Shown here one piece after another: positions 1-64,000 of a stretch of DNA of 64,000 nucleotides. This DNA is from an uncultured Allomuricauda sp. (GTDB taxonomy: Bacteria > Bacteroidota > Bacteroidia > Flavobacteriales > Flavobacteriaceae). The DNA is taken from assembly GCF_947495325.1 (NCBI RefSeq), contig NZ_CANLYK010000001.1, forward strand, positions 1,178,001-1,242,000. The letters run 5' to 3'. Numbering within the stretch: the stretch's first letter is position 1; each line of letters starts with the position of its first letter. A program made the translations under genes and the position numbers. The notes under the pieces were generated by a model. It was not told where the DNA came from, ran no database searches, and saw only the letters and a list, made by a program, of their open reading frames with translations.

Positions 1-2258
1 TCAGCAAATACACGCCCTTCCCCATCTGTTGTTCTTCGAATAAATACAGTTGCACTCGTACTGGACGGACCCGTTTTGAAATGCAAGGTAGAACGCGCCC
101 AATTCTGCGGGATGCCACGGTGTTTTCCAAAGGATGGACTAAGTGTCTGCATTTCTCCGTGATCCCGCACGCCTAATTCGGCTCGCTCCTCGTTTTCCGT
201 CTTTAGAAATCCTGCAAATTCATACCATGTGTTTGGTGTAAGACCTGTAACAACTTGTGCAATTTCTGCATTTGGTCCCAATTGTATGCTGCTATTTCCC
301 ATACGCAGGTTTGCAGTATCGGGCGTTATCTGTTTTTTACGTCCCAATTCTGGAGTGGCTTCGCCAGACACTAGAAACCAAGGTGAAAGATGGTCACCGT
401 ATTCGAATGCAGTGTTTTCAAGACGGTTTCTGTGCAAGGGTTTTGATCTGGTTATATCAACTTTGGGTGGATTCTCAAAGTCATGACCAACCTTCCACTT
501 GGGACCGTTGGTCTCATAAGCTCCTATGTCTGGTGCTTCATCTTTAAAATCTTCATTTATTCCGGCTAAAACGATACCATTATCAATGGCAGGGGAATTT
601 TCCGGAAGGTATTTATTATCAATAAGGTCTTTATAACCGATTAGATTGTTGCCCCATGCATAATTATCTGCGGTTATACTGGCAGATGCAGAAAAGATAT
701 TGTTAAAGAACCTACAACCATGCAGATCTGGGGGGTATTTATTTCCCCAAGCCGATTCAAACCCGTGCTGTTCTGCCGAAAAGGTATTGTTATATACAAG
801 ATGGTAGTAAGCATAGTGATTGATATGAAGCGCTCCAAATCCTACACCCCAAACCACATTATGGTGCGATATGATGTTCTGCGTGCCGTGGTCGTAGTAC
901 AGCCCCATGTCAAGGTTCTCATCCATATTATCGTGTAACCAATTATACCGCACTTCGGAATTTCCACCTTCTATCACGTTCCCGTAGGTCAGCCCCAAAT
1001 CGCTGGTAAGCATTCCAGACTCGCTCATGTCACAATATTGTATCAGGGCTTTGTGCATGCCTGCATAATCAATAACGGTTCGTCCACTGCGTCTCAACGT
1101 ACTATGACTTATGACGTTGTTAGTGCCCCGCAACTGAACGCAACTAGCATACGAGCCAATATAATCGGTATCATGAATATAGCTGTTGATCACCTGATTG
1201 CTTTCTCCGTAGAGTGCAACGCCACATCCAGAGGTATAGGCAACTTCACTGTTCCTGAGAACACAATGTTTCCCCATGATTGGAATGCCTTTATCGATTT
1301 GCTGTCCAAAATATATATTGGCCTGTGATGAATGATACGGATAATAGACTTTCAAACCATCCATTTCAATATGGGAAGATTCCGTGTTCATATTAATTGT
1401 TGCAGCACGAATTTCTATGTCTTTAACATGAATAAATGATTTGTCTTTGAGGTCAAATGCATTCATCCGCTTTTTTATGTAAATACTCTTATCCGGAGTT
1501 TTACCATTGGAACGATAGATGTATAGTGATTGGTCTTTTGTATCATAGAACCATTCATTGTCGGTATCTAATGCATCCTTACAACCAAATACAAAAAACT
1601 CTTCGCCCTCTTTTGTTACATGCCAACTGGTGCTTCCTTTACCAGGAGCAATATTTTCAATCTCCAGAGAACCTTTGCCGAAATCGATAACTTTCGTTGT
1701 CCAATTTCGCCAGTGAGCACCTGCATGTATCCAAACGTGGGCACCTGTGTAATCGTAATCCGGTAAGCGGGAATCGAGAATATTTACAGGGGTGGTGTTG
1801 GCATCCATTACGTCCAATGTTGGTTTAAGTAAATCTTCACCTGTATTGGGCCAACGCGCCTCTATCATGACTTTCTCATTCATAAAAACCTGATTCTCAT
1901 GATCAAGACCCATTTCTATTTTGGCCTTAAAAAGGTTTTTGGAATCCTTTTTCCAGAGGGTAGATGGCACCTCATCAAGTCCCGTAATAATAACTTTATC
2001 ATTTTTGCTTAATGGTCTAAAAACAATAGGATTTGACTTTGTTCCTGAGTTTGCCGGCACAATTGTTTCAGAATAGATACCCTTTTTTATAAAACACACA
2101 TCACCTGGCTTCATGATGTCCGCCGCTTCCTGAATGGTTTTGAAAGGGGAATTCTTGCTACCATCACCTGAACGGGCAGTGTTTCCATCGACATAATAAT
2201 CGGTAGCGACACTTGTCTGTACATAGAACAAAAGAAGTAATATGATTAGGTTTCTCAT
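1..2258 (-). CDS. Secreted right-handed parallel beta-helix protein (partial, C-terminus beyond window)
   Basis: The reading frame is open from the ATG at 2258 (minus strand) to the window edge, about 750 codons without a stop. It starts with a signal peptide (MRNLIILLLLFYVQTSVA). Next comes the usual start of secreted beta-helix carbohydrate enzymes: YYVDGN, then SPFKTIQEAADIMKPGD and a strand rich in GIYSETIVPANSG. The middle is a run of short N/S/H-rich turns (VISHSTLRRSG, EVRYNWLHDN, IISHHNVVWGVGFG) as in PbH1 repeats. After about residue 600 a beta-sandwich, carbohydrate-binding-like segment begins (WYEFAGFLKTENEERAELGV). Beta-helix folds occur in GH141 and several polysaccharide lyase families; I cannot assign one. 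It is the last gene of a minus-strand run with two sulfatases, 35 bp after the sulfatase at 2294-3688. A glycan-active role is inferred from fold and context. Confidence 0.8.
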   Translation of the reverse strand, partial: MRNLIILLLLFYVQTSVATDYYVDGNTARSGDGSKNSPFKTIQEAADIMKPGDVCFIKKGIYSETIVPANSGTKSNPIVFRPLSKNDKVIITGLDEVPSTLWKKDSKNLFKAKIEMGLDHENQVFMNEKVMIEARWPNTGEDLLKPTLDVMDANTTPVNILDSRLPDYDYTGAHVWIHAGAHWRNWTTKVIDFGKGSLEIENIAPGKGSTSWHVTKEGEEFFVFGCKDALDTDNEWFYDTKDQSLYIYRSNGKTPDKSIYIKKRMNAFDLKDKSFIHVKDIEIRAATINMNTESSHIEMDGLKVYYPYHSSQANIYFGQQIDKGIPIMGKHCVLRNSEVAYTSGCGVALYGESNQVINSYIHDTDYIGSYASCVQLRGTNNVISHSTLRRSGRTVIDYAGMHKALIQYCDMSESGMLTSDLGLTYGNVIEGGNSEVRYNWLHDNMDENLDMGLYYDHGTQNIISHHNVVWGVGFGALHINHYAYYHLVYNNTFSAEQHGFESAWGNKYPPDLHGCRFFNNIFSASASITADNYAWGNNLIGYKDLIDNKYLPENSPAIDNGIVLAGINEDFKDEAPDIGAYETNGPKWKVGHDFENPPKVDITRSKPLHRNRLENTAFEYGDHLSPWFLVSGEATPELGRKKQITPDTANLRMGNSSIQLGPNAEIAQVVTGLTPNTWYEFAGFLKTENEERAELGVRDHGEMQTLSPSFGKHRGIPQNWARSTLHFKTGPSSTSATVFIRRTTDGEGRVFA

Positions 2259-2293
2259 AATTTGGAATTTGCTGGTTTCAAAAAGTTGGTTTT

Positions 2294-3688
2294 CTATTCT
2301 TCTTGCTTCGGATTGTTTCGATTTTCGGAGATACTATTCTCATCTGGAGCAAGTGGCAATGTCTTTTTCCATGCATATACTTTCTCTAACAATTTCGCTA
2401 CTACCTCCGGGTGGTCTGATGACACATCCACTGCTTCCGCCCAATCGCGCCCCACATTATACAATTCAGTTCTGAGCGAATCTTTATTGGTAATTAATTT
2501 CCAACTTCCATCGCGGATACCCAATTTAGGCCAAATAGATTCCCGTAATTTTGGACCCTCCCATTCCCAATAAATAGGTTTTGTTCTTTTAAAATCACCT
2601 CCCTTTAGTGCCATTAAAGCACTTTCTCCATCTGGTTCATAATCCTTAGGTAATTCCAATCCCGCAATCTCTAAAAAGGTGGGTAATAGATCTACAGCGG
2701 TTACTACAGAAGTTGAATCTCGTTTACCCTGGGGGGCCACCCCTGGCCACCGTACAATAAAAGGTACACGAATACCGCCTGCATAGAGTGATCTTTTTTC
2801 ACCCTTTAGGCCTCCGGTCTCTCCTACCGAGTAATACTCCCCATATCCTCCTTTTAGGAATCGTTCGGTATCGACCCTAGGATACTCAGGGCCGTTATCA
2901 GAAGAAAATATAACGAGTGTATTGTTATCAATATTTAAATCTTTTAGCGTGTTTAAAATAGCGCCCACACCTGCATCACCTTCAGCAATAATAGAAGCAT
3001 ATACTTGTTTTCGCTCTTCCAGATCCTTATACTTTTCCAGATATTCTTCACGAGGATAAAAGGGCGTGTGGGTTTCATGTATCCATACATTCATGAAAAA
3101 AGTAGTGTCCCGGTTTTTCTTGATAAAATCAAGTGCCCGTGGAACACTTTCCTCGTATTTGATTTTTTCGTTACCCGGCACATTAAATGAAGCATATTCA
3201 TCAATACCGTAAGCTGTGGGCAATGGTGCATCACTGACCCTGCTGCCCGCTAGATGCCATTTCCCAAAATGGCCCGTTTTATACCCTGCTTTTTTTAACA
3301 TCCTTGGCAGCATAGGTGCATTAGGATCCAACCAATCGGGCATGCCATTATCTATATGATGCTGTAAGCCTGAAAAATGTCTGTGAATAGCGTATCTGGC
3401 TGGGTAATGCCCTGTCATAACTGCTGCTCTGCTCGGAGAACATACTGGATTATTTACTGTAAAGTTCCCAAAGTCTATCCCTTCACTTGCCATTTTATCA
3501 AGGTTTGGGGTTTCAACAAAAGTACTTCCATGTATACCTAAGTCACCATAGCCCCAGTCATCGGCAAAGATGAAAATGATATTGGGGCGTTGTGAATTTT
3601 CAACATTTTGTTTCTTTCCCTGGCTGCTTGTGCATGACATTGTAAGGACAATCACCAACAAACTGATAAACAAATTCTTCATAATCAC
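2294..3688 (-). CDS. S1-type formylglycine sulfatase, lipoprotein
   Basis: 464-aa sulfatase that should remove sulfate esters from glycans. The lipobox LTMSC gives a lipidated Cys19, so it should be membrane-anchored in the periplasm or on the surface. The metal-binding start is FADDWGYGDLG (Asp43, Asp44). The signature CSPSR (Cys83) is the site normally oxidised to formylglycine, and GKWHLAG and SSDNGPE supply further active-site residues. Length is normal for the family. It closely resembles the sulfatase at 7027-8436 in both core and C-terminus (WPKLGIRDGSWKLITNKDSLRTELYN), so the two are duplicates. It lies 24 bp after the SGNH hydrolase and just before the beta-helix gene, probably in one transcript. 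SulfAtlas subfamily and sulfate position cannot be read from sequence. Confidence 0.93.
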   Translation of the reverse strand: MIMKNLFISLLVIVLTMSCTSSQGKKQNVENSQRPNIIFIFADDWGYGDLGIHGSTFVETPNLDKMASEGIDFGNFTVNNPVCSPSRAAVMTGHYPARYAIHRHFSGLQHHIDNGMPDWLDPNAPMLPRMLKKAGYKTGHFGKWHLAGSRVSDAPLPTAYGIDEYASFNVPGNEKIKYEESVPRALDFIKKNRDTTFFMNVWIHETHTPFYPREEYLEKYKDLEERKQVYASIIAEGDAGVGAILNTLKDLNIDNNTLVIFSSDNGPEYPRVDTERFLKGGYGEYYSVGETGGLKGEKRSLYAGGIRVPFIVRWPGVAPQGKRDSTSVVTAVDLLPTFLEIAGLELPKDYEPDGESALMALKGGDFKRTKPIYWEWEGPKLRESIWPKLGIRDGSWKLITNKDSLRTELYNVGRDWAEAVDVSSDHPEVVAKLLEKVYAWKKTLPLAPDENSISENRNNPKQEE

Positions 3689-3712
3689 TTAATCCTTTAC
3701 TGTTTGTTTATT

Positions 3713-4582
3713 TTAAATCTTTCTTTCATATTGACTGGAACGTTCCTTAATAGTCTCAACTGTTGGGCACATAATCGGTTTTACTCCTATTACATCACTT
3801 ATTACTCGGGCAACCTCTATTCCTTGCAAACGTGAACCTTCAGCTTTAAAATGCACGTTTCCTGGACCTACAGCGAATTCTTCTAAAACTGGAATCGAAA
3901 ATTTATATAAGTCGTTTATTAAAATATCCTTGTGGTCATTCATTACTTTTAAAGCGATTGTATTATATCTTTTAGCATCGCCAGCGTTCCTGCCCCGTTC
4001 ACCTTCCGGCACTGGTGTTGTAGTGGCGAACACTAATTTTGCCTTTGGATACTTGGCTTTTAAATAGTTGATTATCGAGCGAAGGTTCTTTTCATACGTT
4101 TCCAAGGAAGACACCTGTGTGCCATTTTGTTTATCGAGTTTTCCATCAACAACATATTTAAGGTCATGAAGCCCAACATTAAAATGGATGACATCCCACT
4201 CAAAACCCCACCCTTGGGATAGATGAGGTTGAAACATGGCTTGCCTCATGGCTTCCATTTTTTTGATAAATTCATTGCTTGAAGAACCATTTTCGTATAT
4301 GCGAAATACGCAGGCTTTATCTTCAAAAGAAGCCCTAACATATTCGGTGTAGGCAATAGATATAGAGTCTCCATAAATAAATACCTTGGGTAAGGAATCT
4401 ACAGGTTCAATGTATCTAAACGGGTATCTTTTTGTTGCAAATTTGCTCAAATTAGACCAAGCTTTCCTACATACATCACATCCTTTATTTATGGTTTTAC
4501 CCATTGATTTCAAAGGGAAAAATGACACACAAGCGATGGCACCTAGAATTTTCAATGTGTTTCTTCTTGATAAACTACCCAT
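3713..4582 (-). CDS. SGNH/GDSL-family hydrolase, probable carbohydrate esterase
   Basis: 289-aa SGNH-fold hydrolase. The N-terminus SRRNTLKILGAIACVSFF looks like a twin-arginine signal, suggesting export in folded form. Block I is YGDSIS with nucleophile Ser73. The later HFNVGLHDLKYV supplies the Gly/Asn-type oxyanion region. The C-terminal GNVHFKAEG holds the catalytic-type His; the Asp normally three residues before it looks replaced by Asn or Gly, so the triad is imperfect. Members of this superfamily remove acetyl or other acyl groups from sugars, but lipases and other esterases share the fold. It sits between the double thioredoxin lipoprotein and a sulfatase on the same strand, which favours glycan deacylation. 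Confidence 0.75.
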   Translation of the reverse strand: MGSLSRRNTLKILGAIACVSFFPLKSMGKTINKGCDVCRKAWSNLSKFATKRYPFRYIEPVDSLPKVFIYGDSISIAYTEYVRASFEDKACVFRIYENGSSSNEFIKKMEAMRQAMFQPHLSQGWGFEWDVIHFNVGLHDLKYVVDGKLDKQNGTQVSSLETYEKNLRSIINYLKAKYPKAKLVFATTTPVPEGERGRNAGDAKRYNTIALKVMNDHKDILINDLYKFSIPVLEEFAVGPGNVHFKAEGSRLQGIEVARVISDVIGVKPIMCPTVETIKERSSQYERKI

Positions 4583-4775
4583 ATCGAAAATTTTAGTAGC
4601 GACTTAAAAAAGTGATAGATTTTTCAAAATAGCAAAATCCAATTTGCCCTGAGATTCCAAAATGCCGGGCTGCGACTTTTTATGAAAAAGTGCCACTCCC
4701 TAGTAAAATAGATATCATGCCCGGTATCTTTCATAAAATCAGACCTATACCCCAAATGGTACTCTGAAAATATCA

Positions 4776-5966
4776 CTATCTATATCTGCGAATCAAATCA
4801 TGGTCTACTATGGCCCTTCTCAACTCAAGCATGTCAAATGGTCCTTGATAGGCATAAACTTTTTCACCTCCGGGTTCTACCAGCAATGTATATGGAAGCG
4901 CACCGCTCCAATTAGGGTCGACCAACTCTACAAGTTCATATAAATCATCCTGTGAATAAATGTAATTTTCAACAGCAGCCTGTTCTTCTTTCAAGAACTT
5001 TGAAACCTTATCCTTTATCTCCATTTTATCGACAGAAAGTGAAACAAATTGAAAATCTTTCTTGCCATACATTCGCTGTAATTTCACCAAATCTGGGAAT
5101 TCCCTAACGCAAGGTCCACACCAAGTGGCCCAAACGTTGATCAACTTTAATTTTTCGGTATTGTTCGCCAATAATTCTTTGACCCCTTCATTGTCAATTT
5201 CATTTAAAATTACTTCTCGTTTTGCCCATTCCTCATCAATAGCTTTGGAATTTTCTACTTTCCAAGACCATTTGGTGGAACAACCAATTGATTTAGTTGT
5301 AGGATTAGTAACCTCTTTTCCTGCCAATATTTCCTCAACTGCTTGAATCAAATCCTCAGATTTACCAACACCCTGTTTTTGATCAGCATCAATTCGTCCT
5401 TGGTAACGAAGCTTTCTTTCCTTGTCCAGAATAAAGATATGCGGGGTAGCCATAGCACCGTATGCCAAGGATGCTTCCTGCAGATCACCATCATACAGAT
5501 AGGGGAAGTTGAATCCTCTGTGCTTGGCCCTTACTTTCATGTCCTCATAAGAATCACCGACATCGGACCACGAATGTTCTGCATACATTAGGCCCAACGG
5601 GCTTGCAGAGTTGATGGCAACGACCGCCACACCTTTGTCCTTGTATTCTTTTGTGAATTCTATCATTCTGGTCTCATATGCCTGAGACGTGGGGCAATGG
5701 TTGCATGTGAAAATAAGTACAAGTACTTCAGCATCTTCAAAGTCCTTTAAACCCATAAACTCGCCTTTCAAATTCGGCAGCTTAAAATCTGGGCCATCCG
5801 AACCTATTGGAAGGGTAACTACTTCCCGTTTTTCAATTATTACAGGATTGGCAACAAATCCTTCACTTGTGTCTTGGGCAATTGCTTGTTTTTTATCAGC
5901 TTCCTTACAGGATGAAAACATGATCAGCAATGCTGAAAACAGAAATACAATTTTTTTATTGATCAT
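4776..5966 (-). CDS. Lipoprotein with two fused thioredoxin-fold domains (redoxin + TlpA/ResA-like)
   Basis: 396-aa lipoprotein (lipobox ending Cys20, FSSC). The first thioredoxin-fold domain, residues about 50-215, is AhpC/redoxin-like with a CNHC pair (Cys88, Cys91), the cis-Pro context ATPHIFILD and a middle region like peroxiredoxin-type redoxins. The second, about 250-396, is TlpA/ResA-like with NVWATWCGPC (Cys283, Cys286). Such proteins handle thiol-disulfide exchange on the periplasmic side. It is unusual inside a run of sulfatases and glycosidases; a plausible but unproven role is keeping cysteines of exported enzymes reduced or correctly paired. The 193-bp gap to the SGNH gene downstream could hold a separate promoter. 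Confidence 0.85.
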   Translation of the reverse strand: MINKKIVFLFSALLIMFSSCKEADKKQAIAQDTSEGFVANPVIIEKREVVTLPIGSDGPDFKLPNLKGEFMGLKDFEDAEVLVLIFTCNHCPTSQAYETRMIEFTKEYKDKGVAVVAINSASPLGLMYAEHSWSDVGDSYEDMKVRAKHRGFNFPYLYDGDLQEASLAYGAMATPHIFILDKERKLRYQGRIDADQKQGVGKSEDLIQAVEEILAGKEVTNPTTKSIGCSTKWSWKVENSKAIDEEWAKREVILNEIDNEGVKELLANNTEKLKLINVWATWCGPCVREFPDLVKLQRMYGKKDFQFVSLSVDKMEIKDKVSKFLKEEQAAVENYIYSQDDLYELVELVDPNWSGALPYTLLVEPGGEKVYAYQGPFDMLELRRAIVDHDLIRRYR

Positions 5967-6037
5967 TTTAGTATTGTTTTAATTGATTGGATAATTAATC
6001 TGAATTGTCTTTGATTTTATAATAGCAAACCAAGATT

Positions 6038-6979
6038 TTACTCATCTTTTTTGCTTACCGGTTTTGCCTTGTAGTCAGGGTCAAGAGTATAAACAATAGG
6101 CTGAATGGTACCATCTGGATTAAAGGCCATTTTTTCAAAACAGACAGAGGGACGGAAAAAAGTCCCGTTATTCAAATCGCCTCGATGATAGAAAAAATAC
6201 CATTCCCCTTTAAATTCTATTACAGATCCATGGTTGGGAGCATCAGGAGCATTTTCTGCCAATTTCCCTTTAAACTCCGCATATTTTGGCATGGGCGTAT
6301 CTGATGTCCAATATACCGTTTCGCCTCCTACACTTGCATGAAAATAATAGATGCCGTTTCGTTTAAAAACATCGGTGGCTTCATGTACTTCTTCTTTACT
6401 TAATCTAACCCAGTCCCCATCCAGCTCGGTCATATTATCCTTAAGCTTTGCTCCCATGATATACGTTCCTGGTTCTCCTATATCAACTTTATGATCATTA
6501 CCATATATATAAGCTTGACCATCATCATCAACAATTACGGTTGGGTCGAATATGGAAGTTATCTTATCTGTAACTGCCTCTTCCCAAGGCCCTTCAGGAT
6601 TGCGACTTTTGGCAACGCCAATATGCGTTTTGTCATAGGGGAAATAGAAATAATACCACCCATCCTTATACGCCACATCTGCGGCATTCATTTGTCCATC
6701 CGCCCAAGCGTATTCCCGCGGTTTTAAAACTATTCCATGGTTGACCCAATTTGTCATATCCTCTGTTTCCAATACCACATAATCCTCCATGGTTCCATAA
6801 GTCGTTGCATCTGGCTGATTACGCGAGCAGTACAGATAGACTTTCCCGTTGTATACCTCAGCCGCTGGAAACGCCGTATACAGGAATTTAGAATCCGTAT
6901 CCCGGAGAATAGGATTTTGGGCATTACTGAACTGATTGGCAGTCAGTAAAATTAGTAGTAGAAATGTGAAATTTTTCAT
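6038..6979 (-). CDS. GH43-like five-bladed beta-propeller protein with altered catalytic base
   Basis: 313 aa with signal peptide MKNFTFLLLILLTANQFSNA. Propeller blades with repeated Y/W-rich strands are visible (NGKVYLYCS, KDGWYYFYFPY, DGQAYIYG, RNGIYYFHAS, KGEWYFFYHRG). The pKa-modulating Asp (FDPTVIVDDDG, Asp145) and the general-acid Glu (HEATDVFKRNG, Glu200) are present. The first-blade motif, normally A-D-P with the catalytic base Asp, reads YTAFPAAEVYNG, so Phe37 stands where Asp is expected. It may therefore be non-catalytic, a binding protein, or use another base. Substrate is unknown; GH43 enzymes usually act on arabinosides, xylosides or galactosides. It lies 71 bp before the thioredoxin lipoprotein and after the first sulfatase of the minus-strand run. 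Confidence 0.8.
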   Translation of the reverse strand: MKNFTFLLLILLTANQFSNAQNPILRDTDSKFLYTAFPAAEVYNGKVYLYCSRNQPDATTYGTMEDYVVLETEDMTNWVNHGIVLKPREYAWADGQMNAADVAYKDGWYYFYFPYDKTHIGVAKSRNPEGPWEEAVTDKITSIFDPTVIVDDDGQAYIYGNDHKVDIGEPGTYIMGAKLKDNMTELDGDWVRLSKEEVHEATDVFKRNGIYYFHASVGGETVYWTSDTPMPKYAEFKGKLAENAPDAPNHGSVIEFKGEWYFFYHRGDLNNGTFFRPSVCFEKMAFNPDGTIQPIVYTLDPDYKAKPVSKKDE

Positions 6980-7026
6980 TTTTTTATACTGTTAGTATTT
7001 AATTATAACCTGAAAATCCTAATTGA

Positions 7027-8436
7027 TTATTCAAGGGTTTCTCTTTCCTTGGAAAAACAATTATCCGGTGGACTTGTGGGCAATGTAGCTTCAAAAGTGT
7101 GCAATTTTTCCATCATAGCAGCAACTCGTTCTGAATTTTCGGCAGATATATCTTTCTGTTCTGCCCAATCTGTACTAATATTGTATAGCTCGGTCCTGTC
7201 TAGCTTCTTGTTAGTTAAAAGTTTCCAATTTGCTTCTTGTATACCAGCACTTGGCCAAAAATCAGTACGCCTATTATTAGGGTATAACCAATTCCAATAA
7301 ATTGGCTTAACGCGATTATATGTTTCACCTTTTAGCGCAGATACAATACTTTCGCCATCTGACTCATAGCCTTGTGGAGCAGTAACGCCTGCTAATTCTA
7401 AAAATGTTGGCAATAAATCTACCGTAGTCATTTCTGTAGCCTTATCTACAACACCTTTCGGGACAGTTCCCGGCCATCTAACGATAAACGGAATTCTAAT
7501 GCCTCCCGCAAACAAAGAGCGCTTTTGACCTTTTAAACCAGCTGTTTCTCCAACAGAATAATATGTGCCAAGACCTGGTCCTGTTGAAGCATCATCTATA
7601 GCTTTACTTTTGCCCGTAATTTCAGGGCCATTATCCGAAGAGAAAATAACCAACGTATTTTTATCAATACCCAATTCTTTTAGTGTTGAAAACAACTCTC
7701 CAATACGGTCATCATATTCCGCAACTACAGCAGCATATACTTGTTGTTGTTCATCCAAGTGCGAAAATTGCTCCATATACTTATCTTTTGGATAATGAGG
7801 GGTGTGTGTTGCATGAATCCAAGCGTTGATGAAAAATGGTTTATCCTTATTTCGCTTTACAAAATCAATTGTTTTATAAATGGTGGAGTCCGCTTGCATC
7901 TGATGCCGTCCCCCTGATAAATTAAATGCACCATACTCATCATATCCATAAGCTAAAGGAGAAGGGCCGTCTTTTACATGATCGTTGGACAAATGCCATT
8001 TACCATAATGAGCCGTAGCATAGCCAGCCTCTTTCAACATTCTAGGTAACATTGGTGCTTCTGGATTTAACCAATCGGGCATATTACGATTCATATGTGA
8101 TTTTACAGAAGCAAAATGCCCATGAACAGAATGTCTTGCTGGAAATTGGCCGGTCATTACACCTACCCTACTGGGTGAACATACAGGATTAACAACGGAA
8201 ACGTTTTGAAAATCAATCCCTTCAGATGCCATTTTATCTAGATTTGGCGTCTTACAAAAAGTACTGCCATGACTTTCTAAATCTCCAAAACCCCAATCAT
8301 CAGCAAAAACAAAAATAATATTAGGTTGTTGTTTTTCTTCAATTACCGTGTTTGTTTCAGGTTTTTTAACCTTGGTATTGCAAGAAAATAAAACTGTTAC
8401 TAGTGAGATACTAATTAGTGTGATTTTAAACTTCAT
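7027..8436 (-). CDS. S1-type formylglycine sulfatase, lipoprotein
   Basis: 469-aa sulfatase and first gene of the minus-strand run. The lipobox is LFSC (Cys19). Metal ligands are in FADDWGFGDLE, the modified cysteine is Cys86 in CSPSR, and YGKWHLS and SSDNGPE follow in order. It parallels the sulfatase at 2294-3688 over nearly its whole length (same HGSTF, PDWLNPEAPMLPRMLKEAGY and YYSVGETAGLKG blocks), so they are tandem paralogues split by three other genes. Different sulfate positions on one glycan is the likely reason for keeping both, an inference. The promoter should lie in the 443-bp divergent gap shared with the ECF sigma gene. Confidence 0.93.
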   Translation of the reverse strand: MKFKITLISISLVTVLFSCNTKVKKPETNTVIEEKQQPNIIFVFADDWGFGDLESHGSTFCKTPNLDKMASEGIDFQNVSVVNPVCSPSRVGVMTGQFPARHSVHGHFASVKSHMNRNMPDWLNPEAPMLPRMLKEAGYATAHYGKWHLSNDHVKDGPSPLAYGYDEYGAFNLSGGRHQMQADSTIYKTIDFVKRNKDKPFFINAWIHATHTPHYPKDKYMEQFSHLDEQQQVYAAVVAEYDDRIGELFSTLKELGIDKNTLVIFSSDNGPEITGKSKAIDDASTGPGLGTYYSVGETAGLKGQKRSLFAGGIRIPFIVRWPGTVPKGVVDKATEMTTVDLLPTFLELAGVTAPQGYESDGESIVSALKGETYNRVKPIYWNWLYPNNRRTDFWPSAGIQEANWKLLTNKKLDRTELYNISTDWAEQKDISAENSERVAAMMEKLHTFEATLPTSPPDNCFSKERETLE

Positions 8437-8879
8437 TTTCAGATATATAATTTATTTAATACTTCTAAGTGAACTGAAGTGGACAGTTTTTTTTGATTTA
8501 CTGTTGCAATAAAAACAAATAACAATTCATTTTTTTATAAAGTGAGATTTTTAGATTACCATTATCTTATATAATACACTTGAAAATTGCAAAAGTCCCA
8601 GTCAGTTTATTGTTTTTTTAGGATATGTTAAAAATTCTTCAGTCAAAACCTATATGTAGCATTTTGGTTCCTTACCAATCAATTTTTAAATCCAATATTC
8701 GCTTTATGAACAAATCTTAAGATGTAAGAAGATTCGCATTGGCCAACACTAAATTATATTTTGATACGCAACAAGGCTGTCTTTAATCAATCAAATGTTT
8801 GCTCATTTTGGCCATTTTGACCAAAACAGATAATTTATTTTATACATTTGATTACTTCCTAGGCATACTATTTTTTTCT
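8437..8879. other. Divergent intergenic region between sulfatase run and ECF sigma gene
   Basis: 443 bp without a credible gene, separating the minus-strand sulfatase operon from the plus-strand sigma/anti-sigma/SusCD operon. It must carry promoters for both directions. A flavobacterial-type promoter for the sigma gene is visible at its right end (8817-8850). I saw no exact TAnnTTTG match on the minus strand for the sulfatase operon. The sequence is AT-rich with long T runs; I see no RNA gene or repeat. Confidence 0.6.
8817..8850 (+). promoter_or_regulatory. Candidate Bacteroidetes sigma-A promoter for the ECF sigma gene
   Basis: TTG at 8817-8819 and TACATTTG at 8843-8850 match the flavobacterial consensus (TTG, then TAnnTTTG) with a 23-nt spacer, at the long end of the accepted range. 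Transcription would start near 8857, after an in-frame upstream ATG at 8799 and before the ATG at 8880, which supports 8880 as the start codon. Confidence 0.55.
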
Positions 8880-9437
8880 ATGAACCTTATTATTGAAGAA
8901 ATAAAAAAGCAGAACCGGAGAGTTTATAAAGTGTTTTTTGATAAACATTATGAGAAACTGGTTATCTATGCTAACGGTTACCTTTTTGACAAAGATTCAA
9001 GCGAAGATATTGTACAGGAAGTATTTATTTATATTTGGGAAAACGCAGATAAATTAAATATTCAATCATCGCTAAAGGGCTACTTATATAGTATGGTTCG
9101 TAATAAATGTTTGAATTATCTTAAGTCCATAAAAATTACGGACAACTACGAGTTTCTTGAACTTAATATAAACCTTATCACCGAGCATGTATTTGATTCT
9201 ACTGCAGCTGATGATAAAAAGATTATATATCATCAAATTCTAAAGATAGTAGATACACTTCCTGATAAAATGCAACAGGTCATTAAATTAAAATTTTTGC
9301 ACAATTACAAGTATTCAGAAATTGCTGCAGAATTAGGAGTGTCCATAAATACAGTTAAAACCCAACTTAAAAGAGGGAAATTGAGAATTACGGAGCTGAT
9401 TACTTCCATAATAATTCTTCTACAAGTAAATCAATAA
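8880..9437 (+). CDS. ECF (FecI-type) RNA polymerase sigma factor
   Basis: 185-aa extracytoplasmic-function sigma factor. Region 2 is seen in FDKHYEKLVIYANGYLFDKDSSEDIVQEVFIYIWE and the following SSLKGYLYSMVRNKCLNYLK. Region 4 is in LPDKMQQVIKLKFL and the helix-turn-helix EIAAELGVSINTVKTQLKRG. The frame could begin at 8799, but the promoter at 8817-8850 and the conserved N-terminus favour ATG 8880. It is followed by a FecR anti-sigma gene and a SusC carrying an STN domain, the standard trans-envelope signalling set: substrate binding at SusC releases the sigma factor from FecR. A decayed relative of its 3' end lies at 27966-28156. Confidence 0.93.
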   Translation: MNLIIEEIKKQNRRVYKVFFDKHYEKLVIYANGYLFDKDSSEDIVQEVFIYIWENADKLNIQSSLKGYLYSMVRNKCLNYLKSIKITDNYEFLELNINLITEHVFDSTAADDKKIIYHQILKIVDTLPDKMQQVIKLKFLHNYKYSEIAAELGVSINTVKTQLKRGKLRITELITSIIILLQVNQ

Positions 9438-9501
9438 AGTCTCTCTTTATTAAGAAATTGATAATTTTTACTATTTTATTTTTAGGCATTCTTATTTTTT
9501 T

Positions 9502-9530
9502 GTCACCCTTTTTTTGATTTTAGTTGTCAT
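9502..9530 (+). promoter_or_regulatory. Candidate ECF-sigma-dependent promoter in front of fecR
   Basis: GTCACCC (9502-9508), 17 nt, then GTCAT (9526-9530), set in T-rich flanks between the sigma gene and the fecR start at 9563. The two-box layout fits an ECF promoter. The same boxes with the same 17-nt spacing recur at 28225-28253 behind a decayed sigma gene. Recognition by the ECF sigma at 8880 is inferred. Confidence 0.55.
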
Positions 9531-9562
9531 AACAATAGAATTGGTATATAAATCCGATATAG

Positions 9563-10690
9563 ATGGAATTCAAGCTAATTATAAAAAAACTCAATAATAC
9601 ACTTTCTGTAGAAGAGGAAATCATTTTTTTAAAGTGGTATAACGAATCAACTTCCCATAAAGATTATTTTAATTCGGTAAAGAAGAATTATAAGACCGAT
9701 ATAGATTATATAGATATTGAAAAAGGATGGCTCAGACTTCAAAATAGTTTAAAGGCACGTAAACAAAAGAGTCATTATTGGAAATATGCAGTGGCTGGCT
9801 CCGTAGCGCTACTCATCACCATTACATTTCTCTTAAATAAAGAGGATAATCCACAAATCAACACCCCGGTTATTGTAAATAACACTATCGAAACAGGTAC
9901 GGATAAGGCCACCCTAACCCTTGAAGACGGATCAGAAGTCCCACTGGAAAAAGGAATGACCTATCAAACAGACAATATAAATAGTAATGGCGAAGAACTA
10001 ATTTACGATTCAAAAAATGAATCGAGAAATGAGATAGTCTATAATTATTTGACCATTCCTAGAGGAGGGCAATTTTTTGTACAACTGTCTGATGGAACCC
10101 AAGTTTGGTTAAATTCCGAATCACAGCTAAAATACCCCGTGACCTTTCTTCCTGGTAAGACGCGTCAGGTAGAGCTCATATATGGGGAAGCCTATTTTGA
10201 TGTTTCGCCGAGTACGGAAAATCAGGATTCAAAATTTAAGGTGCTACATCGAAATCAAGACGTAGAAGTTTTAGGAACGGAGTTCAATATTAAAGCATAT
10301 AAAGAAGAAAATGTAATCTACACTACTTTAGTTGAAGGAGAGGTAGCTGTAAGTAATTTAGAATCAAAACAAAATTTAGTTCCTAACCAGCAATCAAGGA
10401 TACATATTGACACGAAAGAAATATCCATCAGTGAAATTGATGTATATAGTGAAACATCATGGAGGAAAGGATTTTTTAGTTTTAAGAGTAAAACCTTAAA
10501 AGAAATCATGATAGTATTATCCCGTTGGTACGATGTTCAGGTAGAGTTTGAAAAGGTGGAACTTGAAAAAGTCAAGTTTAACGGAGTGCTGAGCAAACGA
10601 AATACTATTGACGAAATATTGACTTCTATTCAGAACACTAATTTTATAAATGCCTATGAGATAAAAGACAAAACAATTACCATAAAATGA
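9563..10690 (+). CDS. FecR-family anti-sigma factor, inner-membrane
   Basis: 375 aa. A cytoplasmic N-terminal segment (about 1-70) should bind the ECF sigma. One membrane helix follows at about 73-92 (YAVAGSVALLITITFLL), then the periplasmic FecR domain (about 165-260, with IPRGGQFFVQLSDGTQVWLNS and LYGEAYFDV-type motifs) and a C-terminal DUF4974-like domain (about 305-375, SFKSKTLKEIMIVLSRWYDV). This is the usual Bacteroidetes order. It transmits the signal from the STN domain of the outer-membrane SusC encoded next to it. A hairpin follows before susC. Confidence 0.93.
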   Translation: MEFKLIIKKLNNTLSVEEEIIFLKWYNESTSHKDYFNSVKKNYKTDIDYIDIEKGWLRLQNSLKARKQKSHYWKYAVAGSVALLITITFLLNKEDNPQINTPVIVNNTIETGTDKATLTLEDGSEVPLEKGMTYQTDNINSNGEELIYDSKNESRNEIVYNYLTIPRGGQFFVQLSDGTQVWLNSESQLKYPVTFLPGKTRQVELIYGEAYFDVSPSTENQDSKFKVLHRNQDVEVLGTEFNIKAYKEENVIYTTLVEGEVAVSNLESKQNLVPNQQSRIHIDTKEISISEIDVYSETSWRKGFFSFKSKTLKEIMIVLSRWYDVQVEFEKVELEKVKFNGVLSKRNTIDEILTSIQNTNFINAYEIKDKTITIK

Positions 10691-10697
10691 TAAAAAA

Positions 10698-10742
10698 GGG
10701 GAACTGAAGATAATACCTCCACAGTAACATGCTTCATCCCCC
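10698..10742 (+). other. Hairpin between fecR and susC
   Basis: GGGG plus TGAAG at 10698-10709 can pair with CTTCA plus CCCC at 10732-10742, leaving an internal bulge and a loop of about 20 nt. No clear U tract follows. It could stabilise or attenuate the transcript so that receptor and regulator are made at different levels. This is a visual call only. Confidence 0.3.
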
Positions 10743-10795
10743 ATTTGTATTATTAATTAACTAAATCAACGTCTAACTAATTAACAACCAAATTT

Positions 10796-13700
10796 ATGAA
10801 AATTAAAGTTACCAACTTTTCCAATAATTTTTTCTTCGTCAAGAAAAAATTGTTAAAACTAATTATGAGAACTTTTTTACTCTTGTTTTGCACAACTGTT
10901 TTTAGCTTTTCTCCAAGCGATATTTTTTCTCAAAATGTTAAAATTTATATCGATGAAGATAAAATTTTAACTGTTGATGAAGTATTCGATTTATTGAGAC
11001 GACAAACAGATTTCACCTTTATTTATGAAGAAAATCTTTTTAAAGATATGCCAAAAGTTCATCTTAAAAAAGGAACTGTCAGGGCTAACAAACTGTTAAA
11101 AGAAAGTCTTTCTTCTAAAAATTTCGAATTGGATATTACCAATAATAATATGATTGTTATTGTTGAAACTCCAGAGCCTGTTAGTATTCCACAACAGCTA
11201 AAAATATCGGGAACCATAAAAGATGTAAACGGAGCTCCTTTGCCAGGGACAAATATCCTAGAAAAAGGTACCACGAATGGTGTTCAATCAGATTTTGATG
11301 GGAATTTTTCAATTACTGTCTTAAATGAAAGCTCCGTTTTGGTTATTTCTTATATAGGTTTTGAAACAAAAGAAGTCGCTGTAGGGAATCAAACCGAGTT
11401 TTCAATTATTTTAAATGAAGATGCCGCTAGTTTAGATGAGGTCATTGTTATAGGATATGGAGCTACAATAAGGAAAAAAGATTTAACTGGTGCTGTATCA
11501 AGTGCCAATTTAGATAAAGTAAGCGAACTTCCTAACGTATCTATTGCTCAGGCGCTTCAAGGTAGTGTTGCTGGACTTAATATTGGTGCCACTACAACTG
11601 CAGGGCAAAACCCTGTTATATCTATTAGAGGACAAAGTACTTTAAATGGTGTAAATGCGCAGGGTAATTCAACCCGCGCCGCAGATAATGCACCCCTTAT
11701 TGTTTTGGATGGGATTATCTATAGAGGCGCACTAGTAGATTTGAATCCTGCTGATATTGGGTCCATAGACATATTAAAAGATGCAAGTTCCGCAGCTATT
11801 TATGGTTCCCAGGCCTCCAATGGCGTTATACTAATTACCACAAAACAAGGAAAAAGGTCAGATAAGCCAATCATTGAATACAATGCAAGCTATTCCATTC
11901 AGTCTCCAACTAATGAATTCGTTCCTATGCAGGCAGCAGAATACGAAGAGTTTTATCAAGATATTTTTTGGGCAGAAGGTGGCAGGTTAGGGCCAGACTT
12001 TCTGGAGGTAGATCCTGATTATATTTGGCAAGGTAATTTTAAAACAAATGAAATAGCACAGGGTTATGCTGATGGCATAGATACACCTTGGTGGGATTTA
12101 TTTACAGGAGATGGATTTGTTAATACTCAAAATATAAGCATAAGAGGCAAAACAGAGGCTTTTGGTTATTTTATATCTGGCGGTATTACGGATCAAAAAG
12201 CCTATTTAAAAAACGATAAATATACGCGATATAATTTCAGAGCTAATTTTGATGCTAAAATTAATGATTGGATTAAAATTGGCACACAATCTTTTGTATC
12301 TATTGGGGATTATTCTGGGGTAACAGCAGGAACCGCTACACCCTTTAGATTACAACCTTGGGCACCAATTAGCGACGAAAATGGCGAAATTATAGCACAA
12401 CCTGAGGGATTGGTACTGAATCCTTTCCTTACTGTTGCCCAAGATGATTCAAATATTGACAAGAATTACTTTATTAATCTATATGCAGATATAAACCTTC
12501 CTTTAAAGGGTCTGTCATATAGAGTTAACTATTCCAATAACTACAGAACCCAGAATAGTTATCGATTTAATCCTTCGGGAAATGGATTTACCGGCAGTGG
12601 TTATAAAGATTATGGTGAATCATGGGACTGGACGTTGGATAATATTTTAACCTACAAGAAAACATTTAATCAAGATCATAACTTCAATGTTACATTGTTA
12701 TATGGCGTTGAAAAAAGGAATATAAATTCTTTTAGAGCTACAGGGAATCAATATGACGTTGATCTTTTAGGATACGATTTTTTAGGTGCGGGTGATCCAC
12801 TTCAAAATGTAATTCGTTCAGACAAAGAAGAAGAAAGTAGTTTATATACAATGGCTAGGTTATTGTATAATTATAAAGACAAATACTATTTTACAGGAAC
12901 TGTTAGAAGAGATGGTTTTTCTGGTTTTGGCAGTAATGATAAAATTGGTGTATTCCCTACATTTGGACTGGGTTGGGTTATAAGCAATGAAAACCTATTT
13001 AAAGATAGTTCTTGGTTGAATTTTTTTAAACTAAGAGGCTCTTACGGCCAAACAGGTAGAAGAGGTATTGGGCGATATGATACACTTGGTATCACAAATA
13101 GAAGCTTTAGTTATGTGTTTGAAGATGGAGGTCAACCATTCCTAGGACAACAAAATATAAGTCTTCCTAATGATGCATTAGGTTGGGAAACAACAACAGG
13201 ATTAAATTTAGGGTTAGACTTTGCACTATTCGATTCTAAAATTAGAGGAAACGTAGAGTACTATAATAATAAAACTGAAAATATTCTTTTTAGTATAGAC
13301 TTACCAACAATAACTGGATTTGATGACATAAATACCAACATTGCAGAAGTTTCTAACCATGGATTGGAGTTTACACTTTCCAGTACCATAGTAAAAACTG
13401 ATGCTTGGAGCTGGGAAGCCTCTCTAAACTTTAGTCGCTATAGAAATAATATTGAATCTATTTTAGGAGCAGATGCTGATGGTGATGGAATAGAGGATAA
13501 TCTCATTGAAAATAGTCTGTTTATTGGAGAACCCCAAGATTTAATTTACGATTATGAGGTAATTGGTATGTGGCAATTGGCTGATGAGGCAGACGGTTCT
13601 ATATGGCCAGGCTTTTTACCTGGAACTTACATATTAAATGACCTTGATGAAAGTGGTGACATCTCTTCTTTAGATGACAGAAAAATAATAGGTTATGAAG

Positions 13701-14185
13701 ATCCTGATTATCGCTTTGGTATTGCCAATACGGTTAACTATAAAAACCTTAGTTTGTATGTCTTTATTAACTCAATACAAGGAGGGAGTGATTTTTACTA
13801 CGGTAACGATACGCCACATGCTGCAGCCAATTGGGGTAATTCAGGAACTTTAGCAAGTAATAATGTACCAAGTGGTGCCTGGGATTATTGGATGCCGGAA
13901 AATCCTGATGCAAAGTACAGGCGTTTGGATGCAGCCTCCGCCTTGGGGGGCAATATCTACAACCAGAGAAGTTTTGTGCGTTTACAAGATGTATCCTTAT
14001 CCTATTCTTTTCCTAGGGACATACTTGAAACTTTAAATCTAAGTCGATTAAAATTATTTGTTTCAGGGAGGAATCTTGCTACTTGGACGAAATGGAACGG
14101 CCAAGATCCAGAAACTGGTGTTGGATTTGCTACTGGAAACCCCATATTGAAAAGTTATTCAATGGGTCTAAATGTTCAATTTTAA
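10796..14185 (+). CDS. SusC/RagA TonB-dependent outer-membrane receptor with STN signalling domain
   Basis: 1129 aa. A signal sequence (MRTFLLLFCTTVFSFSPSDIFSQ region) is followed by an STN domain at about 47-118 (ILTVDEVFDLLRRQTDFTFI), a carboxypeptidase-D-like domain at about 135-215 (ISGTIKDVNGAPLPGTNIL), the TonB plug (VIGYGATIRKKDLTGAVSS; LIVLDGIIYRGALVDLNP; DILKDASSAAIYGSQASNGVI) and a long beta-barrel ending in SMGLNVQF. It should import oligosaccharides with the SusD 12 bp downstream. The STN domain marks it as the input of the FecI/FecR pair upstream; the second SusC at 41143 lacks it. Confidence 0.96.
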   Translation: MKIKVTNFSNNFFFVKKKLLKLIMRTFLLLFCTTVFSFSPSDIFSQNVKIYIDEDKILTVDEVFDLLRRQTDFTFIYEENLFKDMPKVHLKKGTVRANKLLKESLSSKNFELDITNNNMIVIVETPEPVSIPQQLKISGTIKDVNGAPLPGTNILEKGTTNGVQSDFDGNFSITVLNESSVLVISYIGFETKEVAVGNQTEFSIILNEDAASLDEVIVIGYGATIRKKDLTGAVSSANLDKVSELPNVSIAQALQGSVAGLNIGATTTAGQNPVISIRGQSTLNGVNAQGNSTRAADNAPLIVLDGIIYRGALVDLNPADIGSIDILKDASSAAIYGSQASNGVILITTKQGKRSDKPIIEYNASYSIQSPTNEFVPMQAAEYEEFYQDIFWAEGGRLGPDFLEVDPDYIWQGNFKTNEIAQGYADGIDTPWWDLFTGDGFVNTQNISIRGKTEAFGYFISGGITDQKAYLKNDKYTRYNFRANFDAKINDWIKIGTQSFVSIGDYSGVTAGTATPFRLQPWAPISDENGEIIAQPEGLVLNPFLTVAQDDSNIDKNYFINLYADINLPLKGLSYRVNYSNNYRTQNSYRFNPSGNGFTGSGYKDYGESWDWTLDNILTYKKTFNQDHNFNVTLLYGVEKRNINSFRATGNQYDVDLLGYDFLGAGDPLQNVIRSDKEEESSLYTMARLLYNYKDKYYFTGTVRRDGFSGFGSNDKIGVFPTFGLGWVISNENLFKDSSWLNFFKLRGSYGQTGRRGIGRYDTLGITNRSFSYVFEDGGQPFLGQQNISLPNDALGWETTTGLNLGLDFALFDSKIRGNVEYYNNKTENILFSIDLPTITGFDDINTNIAEVSNHGLEFTLSSTIVKTDAWSWEASLNFSRYRNNIESILGADADGDGIEDNLIENSLFIGEPQDLIYDYEVIGMWQLADEADGSIWPGFLPGTYILNDLDESGDISSLDDRKIIGYEDPDYRFGIANTVNYKNLSLYVFINSIQGGSDFYYGNDTPHAAANWGNSGTLASNNVPSGAWDYWMPENPDAKYRRLDAASALGGNIYNQRSFVRLQDVSLSYSFPRDILETLNLSRLKLFVSGRNLATWTKWNGQDPETGVGFATGNPILKSYSMGLNVQF

Positions 14186-14196
14186 ATAAAACTAAA

Positions 14197-15834
14197 ATGA
14201 AAAATATCATATATATAGTATTATTAAGCATGTTTATAACTGCATGTGAAGAAGAAAGATGGCTGGAAGAAGAGGTTTTTAGCGATTATACTTCCGATAA
14301 TTCTTTTACTACCCCTCAGCTCATAGATATTGCTGTAGTGCAACTTTACAGGAATATTAGTAATGTCCGCTATGGCCAAGTTACGCAGGGGAGTACTTTT
14401 GTCTATCAGTATATAACAGATTGTGGGTATAATTCCCTTAATTTAAACTCTAATCTTAATGGGTGGGGAGATAGTATAGTGCCTGAAGCAGGCCAAATTG
14501 AAATTTTTTGGGAGCGATATTTCAAAATAATCTACAATGCTAATGTAATATTAAATAGAATTGAAGACGTTGAATATACCTCAGAAACAGAACGCAACAT
14601 TAAAATAGGAGAGGCTAAGTTTTTTAGAGCGTATGCCTATAGAGCTTTGGCTATTTTATACGGTGGCGTACCACTAGTATTGGAAGAAATAACCGCTCCA
14701 AAAAGGGATTTTGTAAGGGCTTCTCCAGAAGCTGTATGGGAGCAAATAATTAATGACCTTACAGATGCAACGCAATTATTACCAGAAGCAGATGATGTGG
14801 AGCAAGATGGAAGAATAGCCAAAGGCGTAGCATACCATGCATTATCTGAGGCATATATAGTGGTCGAAGATTATCCAAAAGCGATAGCTGCAGCATCAGA
14901 GGTTATAGATAATTTGGGTTATGAATTAATGAAAGATCGTTTTGGTACCAGAAGCTCTGAAGATGGTGATGTATACTGGGATCTGTTTCGAAGAGATAAC
15001 CAAAATAGAGCTACAGGTAATACAGAAGCTATCTATGTTTCACAATATGAATTTCTTAATCCAGGTGGTGAAATTAATGATTTACTTCCTAGATTTTCAA
15101 TAGCACAGTATTGGAGATTAACAGGTAATGATGGAGAAAATTTATTTACAGGTCCCACTAAGGGTAATGGTGGTAGAGGTATTGCTTGGTGGTCTCCATC
15201 AGATTATGTAATAAATCAAATTTGGGAAGATTCACCAGGAGATATACGTAATTCTGAATATAACGTTATTCGAGACTTGGTTGTTGATAATCCTGCATCG
15301 TCTTATTTTGGTCTAAACATGGTTGAAAGTGGAGCCTTGGATGGTGTAAATATTCCTTTTGGTCGCCGATGGCCTGGTGCTATTTTTGCAAAATGTACAC
15401 CAATTGGTAATTTCCCTGAGGAAGTGATTGATAATCAGGCTAACAATTCTCATCGCGATCGTTATGTAATGCGTTTGGCAGAAACGTATTTATTGAGAGC
15501 AGAGGCATACTTGCTTAATGGTAATCCTGGCGCAGCCGCAGATGATATTAATGAATTAAGAGCTAGGGCTTCGGCACCTCTTATTACTGGTAGTGATGTA
15601 AATCTTGAATTCATTTTAGATGAAAGAGCAAGAGAATTATTTGTAGAAGAAGAAAGATTACTTACGTTGATGCGAACGGGTACTATTGTAGAGCGGGTTC
15701 GTAATTTCAACCCAGTGCACAATGGTATCTTTGGGTCACTTCAAATTTTTGACCACCAAAATTTATGGCCCATACCAAATAGGGATATCATTATAAACTC
15801 AGAAGCTGTAATAGAACAAAACCCAGGGTATTAA
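14197..15834 (+). CDS. SusD/RagB-family glycan-binding outer-membrane lipoprotein
   Basis: 545 aa from ATG 14197. The upstream in-frame ATG at 14083 would overlap susC and lacks a signal peptide, so it is rejected. The lipoprotein signal is MKNIIYIVLLSMFITAC. SusD features: the early NVILNRIEDVEYTSE and EAKFFRAYAYRALAILYGGVPLV helices, the middle TPR-like segments, and the C-terminal ETYLLRAEAYLLNGN, INELRARA and ILDERARELFVEEERLLTLMRTG. It caps the SusC barrel on the cell surface and holds the glycan. A strong terminator follows at 15858, so the regulator-SusCD unit 8880-15834 looks like a closed transcription unit. Confidence 0.95.
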   Translation: MKNIIYIVLLSMFITACEEERWLEEEVFSDYTSDNSFTTPQLIDIAVVQLYRNISNVRYGQVTQGSTFVYQYITDCGYNSLNLNSNLNGWGDSIVPEAGQIEIFWERYFKIIYNANVILNRIEDVEYTSETERNIKIGEAKFFRAYAYRALAILYGGVPLVLEEITAPKRDFVRASPEAVWEQIINDLTDATQLLPEADDVEQDGRIAKGVAYHALSEAYIVVEDYPKAIAAASEVIDNLGYELMKDRFGTRSSEDGDVYWDLFRRDNQNRATGNTEAIYVSQYEFLNPGGEINDLLPRFSIAQYWRLTGNDGENLFTGPTKGNGGRGIAWWSPSDYVINQIWEDSPGDIRNSEYNVIRDLVVDNPASSYFGLNMVESGALDGVNIPFGRRWPGAIFAKCTPIGNFPEEVIDNQANNSHRDRYVMRLAETYLLRAEAYLLNGNPGAAADDINELRARASAPLITGSDVNLEFILDERARELFVEEERLLTLMRTGTIVERVRNFNPVHNGIFGSLQIFDHQNLWPIPNRDIIINSEAVIEQNPGY

Positions 15835-15857
15835 ATTTCTTAACATTATTTGGTGAA

Positions 15858-15900
15858 AATATAATGGGTTGTTTTACAAAAGCAACCCATTATATTATTT
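15858..15900 (+). terminator. Strong hairpin terminator after susD
   Basis: A perfect 14-bp inverted repeat (15858-15871 with 15883-15896, core AATGGGTTG / CAACCCATT), an 11-nt loop and a short T-rich tail. It ends the sigma/fecR/susCD unit. Confidence 0.75.
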
Positions 15901-16372
15901 GGAGTAATCGTAATCAATTATAGGAGTAGTGCATCAATAGCCATAAGTATATGGTCTTAAAAAATCATATCCTCTTGATTCTCACATGAAAAAAATTAAT
16001 GCACAAAAATGATATGATTGAGATTTTGTTTTTTATAAAATAAAGACAAGTGAAATTATTGACCGATTCCAGCAAGAGATTTTTGAGTAGTCTAGATATT
16101 TTTATTGCGGTATTAAAAATAAATTTAAAGTTCAGCTTTTCTTCTTATAAGAAATGAACAGATAAACAGAAATACTATATGCTAGTTACAATTTGGAAAA
16201 AGTAATATGTGTTGGCAATACATTTAGGCATGGAATCCCTAAAGTATAGTAGCATCTAAAGGTGGAATAATGTATGAAATGTTTTACAAGCCCTAAATGA
16301 GTTTAATAAGCTAACCGCCGCCAGTTGAGATTTTGAAACTAAGTAAAAAAAGAGTGAAGATATATTGTGACA
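15901..16372. other. Intergenic region with candidate promoter for the GH95 run
   Basis: About 470 bp without a convincing coding region. Near its right end TTTG (16192-16195) and TACATTTA (16219-16226) lie 23 nt apart, the same spacing as at 8817-8850 and one base off the TAnnTTTG consensus; this could drive the run 16373-27674. The rest is AT-rich and I see nothing else in it. Confidence 0.4.
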
Positions 16373-18787
16373 ATGAAATACCTCTCAATTTGTACCCTGG
16401 TTTTATGTGTTTTTTTTCAATTTTCTTATGATACCAATCCTAGAGAAAAAGAATTAAATCCCTCATTGGTTTTATGGTATGACAAGCCTGCCGAAAACTG
16501 GACAGAAGCTTTACCCATTGGAAATGGTAGATTAGGAGGTATGATCTATGGAGGCACTGATAAGGAGACCATTCAGTTTAATGATGAAACCTTGTGGACA
16601 GGGCAACCGCATGATTATGCCAACGAAGGAGCGCATAAAATTTTGAAGGAACTAAGGCAGTTACTTTGGAGCGATAAGCAAGAGGAGGCTGAAAAATTGG
16701 CTAACGAAAATTTTATGTCCGAACCATTGGGGCAGATGTGTTATCAGCCTTTTGGTAATATCTTATTGGATTTTATTGGGCATGAAAATGCTACTAACTT
16801 TAAAAGAAAACTGGATTTGGAAGAAGCCATTTCTTTTGTTTCGTATGAAGTTGATGATGTAAAATTCAAGCGGGAAATTTTTTCCTCTGAACCTGACCAA
16901 GCAATCATTGTTAGACTAGAATCATCAAAAAAAGGAACATTAAATTTTAGTGCAGGATTAGATTCACCTCATGAAAGATATAATGTGTCCATTGATGGAA
17001 ATGTAATAATCATTCAAGGAAGAGCTAATAATTATCCTAAAAATAAAGAACGTGAAGGGACGCCTTACCCTGAAAGCAAACTCACTTTTGAGGCAAGATT
17101 GCAAATAATTAATGAAGGTGGTGAAGTTGTTCAAAACGATAAAAGCATAAAAGTATCCAATGCCAATAGTGCTACCTTGAAATTAGTGGCAGCAACCAGT
17201 TTTGTGAACTATAAAAATGCTGATGGAGACCCATTTGAATTGTGTGAAAAGCAACTTAAAAAAATAGAAGGTAAGTCATTTTCTGAGCTAAAATGTAGAC
17301 ATGTAGAAGATTATCAAAATCTATTTAGTCGTGTAGCCTTAGATCTTGGTAAGTCTGAAATTTCAAATCGTCCAACAGATAAAAGATTGGCAACTTTTCG
17401 GCAAGATGGAGATCCTAGTTTGGTGTCTTTACTTTATCAATATGGAAGATATTTACTGATATCATCTTCTAGAGCGGGAACGCAGCCAGCAAATTTACAA
17501 GGTATTTGGAATGATAAAATTTATCCTACTTGGGACAGCAAGTACACCATAAATATTAATACCCAAATGAATTATTGGTTGGCAGAAATGACCAATCTTT
17601 CAGAACTGGTAGATCCTTTAATAGCCATGGTTGAAGATCTTACAGAAACTGGAGAAAAGATAGCAAAAGAGCACTATAATATGGATGGATGGGTAACGCA
17701 TCACAATACTGATATTTGGAGAGGAGCAGCTCCTATAAATAGATCTAATCATGGTATTTGGCCTGTTGGTGGAGCTTGGTTAAGTCAGCATTTATGGTGG
17801 CATTATCAATTTACTGAAGATGAAGAATATTTGGAAAAAAGAGGGTATCCAGCAATGAAAAAAGCTTCACAGTTTTTTGTGGAATACTTGGTTCCCAATC
17901 CAGAAAAGTCAGATTGGTTGGTAAGTGGCCCAAGCAATAGCCCAGAAAATGGAGGATTGGTTATGGCTCCAACAATGGATCATCAAATTATCCGTAATCT
18001 TTTTGCAAATACCATTGAAGCTGCAGAAATTTTAGGGGTTGATGCTGATTTCGTTGAGAAATTAGAAGAAAAACACTCAAAAATAGCACCCAATCAAATT
18101 GGCCGGTATGGGCAATTACAAGAGTGGTTGGAAGACAAAGATGATCCTGAAAATGAACACCGTCATGTTTCTCATCTTTGGGCATTACATCCTGGGAATG
18201 AAATTCACCCCCTAACAACTCCTGAGTTGGCAGAAGCCTGCAAAGTAACACTTTCACATCGTGGAGATGGAGGCACTGGTTGGTCACGTGCTTGGAAAAT
18301 TAATTTTTGGGCGAGACTTTTGGATGGTGACCATTCATTTTTATTATTGAAAAATTTAATGAAACCACCATCAAAAGAAGGAGGGTCTATTTACCAAAAC
18401 AAAGGTGGTTTATACAACAACCTATTTGACGCACACCCACCTTTTCAGATAGATGGAAACTTTGGGGCTACTTCCGGAATTACCGAAATGTTGTTGCAGT
18501 CACATTTACGCGATGACAATGGTGATTTTTATCAAGATATTCTTCCTGCGCTTCCATTAGCACTGTCTTCCGGCAAAATAGAAGGAATAAAAGGTAAAGG
18601 AGGGTTTGAAATTTCTATTTCGTGGAAAGAAGGCGAGTTAGTTCAAGTAGATGTAAAATCCCTTCTTGGAAACAACCTCAATCTGAGATATGCAGGAAAT
18701 TTAATTAAGCAAAGTACCAGTCCTGAAGAAATTTATTCATTTCTACTTAATGATTTTCAAGAGGTTAAGGTTAAAAATAAAAAATGA
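16373..18787 (+). CDS. GH95 family alpha-L-fucosidase (or alpha-L-galactosidase)
   Basis: 804 aa from ATG 16373, a better start than the GTG two codons earlier. It has an N-terminal signal peptide. GH95 hallmarks: the N-terminal LWYDKPAENWTEALPIGNGRLGGMIYGG and FNDETLWTGQPHDY, the (alpha/alpha)6-barrel motifs SRAGTQPANLQGIWND and INTQMNYWLAE, the HHNTDIWRG loop (Asn445, Asp447), the general-acid context ENEHRHVSHLWALHPG (Glu595), and WSRAWKINFWARLLDG. Length is typical. The family is inverting and removes terminal fucose or L-galactose. It heads the run 16373-27674 and is 20 bp from the candidate endo-enzyme. The fucose-versus-galactose choice cannot be settled here. Confidence 0.95.
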   Translation: MKYLSICTLVLCVFFQFSYDTNPREKELNPSLVLWYDKPAENWTEALPIGNGRLGGMIYGGTDKETIQFNDETLWTGQPHDYANEGAHKILKELRQLLWSDKQEEAEKLANENFMSEPLGQMCYQPFGNILLDFIGHENATNFKRKLDLEEAISFVSYEVDDVKFKREIFSSEPDQAIIVRLESSKKGTLNFSAGLDSPHERYNVSIDGNVIIIQGRANNYPKNKEREGTPYPESKLTFEARLQIINEGGEVVQNDKSIKVSNANSATLKLVAATSFVNYKNADGDPFELCEKQLKKIEGKSFSELKCRHVEDYQNLFSRVALDLGKSEISNRPTDKRLATFRQDGDPSLVSLLYQYGRYLLISSSRAGTQPANLQGIWNDKIYPTWDSKYTININTQMNYWLAEMTNLSELVDPLIAMVEDLTETGEKIAKEHYNMDGWVTHHNTDIWRGAAPINRSNHGIWPVGGAWLSQHLWWHYQFTEDEEYLEKRGYPAMKKASQFFVEYLVPNPEKSDWLVSGPSNSPENGGLVMAPTMDHQIIRNLFANTIEAAEILGVDADFVEKLEEKHSKIAPNQIGRYGQLQEWLEDKDDPENEHRHVSHLWALHPGNEIHPLTTPELAEACKVTLSHRGDGGTGWSRAWKINFWARLLDGDHSFLLLKNLMKPPSKEGGSIYQNKGGLYNNLFDAHPPFQIDGNFGATSGITEMLLQSHLRDDNGDFYQDILPALPLALSSGKIEGIKGKGGFEISISWKEGELVQVDVKSLLGNNLNLRYAGNLIKQSTSPEEIYSFLLNDFQEVKVKNKK

Positions 18788-18807
18788 TAAAACTTAAATT
18801 ATAAAAA

Positions 18808-20007
18808 ATGAAACAACAATTAATTACAATAATTTTTGCTCTGGGAATTTTAAATATCAGTGCTCAAACTGCTTCAGATTCAAAGTGGTTATCAGGTTCA
18901 TGGGGAGTTCGCCTAATCGTTGAAGGCGGTGTAGAATTAGATAAAGCCAGCTCATATAGCGATTGGGTAAAAGGGGCACAGAATATTGCGGATAATCTGC
19001 CAACAGTTGGTCATGTATTTACAAATTTCACACATCGTGCCCATGGCTACTGGTTTACCTTAAGGGAAAATCCTTATGTAGACGTCGCTAAGGAAATTCA
19101 TCCTGAGTTTGTACCCTCTCTTGAAAATGAAAAAATCATTTTGGATGTCATTGATATATTACATAAAGGAGGAAAAAAAGTAATTCTCTACATCGCTACC
19201 GATGGTCCATCAGCAAGGTCAGGCACAAGAAATAATGCTGAATATAAGGCAGCTTGGGAAAACTATTACAATGCCAAATTTGATGGTGATGAAGGTTTGG
19301 CCTACCGTACTTTATGCAAAGGTTATATCGAAAGGTTTAAAGGTTTGGCAGATGGCTATTGGTTAGACCATGTGGGCGGAATTGCTGGAGAATTAACAGA
19401 TTTCATTGATATGATTCGAGAGGTAGACCCATCTGTTATGATAGCTTCTAACGGCATAGTGGAAAATGAGAGCTCAAATAAATCAAAGTATTTCAAAGAT
19501 GAAAATGGAGATGATTTGGAAGTGGATTCAGACGGGACAAATGACCCAGATGGTAGAAAATATAAAATAAGATCGTTTAATTTAAATGGTTCTTATGTTG
19601 ATTTTACTTCCGGTCACCCTACTCCTCTGGCTTGGGGAGCTCCACCTAATTCATGGGCATATGAAGAATTTACATTTCCTGAAATAGTAGACGCAATGGC
19701 TAGTTATGATCCAACCAAACATACTATAAAACACGCTTGGATGCCAATGCGTATGAAATGGACAAGTCCAAGGGCTAATTTGATGTTTGATGTAGAACAA
19801 GCCTATCGTTTTGTACGAACGCTGACGGATGCAGGTTGTGCCATTACCTGGGGAAACACACAAACAGATGGTTCTATGACAAAAGAAGAAATGGACATTA
19901 TGAAGGAAGTAGACAGAAGATTAAGAATGAAGCCTGTGCCTGATTATATTCCATATAAAAGACCTGCAGGAGCAAAATTGGTTGGAGAAACAAAAACTAA
20001 AGATTAA
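18808..20007 (+). CDS. Candidate endo-acting glycoside hydrolase, single-domain form (possible fucanase)
   Basis: 399 aa: signal peptide (MKQQLITIIFALGILNISAQ) plus one catalytic-type domain, with no binding module and no T9SS tail, so probably periplasmic. It shares with the N-terminal domains at 28411 and 32273 the blocks SGSWGVRLIVEGG, VGHVFTNFTHRAHGYWFTL, KKVILYI, ADGYWLD (Asp187), VDSDGTND, DFTSGH (His270), NSWAYEEFT (Glu286/287), KHAWMP, EQAYRFVRTLTDAG and PYKRPAGAKLVGET. Alternating strand/helix and the GYWLD motif suggest a TIM barrel. The Asp and Gly-His pair recalls GH107 endo-fucanases, which use an Asp nucleophile and a His acid/base, but GH168, GH174 or an undefined family fit as well. 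Fucanase activity is inferred from neighbours. Confidence 0.6.
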   Translation: MKQQLITIIFALGILNISAQTASDSKWLSGSWGVRLIVEGGVELDKASSYSDWVKGAQNIADNLPTVGHVFTNFTHRAHGYWFTLRENPYVDVAKEIHPEFVPSLENEKIILDVIDILHKGGKKVILYIATDGPSARSGTRNNAEYKAAWENYYNAKFDGDEGLAYRTLCKGYIERFKGLADGYWLDHVGGIAGELTDFIDMIREVDPSVMIASNGIVENESSNKSKYFKDENGDDLEVDSDGTNDPDGRKYKIRSFNLNGSYVDFTSGHPTPLAWGAPPNSWAYEEFTFPEIVDAMASYDPTKHTIKHAWMPMRMKWTSPRANLMFDVEQAYRFVRTLTDAGCAITWGNTQTDGSMTKEEMDIMKEVDRRLRMKPVPDYIPYKRPAGAKLVGETKTKD

Positions 20008-20032
20008 CTGTTGCCCATAAACGAGTAATCGT

Positions 20033-20076
20033 AAAGGTCATATATGCCTAACATACTGGCATTTAATGACTTTTAT
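20033..20076 (+). terminator. Imperfect hairpin, possible terminator or attenuator
   Basis: GTCAT..ATGCC (from 20037) can pair with GGCAT..ATGAC (20058-20070), followed by TTTTAT. The stem has a small bulge. It lies in the 162-bp gap before the SASA esterase and may separate the first two genes of the run from the rest. Confidence 0.35.
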
Positions 20077-20160
20077 GAAAAAAATAGCTATTAAATTATG
20101 ATTCTATTTTCATTAATTAAGAATTACAAATTTAACATGATAACTAATTAAAACAGAATA

Positions 20161-20166
20161 AGGAGG
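20161..20166 (+). promoter_or_regulatory. Unusually complete Shine-Dalgarno site
   Basis: AGGAGG sits only three bases before the ATG at 20170. Full Shine-Dalgarno sequences are rare in Bacteroidetes, and other genes of this window have AT-rich leaders. The spacing is shorter than the usual optimum. Confidence 0.5.
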
Positions 20167-20169
20167 TAA

Positions 20170-21696
20170 ATGAAACTTCTAGCTACTACACTATTCCTTT
20201 TAGCTACAATCGGGTTAAGCGCACAAACAAAGTTACCGGACATTTTATCCGACAATATGTGTTTGCAACAGTCTGCCGAAGTAAAAATATGGGGTTGGGA
20301 CATACCTGGACAAAAAGTATTCGTTAATCCATCGTGGGGAAAACAGTCGCAAACCATTACCGATAAAGAGGGTAAATGGCTAATACATATTAAAACACCA
20401 AAAGCCGGAAAAATAGGTGGAATAAAGGTAACAGGGTCTACACAACAAACTATTGGAAATATTGCGTTTGGTGAGGTTTGGTTGTGTTCGGGACAGTCGA
20501 ATATGGAAAGGCAATTAGGCCTTCGTAACGGTCAAAAACCCATTATCAATTTTTGGGAAGAAGCTAAAAAGGCAGATTACCCGAATATACGCATGTTTAA
20601 AGTTGCTACAGTTGCTTCGGAAATTCCACTTAACAATTGCCAGGGGAAATGGCTGGTATGCAACCCAGAAACCGTGTTTAAGTTTTCGGCAGTAGGGTAT
20701 TTTTATGCGCAGGCACTACACGAAAATTTGTCTGTCCCAGTTGGCTTGATTCAGTCATCCAGAGGAGGAACACCCGTTGAAGCATGGACACCAAAAACAG
20801 GAATCCATGAAGGATTACATGAAAAGTATAAAAATTTTGAAACATCCTTTCAAAAGGATAGAGATGAATACAACAGCGCATTAAATGATTTTAAAAGTGG
20901 ACTTATATCGGAATTTCCCTATATACCAGAAAGTGTTGACCGGCTTAAGAACAAATACAGAAAGTTATCGGTGTTGTATAATGGTATGATTTCACCGCTA
21001 ACCAACTACACCATAAAAGGTGTCATTTGGTATCAAGGCGAAGCAAACGTTCCATATTGGAAAGAGTATAAAACAGTATTCCCTAGTATGATAACAAGTT
21101 GGCGAAAGCAATGGGGTATTAGCGATTTTCCATTTTATTTTGTGCAAATTCCTCCCTACGATTACGATGATAAATATGGGATGCCATTTGGAATGCCAAA
21201 AATTGTGGAGGCTCAGTGTGAAGCATTAAAGCTTCCAAATACAGGAGTTGCGCCTACACAAGACATAGGTACATTTTATGATATTCATCCGCCGCATAAA
21301 AAGGAAGTTGGTCGCCGCTTATCTTTAATTGCCTTACATAAAACGTATAATAAAACAGATGTTGTTTATGCTGTGCCTTTTTTAAGTTCATATAAAAACG
21401 AAGGCAAAAACATAGTTCTTCAAATTGAAACACCGGGTTCCGAACTGTATTTATTATCCGCTGCAATTGGAGGAATTTGGGCTTTCCATATTGCTGGTGA
21501 AAATAAAATTTTCTATCCAGCTAATGTTAAGCAGGATGGGAATAAAATTCAATTAAGCTCGTCAAAGGTGGAACATCCGGTAGCGGTACGCTATAACTGG
21601 GCAAACAATGCGAATGCAACAATTTATAACAAACAAGGTTTACCTGCGCTCCCTTTTAGGACAGATGACTGGGACGAGGTTTTTTATGGAGAGTAA
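20170..21696 (+). CDS. SASA-family sialate O-acetylesterase-like carbohydrate esterase
   Basis: 508 aa with signal peptide MKLLATTLFLLATIGLSAQ. The N-terminus KLPDILSDNMCLQQSAEVKIWGW is typical of the family. The nucleophile block is GEVWLCSGQSNME (Ser110), then IQSSRGGTPVEAW and VIWYQGEAN, and the late Asp/His block is DIHPPHKKEVGRRL (Asp371, His373). Family members take acetyl groups off sugars; in this setting acetylated fucan or another algal glycan is a more likely substrate than sialic acid. A periplasmic location is expected. It lies 31 bp before the PhoD-like gene, very probably in the same transcript. Confidence 0.9.
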   Translation: MKLLATTLFLLATIGLSAQTKLPDILSDNMCLQQSAEVKIWGWDIPGQKVFVNPSWGKQSQTITDKEGKWLIHIKTPKAGKIGGIKVTGSTQQTIGNIAFGEVWLCSGQSNMERQLGLRNGQKPIINFWEEAKKADYPNIRMFKVATVASEIPLNNCQGKWLVCNPETVFKFSAVGYFYAQALHENLSVPVGLIQSSRGGTPVEAWTPKTGIHEGLHEKYKNFETSFQKDRDEYNSALNDFKSGLISEFPYIPESVDRLKNKYRKLSVLYNGMISPLTNYTIKGVIWYQGEANVPYWKEYKTVFPSMITSWRKQWGISDFPFYFVQIPPYDYDDKYGMPFGMPKIVEAQCEALKLPNTGVAPTQDIGTFYDIHPPHKKEVGRRLSLIALHKTYNKTDVVYAVPFLSSYKNEGKNIVLQIETPGSELYLLSAAIGGIWAFHIAGENKIFYPANVKQDGNKIQLSSSKVEHPVAVRYNWANNANATIYNKQGLPALPFRTDDWDEVFYGE

Positions 21697-21727
21697 AGTT
21701 TTACTAAAATTATTTAAATATATTTTT

Positions 21728-23359
21728 ATGAAGAATATTTTCTTTTTAACGTTGATAGGATTCTTGTTTATTAATTGTCAAACAAAAAAACAGGAAAGCA
21801 AACCCGAATTGCAATACACACAAAACGACAAGGATTGGTACACACGTAAATCTGGCATAACAAAATATTTAATTGAGATTGACGAAGGAGACCCAAAAGT
21901 AGCCGTTGACCATGCCAATAAACAAGATATTGACGCAGAAGCTTGCTTTGTAAAAGCACTTGCTTTTGCAAAAACAGGAAATGCAGATTCCGCTATGGTC
22001 CAAGTTAAAAAATCATTGGATTTGGGACTAAGTATCGACCGATATCAAGCGCCTCTCGAAATGCTTGTTCCTTTAAATAAGTTTCCAGCATTCAGCAATT
22101 TTATCAAAAAAAAGGGAAAAGCAATTGTACATGGACCAATGGTTGGCCATACCACTTCTAGTACTGCAAAAATTTGGTTACGAACATTTCAGGCATTAAA
22201 AGTTCAGATTATTTTAAGTGAAAATGAAACTTTTGAAAAGGAGATTTTATCAAAGGAAGTACAAACCTCAAAATCTACAGAGTTTACTGCTAAGCTTGAT
22301 GTTGAAGGGCTTACAGCGAATACCACATATTTTTATAAGGTTAAAATTGAGGGCAAAACCCAAAACAAAGTTTATAAATTTAAAACACAACCAATTGAAG
22401 GGCAGGCCAATGAGTTTGCCGTAGCTTTTGGTGGTGGTGGTGCTTACGTTCCCTGGCACTCCTACATGTGGAATACCTTAGACTCACATAATCTAAATGC
22501 AATGCTACTAATGGGCGATAATGTTTACATCGACTATCCGGAGTACCCAGACATTCAAAAGTATTGTTATAATCGTAGGCAAAGTAAGCCAGAGTTTCGT
22601 GACTTTTCATCCAGAACACCAATCCTTTCAATTTGGGATGACCACGATTTTGGGGATAATGACGAATTTGGAGGAAAGGAAATCGATACTCCGAAATGGA
22701 AACGTCCAGTTTATGAAGTGTTCCGAAATCAGTTTGCAAACCCTTATTATGGTGGTGGCGATAAAAATCCTGGCGTATGGTACGATTTCCAAATGGCAGA
22801 TGTTGATTTCTTTATGTTGGATTGCCGCTACTATCGTGAACCCTCAAGTGCTGATGGAAATATTACTGATCCCCAAATGTTGGGGCCAGTTCAGTTAAAT
22901 TGGTTAAAAGAGAAACTGCTGGCATCAAAAGGAACATTTAAAGTAATTGTTTCGAGCGTTCCCTGGGCCTATGGTGCAAAAAGTGGTATGTCAGGTCGAT
23001 TTGATACTTGGCGTGGTTACAAAAAAGAACGCAAGGAGATTTTTGACTTCCTTGCTGAAAATAAAATAGAGGGTGTTGTGCTTCTTTCTGCCGACCGTCA
23101 CCGGAGCGACTTATGGAAAATTGAACGCGAAAATGGCTACCCTTTATACGAGCTAGAAAGCTCAAAACTTGTAAATACACACACGCATGTATGTATGGAC
23201 GACCCTGAAAGAATTTTGTGCTACAACGAAAAATGTTCGTTTGGCAAGGTTATTTTCAATACCAAATTACCTGACCCAACACTGCATTATGAAATATGGA
23301 GCATTGATAATGAAAAAGTGGAAGAGTACACGATTAAACTTAGCGAACTGAAACATTAA
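21728..23359 (+). CDS. PhoD-like metallophosphatase lipoprotein
   Basis: 543 aa from ATG 21728; earlier in-frame ATGs overlap the esterase and lack a signal. The lipoprotein signal is MKNIFFLTLIGFLFINC. An N-terminal helical, TPR-like stretch (EACFVKALAFAKTGNADSA) precedes a fibronectin-like PhoD N-domain (about 135-230, GPMVGHTTSSTAKIWLRT; TTYFYKVKIEG). The metallophosphatase core has LLMGDNVYID, SIWDDHDFGDND and LLSADRHRSDLW. PhoD enzymes hydrolyse phosphomonoesters or diesters. It is unusual within a fucan-type locus and may serve phosphate-decorated glycan or an unrelated esterase role. The next gene, a sulfatase, starts 27 bp later. Confidence 0.88.
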   Translation: MKNIFFLTLIGFLFINCQTKKQESKPELQYTQNDKDWYTRKSGITKYLIEIDEGDPKVAVDHANKQDIDAEACFVKALAFAKTGNADSAMVQVKKSLDLGLSIDRYQAPLEMLVPLNKFPAFSNFIKKKGKAIVHGPMVGHTTSSTAKIWLRTFQALKVQIILSENETFEKEILSKEVQTSKSTEFTAKLDVEGLTANTTYFYKVKIEGKTQNKVYKFKTQPIEGQANEFAVAFGGGGAYVPWHSYMWNTLDSHNLNAMLLMGDNVYIDYPEYPDIQKYCYNRRQSKPEFRDFSSRTPILSIWDDHDFGDNDEFGGKEIDTPKWKRPVYEVFRNQFANPYYGGGDKNPGVWYDFQMADVDFFMLDCRYYREPSSADGNITDPQMLGPVQLNWLKEKLLASKGTFKVIVSSVPWAYGAKSGMSGRFDTWRGYKKERKEIFDFLAENKIEGVVLLSADRHRSDLWKIERENGYPLYELESSKLVNTHTHVCMDDPERILCYNEKCSFGKVIFNTKLPDPTLHYEIWSIDNEKVEEYTIKLSELKH

Positions 23360-23386
23360 ATAATCCTGTTACTCAATTTTCAATAT

Positions 23387-24919
23387 ATGATGAAATTGGT
23401 ATTGCCCCTTTATCTGCTTATGGTAGTTGGCTGTACGGCTAAAAAAGAGGTCATAGAAAGTACTCCAAATATTATAATCATTTACGCAGATGATTTGGGG
23501 TATGGCGATGTGAGCTGTTATAATAAACAGAGTGAAATCTCAACACCAAATATTGATAAACTGGCTGAAAATGGTATCCTGTTTACTGATGCACATTCAC
23601 CAAGTGGAATTTGTAGTCCTAGTAGATATGGTATTTTAACTGGTAGATATCCATGGCGTACTAGTCGTAAACGTGGAAACCCTAAACCTGGTGAACAACC
23701 ATGGATAGACCAAGGACGTGTAACTATTGCTAGTATGTTACAGGATTACGGTTATAACACAGCTGTTATTGGTAAATGGGGACTAGGATCTGATTGGAAA
23801 GCAGCTGCCAAACCGACAAGGGAAGGAATTGATATTTCTGCCAATGGTATTGACTATAACAAACCCATTTATAGTGGTAAGCCAGTAGGATTTACACATG
23901 AAGAAGTTCATCTCTGGTACGGACAAAAATATTATAAGAGAAAATATCCTTGCCATGATGTGCCTGGAACAAAAGAACACTCTGATGGAGGTCGATGGTA
24001 TTTTGAGAATGGTATTAGTAAGAACGGGAATCCTCAGTTTGATCAATTTGATATGGAAGAAGCACAAATGCATTATATCGCAAGAAGTGTTGATTACATA
24101 AATGCTGCAGCAAAAAACAGTAAAAGCTCAGGATATAATCTTAAAAAAGACGCACCTTTTTTCTTGTACTATGCACCTCATATACCTCATTATCCGCATG
24201 TGCCTGCTAAACAATTTCAGGGAACTTCTGGAGTTGGATTATATGGCGATTTTGTAAAAGAATTGGATTGGGCTGTTGGAGAAATAATTACTGTGCTTGA
24301 AAAGAACAACATATTAGATGAAACGTTAATCATTTTTACTTCGGATAATGGACCTGAATCTCAAACCTTTGGTTATATAAAAGAATATGGCCATTATGCC
24401 ATGAAAAATTTCAGAGGTGTAAAGCGAGACCTTTGGCAAGGTGGGCACACCATTCCTTTTATAGTTTCATATCCAAATAGGATTATTAAAACGGGAACAG
24501 AATCAAACCGTCTTATTTCTCAAACAGATATTTTATCTACCATAGCTGATTATTTGGATATTAAACTAGATAATAAAGGTGCGGAAGACAGTTATAGTTT
24601 TCTTGATGAAATTATTGATGGTTTTGAGGTTAAGGATAAGCGTGAAGTTGCAATACACCATAGTGCAAGTGGAAAATTAGCAATAAGACAAGGTGATTGG
24701 GTCTTTATAAATAGTAATGAAGGCAGAGACAATGAAGAACCAGATTGGTTTAAAGATAAGATTGGTGTTGTGACTCATAATGAAGATTTTGAGTTGTTTA
24801 ATTTGAGGAAAGATGCACAACAAACAACAAATCTTGTAAAAGAGTATCCAGAAAAGGCAAAAGAGCTAAAAAAACTTCTAACACAGTATGTTGACGAAGG
24901 AAGAACATTGGTACGATAA
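23387..24919 (+). CDS. S1-type formylglycine sulfatase, lipoprotein
   Basis: 510-aa sulfatase. The lipobox is VVGC (Cys16; translation may begin at the second Met). Metal Asp residues are in IYADDLGYGDVS, the formylglycine site is Cys76 in CSPSR, followed by YGILTGRYPWR, GKWGLGSDW and TSDNGPES. It differs from the two minus-strand sulfatases in having the long insert with YGQKYYKRKYPCHDVPG and a distinct C-terminus, so it belongs to another S1 subfamily. It pairs with the sulfatase 48 bp downstream; the two share the same N-terminal half layout (SPSGICSPSRYGILTGRY versus SSAVCTPTRYGILTGRY). Confidence 0.93.
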   Translation: MMKLVLPLYLLMVVGCTAKKEVIESTPNIIIIYADDLGYGDVSCYNKQSEISTPNIDKLAENGILFTDAHSPSGICSPSRYGILTGRYPWRTSRKRGNPKPGEQPWIDQGRVTIASMLQDYGYNTAVIGKWGLGSDWKAAAKPTREGIDISANGIDYNKPIYSGKPVGFTHEEVHLWYGQKYYKRKYPCHDVPGTKEHSDGGRWYFENGISKNGNPQFDQFDMEEAQMHYIARSVDYINAAAKNSKSSGYNLKKDAPFFLYYAPHIPHYPHVPAKQFQGTSGVGLYGDFVKELDWAVGEIITVLEKNNILDETLIIFTSDNGPESQTFGYIKEYGHYAMKNFRGVKRDLWQGGHTIPFIVSYPNRIIKTGTESNRLISQTDILSTIADYLDIKLDNKGAEDSYSFLDEIIDGFEVKDKREVAIHHSASGKLAIRQGDWVFINSNEGRDNEEPDWFKDKIGVVTHNEDFELFNLRKDAQQTTNLVKEYPEKAKELKKLLTQYVDEGRTLVR

Positions 24920-24967
24920 TCTGACTTTTAACAAACCATAGAAACAGTATACTTTAAAATAGTAAAA

Positions 24968-26512
24968 ATGAATTTAAATAAGAAACTTATAGTAGCATGT
25001 ACAATACTAATATCATTTAGTTCTTACGGGCAAACAAAGGTTGAAAAAAACGAAAAAAAACCAAATATCATTTTTATCCTAGCGGATGATTTAGGCTATG
25101 GTGATGTTTCCAGTTATAATGAAAACTCTAAAATTAAAACAGCTAACATAGATAAACTAGCTTCAGATGGCGTTCTGTTCACAGATGCGCACACAAGCAG
25201 TGCTGTTTGTACACCTACCCGTTATGGGATATTAACAGGACGATATAATTGGCGATCAACTCTTAAAAAGCACGTTTTACGAGGATATAACAAAGCCTTA
25301 ATTACGCCCGATAGAACAACTATAGCTGGTCTTTTAAAGACTAAAGGATACAAAACTGCCGGTATTGGTAAATGGCATTTAGGATGGGATTGGGCAAATA
25401 TCGAAAAAGGAAAGGACTCTGTTGATTTTTCTAAGAAAATAAAAAATGGACCTATAACACGTGGGTTTGATTATTGGTATGGATTTAATGGCTCATTGGA
25501 TATGGCGCCTTATGTATGGGTAGAAAATGACCAACCTACAATGGTACCTGCCAAGTTTACAGAAAATACAGGTCAAGCTATGTGGCGCAAGGGACTAACA
25601 TCCGATGATTTTGTACATGAACAAGTTTTACCGGAAATCACAACTAGAACAGTCAATTTTATAAATGAAAATGCAAAAAGCGACCAGCCATTTTTTCTAT
25701 ATATGCCTTTGCCAGCTCCTCATACCCCTATTTTACCAACAGACGATTTTAAAGGTAAAAGTGGACTGGACAATCCCTATGGTGATTTTGTGTTAATGGT
25801 AGATTGGGTAGTTGGAGAAGTAATGAAAGCATTAGATAAACAAGGTATTTATGAAAATACGATTGTAGTTTTTACAAGTGACAATGGCTGTTCCGATCAA
25901 GCAGATTTTGACCAATTAGCTACTAAAGACCATGATCCTAGTTATGTTTTCAGAGGGCACAAAGCAGATATTTTTGAAGGAGGTCATAGAGTGCCATTTA
26001 TAGTTAGATGGCCAGAAAAAGTCAAATCAGCCAAATCAAGGCAATTGGTCTGCACAACAGATTTTTTTGCGACCATTGCGGATGTCCTAGATGTTAAACC
26101 TGCCGATACTATGGCTGAGGATAGTTTTAGTTTTCTTCCAGCATTAAAAATCAAATCAAGTTCAACGGTTAGGGAAAGTATTGTTCACCATTCTATAAAT
26201 GGCTCTTTTGCGTTTCGAAAAAATGATTGGAAAGCGATTTTTTGTCCCGGTTCTGGTGGTTGGAGTTTTCCAAGACCAAGAGATAAAGCAGCCATTGATA
26301 GTTTACCCAAATTTCAATTATATAATTTAAGGAGTGACATTGGAGAAGAACATAATTTACAAAATCAGCAATCGGAATTATTGGAACAATATAGAAAAGA
26401 GCTTGCAGAAATTGTTTCTAATGGCAGAAGTACTGAAGGAGCAAAACAGAAAAATGACGGTCCAGAAACTTGGTCTCAGTTAAGTTGGATGGACGAAAAA
26501 ACAGATAATTAA
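24968..26512 (+). CDS. S1-type formylglycine sulfatase with CTPTR signature
   Basis: 514 aa. The N-terminal signal ends near SSYGQ, so it is soluble and secreted, not lipidated like the other four sulfatases. Active-site parts: FILADDLGYGDVS, Cys81 in CTPTR, YGILTGRYNWRS, GKWHLGWDW and TSDNGCSDQ. CTPTR still meets the sulfatase signature, which allows S, T or A after the proline. It is related to the preceding gene. A different leader from its neighbour suggests a different compartment, so the two may act at successive steps; that is inferred. Confidence 0.93.
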   Translation: MNLNKKLIVACTILISFSSYGQTKVEKNEKKPNIIFILADDLGYGDVSSYNENSKIKTANIDKLASDGVLFTDAHTSSAVCTPTRYGILTGRYNWRSTLKKHVLRGYNKALITPDRTTIAGLLKTKGYKTAGIGKWHLGWDWANIEKGKDSVDFSKKIKNGPITRGFDYWYGFNGSLDMAPYVWVENDQPTMVPAKFTENTGQAMWRKGLTSDDFVHEQVLPEITTRTVNFINENAKSDQPFFLYMPLPAPHTPILPTDDFKGKSGLDNPYGDFVLMVDWVVGEVMKALDKQGIYENTIVVFTSDNGCSDQADFDQLATKDHDPSYVFRGHKADIFEGGHRVPFIVRWPEKVKSAKSRQLVCTTDFFATIADVLDVKPADTMAEDSFSFLPALKIKSSSTVRESIVHHSINGSFAFRKNDWKAIFCPGSGGWSFPRPRDKAAIDSLPKFQLYNLRSDIGEEHNLQNQQSELLEQYRKELAEIVSNGRSTEGAKQKNDGPETWSQLSWMDEKTDN

Positions 26513-26621
26513 AAAGGTGCTGAATATTTTAAAAACTTTTCGATACCAATGTAGTATTAGAACAACATAAAGAGTAAGATTATAATAGTTCCCTATCGTA
26601 TTTACATTTAAATAAAAAATC

Positions 26622-27674
26622 ATGAAATATAAAATTCCTGCTTTAGCATCAATGGCAATAATTCTTTTATCCCTTTCCTGTAAAAAAGATCTATCCATAA
26701 AGGAATCATCTTTTGTTAAATCTCATGTAGCAGGAGATTATATTCTTGATGCACCAGAAAATTGGTGGCATTGGTGTATGGCTCCAATTTATGATGACTC
26801 TGGGAAATTACATGTATTTATGTCAGCTATTCCAAATGATGGAAGCTGGACAAAAGATAGTAAAATAGTACATTATACAGCTAAATCCCCAGAAGGGCCT
26901 TATACTTTCGTAGATACCACTTTTGCTAGCAACTCACACACCTATCATAATCCACAAATATCCCAAGTAAACGACACCTATATCCTAGTATATTTATTAA
27001 AGTCTATGGAAACCCCAAATATAAATCAAGAAATAGGTATTGCAACTTCTAAGTCTTTGGATGGTCCATGGAAGGAAAGTCCATATAACCCTATAATTAG
27101 AGCTACGGGTACACAAAAAGATGGTGCCAATATTATTCATGCCTCAAATCCTACTTTTTTAAAAGACAAAAATGGAAAATTCAGGATTTATTATAAATCC
27201 ATATCAGATGCTTTTGGAACAAACTGGAATCGTGAAATTTCTTTAGCAATGAGCGATAATATTGAAGGGCCTTATGAAAATTATCAAGAAAACCCTCTTA
27301 TTAGTTATGCAGATAAAGGTTTGGATATTGAAGATTGTTATGCCTTTTATTATAAAGACATGTATTATATGATTGTGGAAGATAGAAAGGGGGTAAAAAA
27401 TATGCTTGAAGGGAATCCTATTCCTGCGGAGGAAATTAAACTAGGGGGTAACCGTCCAGGATTAATTTATAAATCGGAGGATGGAATACATTGGGGGAAG
27501 CCTCAGGTTGGTTATAAAACAAATGAACAATACTTTGGAGATAAATTGGCACGTACCGAACGCCCACATATTTTATGGAAAAACGGAGAACCAGAATATC
27601 TTTTTCTTGCATGTCATGATGAAGACCCTTCAGCTGGGTTCTTTGTTAAAATTGAAGGATGGATTCCAGAGTAA
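26622..27674 (+). CDS. Lipoprotein beta-propeller of GH43/GH32-like type
   Basis: 350 aa, lipobox SLSC (Cys20). Repeated propeller strands are seen: KLHVFMSAIP, GPYTFVDTTF, DTYILVYLLKS, GKFRIYYKSIS, DMYYMIVEDRKG and EYLFLACHDED. The usual catalytic-Asp strands read WHWCMAPIYDD and HASNPTFLKDKNG, the latter with Asn where GH43 has Asp; a possible general-acid Glu lies in GLDIEDCYAFYY. It therefore belongs to the broad five-bladed clan but not clearly to a defined family, and could be GH117-like. It is the last gene of the run 16373-27674 and lies just before the pseudogene zone. Substrate unknown. Confidence 0.7.
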   Translation: MKYKIPALASMAIILLSLSCKKDLSIKESSFVKSHVAGDYILDAPENWWHWCMAPIYDDSGKLHVFMSAIPNDGSWTKDSKIVHYTAKSPEGPYTFVDTTFASNSHTYHNPQISQVNDTYILVYLLKSMETPNINQEIGIATSKSLDGPWKESPYNPIIRATGTQKDGANIIHASNPTFLKDKNGKFRIYYKSISDAFGTNWNREISLAMSDNIEGPYENYQENPLISYADKGLDIEDCYAFYYKDMYYMIVEDRKGVKNMLEGNPIPAEEIKLGGNRPGLIYKSEDGIHWGKPQVGYKTNEQYFGDKLARTERPHILWKNGEPEYLFLACHDEDPSAGFFVKIEGWIPE

Positions 27675-27699
27675 AAGAAGAACTGAAAATAGATCTAAA

Positions 27700-27823
27700 A
27701 TTTTCAGAATTAGCACTATTGTTATGCTACAATACCCGCCTATTGCATTGGCTTAAAATAAGCCCAATATCATCAATTATACAAACAGATGACCAAGGGT
27801 ATAGTGATATGAGCATATTATAA
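27700..27823 (+). pseudogene. Remnant of a sulfatase N-terminus
   Basis: One frame reads KPNII (27760-27774) after a leader-like stretch and a stop. One base out of frame the text continues as IIQTDDQGYSDMS (27776-27814), the typical sulfatase metal-binding start, followed by a stop. A frameshift therefore interrupts an N-terminal sulfatase sequence and no CxPxR motif follows. A weak YNLKEN match near 27850 recalls a sulfatase C-terminus, hinting at a large internal deletion. The region lies in the 736-bp gap after the propeller gene. Confidence 0.55.
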
Positions 27824-27965
27824 CAGGTACGCCGAAGAGTTTTTTACAACCTGAAAGAAAATGGAGATAGCCATAGACGGACTTTTTATCAACAGGCAGA
27901 GATGAAGGCTTCCACGCAAAAGGCTTCAGATTAATCTTCGTCAAAATCAAAAAGTTTAAGAAAAT

Positions 27966-28156
27966 AAAAAACTCAAGATGACCCACCATCAATAAATAGT
28001 AAAACTCCATACCATGATTATTGTTTATTACAAGTATCTGCAATTGCTAAGGAACTTGGAATGTCCTTACATAACTTAAACCTAAGCTCAGAAGAAGACA
28101 ATATAAAAATCAATAAGATGATAACTTCAATATCACGTTTATTGCAAATCAATTAA
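27966..28156 (+). pseudogene. Decayed 3' end of an ECF sigma factor gene
   Basis: A stop-free stretch of about 60 codons ends AIAKELGMSLHN...ITSISRLLQIN, then stop. It aligns with the C-terminus of the intact sigma gene (EIAAELGVSINT...ELITSIIILLQVN). DNA similarity is clear over 28030-28156. The sigma domains upstream are gone and the recognition-helix region (TVKTQLKRGKLR in the intact gene) is changed to an acidic sequence, so it cannot work. Behind it lies the same promoter motif that follows the intact sigma gene, but no fecR. Confidence 0.65.
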
Positions 28157-28224
28157 AAAGAGTATTGATTATTTGAGAATATATTATTTTTTATTATTAA
28201 AATTTTAAGTATTCCTATTTTTTT

Positions 28225-28253
28225 GTCACCCTTTTTTTGTTCTCAATTGTCAT
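28225..28253 (+). promoter_or_regulatory. Second copy of the ECF-type promoter motif, upstream of the T9SS enzyme cluster
   Basis: GTCACCC (28225-28231), 17 nt, GTCAT (28249-28253): same boxes and same spacing as 9502-9530. Over roughly 44 bp the two copies differ at about five positions, although the sigma remnant next to it has drifted much further. The next gene starts at 28411. Control by the ECF sigma at 8880 is a hypothesis. Confidence 0.5.
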
Positions 28254-28265
28254 AGTATTAGTTAT

Positions 28266-28354
28266 GGTATAATTATCTGACCTCAATACAATATAAATAT
28301 CTTACTTAAATACAATATAAATATCTGACATTAATATAATTTAAATCTGACTTA
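28266..28354 (+). repeat. 24-bp tandem repeat upstream of the 28411 gene
   Basis: Two 24-bp units (28285-28308 and 28309-28332) share AATACAATATAAATATCT and then TACTTA or GACATT. A degenerate third unit follows to about 28354 and a partial one precedes from about 28266. Each carries a TCTGAC or TCTTAC core. It lies between the ECF-type motif and the start codon, a good place for a regulator site; the function is unknown. Confidence 0.65.
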
Positions 28355-28410
28355 TTATAAACCCTATTCAAAACATGTTTGTTTAAACTAAACCATTAAA
28401 CTATGTAATC

Positions 28411-31400
28411 ATGAAAAAAACAATTACCTCATTATTCATCCTTATTGCTTTTACAGTATCAGCCCAACAACCCGAAACCGATTGGTTAGCTGGGGAGTGG
28501 GGTATAACCTTCCCTGTTTATGGAGGTGGTAAGCTTAACGCAGAAATGAACAGTAACAATCCAGATTATGTATCTGGCGCACAGGAAATAGTTGACGAAT
28601 TGCCTGCTGTAGGTCATGTAATCACCAATATGACCAATTTTGCAAATGCTCAATGGTTTACGCTAAGCGCTAATGCCAACGTAGATGTTGCCAACGAAAT
28701 ACACTCAACCATGGTTCCAAATGCTGCTAATGATGAAATTATTTTTGATGTTTTGCAAACTTTTAAAGATGGAGATAAGAAAGTAATTTTATATATATCA
28801 TGTCAATTAACCTTTGAAAGAGCAACTACTGCTATTCAAGATGCTTGGGTAGCATATTATACAAATAATTTTGGAGGAGATCGATATGCAGCCTACAGAG
28901 ACCTGATACAAGGTTTTATTTTAAACGTAAAAGACTATGCTGATGGTTATTGGCTGGATACTGTAGGTAATCTTTCAACCGATGGTCCTGATTTTGTTGC
29001 GATGATAAAGGCAGCTGATCCAGGAGCAATTGTTGCCGTCAATGCTAACAAAAAATACATCACACTAGACGGTTCTGAAATTCAAGTAGATTCAGATGGT
29101 ACAAACGATGATGACCCTTCAAATTATAAAGTAGTAGTACACGAACCACGAACCAACACACAGGATTTTTCACATGGTCACGTCTCACCTGTTGGTGTTG
29201 CCCCTACAAACTCTTGGGCTTACGAAGAGTTTACCATACCAAATATGGTTGAAAACCCATATTTTACGCTATTTGACCGAGCTAGATTAAAACATGCATG
29301 GTTTCCTACTAGGGAAAGATGGCACTTACCAGATAGGTTTTTGCTGTATGATACAGAACAAGCCTACAGATTTGTAAGAAGAATTACCGATGCAGGAGCA
29401 TCTGTGACTTGGGCTACAACTACAGATCCTGGACCCCTTGATCCAGATGCCGCTGAATGGGGTTATGAAACAGCAGGGCATATGATGCCAGATGAAATGG
29501 CTATCATGAAGGAGATAAATAACCGAATGTTAATGAGTACAAAGCCAGATTACGTGCCTTATGTAAGACCTGCAGGAGCTTTTCTAGTAGGTGAAACAGC
29601 ACCTAATTACTATCAACATATTGACTTTCAGTCATTAAAGGATAAACAAGTGGGGGACGCAGATTTCTCTCCTAAGGCAACAGCAAGTTCAGGGTTAAGT
29701 GTTACATATACCAGTTCAAATACTTCCGTTGCAACTATCGTAAATGGAAACATCCGTATCCAAGGAGAGGGTACTACCAATATTACGGCATCACAAGGTG
29801 GAAATTCAACATTTGCAGCTGCATCGAGTGTAGTAAGACAGTTAACGGTTACTAGTGGAGGAACAGGAGGAACCACAAACCTAGCTCATAATGCGCCAGC
29901 GACTCAATCCACAACATTAGGAGATGCGGTAGCATCTCGAGCTAATGATGGAGACACCAATGGAAACTTTGGAGGAGACTCTGTATCAGCAGCTGGAGGT
30001 CCAAATGCCTGGTGGGAAGTAGATTTAGAAGGCAATTATAGCATTGATGACATAGTTATTTTCAATAGAACAAACAATTGTTGTAAAGCTCGCTTATCAG
30101 ATTTTACAGTATCAGTTATCGATAGTAATGGAACTACCACGTTTACACAAACCATTACTACAGCACCCAATCCCTCTATCACACTGGACGCAGGTGGTGC
30201 CATTGGTCAGGTTGTTAGGATACAATCGAATCTTACCGAAACATTGAATCTCGCAGAAGTAGAGGTGTATGGAAGTGAAAGTTCAAAGCTAGATCAAACG
30301 ATAACCTTTAACTTACCCGCGAAGCAACTAGGTGATGCGGACTTTGATCCAGCGACAGCTAGCTCCGGCTATAACATTTCCTATACGAGCTCAAATACCA
30401 ATGTAGCGACTATTGTTAATGGGAATATAAGAATCGTAGGCGTAGGAACTTCAGAAATAACGGCATCTCAAGCAGGAAATGTTATTTATAACCCAGCTCC
30501 AAGTATAACACGTACCTTGGTCGTTACCGATGGAAACACAGGAGGAAGCACAAACCTAGCTTATAATGCACCAGCAACCCAATCCACAACATTAGGAGAT
30601 GCCGTAGCATCTCGAGCTAATGATGGAGACACCAATGGAAACTTTGGAGGAGACTCTGTATCAGCAGCTGGAGGTCCAAATGCCTGGTGGGAAGTAGATT
30701 TAGAAGGCAATTATAGCATTGATGACATAGTTATTTTCAATAGAACAAACAATTGTTGTAAAGCTCGCTTATCAGATTTTACAGTATCAGTTATCGATAG
30801 CAGTGGAACTACCACGTTTACACAGACCATTACTACAGCACCGAATCCTTCTGTCACACTGAATGCTGGTGGTGCCATTGGTGAGGTTGTTAGAATCCAA
30901 TCGAACCTTACCGAAACATTGAACCTTGCCGAAGTAGAGGTATATGGATCTCAATCAAATACCAACAATACGATTACGATCCAAGAAAATGCGACTGGTT
31001 TTTGTGATGTGGACGGTGTGATCCAAAGTGCCGATGCAGGTTATACGGGCAGTGGTTATGCAAACACATCCAATGCACTCGGAAGGGCGATAGATTGGGA
31101 AATAGACGGTACTGCCGGGTCTTATACTTTCGTATGGCGTTATTTGGTAGGCTCCGCTCGGACTGCCGACCTCATTGTTGACGGAACGACCGTGGCCACT
31201 GGTATTTCATTTGTGAACACACAAGGTGGATGGTTGACCGCAGAAGCAACCGTTGGTTTAGGAGCAGGAGTGAAATCCGTCATCCTTAGTTCCACCAGTA
31301 GTACGGGTCTTGCCAAAATAGATTATCTCGAGGTGACCGGACCGGATGTTGTCGTTTCGGAATGTGTCACCTCCAGTCCGTTACGGGCAATTCTTGATCT

Positions 31401-31656
31401 AAAGGCTCCAGACACGGACACCGAGGACATACTCCATTTCTACCCGAATCCCACAACGGATATACTCAATGTTGAGATCAACGGTTCAAATGACGCCCAG
31501 CTCGATATCATCAACAGCACGGGACAGAATGTGATCTCAAAGCATATGGAGAACGGAAGCACTTCCGTTGACATGACCAGGCTCCCCCTAGGATTATATA
31601 TCCTTAAGGTAACGGATGAAAAACAAATACGGACCAAGAAAATAATTAAAAAATAG
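28411..31656 (+). CDS. Multimodular T9SS-secreted candidate endo-hydrolase (possible fucanase)
   Basis: 1081 aa. Signal peptide to about 19, then the same catalytic-type domain as at 18808 (about 20-395; Asp183 in DGYWLD, SHGH, NSWAYEEFT, KHAWFP, EQAYRFVRRITDAG). After it: Ig-like domain (about 405-485, TYTSSNTSVATIV), F5/8-type-C module (488-622, WWEVDLEGNYSIDD and NRTNNCCKAR), second Ig-like (627-706), second F5/8C (714-848), CBM6/35-like module (850-975) and T9SS type A sorting domain (about 1005-1081, FYPNPTTDILNVEI...KKIIKK). It should be exported through T9SS and act on polymer at or outside the cell surface. The F5/8C modules resemble fucolectins. The catalytic assignment is inferred; the architecture is clear. 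Confidence 0.75.
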   Translation: MKKTITSLFILIAFTVSAQQPETDWLAGEWGITFPVYGGGKLNAEMNSNNPDYVSGAQEIVDELPAVGHVITNMTNFANAQWFTLSANANVDVANEIHSTMVPNAANDEIIFDVLQTFKDGDKKVILYISCQLTFERATTAIQDAWVAYYTNNFGGDRYAAYRDLIQGFILNVKDYADGYWLDTVGNLSTDGPDFVAMIKAADPGAIVAVNANKKYITLDGSEIQVDSDGTNDDDPSNYKVVVHEPRTNTQDFSHGHVSPVGVAPTNSWAYEEFTIPNMVENPYFTLFDRARLKHAWFPTRERWHLPDRFLLYDTEQAYRFVRRITDAGASVTWATTTDPGPLDPDAAEWGYETAGHMMPDEMAIMKEINNRMLMSTKPDYVPYVRPAGAFLVGETAPNYYQHIDFQSLKDKQVGDADFSPKATASSGLSVTYTSSNTSVATIVNGNIRIQGEGTTNITASQGGNSTFAAASSVVRQLTVTSGGTGGTTNLAHNAPATQSTTLGDAVASRANDGDTNGNFGGDSVSAAGGPNAWWEVDLEGNYSIDDIVIFNRTNNCCKARLSDFTVSVIDSNGTTTFTQTITTAPNPSITLDAGGAIGQVVRIQSNLTETLNLAEVEVYGSESSKLDQTITFNLPAKQLGDADFDPATASSGYNISYTSSNTNVATIVNGNIRIVGVGTSEITASQAGNVIYNPAPSITRTLVVTDGNTGGSTNLAYNAPATQSTTLGDAVASRANDGDTNGNFGGDSVSAAGGPNAWWEVDLEGNYSIDDIVIFNRTNNCCKARLSDFTVSVIDSSGTTTFTQTITTAPNPSVTLNAGGAIGEVVRIQSNLTETLNLAEVEVYGSQSNTNNTITIQENATGFCDVDGVIQSADAGYTGSGYANTSNALGRAIDWEIDGTAGSYTFVWRYLVGSARTADLIVDGTTVATGISFVNTQGGWLTAEATVGLGAGVKSVILSSTSSTGLAKIDYLEVTGPDVVVSECVTSSPLRAILDLKAPDTDTEDILHFYPNPTTDILNVEINGSNDAQLDIINSTGQNVISKHMENGSTSVDMTRLPLGLYILKVTDEKQIRTKKIIKK
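29590..31656 (+). repeat. Accessory-module cassette, copy 1
   Basis: DNA encoding Ig-like, F5/8C, Ig-like, F5/8C, CBM6-like and T9SS domains is nearly identical in long blocks to 33590-35533 and 36810-38600. Even the bases just after the stop are shared with copy 3 (GCC, one variable base, TGATGCCTGTGAT). Within the copy, the two F5/8C units are also nearly identical at DNA level. This points to recent duplication or gene conversion. Confidence 0.85.
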
Positions 31657-31825
31657 AGCCGTGATGCCTGTGATTTAGTTCACTGGTAATATTAAAGTGA
31701 TTCCATTAGTTTTTAGATAAGCTATAGGACTAAAACAAATCATAGGTGACGGTTTTGAGAATAGTATAACCTAAGGGATATAATAGTAGTCTCTGTTAAT
31801 GACTACAAACAATAATAACTCAAAA

Positions 31826-32178
31826 ACCCAAACCAATTGGTTATCAAAATATTGAAGAGCAACTTTCCCTTTATAAAGAGGCGCTCGTCTTAATGTCTAA
31901 ATAAATAATGCTTATGACTATATAAAAGAGCTGCAGAAATCAGTGCAAAAATTACCTAGCGTTGAAGGCATATTAACCAATTTTATAGGTAAGGCCAATG
32001 CACATCTTTTTACATTAAGAACAGACCCCAATTCAGAAGCTATTATGGGATAAACTGGTAAGGAACCAGCTAGGTAATTTGTGCCAAATTTAGAAAATGA
32101 ACAGCCTATAATTGATGTAATTACTGTATGTAAACATGCTGGTATAAAAGTAATTTTTATATGAAAGACATGAATTTT
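31826..32178 (+). pseudogene. Dead copy of the candidate endo-hydrolase family
   Basis: A single frame reads TQTNWLSKY-stop, then KELQKSVQKLPSVEGILTNF, KANAHLFTLRTDPNSEAI, FVPNLENEQPIIDVITVCK and HAGIKVIFI. These match YVEEARRIVRDYPTMGHVITNF, NANGSLFLLRENPD, FFPSIENEQIILDVIQVFK and DAGIKVILY of the intact gene just downstream. At least six in-frame stops break it, no frameshift is needed, and the second half of the domain is missing. It covers only the N-terminal 110-120 residues. It fills most of the 616-bp gap between the two intact paralogues. Confidence 0.8.
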
Positions 32179-32272
32179 CCATCAAGGGGATTAATGAAAA
32201 AGATTACCAATGACAATCCTATGTTGATTGATTTTTTTGAATGAATTAAACTAAACATTAAATAACAATATC

Positions 32273-35200
32273 ATGAAAAACACTAACAAACTAATACTTA
32301 TTTTTTTAAAAAAAGTACTGTTTTTACAAATAAAAGCAGTGGTCTTATTAACTTTTTTAATCGTTTGTTCCGATATAATAAGCGCACAGACCTCAGAAGT
32401 TCCATGGATGGAAGGCTCCTGGGGAGTACGATTAATTATTAGAGGCGGAGAAGATCTAGACACTTTTGTGACTAATGGTTATGACTATGTTGAAGAAGCT
32501 AGGCGGATAGTTAGAGATTATCCTACTATGGGTCACGTTATTACAAATTTTACTAACAATGCAAACGGTAGCTTATTTCTATTAAGAGAGAACCCCGATA
32601 TACCTGGTTTGGCTAATCAACTTCATCCGCGATTTTTTCCAAGCATAGAGAATGAACAAATTATTCTTGATGTTATACAAGTATTTAAAGATGCAGGTAT
32701 TAAAGTGATTCTATACATGAAGCACAGACCTGGAATGGGTGATGGTACTACAGCTCAAATAAATTCTTGGAATAATTATACAGGAGGCACAAACAACTTT
32801 CAATATTTTGAAGAGATATGTGCAGGCTTTGCAAAGCGTTTTGATGGCTTAATTGATGGCTATTGGATTGATAATTTTGGGGGGGCAAATACAACTATTC
32901 CTGCAAAAACTAGTTTTGTTAATGCTCTTTTAGCTGCCCATACTATACAAAAACCAGTTATTGCTACAAATTGGAAGAAATCATATTTCTCTGGTATTCA
33001 AGTGGATTCGGATGGTCCTGGTGAAAGAGATCCAGATAATTACCAAATAATAAAATATCAAGCTAACGATGTCTGGTCTGATTATACACATGGTCACGTT
33101 ACCTCAATAGGTGGACAAAAAGCACCATCAAATTCTTTTGGGTATGATGAATTTACACTTCCAGACTTTGAAGTTAGTGGTGTATCTGTAAGCGCTGAGT
33201 CAGGTAAAACACTTGTAAAACATATGTTTGCTCCAATTCGTAGACGTTGGTCTCAATATACTGAACCATTATATTACGAGGAAGATCAAGCCTATAGATT
33301 TGTAAAAAGAATTACAGATGCTGGAGGAGCAATTACTTTTTCTACAACAATTGGGCCTGGTGGTATAGGTCCAGCAGATGAGATAAGGGTATTAAAGCAT
33401 GTGGATGCACAATTGGCGGCTAATGCGGATTACGTGCCCTATGTGAGGCCAGCAGGTGCATTTTTGGTGGGTGAAACAACACCTAATTACAATCAAGTTA
33501 TTGATTTCAAAGAGATAGATAATAAACAAGTAGGTGATCCAGACTTTTTTCCTTTTGCATATGCTAGTTCTGGAGCCTCAGTTACGCTTACCAGTTCAAA
33601 TACTTCCGTTGCAACTATCGTAAATGGAAACATCCGTATCCAAGGAGAGGGTACTACCAATATTACGGCATCACAAGGCGGAAATTCAACATTTGCAGCT
33701 GCATCAAATGTAGTAAGACAGTTAACGGTTACTAGTGGAGGAACAGGAGGAACCACAAACCTTGCCTTAAATGGAACAGCGACACAATCCACAACATTAG
33801 CCGGTGCCGTAGCATCTCGAGCTATTGATGGTGACACCAATGGAAACTTTGGGGGTAATTCCGTATCAGCTGCCGAAGGGCCCAATGCCTGGTGGGAAGT
33901 GGACCTTGGGGACAACTATGAGATTGACGACATCAATGTTTTCAACAGAACAAACAATTGTTGTTCAAGTCGATTATCAGATTTTACCGTATCCGTTATC
34001 AATAGCGGTGGTACCACAACCTTTACACAGACCATTACCACTGCACCCAATCCTTCCGTAACACTGGACGCTGGTGGTGCGGTTGGGCAGGTCGTCAGGA
34101 TACAATCCAACCTTACCACTACATTGAACCTTGCCGAAGTAGAGGTATATGGAAGTGAAAGTTCTAAGCTTGATCAAACCATTACCTTTAACCTACCAGC
34201 GAAGCAACTTGGTGATGCGGACTTTGATCCTGCCACTGCCAGCTCAGGATACAATATTTCATATACCAGCTCAAATACCAATGTGGCCACTATTGTTAAT
34301 GGAAACATTAGAATCATTGGTGTAGGAACTTCTGAAATAACGGCTTCCCAAGCTGGAAACGTTGTTTATAACCCTGCCCCAAGTGTAACCCGTACATTGG
34401 TCGTTACCGATGGGAACACGGGAGGAACCACTAACCTTGCCTTGAATGGAACAGCGACCCAATCCACAACATTAGCCGGTGCCGTAGCATCACGAGCCAA
34501 TGATGGTGACACCAATGGAAACTTTGGGGGTAATTCCGTATCGGCTGCCGAAGGGCCCAATGCTTGGTGGGAAATAGATTTAGAAGGCAGTTATAGCATT
34601 GATGACATAGTTATTTTCAATAGAACAAACAATTGTTGTTCAAGTCGACTATCTGATTTCACGGTATCCGTTATCAATAGTAGTGGTACCACAACCTATA
34701 CACAGACCATTACCACTGCGCCCAATCCCTCTGTCACACTGGATGCTGGTGGTGCGGTTGGTCAGGTCGTTAGGATACAATCCAACCTTACCACTACTTT
34801 GAACCTTGCAGAAGTAGAGGTATATGGATCTCAATCGAATACCAACAATACCATTACGATCCAGGAAAACACGACTGGTTTTTGTGATGTGGATGGTGTG
34901 ATACAAAGTGCCGATGCAGGTTATACGGGCAGTGGTTACGCAAACACATCCAATGCACTGGGAAGGGCAATAGATTGGGAAATAGACGGTACTGCCGGGT
35001 CTTATACTTTCGTATGGCGTTATTTAGTAGGTTCTGCTCGAACTGCAAATCTCATTGTAGACGGAACGACCGTGGCCACTGGTATTTCATTTGTCGATAC
35101 ACAAGGTGGATGGTTGACCGCAGAAGCAACCGTTGGTTTAGGAGCAGGAGTGAAATCCGTCATCCTTAGTTCCACCAGTAGTACGGGTCTTGCCAAAATA

Positions 35201-35533
35201 GATTATCTCGAGGTAACCGGACCCGATGTTGTCGCTTCCGCATGTGCCTCCAGTTCGTTAAAAGTAATTCTTGACCTAAAGGCTCCAGACACGGACACCG
35301 AGGACATACTCCATTTCTACCCGAATCCCACAACGGATATACTCAATGTTGAGATCAACGGTTCAAATGACGCCCAGCTCGATATCATCAACAGCACGGG
35401 ACAGAACGTGATCTCAAAGCATATGGGGAACGGAAGCACTTCCGTTGACATGACCAGGCTCCCCCTTGGGTTATATATCCTTAAGGTAACGGACCAAAAA
35501 CAGGTACGGACCAAGAAAATAATCAAAAAATAA
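32273..35533 (+). CDS. Multimodular T9SS-secreted candidate endo-hydrolase, paralogue 2
   Basis: 1086 aa with a long N-terminal signal segment ending near IISAQ (about residue 39). Catalytic-type domain about 40-405: SWGVRLIIRGGEDL, GHVITNFTNNANG, GYWIDNFGG (Asp200), VDSDGPGERD, DYTHGH (His275), NSFGYDEFT, EDQAYRFVKRITDAG, PYVRPAGAFLVGET. Then Ig-like (415-490), F5/8C (495-630), Ig-like (630-708), F5/8C (718-852), CBM6/35-like (858-985) and T9SS type A domain (1010-1086). The catalytic part is clearly diverged from its neighbour at 28411 while the C-terminal cassette is nearly the same at DNA level, so specificity may differ while binding and export are shared. A terminator follows. Confidence 0.75.
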   Translation: MKNTNKLILIFLKKVLFLQIKAVVLLTFLIVCSDIISAQTSEVPWMEGSWGVRLIIRGGEDLDTFVTNGYDYVEEARRIVRDYPTMGHVITNFTNNANGSLFLLRENPDIPGLANQLHPRFFPSIENEQIILDVIQVFKDAGIKVILYMKHRPGMGDGTTAQINSWNNYTGGTNNFQYFEEICAGFAKRFDGLIDGYWIDNFGGANTTIPAKTSFVNALLAAHTIQKPVIATNWKKSYFSGIQVDSDGPGERDPDNYQIIKYQANDVWSDYTHGHVTSIGGQKAPSNSFGYDEFTLPDFEVSGVSVSAESGKTLVKHMFAPIRRRWSQYTEPLYYEEDQAYRFVKRITDAGGAITFSTTIGPGGIGPADEIRVLKHVDAQLAANADYVPYVRPAGAFLVGETTPNYNQVIDFKEIDNKQVGDPDFFPFAYASSGASVTLTSSNTSVATIVNGNIRIQGEGTTNITASQGGNSTFAAASNVVRQLTVTSGGTGGTTNLALNGTATQSTTLAGAVASRAIDGDTNGNFGGNSVSAAEGPNAWWEVDLGDNYEIDDINVFNRTNNCCSSRLSDFTVSVINSGGTTTFTQTITTAPNPSVTLDAGGAVGQVVRIQSNLTTTLNLAEVEVYGSESSKLDQTITFNLPAKQLGDADFDPATASSGYNISYTSSNTNVATIVNGNIRIIGVGTSEITASQAGNVVYNPAPSVTRTLVVTDGNTGGTTNLALNGTATQSTTLAGAVASRANDGDTNGNFGGNSVSAAEGPNAWWEIDLEGSYSIDDIVIFNRTNNCCSSRLSDFTVSVINSSGTTTYTQTITTAPNPSVTLDAGGAVGQVVRIQSNLTTTLNLAEVEVYGSQSNTNNTITIQENTTGFCDVDGVIQSADAGYTGSGYANTSNALGRAIDWEIDGTAGSYTFVWRYLVGSARTANLIVDGTTVATGISFVDTQGGWLTAEATVGLGAGVKSVILSSTSSTGLAKIDYLEVTGPDVVASACASSSLKVILDLKAPDTDTEDILHFYPNPTTDILNVEINGSNDAQLDIINSTGQNVISKHMGNGSTSVDMTRLPLGLYILKVTDQKQVRTKKIIKK
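33590..35533 (+). repeat. Accessory-module cassette, copy 2
   Basis: Second copy of the Ig-like/F5/8C/Ig-like/F5/8C/CBM6/T9SS cassette. Its F5/8C units carry the variant NALNGTAT-type start and CCSSRLSDF instead of CCKARLSDF, while the flanking Ig-like and CBM6 segments agree closely with copies 1 and 3, so the copies are mosaics of each other. Confidence 0.85.
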
Positions 35534-35544
35534 AAATAGAGGTG

Positions 35545-35578
35545 CCGGCGATTTTTATCGCCGGTAGTTCTTGTTTTT
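35545..35578 (+). terminator. GC-rich hairpin terminator
   Basis: CCGGCGAT (35545-35552), a TTTT loop and ATCGCCGG (35557-35564) form a perfect 8-bp stem, followed by a T-rich stretch to 35578. It lies just after the stop at 35533 and separates the second endo-hydrolase from the esterase gene. Confidence 0.75.
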
Positions 35579-35597
35579 CACTTTAAATGATATAATC

Positions 35598-38500
35598 ATG
35601 AATTTATATAGAAATAGTATTCTAATAGGTATCATTTTATTTGGTTTACATACTCACTGCCAAACTATTGGTCCATGGGATACAAATGTACTATTTCAAA
35701 CACCGAGCTATAGTACAACCACAGATGTAGAAGCAGCAGGCATGACGAGTTTGTATTATGAAACAATTGATTATTTAGGAAATCCTGTTGAAACATTTGC
35801 TTATTATTCTGCTCCAGATGGCCCCGTACCAGCTGGTGGCTGGCCGGCAGTAGTTTTAATTCACGGTGGTGGTTTCAGTGCTTCTTCCAATTATGTTCAG
35901 GTATGGAATGATAATGGCTTTGCTGCTATTGCCATGGATACCGAAGGCAGACTTCCTGTAAAGGTTAATGGTGTACGGGTTGTAGCACCTAAACCAGGTC
36001 CAAGAAGAGATGGTGTATGGGATGATTCTGAATTGCCTATAGAAGACCAGTGGTATTACCATGCCGTTGCGTTAATCATTAAAGGTCACTCGCTTATACG
36101 TTCGTTTCCTGAAGTAAACCCTAATAAAACAGGTGTTAGTGGTTTTAGTTGGGGAGGTACGCTTACAAGTACAGTAATGGGTGTGGATAATAGGTTTTCA
36201 TTTGCTGTTCCTGTATATGGCGCTGGATTCTTATCTGAATCTGATGGCCACCAAGGCACAGCGATTTCTGCGGCTGAAGAAGTAGTTGTTAATACTTATT
36301 TTGATGGGAGCGTTTATTTTGATAATGTTAATTATCCAACCATGTGGGTTAATGGAACAAATGACCATCATTTTGCCATAACCACCCAACAAAAATCTTC
36401 ACGAGCTGTAAATGGTCCTTCATTCCTTAGATATACACTAGGTATGGCGCATGGAGGAACGCCCCCAAGACTGGTTGAAGAAATCTATGCCTTTGCACAA
36501 AATGTAGTAAATGGCGCACCAACTTTGCCTATTTTGGGTAATCCACAAATCGCATCAAACACTGCTTCTGTTACTTTTAGCGCTAATTCAAATGTGACCA
36601 GTGGGAAATTGTATTACACATTGGATGAAGGTAAATGGAACGAAAGACAATGGAACGAAACCAATGCGAGTGTTTCAGGCAATACGATATCAGCTAATGT
36701 GCCATCTGGAGCTACTACTATCTATTTTGGAGCTACAAATTCACTAGGTTATGTAACCTCAGAATACTTGTTAACAGATGGATCTGACCCAGGAGGAGGT
36801 TCTGGTAATGATAACCTTGCCTTGAATGGAACAGCGACCCAATCCACAACATTAAATGGTGCTGATGCTTCGCGTGCCATTGATGGTAACACCGCAGGAA
36901 ACTTTGGTTCAGGTAATGGTTCAGTATCTGCAGCTCAAGGGCCCAATGCTTGGTGGGAAGTGGACCTAGGTGACAATTATAGCATTGATGACATCAATGT
37001 TTTCAACAGAACAGACAATTGTTGCAAAAGTCGCTTATCTGATTTCACGATATCTGTTATCAATAGCGGTGGTACCACAACGTTTACACAAACCATTACT
37101 ACAGCACCCAATCCTTCTGTCACACTGGATGCTGGAGGTGCCATTGGTCAGGTTGTTAGGATACAATCGAACCTTACCACTACATTGAACCTTGCCGAAG
37201 TAGAGGTATTTGGAAGTGAAAGTGGAAGTACTAAGCTAGATCAAACGATAACCTTTAATTTACCCGCGAAGCAACTTGGAGATGCTGACTTTGATCCTGC
37301 CACTGCTAGCTCCGGCTATAACATTTCCTATACGAGCTCAAATACCAATGTAGCGACTATTGTTAATGGGAATATAAGAATCGTAGGAGTAGGAACTTCT
37401 GAAATAACGGCTTCCCAAGCAGGAAATGTTATTTATAACCCAGCTCCAAGTATAACACGTACCTTGGTCGTTACCGATGGGAACACAGGAGGAAGCACTA
37501 ACCTTGCCTTGAATGGAACAGCGACCCAATCCACAACATTAGGAGATGCCGTAGCTTCCCGTGCCAATGATGGAGACACCAATGGAAACTTTGGAGGAGA
37601 TTCTGTATCAGCAGCTGGAGGTCCAAATGCCTGGTGGGAAGTAGATTTAGAAGGCAGTTATAGCATTGATGACATAGTTATTTTCAATAGAACAAACAAT
37701 TGTTGTAAAGCTCGCTTATCAGATTTTACAGTATCAGTTATCAATAGCAGTGGAACTACCACGTTTACACAAACCATTACTACAGCACCGAATCCTTCTG
37801 TCACACTGAATGCTGGTGGTGCCATTGGTGAGGTTGTTAGAATCCAATCGAACCTTACCGAAACATTGAACCTTGCCGAAGTAGAGGTATATGGATCTCA
37901 ATCAAATACCAATAATACCTTAACGATCCAAGAAAATGCGACTGGTTTTTGTGATGTGGACGGTGTGATCCAAAGTGCCGATGCTGGCTATACGGGAAGC
38001 GGTTACGCAAACACATCCAATGCACTGGGAAGGGCCATAGATTGGGAAATAGACGGTACTGCCGGGTCTTATACTTTCGTATGGCGTTATTTGGTAGGCT
38101 CCGCTCGGACTGCCGACCTCATTGTTGACGGAACGACCGTGGCCACTGGTATTTCATTTGTGAACACACAAGGTGGCTGGTTGACAGCAGAAGCAACCGT
38201 TGGTTTAGGGGCAGGAGTGAAATCCGTCATCCTTAGTTCCACCAGTAGTACGGGTCTTGCCAAAATAGATTATCTCGAGGTGACCGGACCCGATGTTGTC
38301 GCTTCCGCATGTGCCTCCAGTTCGTTAAAAACAAGTCTTGACCTAAAGGCTCCAGACACGGACACCGAGGACATACTCCATTTCTACCCGAATCCCACAA
38401 CGGATATACTCCATGTTGAGATCAACGGTTCAAATGACGCTCAGCTCGATATCATAAACAGCACGGGACAGAACGTGATCTCAAAGCATATGGGGAACGG

Positions 38501-38600
38501 AAGCACTTCCGTTGACATGACCAGGCTCCCCCTTGGGTTATATATCCTTAAGGTAACGGACCAAAAACAGGTACAGACCAAGAAAATAATCAAAAGATAG
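35598..38600 (+). CDS. Multimodular T9SS-secreted alpha/beta-hydrolase esterase
   Basis: 1000 aa from ATG 35598, which gives a proper signal peptide (MNLYRNSILIGIILFGLHTHC); the ATG 27 bp upstream does not. The catalytic alpha/beta-hydrolase domain (about 25-320) has the oxyanion block LIHGGGFSAS, nucleophile Ser184 in GFSWGG, Asp in NGTNDHH and His285 in GMAHGG; it resembles acetylxylan-esterase/dienelactone-hydrolase types. A small beta-sandwich (about 325-400, KLYYTLDEGKWNERQW) is followed by F5/8C, Ig-like, F5/8C, CBM6/35-like and T9SS type A domains, the cassette also found in the two candidate endo-enzymes. It likely removes acyl groups from polymer outside the cell. The catalytic part is a paralogue of 46114-47442. 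Confidence 0.85.
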   Translation: MNLYRNSILIGIILFGLHTHCQTIGPWDTNVLFQTPSYSTTTDVEAAGMTSLYYETIDYLGNPVETFAYYSAPDGPVPAGGWPAVVLIHGGGFSASSNYVQVWNDNGFAAIAMDTEGRLPVKVNGVRVVAPKPGPRRDGVWDDSELPIEDQWYYHAVALIIKGHSLIRSFPEVNPNKTGVSGFSWGGTLTSTVMGVDNRFSFAVPVYGAGFLSESDGHQGTAISAAEEVVVNTYFDGSVYFDNVNYPTMWVNGTNDHHFAITTQQKSSRAVNGPSFLRYTLGMAHGGTPPRLVEEIYAFAQNVVNGAPTLPILGNPQIASNTASVTFSANSNVTSGKLYYTLDEGKWNERQWNETNASVSGNTISANVPSGATTIYFGATNSLGYVTSEYLLTDGSDPGGGSGNDNLALNGTATQSTTLNGADASRAIDGNTAGNFGSGNGSVSAAQGPNAWWEVDLGDNYSIDDINVFNRTDNCCKSRLSDFTISVINSGGTTTFTQTITTAPNPSVTLDAGGAIGQVVRIQSNLTTTLNLAEVEVFGSESGSTKLDQTITFNLPAKQLGDADFDPATASSGYNISYTSSNTNVATIVNGNIRIVGVGTSEITASQAGNVIYNPAPSITRTLVVTDGNTGGSTNLALNGTATQSTTLGDAVASRANDGDTNGNFGGDSVSAAGGPNAWWEVDLEGSYSIDDIVIFNRTNNCCKARLSDFTVSVINSSGTTTFTQTITTAPNPSVTLNAGGAIGEVVRIQSNLTETLNLAEVEVYGSQSNTNNTLTIQENATGFCDVDGVIQSADAGYTGSGYANTSNALGRAIDWEIDGTAGSYTFVWRYLVGSARTADLIVDGTTVATGISFVNTQGGWLTAEATVGLGAGVKSVILSSTSSTGLAKIDYLEVTGPDVVASACASSSLKTSLDLKAPDTDTEDILHFYPNPTTDILHVEINGSNDAQLDIINSTGQNVISKHMGNGSTSVDMTRLPLGLYILKVTDQKQVQTKKIIKR
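36810..38600 (+). repeat. Accessory-module cassette, copy 3
   Basis: Third copy, lacking the first Ig-like domain and fused to an unrelated catalytic domain (esterase). Its second half (37230-38600) is nearly identical to copy 1. This shows the cassette moving between catalytic partners within one locus. Confidence 0.85.
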
Positions 38601-38649
38601 AGCCATGATGCCTGTGATATCAGGGTATCGTCTTTGTAAGTCTAATAAT

Positions 38650-40527
38650 TTATTCAAAAGTAATCGATACCGCGTATCCATTTTTGGAAGCGATTAAATT
38701 CTGAACAGAAATTTCTAAACTATTGTTTGTTTGTTTCCATGTAAGTTTTTCGTCGCTTCCTAGAATACGCACATTTTTTATCTTTCCCGCATTTTTATGA
38801 AGCGACTGTATGTTAATAGTCGCTTCTATTGGTGCCAGTGATATAGCAAATACTTTATTTTCTTTTGCAGTAAACCAAAACTCTTGATTGCTGAAAGAAC
38901 GATCAAATTGTTTTTTTCCTCTATGGGTTGTTTCATTTGAAAGCGCCTCATTTTGTCCTTCGTTTAATATTTTCCAACCTGTACTTCCATAAATAGCGTC
39001 ACCATTTATTTTGAGCCAATCCCCTACTTCCCTTAATATATTGGCACTGGCAATTGGTACATCACCATTTCCATCAGGACCTATGTTCAATAAATAATTA
39101 CCTCCTTTTGAAGCGATATCAATAAAATAATAAAGGATTTCCGTTGTATTTTTCCAATTCTCGTCATAAGATTTAAACCCCCAAGAACCATTGGTTGTTC
39201 CACAAGTTTCCCATTGTTTTTCAAGTACTTCTTTGACAGAAGGAATTTTATTATCCCCCGCATCTTCATAATCACCAAAACCAAAACCAACACGTCTATT
39301 GACCAAAACACTGGGGTTGGTATCATAAACTAATTTATAAAAACGAAACGACTGTTCTTCGTTAATGTTCCCATCGCCATCAAACCAGATCAGTTTTAGT
39401 TTAGGCATAAGAGCGAGTAATTCTGAAATTTGCGGATATGCTTTGTTTTCAAAGTAGGATTCGTATGTATTCGGACTAGGGTCCCAATAATTCTTTCCGG
39501 TCATATGCGCATAAATCCCTAATGAATCATTACGCTTTTTTATACGTAAAGAATTTCCATCTGTACCATCCATCCAATCATTACCGTGGGAATAGTAAAC
39601 ACCAAAATCCAATCCTTGTTCTAAACAAGCGTCATATAACTCTTTAATAGCGTCTTTTTTGTATGGAGTAGCGTCCACTATGTTATATTCTGATGAAGCG
39701 GAATCGAACAAAGCAAAACCATCGTGATGTTTAGAAGTGATAACGACATATTTCATACCTGCATCTTTGGCCAATTTTGCAATATTCTGGGCAAAGGAGG
39801 CATCAGGATTAAAGGTTTTGGCAAGTTCTTTATACTCCTCCCTCGAAAGCTGGAAAGTAGACATGAGCCACTCGGCAACATGGGGGCCAGGATGGGGTGA
39901 TTCTTCAATGCGGACATCTTTCCAAATACCTCCCGCTTGCGAGTACAGTCCCCAATGAATAAACATCCCATACTTCGCTTCATTGAACCATTGTAAAGCA
40001 GCTTGTTTTTCAGGGGAATTATGCATTGCCAACCATTCCGTTTGATATTTTCCTGAATTAATTTGATTTTTAAAATGCGGTACCAGTCTAATTTTTGCAA
40101 AAGACGTATTGGATGCTATTGAAATGGTATGCGATTTAGTTTCTTTAAAATCAATCGTTTTTTTGAATTGTGAAACCGTTTGTGGTTTTGATGTTTTATT
40201 AATTACATAGCTTTTCAATAGCGGTTCCCTTATGCTATCATTATCTATTTTAATACTCACCAAAGTATCTAAATCTTCATGAATACCATCACGAACAAGT
40301 TGTACAACATACAATCCTGAATACTTTAATTCAAAATTCCATTCAAGTGCAGTATCATTTTTAATAGCAGTCTCAGGTTCTAATATCAGCCAATTTGGAT
40401 GCTCTTCAATTTGTACTGTTTCTTTTTTGCTTATTGATTCATCACATGAATTGAATGTGACGGCTATGCATAAAAAAAACGATAGTGCCACTATGCTTTT
40501 TTTATAAGTTGGTAGTATATATCTCAT
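38650..40527 (-). CDS. GH29 alpha-L-fucosidase, lipoprotein with N-terminal beta-sandwich
   Basis: 625 aa, lipobox FNSC (Cys28). Residues about 40-155 form an extra beta-rich domain (ALEWNFELKYSGLYVVQLV) rarely seen before GH29. The catalytic barrel starts at KYGMFIHWGLYSQAGG (about 185) and has AEWLMSTFQLSREEY, VVITSKHHDGFALFDS, FGVYYSHGNDW and the nucleophile Asp383 in LIWFDGDGN, then WETCGTTNGSWGF and GGNYLLNIGPDGNGDVP. A C-terminal beta domain follows. GH29 enzymes are retaining and release terminal fucose. It is the only minus-strand gene between 8880 and 56895, convergent with the esterase gene 50 bp away, so it has its own promoter in 40528-41142. Confidence 0.95.
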   Translation of the reverse strand: MRYILPTYKKSIVALSFFLCIAVTFNSCDESISKKETVQIEEHPNWLILEPETAIKNDTALEWNFELKYSGLYVVQLVRDGIHEDLDTLVSIKIDNDSIREPLLKSYVINKTSKPQTVSQFKKTIDFKETKSHTISIASNTSFAKIRLVPHFKNQINSGKYQTEWLAMHNSPEKQAALQWFNEAKYGMFIHWGLYSQAGGIWKDVRIEESPHPGPHVAEWLMSTFQLSREEYKELAKTFNPDASFAQNIAKLAKDAGMKYVVITSKHHDGFALFDSASSEYNIVDATPYKKDAIKELYDACLEQGLDFGVYYSHGNDWMDGTDGNSLRIKKRNDSLGIYAHMTGKNYWDPSPNTYESYFENKAYPQISELLALMPKLKLIWFDGDGNINEEQSFRFYKLVYDTNPSVLVNRRVGFGFGDYEDAGDNKIPSVKEVLEKQWETCGTTNGSWGFKSYDENWKNTTEILYYFIDIASKGGNYLLNIGPDGNGDVPIASANILREVGDWLKINGDAIYGSTGWKILNEGQNEALSNETTHRGKKQFDRSFSNQEFWFTAKENKVFAISLAPIEATINIQSLHKNAGKIKNVRILGSDEKLTWKQTNNSLEISVQNLIASKNGYAVSITFE

Positions 40528-41142
40528 TTTAAAGTATAGTTGTTTTGATAGTGTTGAACTAGTTAGTTATATTTTTTTAATAAGTGTACTTAAGTTTAGT
40601 AAAGTTTCATTCAGCTTGTGATACAAATAACCAGTTTTTCATGAAAAATATGTTTCTCTAATCTGTCTTTGTTTTGCTCATTTCTTCTGTGCACACTATT
40701 GATTGTCCATGTTTAATGGACTTGTATTGTTTGAAGAAAAATGAAATTATTATAAAGCACCCCAATGCTTTCAAAAATTTTGTCCATAAAAAAGAAAATG
40801 ATAATTGGTTTTTCTTGATTTTTTTAATTCTTATTTTGCCTTTAGGAATAAACTACCTGCTCTATCCAATCATTGAATTTACTGGGTTTTTTGTACTACT
40901 TGTTTAACCAATCCATTTGTTTTTTAGAGGTTGGGTTGTTTGATTGGTATACTGGTTTTTTGACAAAAAACGAACTTGATTTGACCGAAATAAGCAAAAG
41001 ACTGAATGATTACAGCGAGTTAAAAAGTGTTAAAGGCTGTTCTTTTGCAAGAGATCATTCTTTGTGGAAACATTTTTAATTGTTTTCCAAGAATTTTCAT
41101 AGACTGATTGCTAACTAAACTATAAACCAAACTAAATTATTT
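40528..41142. other. Intergenic region between divergent GH29 and susC
   Basis: 615 bp that should hold promoters for both the GH29 (minus) and the second susC (plus). Two short overlapping plus-strand frames (about 77 and 68 codons) are hydrophobic and low in complexity. The second ends NELDLTEISKRLNDYSELKSV, which looks more like coding sequence than random text and may be a remnant, but I recognise no family. No exact TAnnTTTG promoter was found on the plus strand. Confidence 0.4.
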
Positions 41143-44100
41143 ATGAAAAAATTATGCACGTTTATTTTATTCGTTTTATCGAGCGTTTTGTATGCTCAAA
41201 ATCAGACCGTCACAGGTGTTCTGACCGATACTGATGGCGTGCCTTTAGGTGGGGCAACTGTCTTGGTACAAGGCACATCTATAGGAGTAATTGCGGATTT
41301 CGATGGAAATTTTAGTATTAGTGTTCCAAGTCCTGTGGATTCAAAGGTTTTAAAGATTTCCTTTATTGGATATAAGGAGAAATTAGTAACCATTGGATCA
41401 CAAAGACAATTTAACATAACCTTAGAACCTGATGTGGAAGGTTTAGATGAAGTTATAGTAGTAGGCTACGGTTCAGTTAAGAAAAGTGACTTAACAGGAT
41501 CGGTATCCTCTGTAAAAGCAGAGGAGGTAACCAAAGCGGGCTTTATTGCCATAGACCAAGCTTTGGCAGGTAGGGCAGCCGGTGTAGTGGTAACCCAAAA
41601 TTCAGGACAACCTGGTTCTGGGGCGTCAATTACTATACGGGGTATCAGCAGTTTGTCAGGAAGTCAGCCATTATATGTTATTGATGGTATACCTATCGAT
41701 AATTCTACAGAGGCAGGTTTAAACAATGAGGGACTCGGGAGTGGTGATTTAAGTCCTTTATCGCTCATCAACCCGGCAGATATTAGCTCAATAGAAATTT
41801 TAAAGGATGCGTCCGCAACCGCTATTTATGGTTCTCGTGGTGCTAATGGAGTTGTTTTAGTTACAACTAAATCTGGTGTGGAAGGCAAAGGTGTCTTAAG
41901 CGTTGATGTGGAGACTATGATAACCGCCGTACCGGATTATGTTGAAGTGATGGACGCCAACCAATATTGGCTTAATAGAAATGAAGCATTACGCAACGGT
42001 GGTGGTACGCTACCCTCTGAAACATTAATAGATTCTGCTAGGGCAGGTGTAATTCCAACCCAAAATTGGCAAGACCTTATCTTTCGTCAGGCATACTCGC
42101 AGAACGTTAATGTGAGTTTTAGTGGAGGAAATAAGGATATTCGCTATTTAATATCGGGTAATTTACTTGATGCAGATGGTACAGTGTTAAGAACTGATTT
42201 TAGTCGGGCACAAGCGCGGGTAAATCTAGATGCCAATGTCAGTGAGAAATTAACTGTTGGTACCAACATCACATATTCATCGGTTTCTTCTAGTACACAA
42301 TCTACAAATTCATCGGTTTTCACCAATAATGGAACAAGCAGTGTTATCAGAAGAGCTATTAATTTTAATCCTAGTACCATATTCCTTGGTGATGCGGAAC
42401 AAGGCGATGGTGAACAACAGCAGGTTACACCATTGACTTATATCGAAAATAATACATGGGGTACCACACTCAATCAGTTTTTAGGAAATATGTATGCCAA
42501 TTGGCAGATTACCGATGCGCTTTCATTTAGAACTACGTTTACGTACCAAAATAGAGCCACCAAGCAACGTTTTTATCAAAATAATTTTGAAAACATAGGT
42601 ATTATTTTAAATAACAATAGGGGAGGTTGGGCCAGGACCAGTGACGCCGAAAATTTAAATACCACCAATACCAATCAGCTTACGTATGCAAATACATTTG
42701 GCAAACACGATTTGAATATAGATTTTGTTCAATCGTTGGAATGGAGGTCCAATGAAGGTTTAAGAACATCAAATTATGGCTATGCTAACGATTTGCTAAC
42801 CTATTTTGCACCAAATACAGCTGCCTTTTTTGATCCTGATATAGTAACCTTTCGTGACTCTAAGTTAGCTTCATTTATGGGACGTATTACTTACAGTTTT
42901 AATAACAAATTTTTAGTCACTGCCACAGGTCGTTTTGATGGTTCCTCCAAATTTGCTGTAAATAATAAATGGGGGTTCTTTCCGGCCGCATCCATAGCCT
43001 ATAAATTATCCGAAGAAAATTTTATTAAGAATATTCCGGCCATAGATTTGGCCAAGTTGAGATTGAGTTATGGAGTTGTAGGTAATCAGGCGGTAAGTGA
43101 ATACCAATCCTTATCGCAATTGGGTGCAGATCAATTTACTTTTGGAGCAGGTGGCGGTGAGGCCTTGAGTACAGTATATTTTACAAATCAACTGGTCGCT
43201 GAAGGTTTAGGATGGGAAACGACCGCACAAATTAATGCTGGTCTGGACTTGGGGCTGTTTAAAAATAGAATTACGTTAACAGCCGATTATTATGAAAAAC
43301 AAACGACAGATCTTTTAATCGAAAACAATAGTACGCCCTCCCAATCTGGATTTGAAGGTATCACCGAAAATTTTGGGGACATAGAATCCAAAGGTTTTGA
43401 AGTTGGGTTAAACGCAGTTATTGTGGATAACGATAAATTTAAATGGAATTTTTCGGGCAATGTCTCTAGCAATAAAGCGATTATTACGGATTTGGCTACG
43501 GATTTTGTTCAGACAGGAATCACATTTGGTCAAGTAACCAGTGGTACCCAGCGATTGATCATAGGCGAGGAAATAGGTACATTTTGGGGCTGGAAACAGG
43601 CCGGTGTTGCTCAATTCGATGATTTTCAGGAATTCCAAGGACTTACACCCCAAGCGCAAATAGACCTATATAATCAAGATAGAACGGCTACATATACCTA
43701 TGTAGACGACTATGAAGGTGGTTTTCCCGTTAGTAGTGCATTACATCGTCCGGGAGAACAACTATATGACGATCTCGACGGCGATAGGGTATTATCTGAA
43801 TCTGACAAACAAGCCATTGGCAATCCACAACCTGATGTGATTTTTGGAATAACGAACAGCTTTCAAATAGGCAATTTTGATATGAGCTTTTTCATGGATG
43901 CCCAATTTGGACAAGAAATTGCCAATGTTGCCAGTTGGAATTTGTTGGGTTATTCCGGTGGCCAACAACTGGAGAGTGTTCTTTTTAATCAATGGACCCC
44001 AGAAAACCAAAGTGAAATTTACCCAAAGGTAACTACGCAATCTGGTACTAGTGCTGTTCCCTTTAGTGATAGACATATTGAAGATGCTTCCTTTGTTAGA

Positions 44101-44331
44101 TTGCAGAATGTGACCATTGGATACCGTTTTCCAAGAGATTTATTGTCTAAATTAAAGATTAGCGATTTGAGGATTTATGCGGCAGGTTCTAATTTATTGA
44201 CCATAACCGATTACACGGGTTATAATCCAGATGTGAACCTGGGAGGAAACAATAATTTGACCATAGGGCACGACAATTCAGCATACCCGGTGACTAGGTT
44301 GTATAGACTAGGGATTAATCTGAAATTTTAA
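41143..44331 (+). CDS. SusC/RagA TonB-dependent outer-membrane receptor (no STN domain)
   Basis: 1062 aa. Signal peptide MKKLCTFILFVLSSVLYAQ, carboxypeptidase-D-like domain at 20-105 (VTGVLTDTDGVPLGGATVLV), plug with VVGYGSVKKSDLTGSVSSV, LYVIDGIPIDNS and EILKDASATAIYGSRGANG, then the barrel ending in YRLGINLKF. Without STN it cannot signal to a FecR, which fits control by the hybrid sensor at 50803. It is paired with the SusD 28 bp downstream. Compared with the SusC at 10796 it is a different subtype, so the locus has two uptake ports, possibly for different oligosaccharides. Confidence 0.96.
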   Translation: MKKLCTFILFVLSSVLYAQNQTVTGVLTDTDGVPLGGATVLVQGTSIGVIADFDGNFSISVPSPVDSKVLKISFIGYKEKLVTIGSQRQFNITLEPDVEGLDEVIVVGYGSVKKSDLTGSVSSVKAEEVTKAGFIAIDQALAGRAAGVVVTQNSGQPGSGASITIRGISSLSGSQPLYVIDGIPIDNSTEAGLNNEGLGSGDLSPLSLINPADISSIEILKDASATAIYGSRGANGVVLVTTKSGVEGKGVLSVDVETMITAVPDYVEVMDANQYWLNRNEALRNGGGTLPSETLIDSARAGVIPTQNWQDLIFRQAYSQNVNVSFSGGNKDIRYLISGNLLDADGTVLRTDFSRAQARVNLDANVSEKLTVGTNITYSSVSSSTQSTNSSVFTNNGTSSVIRRAINFNPSTIFLGDAEQGDGEQQQVTPLTYIENNTWGTTLNQFLGNMYANWQITDALSFRTTFTYQNRATKQRFYQNNFENIGIILNNNRGGWARTSDAENLNTTNTNQLTYANTFGKHDLNIDFVQSLEWRSNEGLRTSNYGYANDLLTYFAPNTAAFFDPDIVTFRDSKLASFMGRITYSFNNKFLVTATGRFDGSSKFAVNNKWGFFPAASIAYKLSEENFIKNIPAIDLAKLRLSYGVVGNQAVSEYQSLSQLGADQFTFGAGGGEALSTVYFTNQLVAEGLGWETTAQINAGLDLGLFKNRITLTADYYEKQTTDLLIENNSTPSQSGFEGITENFGDIESKGFEVGLNAVIVDNDKFKWNFSGNVSSNKAIITDLATDFVQTGITFGQVTSGTQRLIIGEEIGTFWGWKQAGVAQFDDFQEFQGLTPQAQIDLYNQDRTATYTYVDDYEGGFPVSSALHRPGEQLYDDLDGDRVLSESDKQAIGNPQPDVIFGITNSFQIGNFDMSFFMDAQFGQEIANVASWNLLGYSGGQQLESVLFNQWTPENQSEIYPKVTTQSGTSAVPFSDRHIEDASFVRLQNVTIGYRFPRDLLSKLKISDLRIYAAGSNLLTITDYTGYNPDVNLGGNNNLTIGHDNSAYPVTRLYRLGINLKF

Positions 44332-44359
44332 GGAGATTGTTAACACAAAAAGAAAAAAC

Positions 44360-46030
44360 ATGAAAACAAAATTTAAAATTGGTTTATTGCTTATTTCAGT
44401 GATGATCATATCTTGCGAAGAGTTTCTTATTGAAGAACCGCCTTCATTTATATCTACAGCTAATTTTTATAAAAATGCCGGGGATGCACGTACGGCAGCT
44501 GATGCCATTTACGAAGGGCTACAAGATGGAGGAGGTTTTTCAATTTACGGCCGTATGTGGTGTGCCGTTGATTTAGGAACAGATGATATAGCCAGTAGGA
44601 CCAACAGAAATAATTATTTACAATTTTTTAATCATACTATAGACCCGGGCCATGTATGGTTAGATGCCTGGGAGCAATACCCTGGTTTTTGGCAAGGTAT
44701 TAGTAGAGCGAACGATGTACTAAAATATGTGCCTGAAATTGAGATGGATGAAACTGAAAAAGCTGCTATCCTAGGAGAAGCCAGAGCTATGAGGGCCCTC
44801 AACTATTTACATTTGGTAAAGACTTGGGGCGATATGCCCTTGGTCGTCAATTCAGTAACTGGCGTAGAAGATTTTAATTTACCTCGCTCCAGTGTAGATG
44901 AGGTCTACGATCAAATTATTATTCCAGACCTATTATTTGCAGAAGAGAACTGTTTGGATCAGCTGCACGATGGTCGTGTTACAAAATGGACTGCAAAAAT
45001 AATCTTGGCCGATGTATATCTCCACCGAGCAGGTTGGAGAAGAACCTCTCAAGGAGAATTTGTTCAAGGAGACCCTGCCAATTGGGCGTTGGCACGTGAT
45101 AAGGCGAAGGAAATCATTGATGACTCGCCACATGCCTTAATTACCGAACCTTGGGTAGATGGTCAACATATTACAGCTGCTTGTGCTGTACCTTGGGTAG
45201 AATCCTTGCCCTATTCAGTTGAAAGTATGATGGAGCTTGGGGCCGTTAACGTTAATGGGTTTGGCTCTTATATAGCCCGTGATTGTGGACCAAACGCAAA
45301 TGGTTCTGGTTATTGGGGCCCTGCTACTAGTCAGCCTTTGTTAGATGAAGGAATCGAATTAACGGTGGCTCAAATGAGGTATGCCGGAACACCACCTGGT
45401 GTAGGTATTTATATCCCTACTCCGGATCTTGGGGCACATTTTGAAGCAGGTGATGAAAGAAAAGAGGCTTTTTTATCAACACGACATACCACGGCCGATG
45501 GTCTTACGTACCTCAGTCAGCCCACGATAAGAAAGTATATTGATATGCACTATTATGAGGGAAGGGAAAACACCAGTTTTCTTAACACTACTAGAAATGC
45601 TATCCTATACCGTTATGCAGATGCATTGCTTATCTATGCGGAAGCTCAAAATGAAGCAGATGGGAATCCAAATGCTGATGCGTATGCTGCAATAAATGAG
45701 ATTCGTAATAGAGCCGGGTTGGGGGATTTAAGTGGATTGTCTCAAGGTGATTTTAGAACGGCGGTATGGCGTGAAAGAAGGAGTGAACTTTGTGGAGAAA
45801 TGAAACGCCGCTTTGATTTGATCAGGACAAACCGTTTACGAACTGAAACATTGGACATACAAACAGAATGGACTCCGGCAGAAGGTGCGGTTGCAAATTA
45901 CACCAATATCAATTCAGCTTATGGAACCGTAGAGTTTCCCGATCATGAATGGTTATTCCCAATACCAACAACCGAAATGAATTTGAATAGAAAGAACGGT
46001 TGGGTCCAAAATGAGGGCTACCCTGACTGA
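44360..46030 (+). CDS. SusD/RagB-family glycan-binding outer-membrane lipoprotein
   Basis: 556 aa, lipobox MIISC (Cys19). SusD blocks: EEFLIEEPPSFISTANFYKN, GISRANDVLKYVPEIEMD, ILGEARAMRALNYLHLVKTWGDMPLV, TKWTAKIILADVYLHRAGW, then the late YRYADALLIYAEAQNEADG, INEIRNRAGL and VWRERRSELCGEMKRRFDLIRTN. It forms the surface lid of the SusC upstream. Low resemblance to the SusD at 14197 outside the family core suggests a different ligand. A strong terminator lies 26 bp after its stop. Confidence 0.95.
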   Translation: MKTKFKIGLLLISVMIISCEEFLIEEPPSFISTANFYKNAGDARTAADAIYEGLQDGGGFSIYGRMWCAVDLGTDDIASRTNRNNYLQFFNHTIDPGHVWLDAWEQYPGFWQGISRANDVLKYVPEIEMDETEKAAILGEARAMRALNYLHLVKTWGDMPLVVNSVTGVEDFNLPRSSVDEVYDQIIIPDLLFAEENCLDQLHDGRVTKWTAKIILADVYLHRAGWRRTSQGEFVQGDPANWALARDKAKEIIDDSPHALITEPWVDGQHITAACAVPWVESLPYSVESMMELGAVNVNGFGSYIARDCGPNANGSGYWGPATSQPLLDEGIELTVAQMRYAGTPPGVGIYIPTPDLGAHFEAGDERKEAFLSTRHTTADGLTYLSQPTIRKYIDMHYYEGRENTSFLNTTRNAILYRYADALLIYAEAQNEADGNPNADAYAAINEIRNRAGLGDLSGLSQGDFRTAVWRERRSELCGEMKRRFDLIRTNRLRTETLDIQTEWTPAEGAVANYTNINSAYGTVEFPDHEWLFPIPTTEMNLNRKNGWVQNEGYPD

Positions 46031-46055
46031 TTTCGAGTTAACTGAATTATAAATC

Positions 46056-46106
46056 AAACCCTGGGTTGGATATATCCGACCTAGGGTTTAATTGAACTAT
46101 TTTTTA
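46056..46106 (+). terminator. Long hairpin terminator after the second susD
   Basis: AAACCCTGGGTTGGAT (46056-46071) pairs with ATCCGACCTAGGGTTT (46074-46089) over 16 positions, two of them G-T wobbles, followed after a short spacer by TTTTTT at 46100-46105. It ends just before the esterase start at 46114, so it may act as partial terminator that keeps SusCD transcript above downstream genes. Confidence 0.7.
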
Positions 46107-46113
46107 AAATTCT

Positions 46114-47442
46114 ATGGTTTTGTCGAAATCAACTTTTTTTAATCATCAATGCACCTTTTATGTAATCATCGTACTCATTTTGTTACGTTGTAGTACTTCC
46201 AGAGCATCTAATATTCAACTACAGGATATTTTACTGCAAGATGAAAAGGGAACTGCTTGGATTAAGAATAGTTTAATAAAAAGCGGTGTTTTAAACACCC
46301 CTAAATATAATTTCACAGAAAAGTTCGATTCAGAAAAATCAGTATTGGAGGATAATATTAAAGGGCTCTTTTTTGAAGGACTGCCTTACCACGATAAACC
46401 CACCAAGGTATTCTGTTGGTACGGAGAACCTGAAAACCTTTCCAATGAAAGCAAAGTACCAGCTATAGTACTAGTACATGGTGGTGGTGGTACCGCATTT
46501 ACACAATGGGTAAAGGAATGGACCAATAGGGGATATATTGCCATTTCCATAGCGCTGGAAGGACAACTTCCAGGAAAGAAGATTGAAGTTGAAAATGGTA
46601 AAAAGGAATATCGGACTTTCGAATTCTCCGGGCCCAAAAGGCAGGGTTTTTTTTTAGATGTTGGATATGAAAAACTCGAAGATCAATGGTTTTATCACGC
46701 TGTGGCAGACATTATGCTTGCGGTTAGTTTGATAGAAAGCTTTCCCAAGGTAGATTCTAAAAATATTGGTATAACCGGTATTTCCTGGGGAGGTATATTA
46801 ACCAATGTGGTAACGGGTATAGATGATCGGTTTGCATTTTCCATTCCTGTTTATGGTTGTGGATATTTACACGAAACCCCTCATTATAAAAGGCTTATAT
46901 CGCGGTTGACCAAAGAACAACAAGCATTTTATTTAAACAATTGGGAGCCTTCTTTATATGTGCCGCTACAAAAACAGCCCACCCTTTTTGTAAATGGAAC
47001 AAACGATTTCCATTTTACAATGAACGGTTTTACCAAAACGTACAAAGCTTCAAAAGCGGAGAAATATCTAAGCGTAACCCTAAATATGAAGCATGGTCAT
47101 TATCCCGGATGGGAACCACGCACGATTTATGCCTTTGCAGATTATATTACCGGAAATCAAAAAAAACCAATACGGTCAAGGTTTATAGATCTGAACAAAG
47201 AGCGAGGTTTGACCTACACCTATCAAGGTGAATTGAGCGAATCCTACCTCTATTACACGACCCATACGGCGGACTGGGGAAGGGATAATTATGAATGGAA
47301 AGAGACAAGTACTAAAATCAATACAACCCAAAATACAATAAAGGCAATACTTCCAGAGGATGCCGTGGCCTACTTTATAAACACCTTAGATACGGAAGGT
47401 AATTTGTACAGTAGCCCTATGCGGTTGGTTTCAAAAAATTAA
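46114..47442 (+). CDS. Alpha/beta-hydrolase esterase (acetylxylan-esterase-like)
   Basis: 442 aa. The N-terminal hydrophobic segment (FYVIIVLILLRC) is a signal or lipoprotein anchor with an atypical lipobox. Hydrolase motifs: VLVHGGGGTAF, nucleophile Ser224 in GISWGG, NGTNDFHF (Asp) and NMKHGHYPGWEP (His). It aligns with the catalytic part of 35598-38600 (both have EDQWFYHAVADI or EDQWYYHAVALI and IESFPKVDSKNIG or IRSFPEVNPNKTG) and with its C-terminal beta-sandwich (YLYYTTHTADWGRDNYEWKE). Unlike that paralogue it has no binding modules or T9SS tail, so it probably acts in the periplasm on imported oligomers. It lies 31 bp before GH29. Confidence 0.85.
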   Translation: MVLSKSTFFNHQCTFYVIIVLILLRCSTSRASNIQLQDILLQDEKGTAWIKNSLIKSGVLNTPKYNFTEKFDSEKSVLEDNIKGLFFEGLPYHDKPTKVFCWYGEPENLSNESKVPAIVLVHGGGGTAFTQWVKEWTNRGYIAISIALEGQLPGKKIEVENGKKEYRTFEFSGPKRQGFFLDVGYEKLEDQWFYHAVADIMLAVSLIESFPKVDSKNIGITGISWGGILTNVVTGIDDRFAFSIPVYGCGYLHETPHYKRLISRLTKEQQAFYLNNWEPSLYVPLQKQPTLFVNGTNDFHFTMNGFTKTYKASKAEKYLSVTLNMKHGHYPGWEPRTIYAFADYITGNQKKPIRSRFIDLNKERGLTYTYQGELSESYLYYTTHTADWGRDNYEWKETSTKINTTQNTIKAILPEDAVAYFINTLDTEGNLYSSPMRLVSKN

Positions 47443-47473
47443 CTATTCGCAAACTGACTATAAAAATATATTT

Positions 47474-49276
47474 ATGAAGAAAATAAGCACAACTAAATAC
47501 CTCCTGTTTTTCTTAACAATAATAATGATTACCGTTGAGTCGTTCGGCCAAGAGAAAGATGGTAAGGGTATGGATAAAATGTGGGGAGATGAAAACATTA
47601 GAATAGACGCCCTAAAAAACGGCAAAGGAAAGCTTTTTGACGAAGGCAATTTTGGCATGTTTATACACTGGGGGCTATACTCCAATTTAGCCGGAAAATG
47701 GAAGGGCAAGACCTATTATGGTATAGGGGAATGGATTATGAATCCCAGAGTAGCCAATATTCCACCTAAAGAATATATGGCAACAGCCAAAGATTTTAAT
47801 CCTACTGATTTTGATGCAAAAAAAATAGCAAAGCTCGCTAAAGATGCTGGCATGAAATATATCATAGTTACGAGTAAGCATCATGAAGGGTTTGCCATGT
47901 TCGACTCTAAAGTAAGTGACTTTGACATCGTTGATGCTACACCATTTGCCAGAGACCCTATGCACGAACTGTCTGAAGCTTGTCATGAATTAGGGCTAGG
48001 TTTTGGTTTTTATTATTCCCATAATCAAGATTGGACCACTCCAGGAGGGGGAAGGGGACCCGATTTGGATGACAAAGGAAATAAGGTTGAATTCAAAGAC
48101 TATTTTTACAATAAATGTAAGCCACAGGTAAAGGAGATTTGTTCAAATTATGGGCAAATAGACTTCGTTTGGTTTGATACACCAGGCGATATGCCAAAAG
48201 AATATGTGGTTGAATTAGCAGATATGGTGCGCAAATTACAGCCAAATGCCATGATGTGTAGTCGTATTGGACATGGTATGGGCGATTATGCCAGCAAAGG
48301 CGATATGGAAGTACCTACGCAAAATATTCCTGGACTCTGGGAAACTTGCGACACCAATAACGATTCTTGGTCGTATGCTTGGTATGACAATAATTTTAAG
48401 AGTCCCAGAGAAATACTTAGTAGGCTTATTGAAACTGTTGGCAGAGGAGGCTCTTACTTGTTCAATGTAGGACCAGACCCTAAAGGCGTAGTTCCAGAAA
48501 TCGGGGTAGAATTTTTAGAGGAAGCCGGTGCATGGATCAAGAAATATCCTCAAGTGGTATACGCCGCAGGTTCTTCGCCATGGGGGCATAAATTACCTTG
48601 GGGTGATATAACAACAAAAGACAATTCATTATTTCTTTCTGTTTTTGATTGGCCGTCCGATGGAAAATTATACTTACCTGGACTAGAAGCCCAAATTGAA
48701 TCGGTATCAGTTTTAAACTCATCAGAATCCGAAGATATTTCATATGAAAGAGATAAAGACTGGACTATTTTTAATATACCCAACAAAGCACCTGAAGATT
48801 TAATATCTGTAATTGAAGTCAAATTAAAAACCCAAGCAAATAAGATAGAAGTAAATACGCCATTAGGTGTATATCCTAACACGGAAAACATCTTGTTAAG
48901 TGAATTTGCCGAGGTTAAAAATGCTGAAGAGAAAACCATACGCTGGATGGAGAAATTTGGTGAATGGAAACATGCAAATCAAATAAACAACTGGGAGGAT
49001 AACGGCAGCGTAACCTGGGAAGTTAATGTACAAAAACCTGGTTATTATTATTTGGAATTATGTTATCGTGGTTCTGGTAGGTTGGTTTGGAAAACAACAA
49101 CAGATGAAGGTATAATGGTCCAAAACCAACAAGCAGCCACTGAAAAGTACGTTTTTTATAATATGGGGATTTTAGAATTTAAAACACCAGGGAAACATAC
49201 GATAACAATCTCTTTGGTTGAAGGAGACAAGAACACATCCAGTTTAAAATCTCTGGCCTTGAAGCCAATTAAGTAG
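47474..49276 (+). CDS. GH29 alpha-L-fucosidase
   Basis: 600 aa with a signal peptide ending near ESFGQ. Catalytic barrel: GNFGMFIHWGLYSNLAGKW (about 58-76), EWIMNPRVANIPPKEY, IIVTSKHHEGFAMFDS, LGFGFYYSHNQDW, nucleophile Asp235 in FVWFDTPGD, WETCDTNNDSWSY and GRGGSYLFNVGPDPKG. A C-terminal region of about 200 residues adds two beta-rich domains, the last like a carbohydrate-binding sandwich (PGYYYLELCYRGSGRLVWKTTT). It differs from the GH29 at 38650 in N-terminus and loops, so the two likely prefer different linkages. It is co-transcribed with the esterase upstream. Confidence 0.95.
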   Translation: MKKISTTKYLLFFLTIIMITVESFGQEKDGKGMDKMWGDENIRIDALKNGKGKLFDEGNFGMFIHWGLYSNLAGKWKGKTYYGIGEWIMNPRVANIPPKEYMATAKDFNPTDFDAKKIAKLAKDAGMKYIIVTSKHHEGFAMFDSKVSDFDIVDATPFARDPMHELSEACHELGLGFGFYYSHNQDWTTPGGGRGPDLDDKGNKVEFKDYFYNKCKPQVKEICSNYGQIDFVWFDTPGDMPKEYVVELADMVRKLQPNAMMCSRIGHGMGDYASKGDMEVPTQNIPGLWETCDTNNDSWSYAWYDNNFKSPREILSRLIETVGRGGSYLFNVGPDPKGVVPEIGVEFLEEAGAWIKKYPQVVYAAGSSPWGHKLPWGDITTKDNSLFLSVFDWPSDGKLYLPGLEAQIESVSVLNSSESEDISYERDKDWTIFNIPNKAPEDLISVIEVKLKTQANKIEVNTPLGVYPNTENILLSEFAEVKNAEEKTIRWMEKFGEWKHANQINNWEDNGSVTWEVNVQKPGYYYLELCYRGSGRLVWKTTTDEGIMVQNQQAATEKYVFYNMGILEFKTPGKHTITISLVEGDKNTSSLKSLALKPIK

Positions 49277-49305
49277 GTTTCTTAACTGAAAATTTAGTGC
49301 TCTAT

Positions 49306-49328
49306 TAAAATACCCATTGGGATTTTTT
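49306..49328 (+). terminator. Short hairpin with T tract
   Basis: AAAATACCC (49306-49314) and GGGATTTT (49318 onward) form a short stem with an ATT loop and run into TTTTTT. It lies in the 83-bp gap between GH29 and the next gene, possibly an attenuator. Confidence 0.45.
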
Positions 49329-49359
49329 CTAACTTAATTAGAATATTGGGAACAGAACT

Positions 49360-50487
49360 ATGAGAAAAATACATCTTATAATTTTCAGTTTATTAGGTTT
49401 CTTGTCTTATTCGCAACAAGAATACTATCCAAATTTTAGTTGGGATAAAGTTCCTGTGGCGTTTCATTTTGGTAAACGAGGTGGTTTAATGACCAGCGAG
49501 GAAGCGAAATTCGTAACATCAAAGTCTAACTTTATTGTTTTGGAGAAAGGACATGGAGGCCGTGATTATAAATATACCGAAGACGCTATCGCCAAAGAAG
49601 CAAGGAAACTAAAAAAACTGAATCCTGGGATGAAAGTTATTTTTTATTGGAATTCTTTTTTGGATTACAATATGTACAAAGCCCATGAAGTTTATCAGAG
49701 ACATCCTCAATGGTGGTTACGTAAGCAAGATGGTGAATTGGATTTTAAGAACAAAGGGTTAAAACGCTATGATTTGTCCAATCCAAAAGTAAGGGATTGG
49801 TGGACGGATGTTGCTAAAAATGAAATTGTAAACGGAAGTACGGATGGTATTTTTATGGATGCATTTATTCAAGTCTCAAATCCCGCGAATATTAAACTCT
49901 GGGGTCAAAAAAAATATGATGATATACAACAAGGTTTAAAGGGTTTAATCAAGGAAACAAGGGAGAAATTAGGAGATGATAAACTAATAGTTTATAACGG
50001 TATTCGTTCAACCCCTCAAAGAAATGTAGGCAATAATTTCCCTGATTATACAGATGTCGTAATGATTGAGCATTTTGGGCATTTTGCAAGCACTTCCAAA
50101 GAAAGTATGTTAACTGACATCCAAGAAATGGAAAAAGCTGGAAAATCCGGTAAAATTGTGGTGTTCAAAGCTTGGCCAGGTTTTGCTTGGATTGATAAGG
50201 AGGCCATGTCCAAGCCATTTGCAGAAAAGCAAAAAATTGCTAAAAATAGTATTACATTTCCTTTGGCTGCCTTTTTAGCTGGTGCCCAGGAACATTCATA
50301 TTTTATCTACAATTGGGGTTATAGGATGGAAATGGGTTGTTTGGAATGGTATCCCGAATTTGATAAGCCGTTAGGGAAACCTTTAAATGATATGGTCATA
50401 AATGGTTGGGTATTAACAAGAGAATACGAGTACGCTTTGGTTTGGGCAAATTTAGAAACCAATGAGGCTAAAATCAATTGGAAGTAA
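49360..50487 (+). CDS. Putative glycoside hydrolase, TIM-barrel-like (GHL15-type)
   Basis: 375 aa with signal peptide MRKIHLIIFSLLGFLSYSQ. Strand/helix alternation with KFVTSKSNFIVLEKGHG, MKVIFYWNSFLDYNM, RYDLSNPKVRDWWTD, TDGIFMDAFIQVSNP, LIVYNGIRSTPQ, VVMIEHFGHFA and IVVFKAWPGFAW suggests a TIM barrel, with the Asp of IFMDAF and the Glu of MIEHFG at strand ends as possible catalytic residues. This resembles the hypothetical glycosyl-hydrolase groupings known from domain databases (GHL15), for which activity is little known. Its place between GH29 and the sensor suggests a role in the same glycan pathway. No function is claimed beyond that. Confidence 0.6.
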   Translation: MRKIHLIIFSLLGFLSYSQQEYYPNFSWDKVPVAFHFGKRGGLMTSEEAKFVTSKSNFIVLEKGHGGRDYKYTEDAIAKEARKLKKLNPGMKVIFYWNSFLDYNMYKAHEVYQRHPQWWLRKQDGELDFKNKGLKRYDLSNPKVRDWWTDVAKNEIVNGSTDGIFMDAFIQVSNPANIKLWGQKKYDDIQQGLKGLIKETREKLGDDKLIVYNGIRSTPQRNVGNNFPDYTDVVMIEHFGHFASTSKESMLTDIQEMEKAGKSGKIVVFKAWPGFAWIDKEAMSKPFAEKQKIAKNSITFPLAAFLAGAQEHSYFIYNWGYRMEMGCLEWYPEFDKPLGKPLNDMVINGWVLTREYEYALVWANLETNEAKINWK

Positions 50488-50489
50488 AA

Positions 50490-50603
50490 ATGCGATTAAT
50501 GAAGATAATCAAAAGAGTAATTTTGGTTGGCGGTATCTTAGTAAGTATATCTACTTCAGCGCAATACAAGAAAAGTATTGCCATCAGTTCTATTGCAGAA
50601 TAA
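50490..50603 (+). pseudogene. Truncated secreted-protein gene (signal peptide only)
   Basis: A 37-codon frame begins two bases after the preceding stop codon and reads as a good signal peptide (MRLMKIIKRVILVGGILVSI, then STSAQ) followed by YKKSIAISSIAE and a stop. The same frame continues after the stop as CTIDSNGNRIFSLNSY to a second stop at about 50690. This looks like the 5' end of a lost exported enzyme, with the rest deleted. The remainder up to 50802 is AT-rich and holds the sensor gene's leader. Confidence 0.5.
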
Positions 50604-50802
50604 GCCCGTGGGTGTACCATAGATAGTAATGGAAATAGAATTTTCAGTCTAAATAGTTACATGAACCTGCAGCTTTTTATTGTGGTAACATGAAAATGGT
50701 TGATCAATTGGAAAGTTTTCTACTTTAGTATAACTAATTTGTTTTTCATTATAATGATAGCATTTCCTTAGATTAATGGTCGCTATAAAAACTAATAATT
50801 AT

Positions 50803-53800
50803 ATGAAGTTGTTTAATAAGCAATCTATTATAAATCTATTTCTTGTAAGCTTTAGTTTATTAAATTTTACTAATGCCCAAAATTTTCAACGAATTTCAAA
50901 TAAAGAAGGGTTTAACCAAAATACCATCAATACGATTGAGCAAGATTTGTATGGCTTTATTTGGTTTGGCACACCCAATAGTTTGATACGATATGATGGT
51001 TACGAATTTAAAACCTACACAACCCAATCAAAAAATATAGGTAATATTTCAAGTAACCATATTACATCGCTTTACAATGATAAAAAAGGTGTTTTATGGA
51101 TAGGAACCGATATTGGTCTTAATGCCTACATTCCTTGGTTGGAAAAGTTTTTTACCGTTCCACTCCCTAAAGGATTCTCTATTAATCATATTGAATCAGG
51201 GCCTCAGGGCCGCATCTGGTTCTCGGGAGAAAACCAGTTATTTACATGTAATCTTCAAGATGTAGAGAAAGGCATTTTTAAAGTCTCAGAAAATATTTTA
51301 GAATCTGTAACTGATACTATTGAAATTTTAGATTTTAGTTTTAAAGATGAAAATTCACTAATTATAGGAACTACAAATGGCTTAAAAAAACTACTGTTTG
51401 ATAAAGAAACATTTGACGAAAAACCAAAAATAGAAGCTGTAAAAGATTTTGAAGTTTTTAAAACTAAAGTAATCAGAACGGTTTTAAACTTAAATGATAT
51501 TTTTTGGATAGGTACTGATAGTGGCGTATTTAAAATAACAATTGATGGTGATACAGCTCATATGCTCAATGATTTTAGTTCGTCAAATAACCAAAATATA
51601 TCTAAATGGTCAGTTAAAGATATCATTGAAGACCATTCAGGAGTAATTTGGATTGGGACAAGAAATTACGGATTATTTAAATATCATAAAGAACAAAACT
51701 ATTTTGATCATTTTTATTATGACTCCAAAAACCAATTTAGTTTAAGTGCCAACCATATCAATGCCTTATATCAAGATGATTTTAATGTGATGTGGATAGG
51801 TACTGCACAAGGCGGAATAAACAAGTTGGATGTTTTTCAAAAACCATTCTTATCATATACCAATAATCCCTATGACTCTTATTCGATTCCAAATAATTTA
51901 ATTACATCAATTTTTGAAGACACTAAAGGGAAACTTTGGATATCTGCTTTTAATACCACTTTGTCCAGAAGCTTAAGTAAGGTAAATAGCAAGACTGTTA
52001 AAAAACTTAAGTTCGAGAATTTACAAAACAAAGTCCCTATAAACAAAGGAGATGTTATACGATGTATTTTTGAAGACAAATATGGTTTTTTGTGGTTTGG
52101 AGCGGATCATTCTTTAATGGTTTATAATCCAAGAGACGATCAATTTAAAAGGCTTTCCTTAAAACAGAATGGAGCACTTTTAAATGAAAATCCTGTTAGG
52201 TCCGTTAATCAAATTGATGAAAATCATATCGTTTTATCCGGAAATAATATCACTGTTCTATCAAATCCTTGGCGAAATATTGAATCAAAAAATACAGCTC
52301 ATTTAGAGGTGTCTTCATTTTTGAGTTTGGATAATGGTAGAGTTCATGATGTATTAATAGATGATACAACCAATAATTTATGGTTTGGCACATCTAAAGG
52401 ACTCATGCATGGAACATTCAATGGTAGCCAAATTGCAATAAATAAAGTATACACCAACAACAAATCTGATGAAATTAAATTAAGCCTTAATAATGTGTTT
52501 ACACTACATCAAGAAAATAATCATATATGGATAGGGACATTTGGAGGAGGATTAAATAAGATGACCTTAGATACCGAAGGGAAACCAGTAAAAATAGAAT
52601 ATTATAGAAAAAATGATATTCTTCCAGATGATGCTATTTATGGTATTTTACAACAGGATGATGAGTATCTATGGTTAAGTACCGATATGGGTTTGGTAAA
52701 GCTTGATATTGATAGTACCAATAATGTAAATGTTTATGATGTAAGAGATGGTTTACCCCAAAATAATTTTAGGCAGAATGCTTTTTTTAAAGGGGGTTCA
52801 GGACATGTCTATTTTGGAGGATTAAACGGGTTAACAGTTTTTAATCCCCAAGAGATAAAAAAAAACGACCAAGCTCCTGAGGTTTTGATATCAGCTTTAT
52901 TGATTAACAATCAAAGGATTAAAATAGGAGAAAAAATTAATGGGAAAGTTTTACTTGAAAAATCTATCTCAGAAACTGATAACATTGCCATCAGTCAAAA
53001 CGAAAGAATTATATCTTTCAATTTATCCGTTAAACATACTTCAGTACCCTCAAAAAATAAATTGGCCTATAAGTTAGAAGGATTTAATGACGATTGGATT
53101 GAGTTGCAAGAAGGAAAAGCAACAGTAACATATACCAATCTTTCGGCAGATAAATATGTATTTAGAGTAAAAGCAGCTAATGGAGATGGAATTTGGAGTG
53201 AATCTGAAAGAACTTTAAACCTTGAAATTTTACCACCATGGTATAATACTTGGTGGAGTTATCTAATCTTTTTTCTACTTGCTATAGGTTTAGGTGTAGG
53301 TGTTGTTATATATTTTGTTCAGCACGAACGACTAAAGCAAGGGCTCATATACGAGAAAAAGGATAAGGAACGTATTGAAACCATTAATAAGGGAAAGTTT
53401 CAGTATTTCACGAATTTATCGCATGAATTTAGAACACCTCTCACCTTAATTGCAGGTCCTTTAGAGCGTATTATTGCAAAAAATTCTGATTTAAGTAATG
53501 TGAAATATTTGTCCATCGTTCAGAAGAACACTAAAAGACTTCTTAGTTTAGCAGACCAATTAATTACATTTAGACAGGCGGAAGAAGGGCGAGTTAAACT
53601 TAATCTTACGAAATTAAGTTTAGGTGGTTTTATATATCCAACTACCGAGGCTTTTGAAAATTACGCTTTAGAAAAAAACATCAACTTTTTTTATAAAGTT
53701 ACCGACCCAAACCAAGATATAGTTATCGATATAGAAAAGTTTGAACGTATCATATTCAATCTGCTTTCCAATTCATTTAAAAACATACACCCACAAGGTA

Positions 53801-54972
53801 CTATTAGTATAGAAGCAGGAATAGAACGCTCTAACGATAAAAATTGGATCAAGATTGATGTTATTGATAATGGAAAAGGAATACCTGCCGAAAATTTAGA
53901 CAATATATTTGAGCGCTTTTATCAACTGGGGAACAAAGAAGGCGATATAAGTGGAGGGGGCATTGGACTATCGTTTTGTAAATCCCTTGTTAGTTTGTTT
54001 GAAGGCGAAATTCATGCTACAAGTATTCCCGGTGTTGAGACTCGATTTACCGTGAAAATACCATCTAAGCCTATAGAGTCGCATGAAGTTGATAATATAG
54101 ATGTCAATGAAAAATCCTTTATTAAAGATTGGGTGCCATTATCCAATACTATCAGCAAAGAGAATACTGATACTACTGAAACCAAAAGTCAAAAAGAGTT
54201 TTCCGTTCTAGTGGTTGAAAATGAAGAAGATGTTCAGAGCTTTTTGTATCATGAACTTTCTTCAACTTATAATGTAAGGATAGCTAATAATGGTATTGAA
54301 GCACTTGATAAGATCAAATTAAATGAGCCTGATTTAGTAATAAGTGATGTTATGATGCCAGAAATGGATGGTTATCAGCTTTGTGAAAGAATAAAGTCTA
54401 CCCCGGAAACCTGCCACATACCTGTTTTATTATTAACGGCATTAGGTACGAATGAGGATGTTATCAAGGGTCTGGAGTTTGGAGCAGAGGAATATTTAAG
54501 TAAACCGTTTTCTATAAAACACTTAGAATTGCGGATTGTCAGGCTGATTCAAAACAGTAAAAAAATAAGACAATATTTTTCTAAAAATAGTGCTCTACCA
54601 AAGGCAGGTATAAAACTTGAATTATCAAAAAAAGATGAGGTTTTTCTAAAGAAAGTTACTCAGGTCATAGAAAAAAACATATCCGATTCCAGTTTTGGGG
54701 TTGAAGAGCTATCTACCGCAATGGGTTCAAGTAACTCGCGCTTTTATAGACGTTTAAAACAGCTTACAGGCCAAGTACCAAACGTATATTTGAGAAATTA
54801 CAGATTACAACGGGCAGCTGAACTTTTAAAAAGCAATGAAGGGTTTAATGTGGCCGAAGTTATGTATCAAATTGGTATAGAATCAAACTCGTATTTCTCA
54901 ACATCGTTTAAAAAATTACATGGATTCCTTCCATCGGAGTTTTTAAAAATGGAAACATCTAAAACAACATAA
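50803..54972 (+). CDS. Hybrid two-component system sensor/regulator (HTCS)
   Basis: 1389 aa from ATG 50803, which gives a proper signal peptide; the ATG at 50776 adds nine polar residues. Order: periplasmic sensor of two seven-bladed regulator propellers (repeats such as GFIWFGTPNSLIRYDG, GVLWIGTDIGLN, NVMWIGTAQGGINKLD), Y_Y_Y domain (about 720-805), membrane helix (about 811-842), HisKA with His874 in NLSHEFRTPL, HATPase (NLLSNSFKN, DNGKGIP, GGGIGLSFCKSLV), receiver with Asp1182 in VISDVMMPEMDGY, and a C-terminal AraC-type DNA-binding domain. HTCS proteins sense glycan fragments directly and turn on their own locus. It most likely controls the 41143-56895 genes. Confidence 0.96.
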   Translation: MKLFNKQSIINLFLVSFSLLNFTNAQNFQRISNKEGFNQNTINTIEQDLYGFIWFGTPNSLIRYDGYEFKTYTTQSKNIGNISSNHITSLYNDKKGVLWIGTDIGLNAYIPWLEKFFTVPLPKGFSINHIESGPQGRIWFSGENQLFTCNLQDVEKGIFKVSENILESVTDTIEILDFSFKDENSLIIGTTNGLKKLLFDKETFDEKPKIEAVKDFEVFKTKVIRTVLNLNDIFWIGTDSGVFKITIDGDTAHMLNDFSSSNNQNISKWSVKDIIEDHSGVIWIGTRNYGLFKYHKEQNYFDHFYYDSKNQFSLSANHINALYQDDFNVMWIGTAQGGINKLDVFQKPFLSYTNNPYDSYSIPNNLITSIFEDTKGKLWISAFNTTLSRSLSKVNSKTVKKLKFENLQNKVPINKGDVIRCIFEDKYGFLWFGADHSLMVYNPRDDQFKRLSLKQNGALLNENPVRSVNQIDENHIVLSGNNITVLSNPWRNIESKNTAHLEVSSFLSLDNGRVHDVLIDDTTNNLWFGTSKGLMHGTFNGSQIAINKVYTNNKSDEIKLSLNNVFTLHQENNHIWIGTFGGGLNKMTLDTEGKPVKIEYYRKNDILPDDAIYGILQQDDEYLWLSTDMGLVKLDIDSTNNVNVYDVRDGLPQNNFRQNAFFKGGSGHVYFGGLNGLTVFNPQEIKKNDQAPEVLISALLINNQRIKIGEKINGKVLLEKSISETDNIAISQNERIISFNLSVKHTSVPSKNKLAYKLEGFNDDWIELQEGKATVTYTNLSADKYVFRVKAANGDGIWSESERTLNLEILPPWYNTWWSYLIFFLLAIGLGVGVVIYFVQHERLKQGLIYEKKDKERIETINKGKFQYFTNLSHEFRTPLTLIAGPLERIIAKNSDLSNVKYLSIVQKNTKRLLSLADQLITFRQAEEGRVKLNLTKLSLGGFIYPTTEAFENYALEKNINFFYKVTDPNQDIVIDIEKFERIIFNLLSNSFKNIHPQGTISIEAGIERSNDKNWIKIDVIDNGKGIPAENLDNIFERFYQLGNKEGDISGGGIGLSFCKSLVSLFEGEIHATSIPGVETRFTVKIPSKPIESHEVDNIDVNEKSFIKDWVPLSNTISKENTDTTETKSQKEFSVLVVENEEDVQSFLYHELSSTYNVRIANNGIEALDKIKLNEPDLVISDVMMPEMDGYQLCERIKSTPETCHIPVLLLTALGTNEDVIKGLEFGAEEYLSKPFSIKHLELRIVRLIQNSKKIRQYFSKNSALPKAGIKLELSKKDEVFLKKVTQVIEKNISDSSFGVEELSTAMGSSNSRFYRRLKQLTGQVPNVYLRNYRLQRAAELLKSNEGFNVAEVMYQIGIESNSYFSTSFKKLHGFLPSEFLKMETSKTT

Positions 54973-55011
54973 TTAGATAATTGTTGGGAACATTTAATAG
55001 CAAAATAGGAA

Positions 55012-56895
55012 ATGAAAATAATTAAGATAGTAACACTAATAGCAATCGTATTTGCTTGTAAAGGAAGTAAAACTGTATTATCCAATAATGTATTGGATAC
55101 CGATAGACCAAAACCTAATGTCGTTTTAATCCTTACTGATGATTTAGGATGGCAAGATGTTAAATGCTACGATATTGATGAACCATCTCCTTACGAAACT
55201 CCCAATATTGATGCGCTTTCAAAAAAAGGAGTCATGTTTTGGCAGGCCTATTCGCCTGCGCCAACTTGTGCACCAAGTAGGTGTGCGATTATGAGCGGTA
55301 ATCATCCTGCCAGGGCACAAAAAACCCATGTTGTAGGAGGACACCCTCCTTTACCCTATTTAAAAGATACGTTTAGAATGATGGATCCCTGGTATAGCGG
55401 AAGAATGCCCGAAAATGAAATGACATTGGCACGGACGATGCAAAACAACGGGTATACCACAGGGCATGCAGGTAAATGGCATATGGCCGTAGATCATAAA
55501 GCATACCCACAACCAGAAGATCAAGGTTTTGATTATACACGTTCGGATCGAGGCGTAACCAATAACCAGAAACCAAATAGACTTACCGATTTTGCCACCA
55601 ATGAAGCTTCAGATCCTTTTCGTTTAGATGAAAATGGTTATCCATACCATCAAAATAATGAGGATGCCTTGAACTTTTTAAGACAAAACAAACAAGACCC
55701 ATTTTTTCTATACTATGCCACGTGGTTGGTACACGCGCCAATCCATACAAGAAGCAAGGCTTTACTAGAAAAATATTGCGAAAAATTAGGTGTTGATTAC
55801 CCCACAGATCCAGGGAATTGGCCCCTAGATGGTCAACGTAATCCCTATTACATTTCCATGGTAGATATGTTGGATTACTATGTGGGACAAATTTTTAATT
55901 ACCTAGAAACCACTGATGACCCTAGATGGCCCGGTCATAAATTAGTAGAAAACACATACATTATCTTTACTTCGGACAATGGAGGTATGGAAGGGAAAGC
56001 AGAAATTTTTACAGATAATTACCCTTTAGATCGAGGAAAAATTTCAGCAATGGAAGGAGGTACTAGAGTGCCTTTAATTGTTACAGGACCAGGTATTGAA
56101 AAAGGAGTTCAGTCTGATGTGGTGGTAAATGGATTGGATTTTTATCCAACTATTTTATCCCTTACAGATTCAAAACAGCCAAAGAATAAATCCTTTGATG
56201 GGTCTGATATCTCGGAATTATTATTAAAAGACCCAACTAATTCCAGTTTAGTAAAAAACCAGAATGGGGATACCCGAAAAACAATGATGTGGCATTTTCC
56301 GCATGGTATTGCATTAGAAAGCACCATTAGAGTAGGAGATTACAAATTAATTAGAAACTACGATTCCATAAATAACCCAAATACTGAATCTTTGGAACTT
56401 TACAGACTTTACAATTCTGAAGGAAAAAAAATAGAGCGTGTTGACATTGAAGAATCTAAAAATTTAGTGAATGAGCTCCCTGAAAAAACGAAACAACTAA
56501 ATGATAAACTAAAAGAGATGCTTACAGAAATGAAAGCTAGTTATCCCTATTATAATCCCCAATATAGAGAAGCCTTACCTTATAAAGAAAATGTACCTAC
56601 TGTTTTATCCCATGAAAATAACCAAAGTGAAGTCACATTCTCTTTTGAAGAGCATGGTGCAAAAGTGATAAAAGCAAACCTTATTTATACGTTAAATGGT
56701 GGTGAACGTTTTGAAGAATGGTTTCAAACACCGGCAGAAGTCATGAATACCAAAGTAAAGATTACATTACCAAAAGGTACAACACATTATGTGATCAATC
56801 TTATTGATGAAAATAATTATTTAGTGAGCTATCCATTAATGGGACAGAAAAAAAGAGGGAAAAAGCAATTTTATACTAATGCTTTGAAAAATTGA
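55012..56895 (+). CDS. S1-type formylglycine sulfatase, lipoprotein, with C-terminal beta-sandwich
   Basis: 627 aa, longer than the other sulfatases. Lipobox VFAC (Cys16). Metal residues are in ILTDDLGWQDV, the formylglycine site is Cys86 in CAPSR, followed by CAIMSGNHPAR, GKWHMAVDH and TSDNGGMEG. The extra C-terminal 100 residues (VTFSFEEHGAKVIKANLIYT and WFQTPAEVMNTKVKITLPKG) resemble the small C-terminal beta-sandwich of the two alpha/beta-hydrolase esterases here. It lies 39 bp after the sensor gene, as if co-transcribed, and is the last gene of the locus. Confidence 0.93.
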   Translation: MKIIKIVTLIAIVFACKGSKTVLSNNVLDTDRPKPNVVLILTDDLGWQDVKCYDIDEPSPYETPNIDALSKKGVMFWQAYSPAPTCAPSRCAIMSGNHPARAQKTHVVGGHPPLPYLKDTFRMMDPWYSGRMPENEMTLARTMQNNGYTTGHAGKWHMAVDHKAYPQPEDQGFDYTRSDRGVTNNQKPNRLTDFATNEASDPFRLDENGYPYHQNNEDALNFLRQNKQDPFFLYYATWLVHAPIHTRSKALLEKYCEKLGVDYPTDPGNWPLDGQRNPYYISMVDMLDYYVGQIFNYLETTDDPRWPGHKLVENTYIIFTSDNGGMEGKAEIFTDNYPLDRGKISAMEGGTRVPLIVTGPGIEKGVQSDVVVNGLDFYPTILSLTDSKQPKNKSFDGSDISELLLKDPTNSSLVKNQNGDTRKTMMWHFPHGIALESTIRVGDYKLIRNYDSINNPNTESLELYRLYNSEGKKIERVDIEESKNLVNELPEKTKQLNDKLKEMLTEMKASYPYYNPQYREALPYKENVPTVLSHENNQSEVTFSFEEHGAKVIKANLIYTLNGGERFEEWFQTPAEVMNTKVKITLPKGTTHYVINLIDENNYLVSYPLMGQKKRGKKQFYTNALKN

Positions 56896-56930
56896 AACTA
56901 TAATTAGTTTGGTTTTGTAGTTATTTTAAA

Positions 56931-56957
56931 AAGCCGGTAGCAACGCTATGGTTTTTT
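56931..56957 (+). terminator. Likely terminator closing the locus
   Basis: AAGCCgGTAGC and GCTAtGGTT around an AAC loop can form a bulged stem followed by TTTTTT. It comes 35 bp after the last sulfatase. CCAGTTCCAAACTGG nearby (56971-56985) is a second small palindrome. Confidence 0.4.
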
Positions 56958-57022
56958 GGTTGATTTATCACCAGTTCCAAACTGGCTGCAGCGGTGGTAA
57001 TGATTCCGTTATTATTTTTATT

Positions 57023-57679
57023 TTAGTGTTGATCAGTACTATTTTTGTTTTTAAACAAGATTCGGGTAAACCAAACAAAAACTATAAGACTCCATAAACC
57101 TAAGAATGGACCTAAGTCTATTAAACCAGTATCGGCTGGTGCTTGGGGGAAAGTTAACATATTTAAGGTTAAAAGACCTGCTGAAATCAGGCAGCCAATC
57201 CATCCCAATAGTTTATTAAAATTAGAACTTTTCGCAATGTTAATTCCGAACAAAAACCATGATATCGTTATAAAAATATCGAAAGCAACATCCAGTCCCG
57301 CTTGCACTCTGTTTGCTCCTTTAAAAGATGCCTTTAACAATGATTTTGCTTCTTCAGAATTCGCTGCTTCCATTGCAGTGTCATGCCATATAAAATTTGC
57401 CTGTTGAACCACAATAAACGAACAAGCAATTGCAGCTCCGATTATGCCAAATAAATAAGCTATTTCAAGTGTTGGTGTGTGAGACTCCTTTTTTAAAAAA
57501 CTGTAAAGTCCCATAAAAGCAATAATCCACAATAAAGGAAAAGCGAACCCTAGCAATCTGCTTAAGTAATCGGGAATAAACGGCAGAACAGCCGCTGAGA
57601 AATAAAATATAATTGAAAGAATCCCAGATATTGCCCCAGTTTTTTCTAGATGATGTATGGTGCTCTTCTTTGATTTCAT
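57023..57679 (-). CDS. Multipass membrane protein of unknown function
   Basis: 218 aa with about six hydrophobic helices (AISGILSIIFYFSAAVLPFI, FAFPLLWIIAFMGLYSF, AYLFGIIGAAIACSFIVV, AFDIFITISWFLFGI, LLGWIGCLISAGLLTLNM, FLGLWSLIVFVWFTRILF). No catalytic motif is visible. The layout recalls DUF4386-type proteins, but I am not sure of the match. It is on the opposite strand to the sulfatase and probably lies outside the glycan locus. Confidence 0.75.
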   Translation of the reverse strand: MKSKKSTIHHLEKTGAISGILSIIFYFSAAVLPFIPDYLSRLLGFAFPLLWIIAFMGLYSFLKKESHTPTLEIAYLFGIIGAAIACSFIVVQQANFIWHDTAMEAANSEEAKSLLKASFKGANRVQAGLDVAFDIFITISWFLFGINIAKSSNFNKLLGWIGCLISAGLLTLNMLTFPQAPADTGLIDLGPFLGLWSLIVFVWFTRILFKNKNSTDQH

Positions 57680-58144
<465 letters not shown>

Positions 58145-58233
58145 AAATTGGTTTGCAAAAGTATAAATTTTAATGGAATCTTGATGCTGATTTGTAGTAA
58201 TAAAAAGGCAGCTACCTATTCTTAAATAAAAAC

Positions 58234-58530
58234 TTAACTCCCTAACAGAAACTCTCTAATTTCAATACAAAAAGCTTCTCTGGCCTCCGCTGAGTCATTA
58301 TTGGGATTTAATAAAAAATAACTCAGTGTTTGGCTTTGGCAAAATTCATCTAAATCCTTACCCTTCCACATATGATAGCTCATCAATAAAGTATTGTAAT
58401 CTATTTTATAAGGTTTATCTTCTTTATCAAACCCATTTAGGTATAAATTCAACATGAAAATGGAGTAGTCTAAGTTTTTACAATCATCCACTAGAAAGGA
58501 GGAAATCTGAATAGGTTTTTTATAGTCCAT
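58234..58530 (-). CDS. Small hypothetical protein
   Basis: 98 aa, MDYKKPIQISSFLVDDCKNL..., soluble, acidic and predicted helical, without signal peptide or known motif. Amino-acid composition looks protein-like and the frame is clean, with an AT-rich leader. It lies 143 bp after the SprB-like gene on the same strand. I do not recognise a family; it may be specific to flavobacteria. Confidence 0.55.
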   Translation of the reverse strand: MDYKKPIQISSFLVDDCKNLDYSIFMLNLYLNGFDKEDKPYKIDYNTLLMSYHMWKGKDLDEFCQSQTLSYFLLNPNNDSAEAREAFCIEIREFLLGS

Positions 58531-58673
58531 TTAGTTACCCTGTTAAGATTTGGCCCAAGATTTATTTTCACAGAAATGGTATCAATTGCCCATCTGTTAT
58601 TATAAACCTCCATAACCTTAGGAGTTTCAAAAAAACTCCTCGTAACTAAATATACTCAAAAAACCTTTATTGC

Positions 58674-61600
58674 CTATCTGTAGAGTGTAAAATGTCCAAC
58701 GTATTGCTGTTTGTCGCTATCGTTGGCATTAACAACATACCAGTAATCACCAGTCGGCAATTCATTTCCTTCATATTTACCATCCCAACCTTTAACTTCA
58801 TCCAATATGGCAACAACCCTACCATATCTATCGTAAATCTTGACCTCCAAATTCGGAAAGAATTCCCTGTTTCCTATTGTCCAATAGTCATTGAGGTTGT
58901 CACCATCCGGTGTGAAAAAATCTGGCATTTCGGGCATCCCGTCAAAATCAAACGGCATCACTAAATTGGCAACACAACCATTTTGATCTCTAACCATAAT
59001 ATTCACATTTGCATCCATGCTAATTGTAAAAATATTGGTTTCTCCAAATGATTCTCCTTGGAAAAAGTATTCATACCCACCAAATCCGCCGGTGGCAATT
59101 GCCTGTATTTCTGTTGGTCCTATCTTTTCGGCCTCCAAAACCAATGGTTCATAAGCATCAATTTCAAACTCAACAAATGTTACACAACCGTTTTGATGAT
59201 ACACATAGACTGTATGTTCCCCTGGTGGTAAATCTCCATAGACCCTTTGGTCATTGGCCAATTGAATATCATCCACATCCAACGAAAACAAAAGGTTTGG
59301 CAATAACGAACTATCTGCAACAGAAACGGTTGCCGTGCTGTTTGGAAAAATACCATCACAACCATACTGAACAATAGGTTCTACCATTAATTCAATACCA
59401 ACACCTATCTCAGCTACAATGTTGGTCTGGCATCCGTTGGCATCCCTCACAAAAACCACATAGGTTTCCCCTCCTTGAAGACCATCAAAAAACATAGTGT
59501 CATTTTGAACAAAATCTACATCGTCTGCTGAATTTATACTTGTGTAATAGGGAGCTGTCCCACCAGTAACATCCAAAGTCAATGTCCCATCCATATCACC
59601 AAGGCATATTTCTGGAGTGGTGGAAGCAATCCCGGCCAATAACTCCATAGGTTGTGTTATTTCCACCGTTCTTGTAATGGTACACCCTAAGTCATCTTGA
59701 ATAATTACATCATACGTTCTAGGGGACAAATCATTAAATGTTTTTCTGTTTGGGTTGACAGGGTCGTCTCCTTCAAAAAACTCACTTAATGTATCTGATA
59801 TAGAATATCTAATATCTCCAGTACCTCCACTGGCCTCAATAATAATTTGCCCATTAGTATCACCATGGCACATAACGGGTACCGCTTCCAAGTATTCCAA
59901 TACCAAAGGTGGTTTTGGCTCAATAACTATTGGTGTAGAAATTGCTTCACAACCTCCACTCTGGGCATACACATAATAGGTGCCTGGATCAAGGTTTCTA
60001 AATATTCCTGAATCTTGGGCAGGCCTAACGGTAGTGCCAGCCGTTGGATATGGAGGAACGTCGGAATTCAACAATGTATATATGTAGCTTCCTATGCCAC
60101 CAAATGCTTCAGAACGAATGATTCCGGTTGCTTCTCCAGCACAGTTAATGGTTGCATTAGTCAAATCCAATGCTATTACCAAGGGTGCCGCCGGATCCAA
60201 AGAAATCTGATTGGAACTTTCAAACGGACATCCATTGGAATTTTGAACCTCATATTGGAATGGTCCTGGATCAATTGTAATATCCGCAGTAATTTCCACA
60301 CTTGTTAGACCTGTGCCAAACGGCGTAAATGTATCAGCAGTTCCTGCTCTTCGATAAAAATAGTCCACTCCAACTTCTGGATTGGTAACTGTTAATTCCA
60401 TTCTACCTAAATCCCCACAACCTGGAGGTTGAAGTTCAACCAATTCGGCAATTACAATTTCTGGGTCTTGAACGGTTATGGGAACGGTGGTAAAACTACA
60501 GTTCCACCCGTCAAAAATTGTGATTGTATAATCCCCAGCGGCTAAATTCGCAAATGTTGGAGTTGTTTGAAGGCCACTATTGGTACCATCCGTTATTCTA
60601 TTCAGTTGATACAAGTAATTTCCGGCACCTTGACCTCCCAATATATTATGTGCTTCTATAATACCATTATTATCATTGTTACATGCTAGCGGACTGACCA
60701 CCTGAATATCTGCTGTTATTGGTGTTGGTAGTGGAAGGTTTATCAAAGTAGTTTCTTCACAACCTCTAAAGTCCCTAATATTTACAGTATAATTCCCTGT
60801 AGACAAATCCTGAAAAATTGGGTTTGTATTTGGATAATCGACCAAAACAGTAGTACCATCCGGAGCAATAAGCTGATATTCATAGGTTCCCCAACCACCA
60901 TCTCCTGTAGCGGTAATCTCCCCTAGTCCAGGAACATTACAGGTAACATCAGAAGTTTGGATTGCAGTGACCGATAATGCTCTATCTGGGGATCTAACGG
61001 TAGCAATATTACTTGTAACATCACAGAATGGTGTATCCGATGCTTCAACATAAACAATTAGATTACCCGCTGGTAACCCAGTGATAATTTCTGGACTATT
61101 AATTGGCGCATTGGTATCAAAACTACCGGTTACACCTGTAGTGGTTTCAACCCCTAGGTTATCTCTTGAGAATACTTCGTAATTGTATGCTCCACTATAA
61201 TTATTGATTTCCAAACTAATTTCTCCATCATTACCATTAAAACAAGTAACAGGTCTTACCTCTGCAATTACTGCTTCGATATTATTGTATTCGGGCATAT
61301 TGACTGTTGTAGTCAAGTACGAACATCCTCCATTGCCAATATCTGTAACTGCAAAAATATAATCGCCCGGTGTTGAAATAGGCCAAACCACCCGGTCAGT
61401 ACCTCCAGAATTCATGGCAGGTTCCGAGCCTAAGGGCAAAATCTCAACTTCGTAGTTTCCAGCACCCTCGTTTACAATGATTGTAATGGATCCTGGATTT
61501 ACACCAATTCCTGAAGTGTCGCAAGTTAGTGGGCTCACACTATAACTAAAGGTAATATCTGTAGGTGTATTAATATTGACCGTTGTCATCTCTTCACAGC

Positions 61601-64000
61601 CATTCTGATCTCTTGCCGTAAGAATAATACTCTGATCAGTTCCATTGTCAATAACTTCAAAAGTATTGCTTGTTTGGAAGTTTGTACCATCAAATTGTGG
61701 CGTTCCATCATTCATGCTGTAGGTATATGGACCCGTTCCCGTAGCTGTTCCGGTACCATCACCATTCGTATCTGTAAAAATGGTTATGGTCGCTGTACTA
61801 AATTGGTTGCTTGATGGGTTACAACTGAATTCCGTATTTATGGCATCAACTTGTAAAAGTGTTGGCTCACTAATAAGAATATTTCCTGAACGATCTGTAC
61901 ATCCCCTATCTGAAACCACTTCTACTTGATATGTATCTGGTGCTAAATCATCGAATACAGGAGATGCTTGAGGTCCCGCCATAATAGTGGAACTGGCGCC
62001 ATCATATAAAATATAACTTAAAGGAGTATCTGTATCACTCCCTGGTTGTAATTCCACAGAAATGGTACCGTTATCAGCTCCATTACATGTAATTTCCGTA
62101 CTTGGAGTGGCTGTAATAACAGGCGTGTTAACCGTGGAAACATTTACAATGGCCTCATCTGTACATAAGGGGCTTGTATTGGAACTTAAATCGGTAACCA
62201 AAATATTATAATCTCCAGGCAATACACCTGTGAATGTATTCGAGCTCTGTGCAGGCCCAATATTGGCCAGTGTTCCAGCATCTCTTAGTTGAAATTCAAA
62301 GTTACCACTACCTCCAGTAGTATTTACCGTTATTTCACCATCACCTGCATTACACGTTGGGAAAGAGGTTGCATCAGCTGTTATGGCAAAGAAATCAAAA
62401 ACATCAGCTGCTATAGTAGCTGTACATCCATTACCGTCCCGTATCGTAATCACATAACTTCCTGGGTTTGGAACCACAAAATTTACACTACTTTGAAAAC
62501 CACTACCAATATCATACATAAAGGTTTCTTCAGGTAGACCTGAACCGGTAGATAGTGGGGCAGTCACATTAATTTGATAACCACTGGTTGCTGTACATTG
62601 ATTTATAACGTCAATGGCCGGTGCTGGGATTCCTGCTTCTTGCGTTACCGTAACCGTTGTTAAGGCAGTACATCCGTTGGCATCTTCTACGTAAAAGTCA
62701 TAATCTGAAGGATAAGGTCCTGGTATTTCAAATGTAGTATTCGTACCAAAAACCGTTGGAGCTGGGTCGCCATTTGGAACATAGGCGTACCCAAATGGTG
62801 CAGTTCCACCAAACCCTCTTACCGTTACAAGAGCTCCAGCATTACAGGTGGCCTCCACATTATTATCTACAACAATTGAAGGTGAACTAAATCCAATAAA
62901 AACCAAAGTACTGGAACTACAGCCCGAATCTGTATCCGTAACTATAATTTGGTAATTTCCGGGTGCAAGTCCCGTATAGGTATCGTTAAATGGAATGGGT
63001 TCGGATGTATACGTGTCTGGTCCAACTTCAATGGCACCTGTATCTGTGTTTTCAAGCGTTACAGTAAAATTTCCTGGATTTGAGGAAATTCCCGAGACCT
63101 CATAATCAATTCCACCACTACCTGCTACATTACAGGATGCCGTGGATGAATTTGCCGTAACGGTTACCGGATTGGTTGCCGTAATCGGGTCTATCTCCTC
63201 AATATAAGTACACCCATTTGCATCCCTTACCTCAACGAAGTAGGTAACGCCAAAGGTTACCTGACCAGTGAAATCATAAATATCCCCTGGTCCAGGAGTA
63301 TTATCCGCTGGATTAAAAGCAGGTTCACCTACCAATCTAAATTCATAGGGGGCAGTACCTCCCGTTGCTTGTACCCTATAGGTAAAAGCAGAACCGGAAC
63401 ACACCGCTGGAGGAGTGTCCAAGGGTATTAAATCCAATACATTCTGGTCTATAATAAACTCATCCCTATCCTCACAACCCTGAGAATCAGTAGTTACCAC
63501 AGTATAATTTCCTAGTGGAAGGTTAGGAAAATTAGCTGTAAGACTTGGGCTTCCCATAGACGATGCCACAGCAACCCCATTTACGTCCAACAATATATAA
63601 TCAAAAGGTGCCACGCCACTACCTCCGGTAATTGCTACTGATGCCGAACCATTTACGTTTCCTAAAGAACATACAGCATCAGTAGGAGTAACGGTTGCAT
63701 CCAGAGCCACGCTGCTGCCTATAGTCACGTTATATGCTGGACTAACACAACCTCTGCTATCCCTAACCATAAAACCACCATGGGTTCCCGGACCATATCC
63801 TGAAAAAATGTTTTGGGAGCTAAATGTTGCTCCATTATCATTACTGTATTCATACGGTGGAATTCCTTGTGAAGTGTCAGCTATCACTTCCACAATTCCA
63901 CTGGTTGCATCACCACATTGTGTATCCGTCCCAATAACAGAACCTGCTATGGTTTCAGGTGGGGTAATGGTTATAATATTTGATTCGGTAGTACAGCCTT
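58674..64000 (-). CDS. SprB-like giant surface adhesin with T9SS type B C-terminal domain (partial, N-terminus beyond window)
   Basis: The frame is open from the right window edge to the stop at 58674, about 1775 codons, and surely extends further. It consists of SprB-type repeats of roughly 80-95 residues with Cys-led starts (CFNGNDGEISL, CHGDTNGQIII, CLGDMDGTLTL), Gly-Thr-Gly turns and the ending GNYTV..D..GC; I count about nineteen ends of the NGC/RGC/GGC type. The C-terminus MPDFFTPDGDNLNDYW...WDGKYEGNELPTGDYWYVVNAN is the gliding-motility-associated type B sorting domain. Such proteins are exported by T9SS and moved along the cell surface in gliding or used for adhesion. It is probably not part of the glycan locus. 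High Cys and Thr content, low Lys. Confidence 0.92.
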   Translation of the reverse strand, partial: GCTTESNIITITPPETIAGSVIGTDTQCGDATSGIVEVIADTSQGIPPYEYSNDNGATFSSQNIFSGYGPGTHGGFMVRDSRGCVSPAYNVTIGSSVALDATVTPTDAVCSLGNVNGSASVAITGGSGVAPFDYILLDVNGVAVASSMGSPSLTANFPNLPLGNYTVVTTDSQGCEDRDEFIIDQNVLDLIPLDTPPAVCSGSAFTYRVQATGGTAPYEFRLVGEPAFNPADNTPGPGDIYDFTGQVTFGVTYFVEVRDANGCTYIEEIDPITATNPVTVTANSSTASCNVAGSGGIDYEVSGISSNPGNFTVTLENTDTGAIEVGPDTYTSEPIPFNDTYTGLAPGNYQIIVTDTDSGCSSSTLVFIGFSSPSIVVDNNVEATCNAGALVTVRGFGGTAPFGYAYVPNGDPAPTVFGTNTTFEIPGPYPSDYDFYVEDANGCTALTTVTVTQEAGIPAPAIDVINQCTATSGYQINVTAPLSTGSGLPEETFMYDIGSGFQSSVNFVVPNPGSYVITIRDGNGCTATIAADVFDFFAITADATSFPTCNAGDGEITVNTTGGSGNFEFQLRDAGTLANIGPAQSSNTFTGVLPGDYNILVTDLSSNTSPLCTDEAIVNVSTVNTPVITATPSTEITCNGADNGTISVELQPGSDTDTPLSYILYDGASSTIMAGPQASPVFDDLAPDTYQVEVVSDRGCTDRSGNILISEPTLLQVDAINTEFSCNPSSNQFSTATITIFTDTNGDGTGTATGTGPYTYSMNDGTPQFDGTNFQTSNTFEVIDNGTDQSIILTARDQNGCEEMTTVNINTPTDITFSYSVSPLTCDTSGIGVNPGSITIIVNEGAGNYEVEILPLGSEPAMNSGGTDRVVWPISTPGDYIFAVTDIGNGGCSYLTTTVNMPEYNNIEAVIAEVRPVTCFNGNDGEISLEINNYSGAYNYEVFSRDNLGVETTTGVTGSFDTNAPINSPEIITGLPAGNLIVYVEASDTPFCDVTSNIATVRSPDRALSVTAIQTSDVTCNVPGLGEITATGDGGWGTYEYQLIAPDGTTVLVDYPNTNPIFQDLSTGNYTVNIRDFRGCEETTLINLPLPTPITADIQVVSPLACNNDNNGIIEAHNILGGQGAGNYLYQLNRITDGTNSGLQTTPTFANLAAGDYTITIFDGWNCSFTTVPITVQDPEIVIAELVELQPPGCGDLGRMELTVTNPEVGVDYFYRRAGTADTFTPFGTGLTSVEITADITIDPGPFQYEVQNSNGCPFESSNQISLDPAAPLVIALDLTNATINCAGEATGIIRSEAFGGIGSYIYTLLNSDVPPYPTAGTTVRPAQDSGIFRNLDPGTYYVYAQSGGCEAISTPIVIEPKPPLVLEYLEAVPVMCHGDTNGQIIIEASGGTGDIRYSISDTLSEFFEGDDPVNPNRKTFNDLSPRTYDVIIQDDLGCTITRTVEITQPMELLAGIASTTPEICLGDMDGTLTLDVTGGTAPYYTSINSADDVDFVQNDTMFFDGLQGGETYVVFVRDANGCQTNIVAEIGVGIELMVEPIVQYGCDGIFPNSTATVSVADSSLLPNLLFSLDVDDIQLANDQRVYGDLPPGEHTVYVYHQNGCVTFVEFEIDAYEPLVLEAEKIGPTEIQAIATGGFGGYEYFFQGESFGETNIFTISMDANVNIMVRDQNGCVANLVMPFDFDGMPEMPDFFTPDGDNLNDYWTIGNREFFPNLEVKIYDRYGRVVAILDEVKGWDGKYEGNELPTGDYWYVVNANDSDKQQYVGHFTLYR

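Follow-up and report, generated by a model that had tools for sequence, protein, structure and literature searches.

Three genes of the window (the whole stretch of DNA analysed, 64,000 nucleotides) were assigned with high confidence to the GH107 endo-fucanases, an activity predicted for the copies of this genome from their sequences. The original prediction had described a three-gene family with a common domain of about 370 residues. Both the genes (copy A, 399 aa; copy B, 1081 aa; copy C, 1086 aa; Table 1) and the domain were recovered, the latter being visible in the alignment together with the blocks proposed as invariant: DGYW-L/I-D, VDSDG, GH, E/D-EFT, QAYRFV, TDAG, RPAGA and LVGET. The local identity to A was 43% for B (E 1.1e-102) and 39% for C (E 4.5e-78), far beyond chance. 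The domain make-up was also as anticipated: A consists of a single domain, whereas F5/8-type (galactose-binding-like) modules were found in both B and C together with a T9SS sorting domain (E 6.9e-13 to 1.9e-17), besides weaker Ig-like or related matches. This make-up agrees with the proposal of one periplasmic and two surface enzymes, and B and C are probably exported by the T9SS and held at the surface through their shared tails. The description of the family as under-described had to be abandoned, since the domain is that of GH107, for which solved structures and characterised members exist, and A is essentially Mef1.

Table 1. Features of the window, with the positions of the three copies and of their predicted catalytic residues.
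Feature	Position	Strand	Evidence
Copy A, predicted single-domain GH107 endo-fucoidanase, Mef1 orthologue	18808..20007	+	392/399 residues as in PDB 8bpd
Predicted catalytic residues of A	D187 19366-19368, H270 19615-19617	+	alignment
Copy B, GH107 barrel (residues ~22-398) with Big_2/F5-8/CBM6-like/T9SS tail	28411..31656	+	profile and PDB matches, alignment
Predicted catalytic residues of B	D183 28957-28959, H257 29179-29181	+	alignment
Segment of B unlike Mef2 of G013 (barrel and first Ig-like domain)	28475..29852	+	DNA identity, better conserved flanks
Decayed GH107 N-terminal remnant (stops: 2 TGA, 4 TAA)	~31826-32164	+	protein and profile search of own genome
Copy C, GH107 barrel (residues ~39-404) of separate clade with B-like tail	32273..35533	+	PDB matches, tree, alignment
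Predicted catalytic residues of C	D200 32870-32872, H275 33095-33097	+	alignment
Neighbour D, AXE1-like esterase domain with B/C-type tail	35571..38600	+	AXE1 E 2.6e-5, 23.6 bits (cut-off 21)
SusC/SusD pair diverged from collinear G013 pair	41143..46030	+	53% and 57% aa identity
AXE1-type esterase in divergent block	46114..47442	+	no orthologue in 80 kb of G013 (best 33%)
GHL15 protein related to solved GH168 endo-fucanases	49360..50487	+	PF14885 E 5.6e-60
GH95	16367
SASA esterase	20170
PhoD-like	21608
Sulfatases	2294, 7027, 23387, 24968, 55012
GH43-like	6038, 26622
GH29 (two)	38650, 47474
AXE1-like esterases	35571, 46114
SusC/D pairs (two)	10796/14083, 41143/44360
Hybrid two-component regulator	50776
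ECF sigma factor and FecR	8799, 9563

Family assignment and traits of the three copies

Searches of the PDB retrieved two solved GH107 enzymes, 8bpd (Mef1) and 6m8n (P5AFcnA, from Psychromonas), as whole-domain homologues of A, B and C. A matched 8bpd with an E of 1.9e-277 over the whole domain, and the entire catalytic domains of B and C matched 8bpd (E 5.9e-94 and 2.6e-77, respectively) and 6m8n (E 3.4e-95 and 1.6e-64). Mef1 has been described as an endo-alpha(1,4)-fucoidanase of GH107 whose catalytic residues are D187 and H270, and its identity to other characterised members of this broad family is 17-51% (PMC10619423).

The alignment and the tree comprised 56 domains: P5AFcnA, seven from the window and the sister genome G013, and 48 kept of 51 matching open frames after three short ones were dropped. 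The own-genome or congener loci L001-L005 and L041-L049, except L043, were omitted from those frames, and loci L054-L077 lie outside the tree. The equivalents of D187, H270, Y128, P313 and W318 of Mef1 were found in all 56 domains and that of N215 in 45, A, B and C among them; the catalytic Asp and His and the Tyr, Asn, Pro and Trp of the -1 subsite are all kept in the three copies. In B, A and C, respectively, the catalytic nucleophile falls on Asp183, Asp187 and Asp200, the residues singled out in the original prediction. At the position of Ala130 of Mef1 the domains carry Asn (23), Ser (19), Ala (11), Lys (2) or His (1). The DxxxGH motif is present in the three copies, and RxxxxxDxxxxD is complete in A and C; its conserved Arg is Asn in B, as read from the translation, and Val in the accepted GH107 member Mef2 (PMC9147238). 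Homology to solved GH107 enzymes supports the endo-fucanase activity, the TIM barrel and the GH107-like Asp/His pair proposed at the outset. A (beta/alpha)8 barrel with the Asp as nucleophile and the His as acid/base would cut alpha-L-fucosyl bonds within sulfated fucan; the residues of this mechanism were placed by alignment, and we infer the fold and the chemistry from published Mef1, P5AFcnA and MfFcnA.

Among other families considered, GH29 and GH168 were not matched: none of the three copies was hit by the GH29 model Alpha_L_fucos at E up to 10, a search in which the HMMER filters drop most weak matches, and neither a GHL15 match in Pfam nor a GH168 chain among the PDB matches of the three copies was found. 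MfFcnA (6dlh) was the first GH107 described. A profile of 27 domains matched five PDB sequences, of which only 8bpd and 6m8n are solved GH107 enzymes; 6dlh, whose presence in the searched PDB copy is unverified, was not matched at E up to 10, and the link to the MfFcnA branch therefore rests on papers. That MfFcnA stays out of the profile's reach, and that neither Pfam nor NCBIfam gave a credible match to the shared domain even at E up to 10 (which would explain its unassigned look), could point to a new unclassified glycosidase family resembling GH107 by convergence. Such a family is extremely improbable, and was excluded by the full-length homology to two solved GH107 enzymes, with the catalytic positions kept and 392 of the 399 residues of A identical to 8bpd.

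Copy A has the single-domain form of Mef1 from Muricauda eckloniae, with its catalytic and calcium motifs, and groups with it in the tree. The seven substitutions between A and 8bpd over 399 residues (S22A, V61A, V303T, G342A, N354D, R375K and M377V) affect none of the 16 positions tabulated from the alignment. As a Mef1 orthologue, A most likely cuts alpha(1,4) bonds. P5AFcnA is also a single-domain enzyme, with Asn at the Ala130 position; the Mef1 paper determined no linkage for it and advises against inferring linkage from the GH107 phylogeny (PMC10619423).

Copy B, Mef2 and four others form a set of six in the tree (96/89), in which Mef2 is a long branch (0.86) whose placement was rated unsure by the tree tool. 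Mef2 is described as the GH107 endo-alpha(1,3)-fucoidanase of M. eckloniae, and the CBM6-like label given here to the tail of B was taken from that description (PMC9147238); the Big_2 match in B is below the Pfam cut-off. B resembles Mef2 in its slot in the locus, its signal peptide, a similar tail, the Ser at the Ala130 position and the motif YADGYWLDTV, but the two barrels are about 50% identical, the first Ig-like domain is different, and the VDSDG calcium motif, kept in B, is missing from Mef2. From its grouping with Mef2, B probably cuts alpha(1,3) bonds; because of the identity of about 50%, the replaced Arg and the retained VDSDG, its linkage cannot be read off Mef2, and we warn against naming B as Mef2 by position.

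Copy C belongs to another set of six (100/100), for which no characterised member was found in open-licence papers or in the Mef1 motif table. Lys occupies the Ala130 position, in the -1 subsite, in two of the 56 domains, namely the C copies of the window and of G013. The remaining four members of the clade have Asn, and none of the 10 rows of the Mef1 motif table has Lys at this site. This odd Lys raises the alternative that C is no longer an endo-fucanase but serves in binding or catalyses another reaction, which we consider unlikely: the Asp, His, Tyr, Asn, Pro and Trp are all retained, and the barrel is 99.0% identical to that of G013, with dN 0.004 and dS 0.030, although so few changes make this a weak test. 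Copy C is probably an endo-fucanase. No published characterisation of the barrels of B and C was found in open-licence papers.

Locus setting and distribution

The genes surrounding A, B and C (Table 1) fit a fucoidan utilisation locus. The start of neighbour D is probably the ATG at 35598, as read from the sequence. The gene at 49360, separate from the GH107 trio, encodes a relative of GH168 endo-fucanases in the same locus; its PDB matches were 9nhf (E 2.1e-241), 9jom (FUN168E, E 7.8e-166) and 8ya6 (E 2.1e-47), the GH168 family names of the solved enzymes being those in PMC11943901. Nothing linking GHL15 with fucanase, and nothing on a Mef3 fucoidanase, was found in open-licence papers.

Additionally, the intergenic stretch 28027-28271 showed 70% DNA identity to 9304-9548, which takes in the end of the ECF sigma gene and continues past it. 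The stretch also gave a weak protein match (38% over 47 aa, E 2e-6), and it is perhaps a sigma-factor remnant. Beside the locus lies a SprB-repeat protein with a CHU_C T9SS signal (58674-63893), with no match in 80 kb of G013.

Three of the 71 genomes of the genus matched a three-row profile, and eight of 397 genomes drawn from the family matched at E up to 1e-20, the own genome being included in both counts. A pattern scan of species genomes yielded at least 35 distinct loci, mostly in marine Flavobacteriaceae and also in Saprospiraceae, Fulvivirga and Gammaproteobacteria; the scan used two short peptide patterns, so other loci may be missed. No plasmid record matched copy A, and the 31 pattern matches in viral contigs (A3 query) contained no relatives.

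Collinearity with the sister genome

G013 encodes Mef1 letter for letter, and a 1067-residue gene of this genome carries the five published Mef2 motifs at their published positions, with D182/H260; G013 is therefore probably M. eckloniae. The window and G013 are collinear, 27 of the 29 window frames being matched in 80 kb of G013, 23 of them with 87-100% aa identity. The four outliers were B (70% overall), SusC2 (53%), SusD2 (57%) and the esterase at 46114 (33%, a paralogue). The long collinear pieces were 94.4%, 92.3%, 89.7% and 91.5% identical in DNA, and the left flank 95.0% on average (sd 2.5, 36 windows of 1 kb). Of two 8-kb samples taken from other parts of G013, one was 94% identical over nearly its full length and the other 93-95% over two pieces that together make up about 3.1 of its 8 kb. 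Moreover, the first SusC (10796-14185; 87% DNA identity, dS 0.52) is more divergent from G013 than the nearby GH95 and Mef1 genes, and G013 contains an extra block (L050, C2:275380-283454) that comprises a gene of 1595 aa and another GH107 gene, of 1088 aa, without a counterpart there in the window.

In the block 41143-47560, which holds the second SusC/SusD pair and the AXE1-type esterase, the DNA identity declines at about 41500 and is regained near 47600, between flanks that are about 90% identical. The best matches to SusD2 of the window showed 50-59% identity in G013, G469, G828, G466 and G465, and 34% in G467, with none in G468; SusD2 of G013 was 56-70% identical to its best match in G828, G466, G469 and G465 and 59% to that of the window, with none in G467 and G468. 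From these best matches, the exchange of the SusC/D pair more likely occurred in the lineage of the window.

The 616-base intergenic stretch between B and C differs from G013 at five positions. It contains the decayed GH107 remnant, which was detected in the own genome with an E of 1.7e-10 by protein search and 2.9e-21 by profile; its stop tally is the same in G013, and it is nearest to the X and C clades (about 45% identity). The remnant and the barrel of C (31800-33400) were 98-100% identical to G013 in 200-base windows, compared with 95% in the left flank, perhaps through a recent exchange.

The B/Mef2 slot and the shared tails

Among the GH107 genes, B was the exception to this similarity. 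The identity to G013 was 63-98% over 27631-28098 and 92-98% over 28099-28457, into the signal peptide (98% at 28398-28457); it fell to 77% at 28458-28517 and 32-75% at 28518-29852, and returned to 68-100% at 29853-31772. These identities refer to 60-column windows, and the ends of the divergent segment were resolved to about 60 bases. The barrels of B and Mef2 were 60.8% identical in DNA, with dN 0.38 and dS 2.5, a value near saturation, compared with DNA identities of 97.1% for A and Mef1, 99.0% for the C barrels and 94.9% for GH95.

The shared position and signal peptide, the related tail and the grouping in the tree (96/89) would fit B as a vertical orthologue of Mef2, with a barrel that evolved fast without recombination. 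Against this, the dS of the barrel far exceeds the 0.03-0.52 of six other genes or barrels of the locus and the 0.56 of the B/Mef2 tail (SusC2 reached 1.6, and SusD2 gave no value), and the edges are sharp on both sides. Moreover, L007 and L008 (Fulvivirga), both from more distant organisms, contain barrels that are 92% and 84% identical to that of B, respectively. Simple vertical orthology is therefore very unlikely, and was rejected on the contrasts in barrel dS and identity. Mef1-like genes are also present in L007 and L008, where the gene order is similar except that some genes are absent or lie elsewhere.

Exchange of the barrel within a conserved frame, relative to the sister species, is the preferred reading, although it is less certain than the GH107 class. 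The loci and genomes compared contained no close donor of the Mef2 barrel; its best whole-domain identity was 50-51% among the loci and 50-55% at the best place in each of six genomes. Close to the end of locus L015, of Algibacter miyuki, 109 residues matched at 67%, and this match can most likely be ascribed to a gene of that genome (G465) with 50% identity across the full domain. When 395 genomes of the order were searched with the Mef2 barrel at E up to 1e-20, only the window's own genome matched, and G013 was not among the matches. The simplest inference, on which few genomes bear, is that the slot formerly held a B-type barrel and that M. eckloniae gained the Mef2 barrel. Within open-licence papers, no report of an exchange at this slot was found, nor any on gene conversion in polysaccharide utilization loci of flavobacteria or on recombination of fucoidanase catalytic domains in such loci.

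The tails were compared from the first F5/8 domain through the gene end. Those of B, C and D were 87.1-91.3% identical in DNA (D, 91.3% to B and 89.6% to C), in a patchy pattern that reached 98-99% in some blocks of 150 columns. The tail of C shares 93.3% with G013 but 87.1% with B, and homogenisation in the window would thus be partial. The three L037 tails were 89.4-92.9% identical among themselves and 78.8-86.5% to others, and those of three neighbouring G013 genes were 100.0% identical over 1773 bases, which could be an assembly artefact. These patterns suggest that gene conversion, or recent or repeated duplication, keeps the tails of B, C and D alike, and they fit a recombination in which barrels are swapped between tails of this shared type. 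A broader proposal, which we put forward tentatively and hold to be possible rather than probable, is that of a plug-in locus: the alike T9SS/binding tails and the signal-peptide side would anchor swaps of barrels, and separately of SusC/D and the esterase, at set positions and so adapt the locus to a different fucoidan, with the Mef2 barrel as a newcomer in an ancestrally B-type slot.

These results settle the class of the three genes and offer B and C as GH107 barrels open to tests of linkage and sulfation preference. They also describe two species whose shared locus is for the most part collinear and similar but diverges sharply at one endo-enzyme barrel and one SusC/D pair, a comparison that would make the link between enzyme, transporter and type of fucoidan testable.
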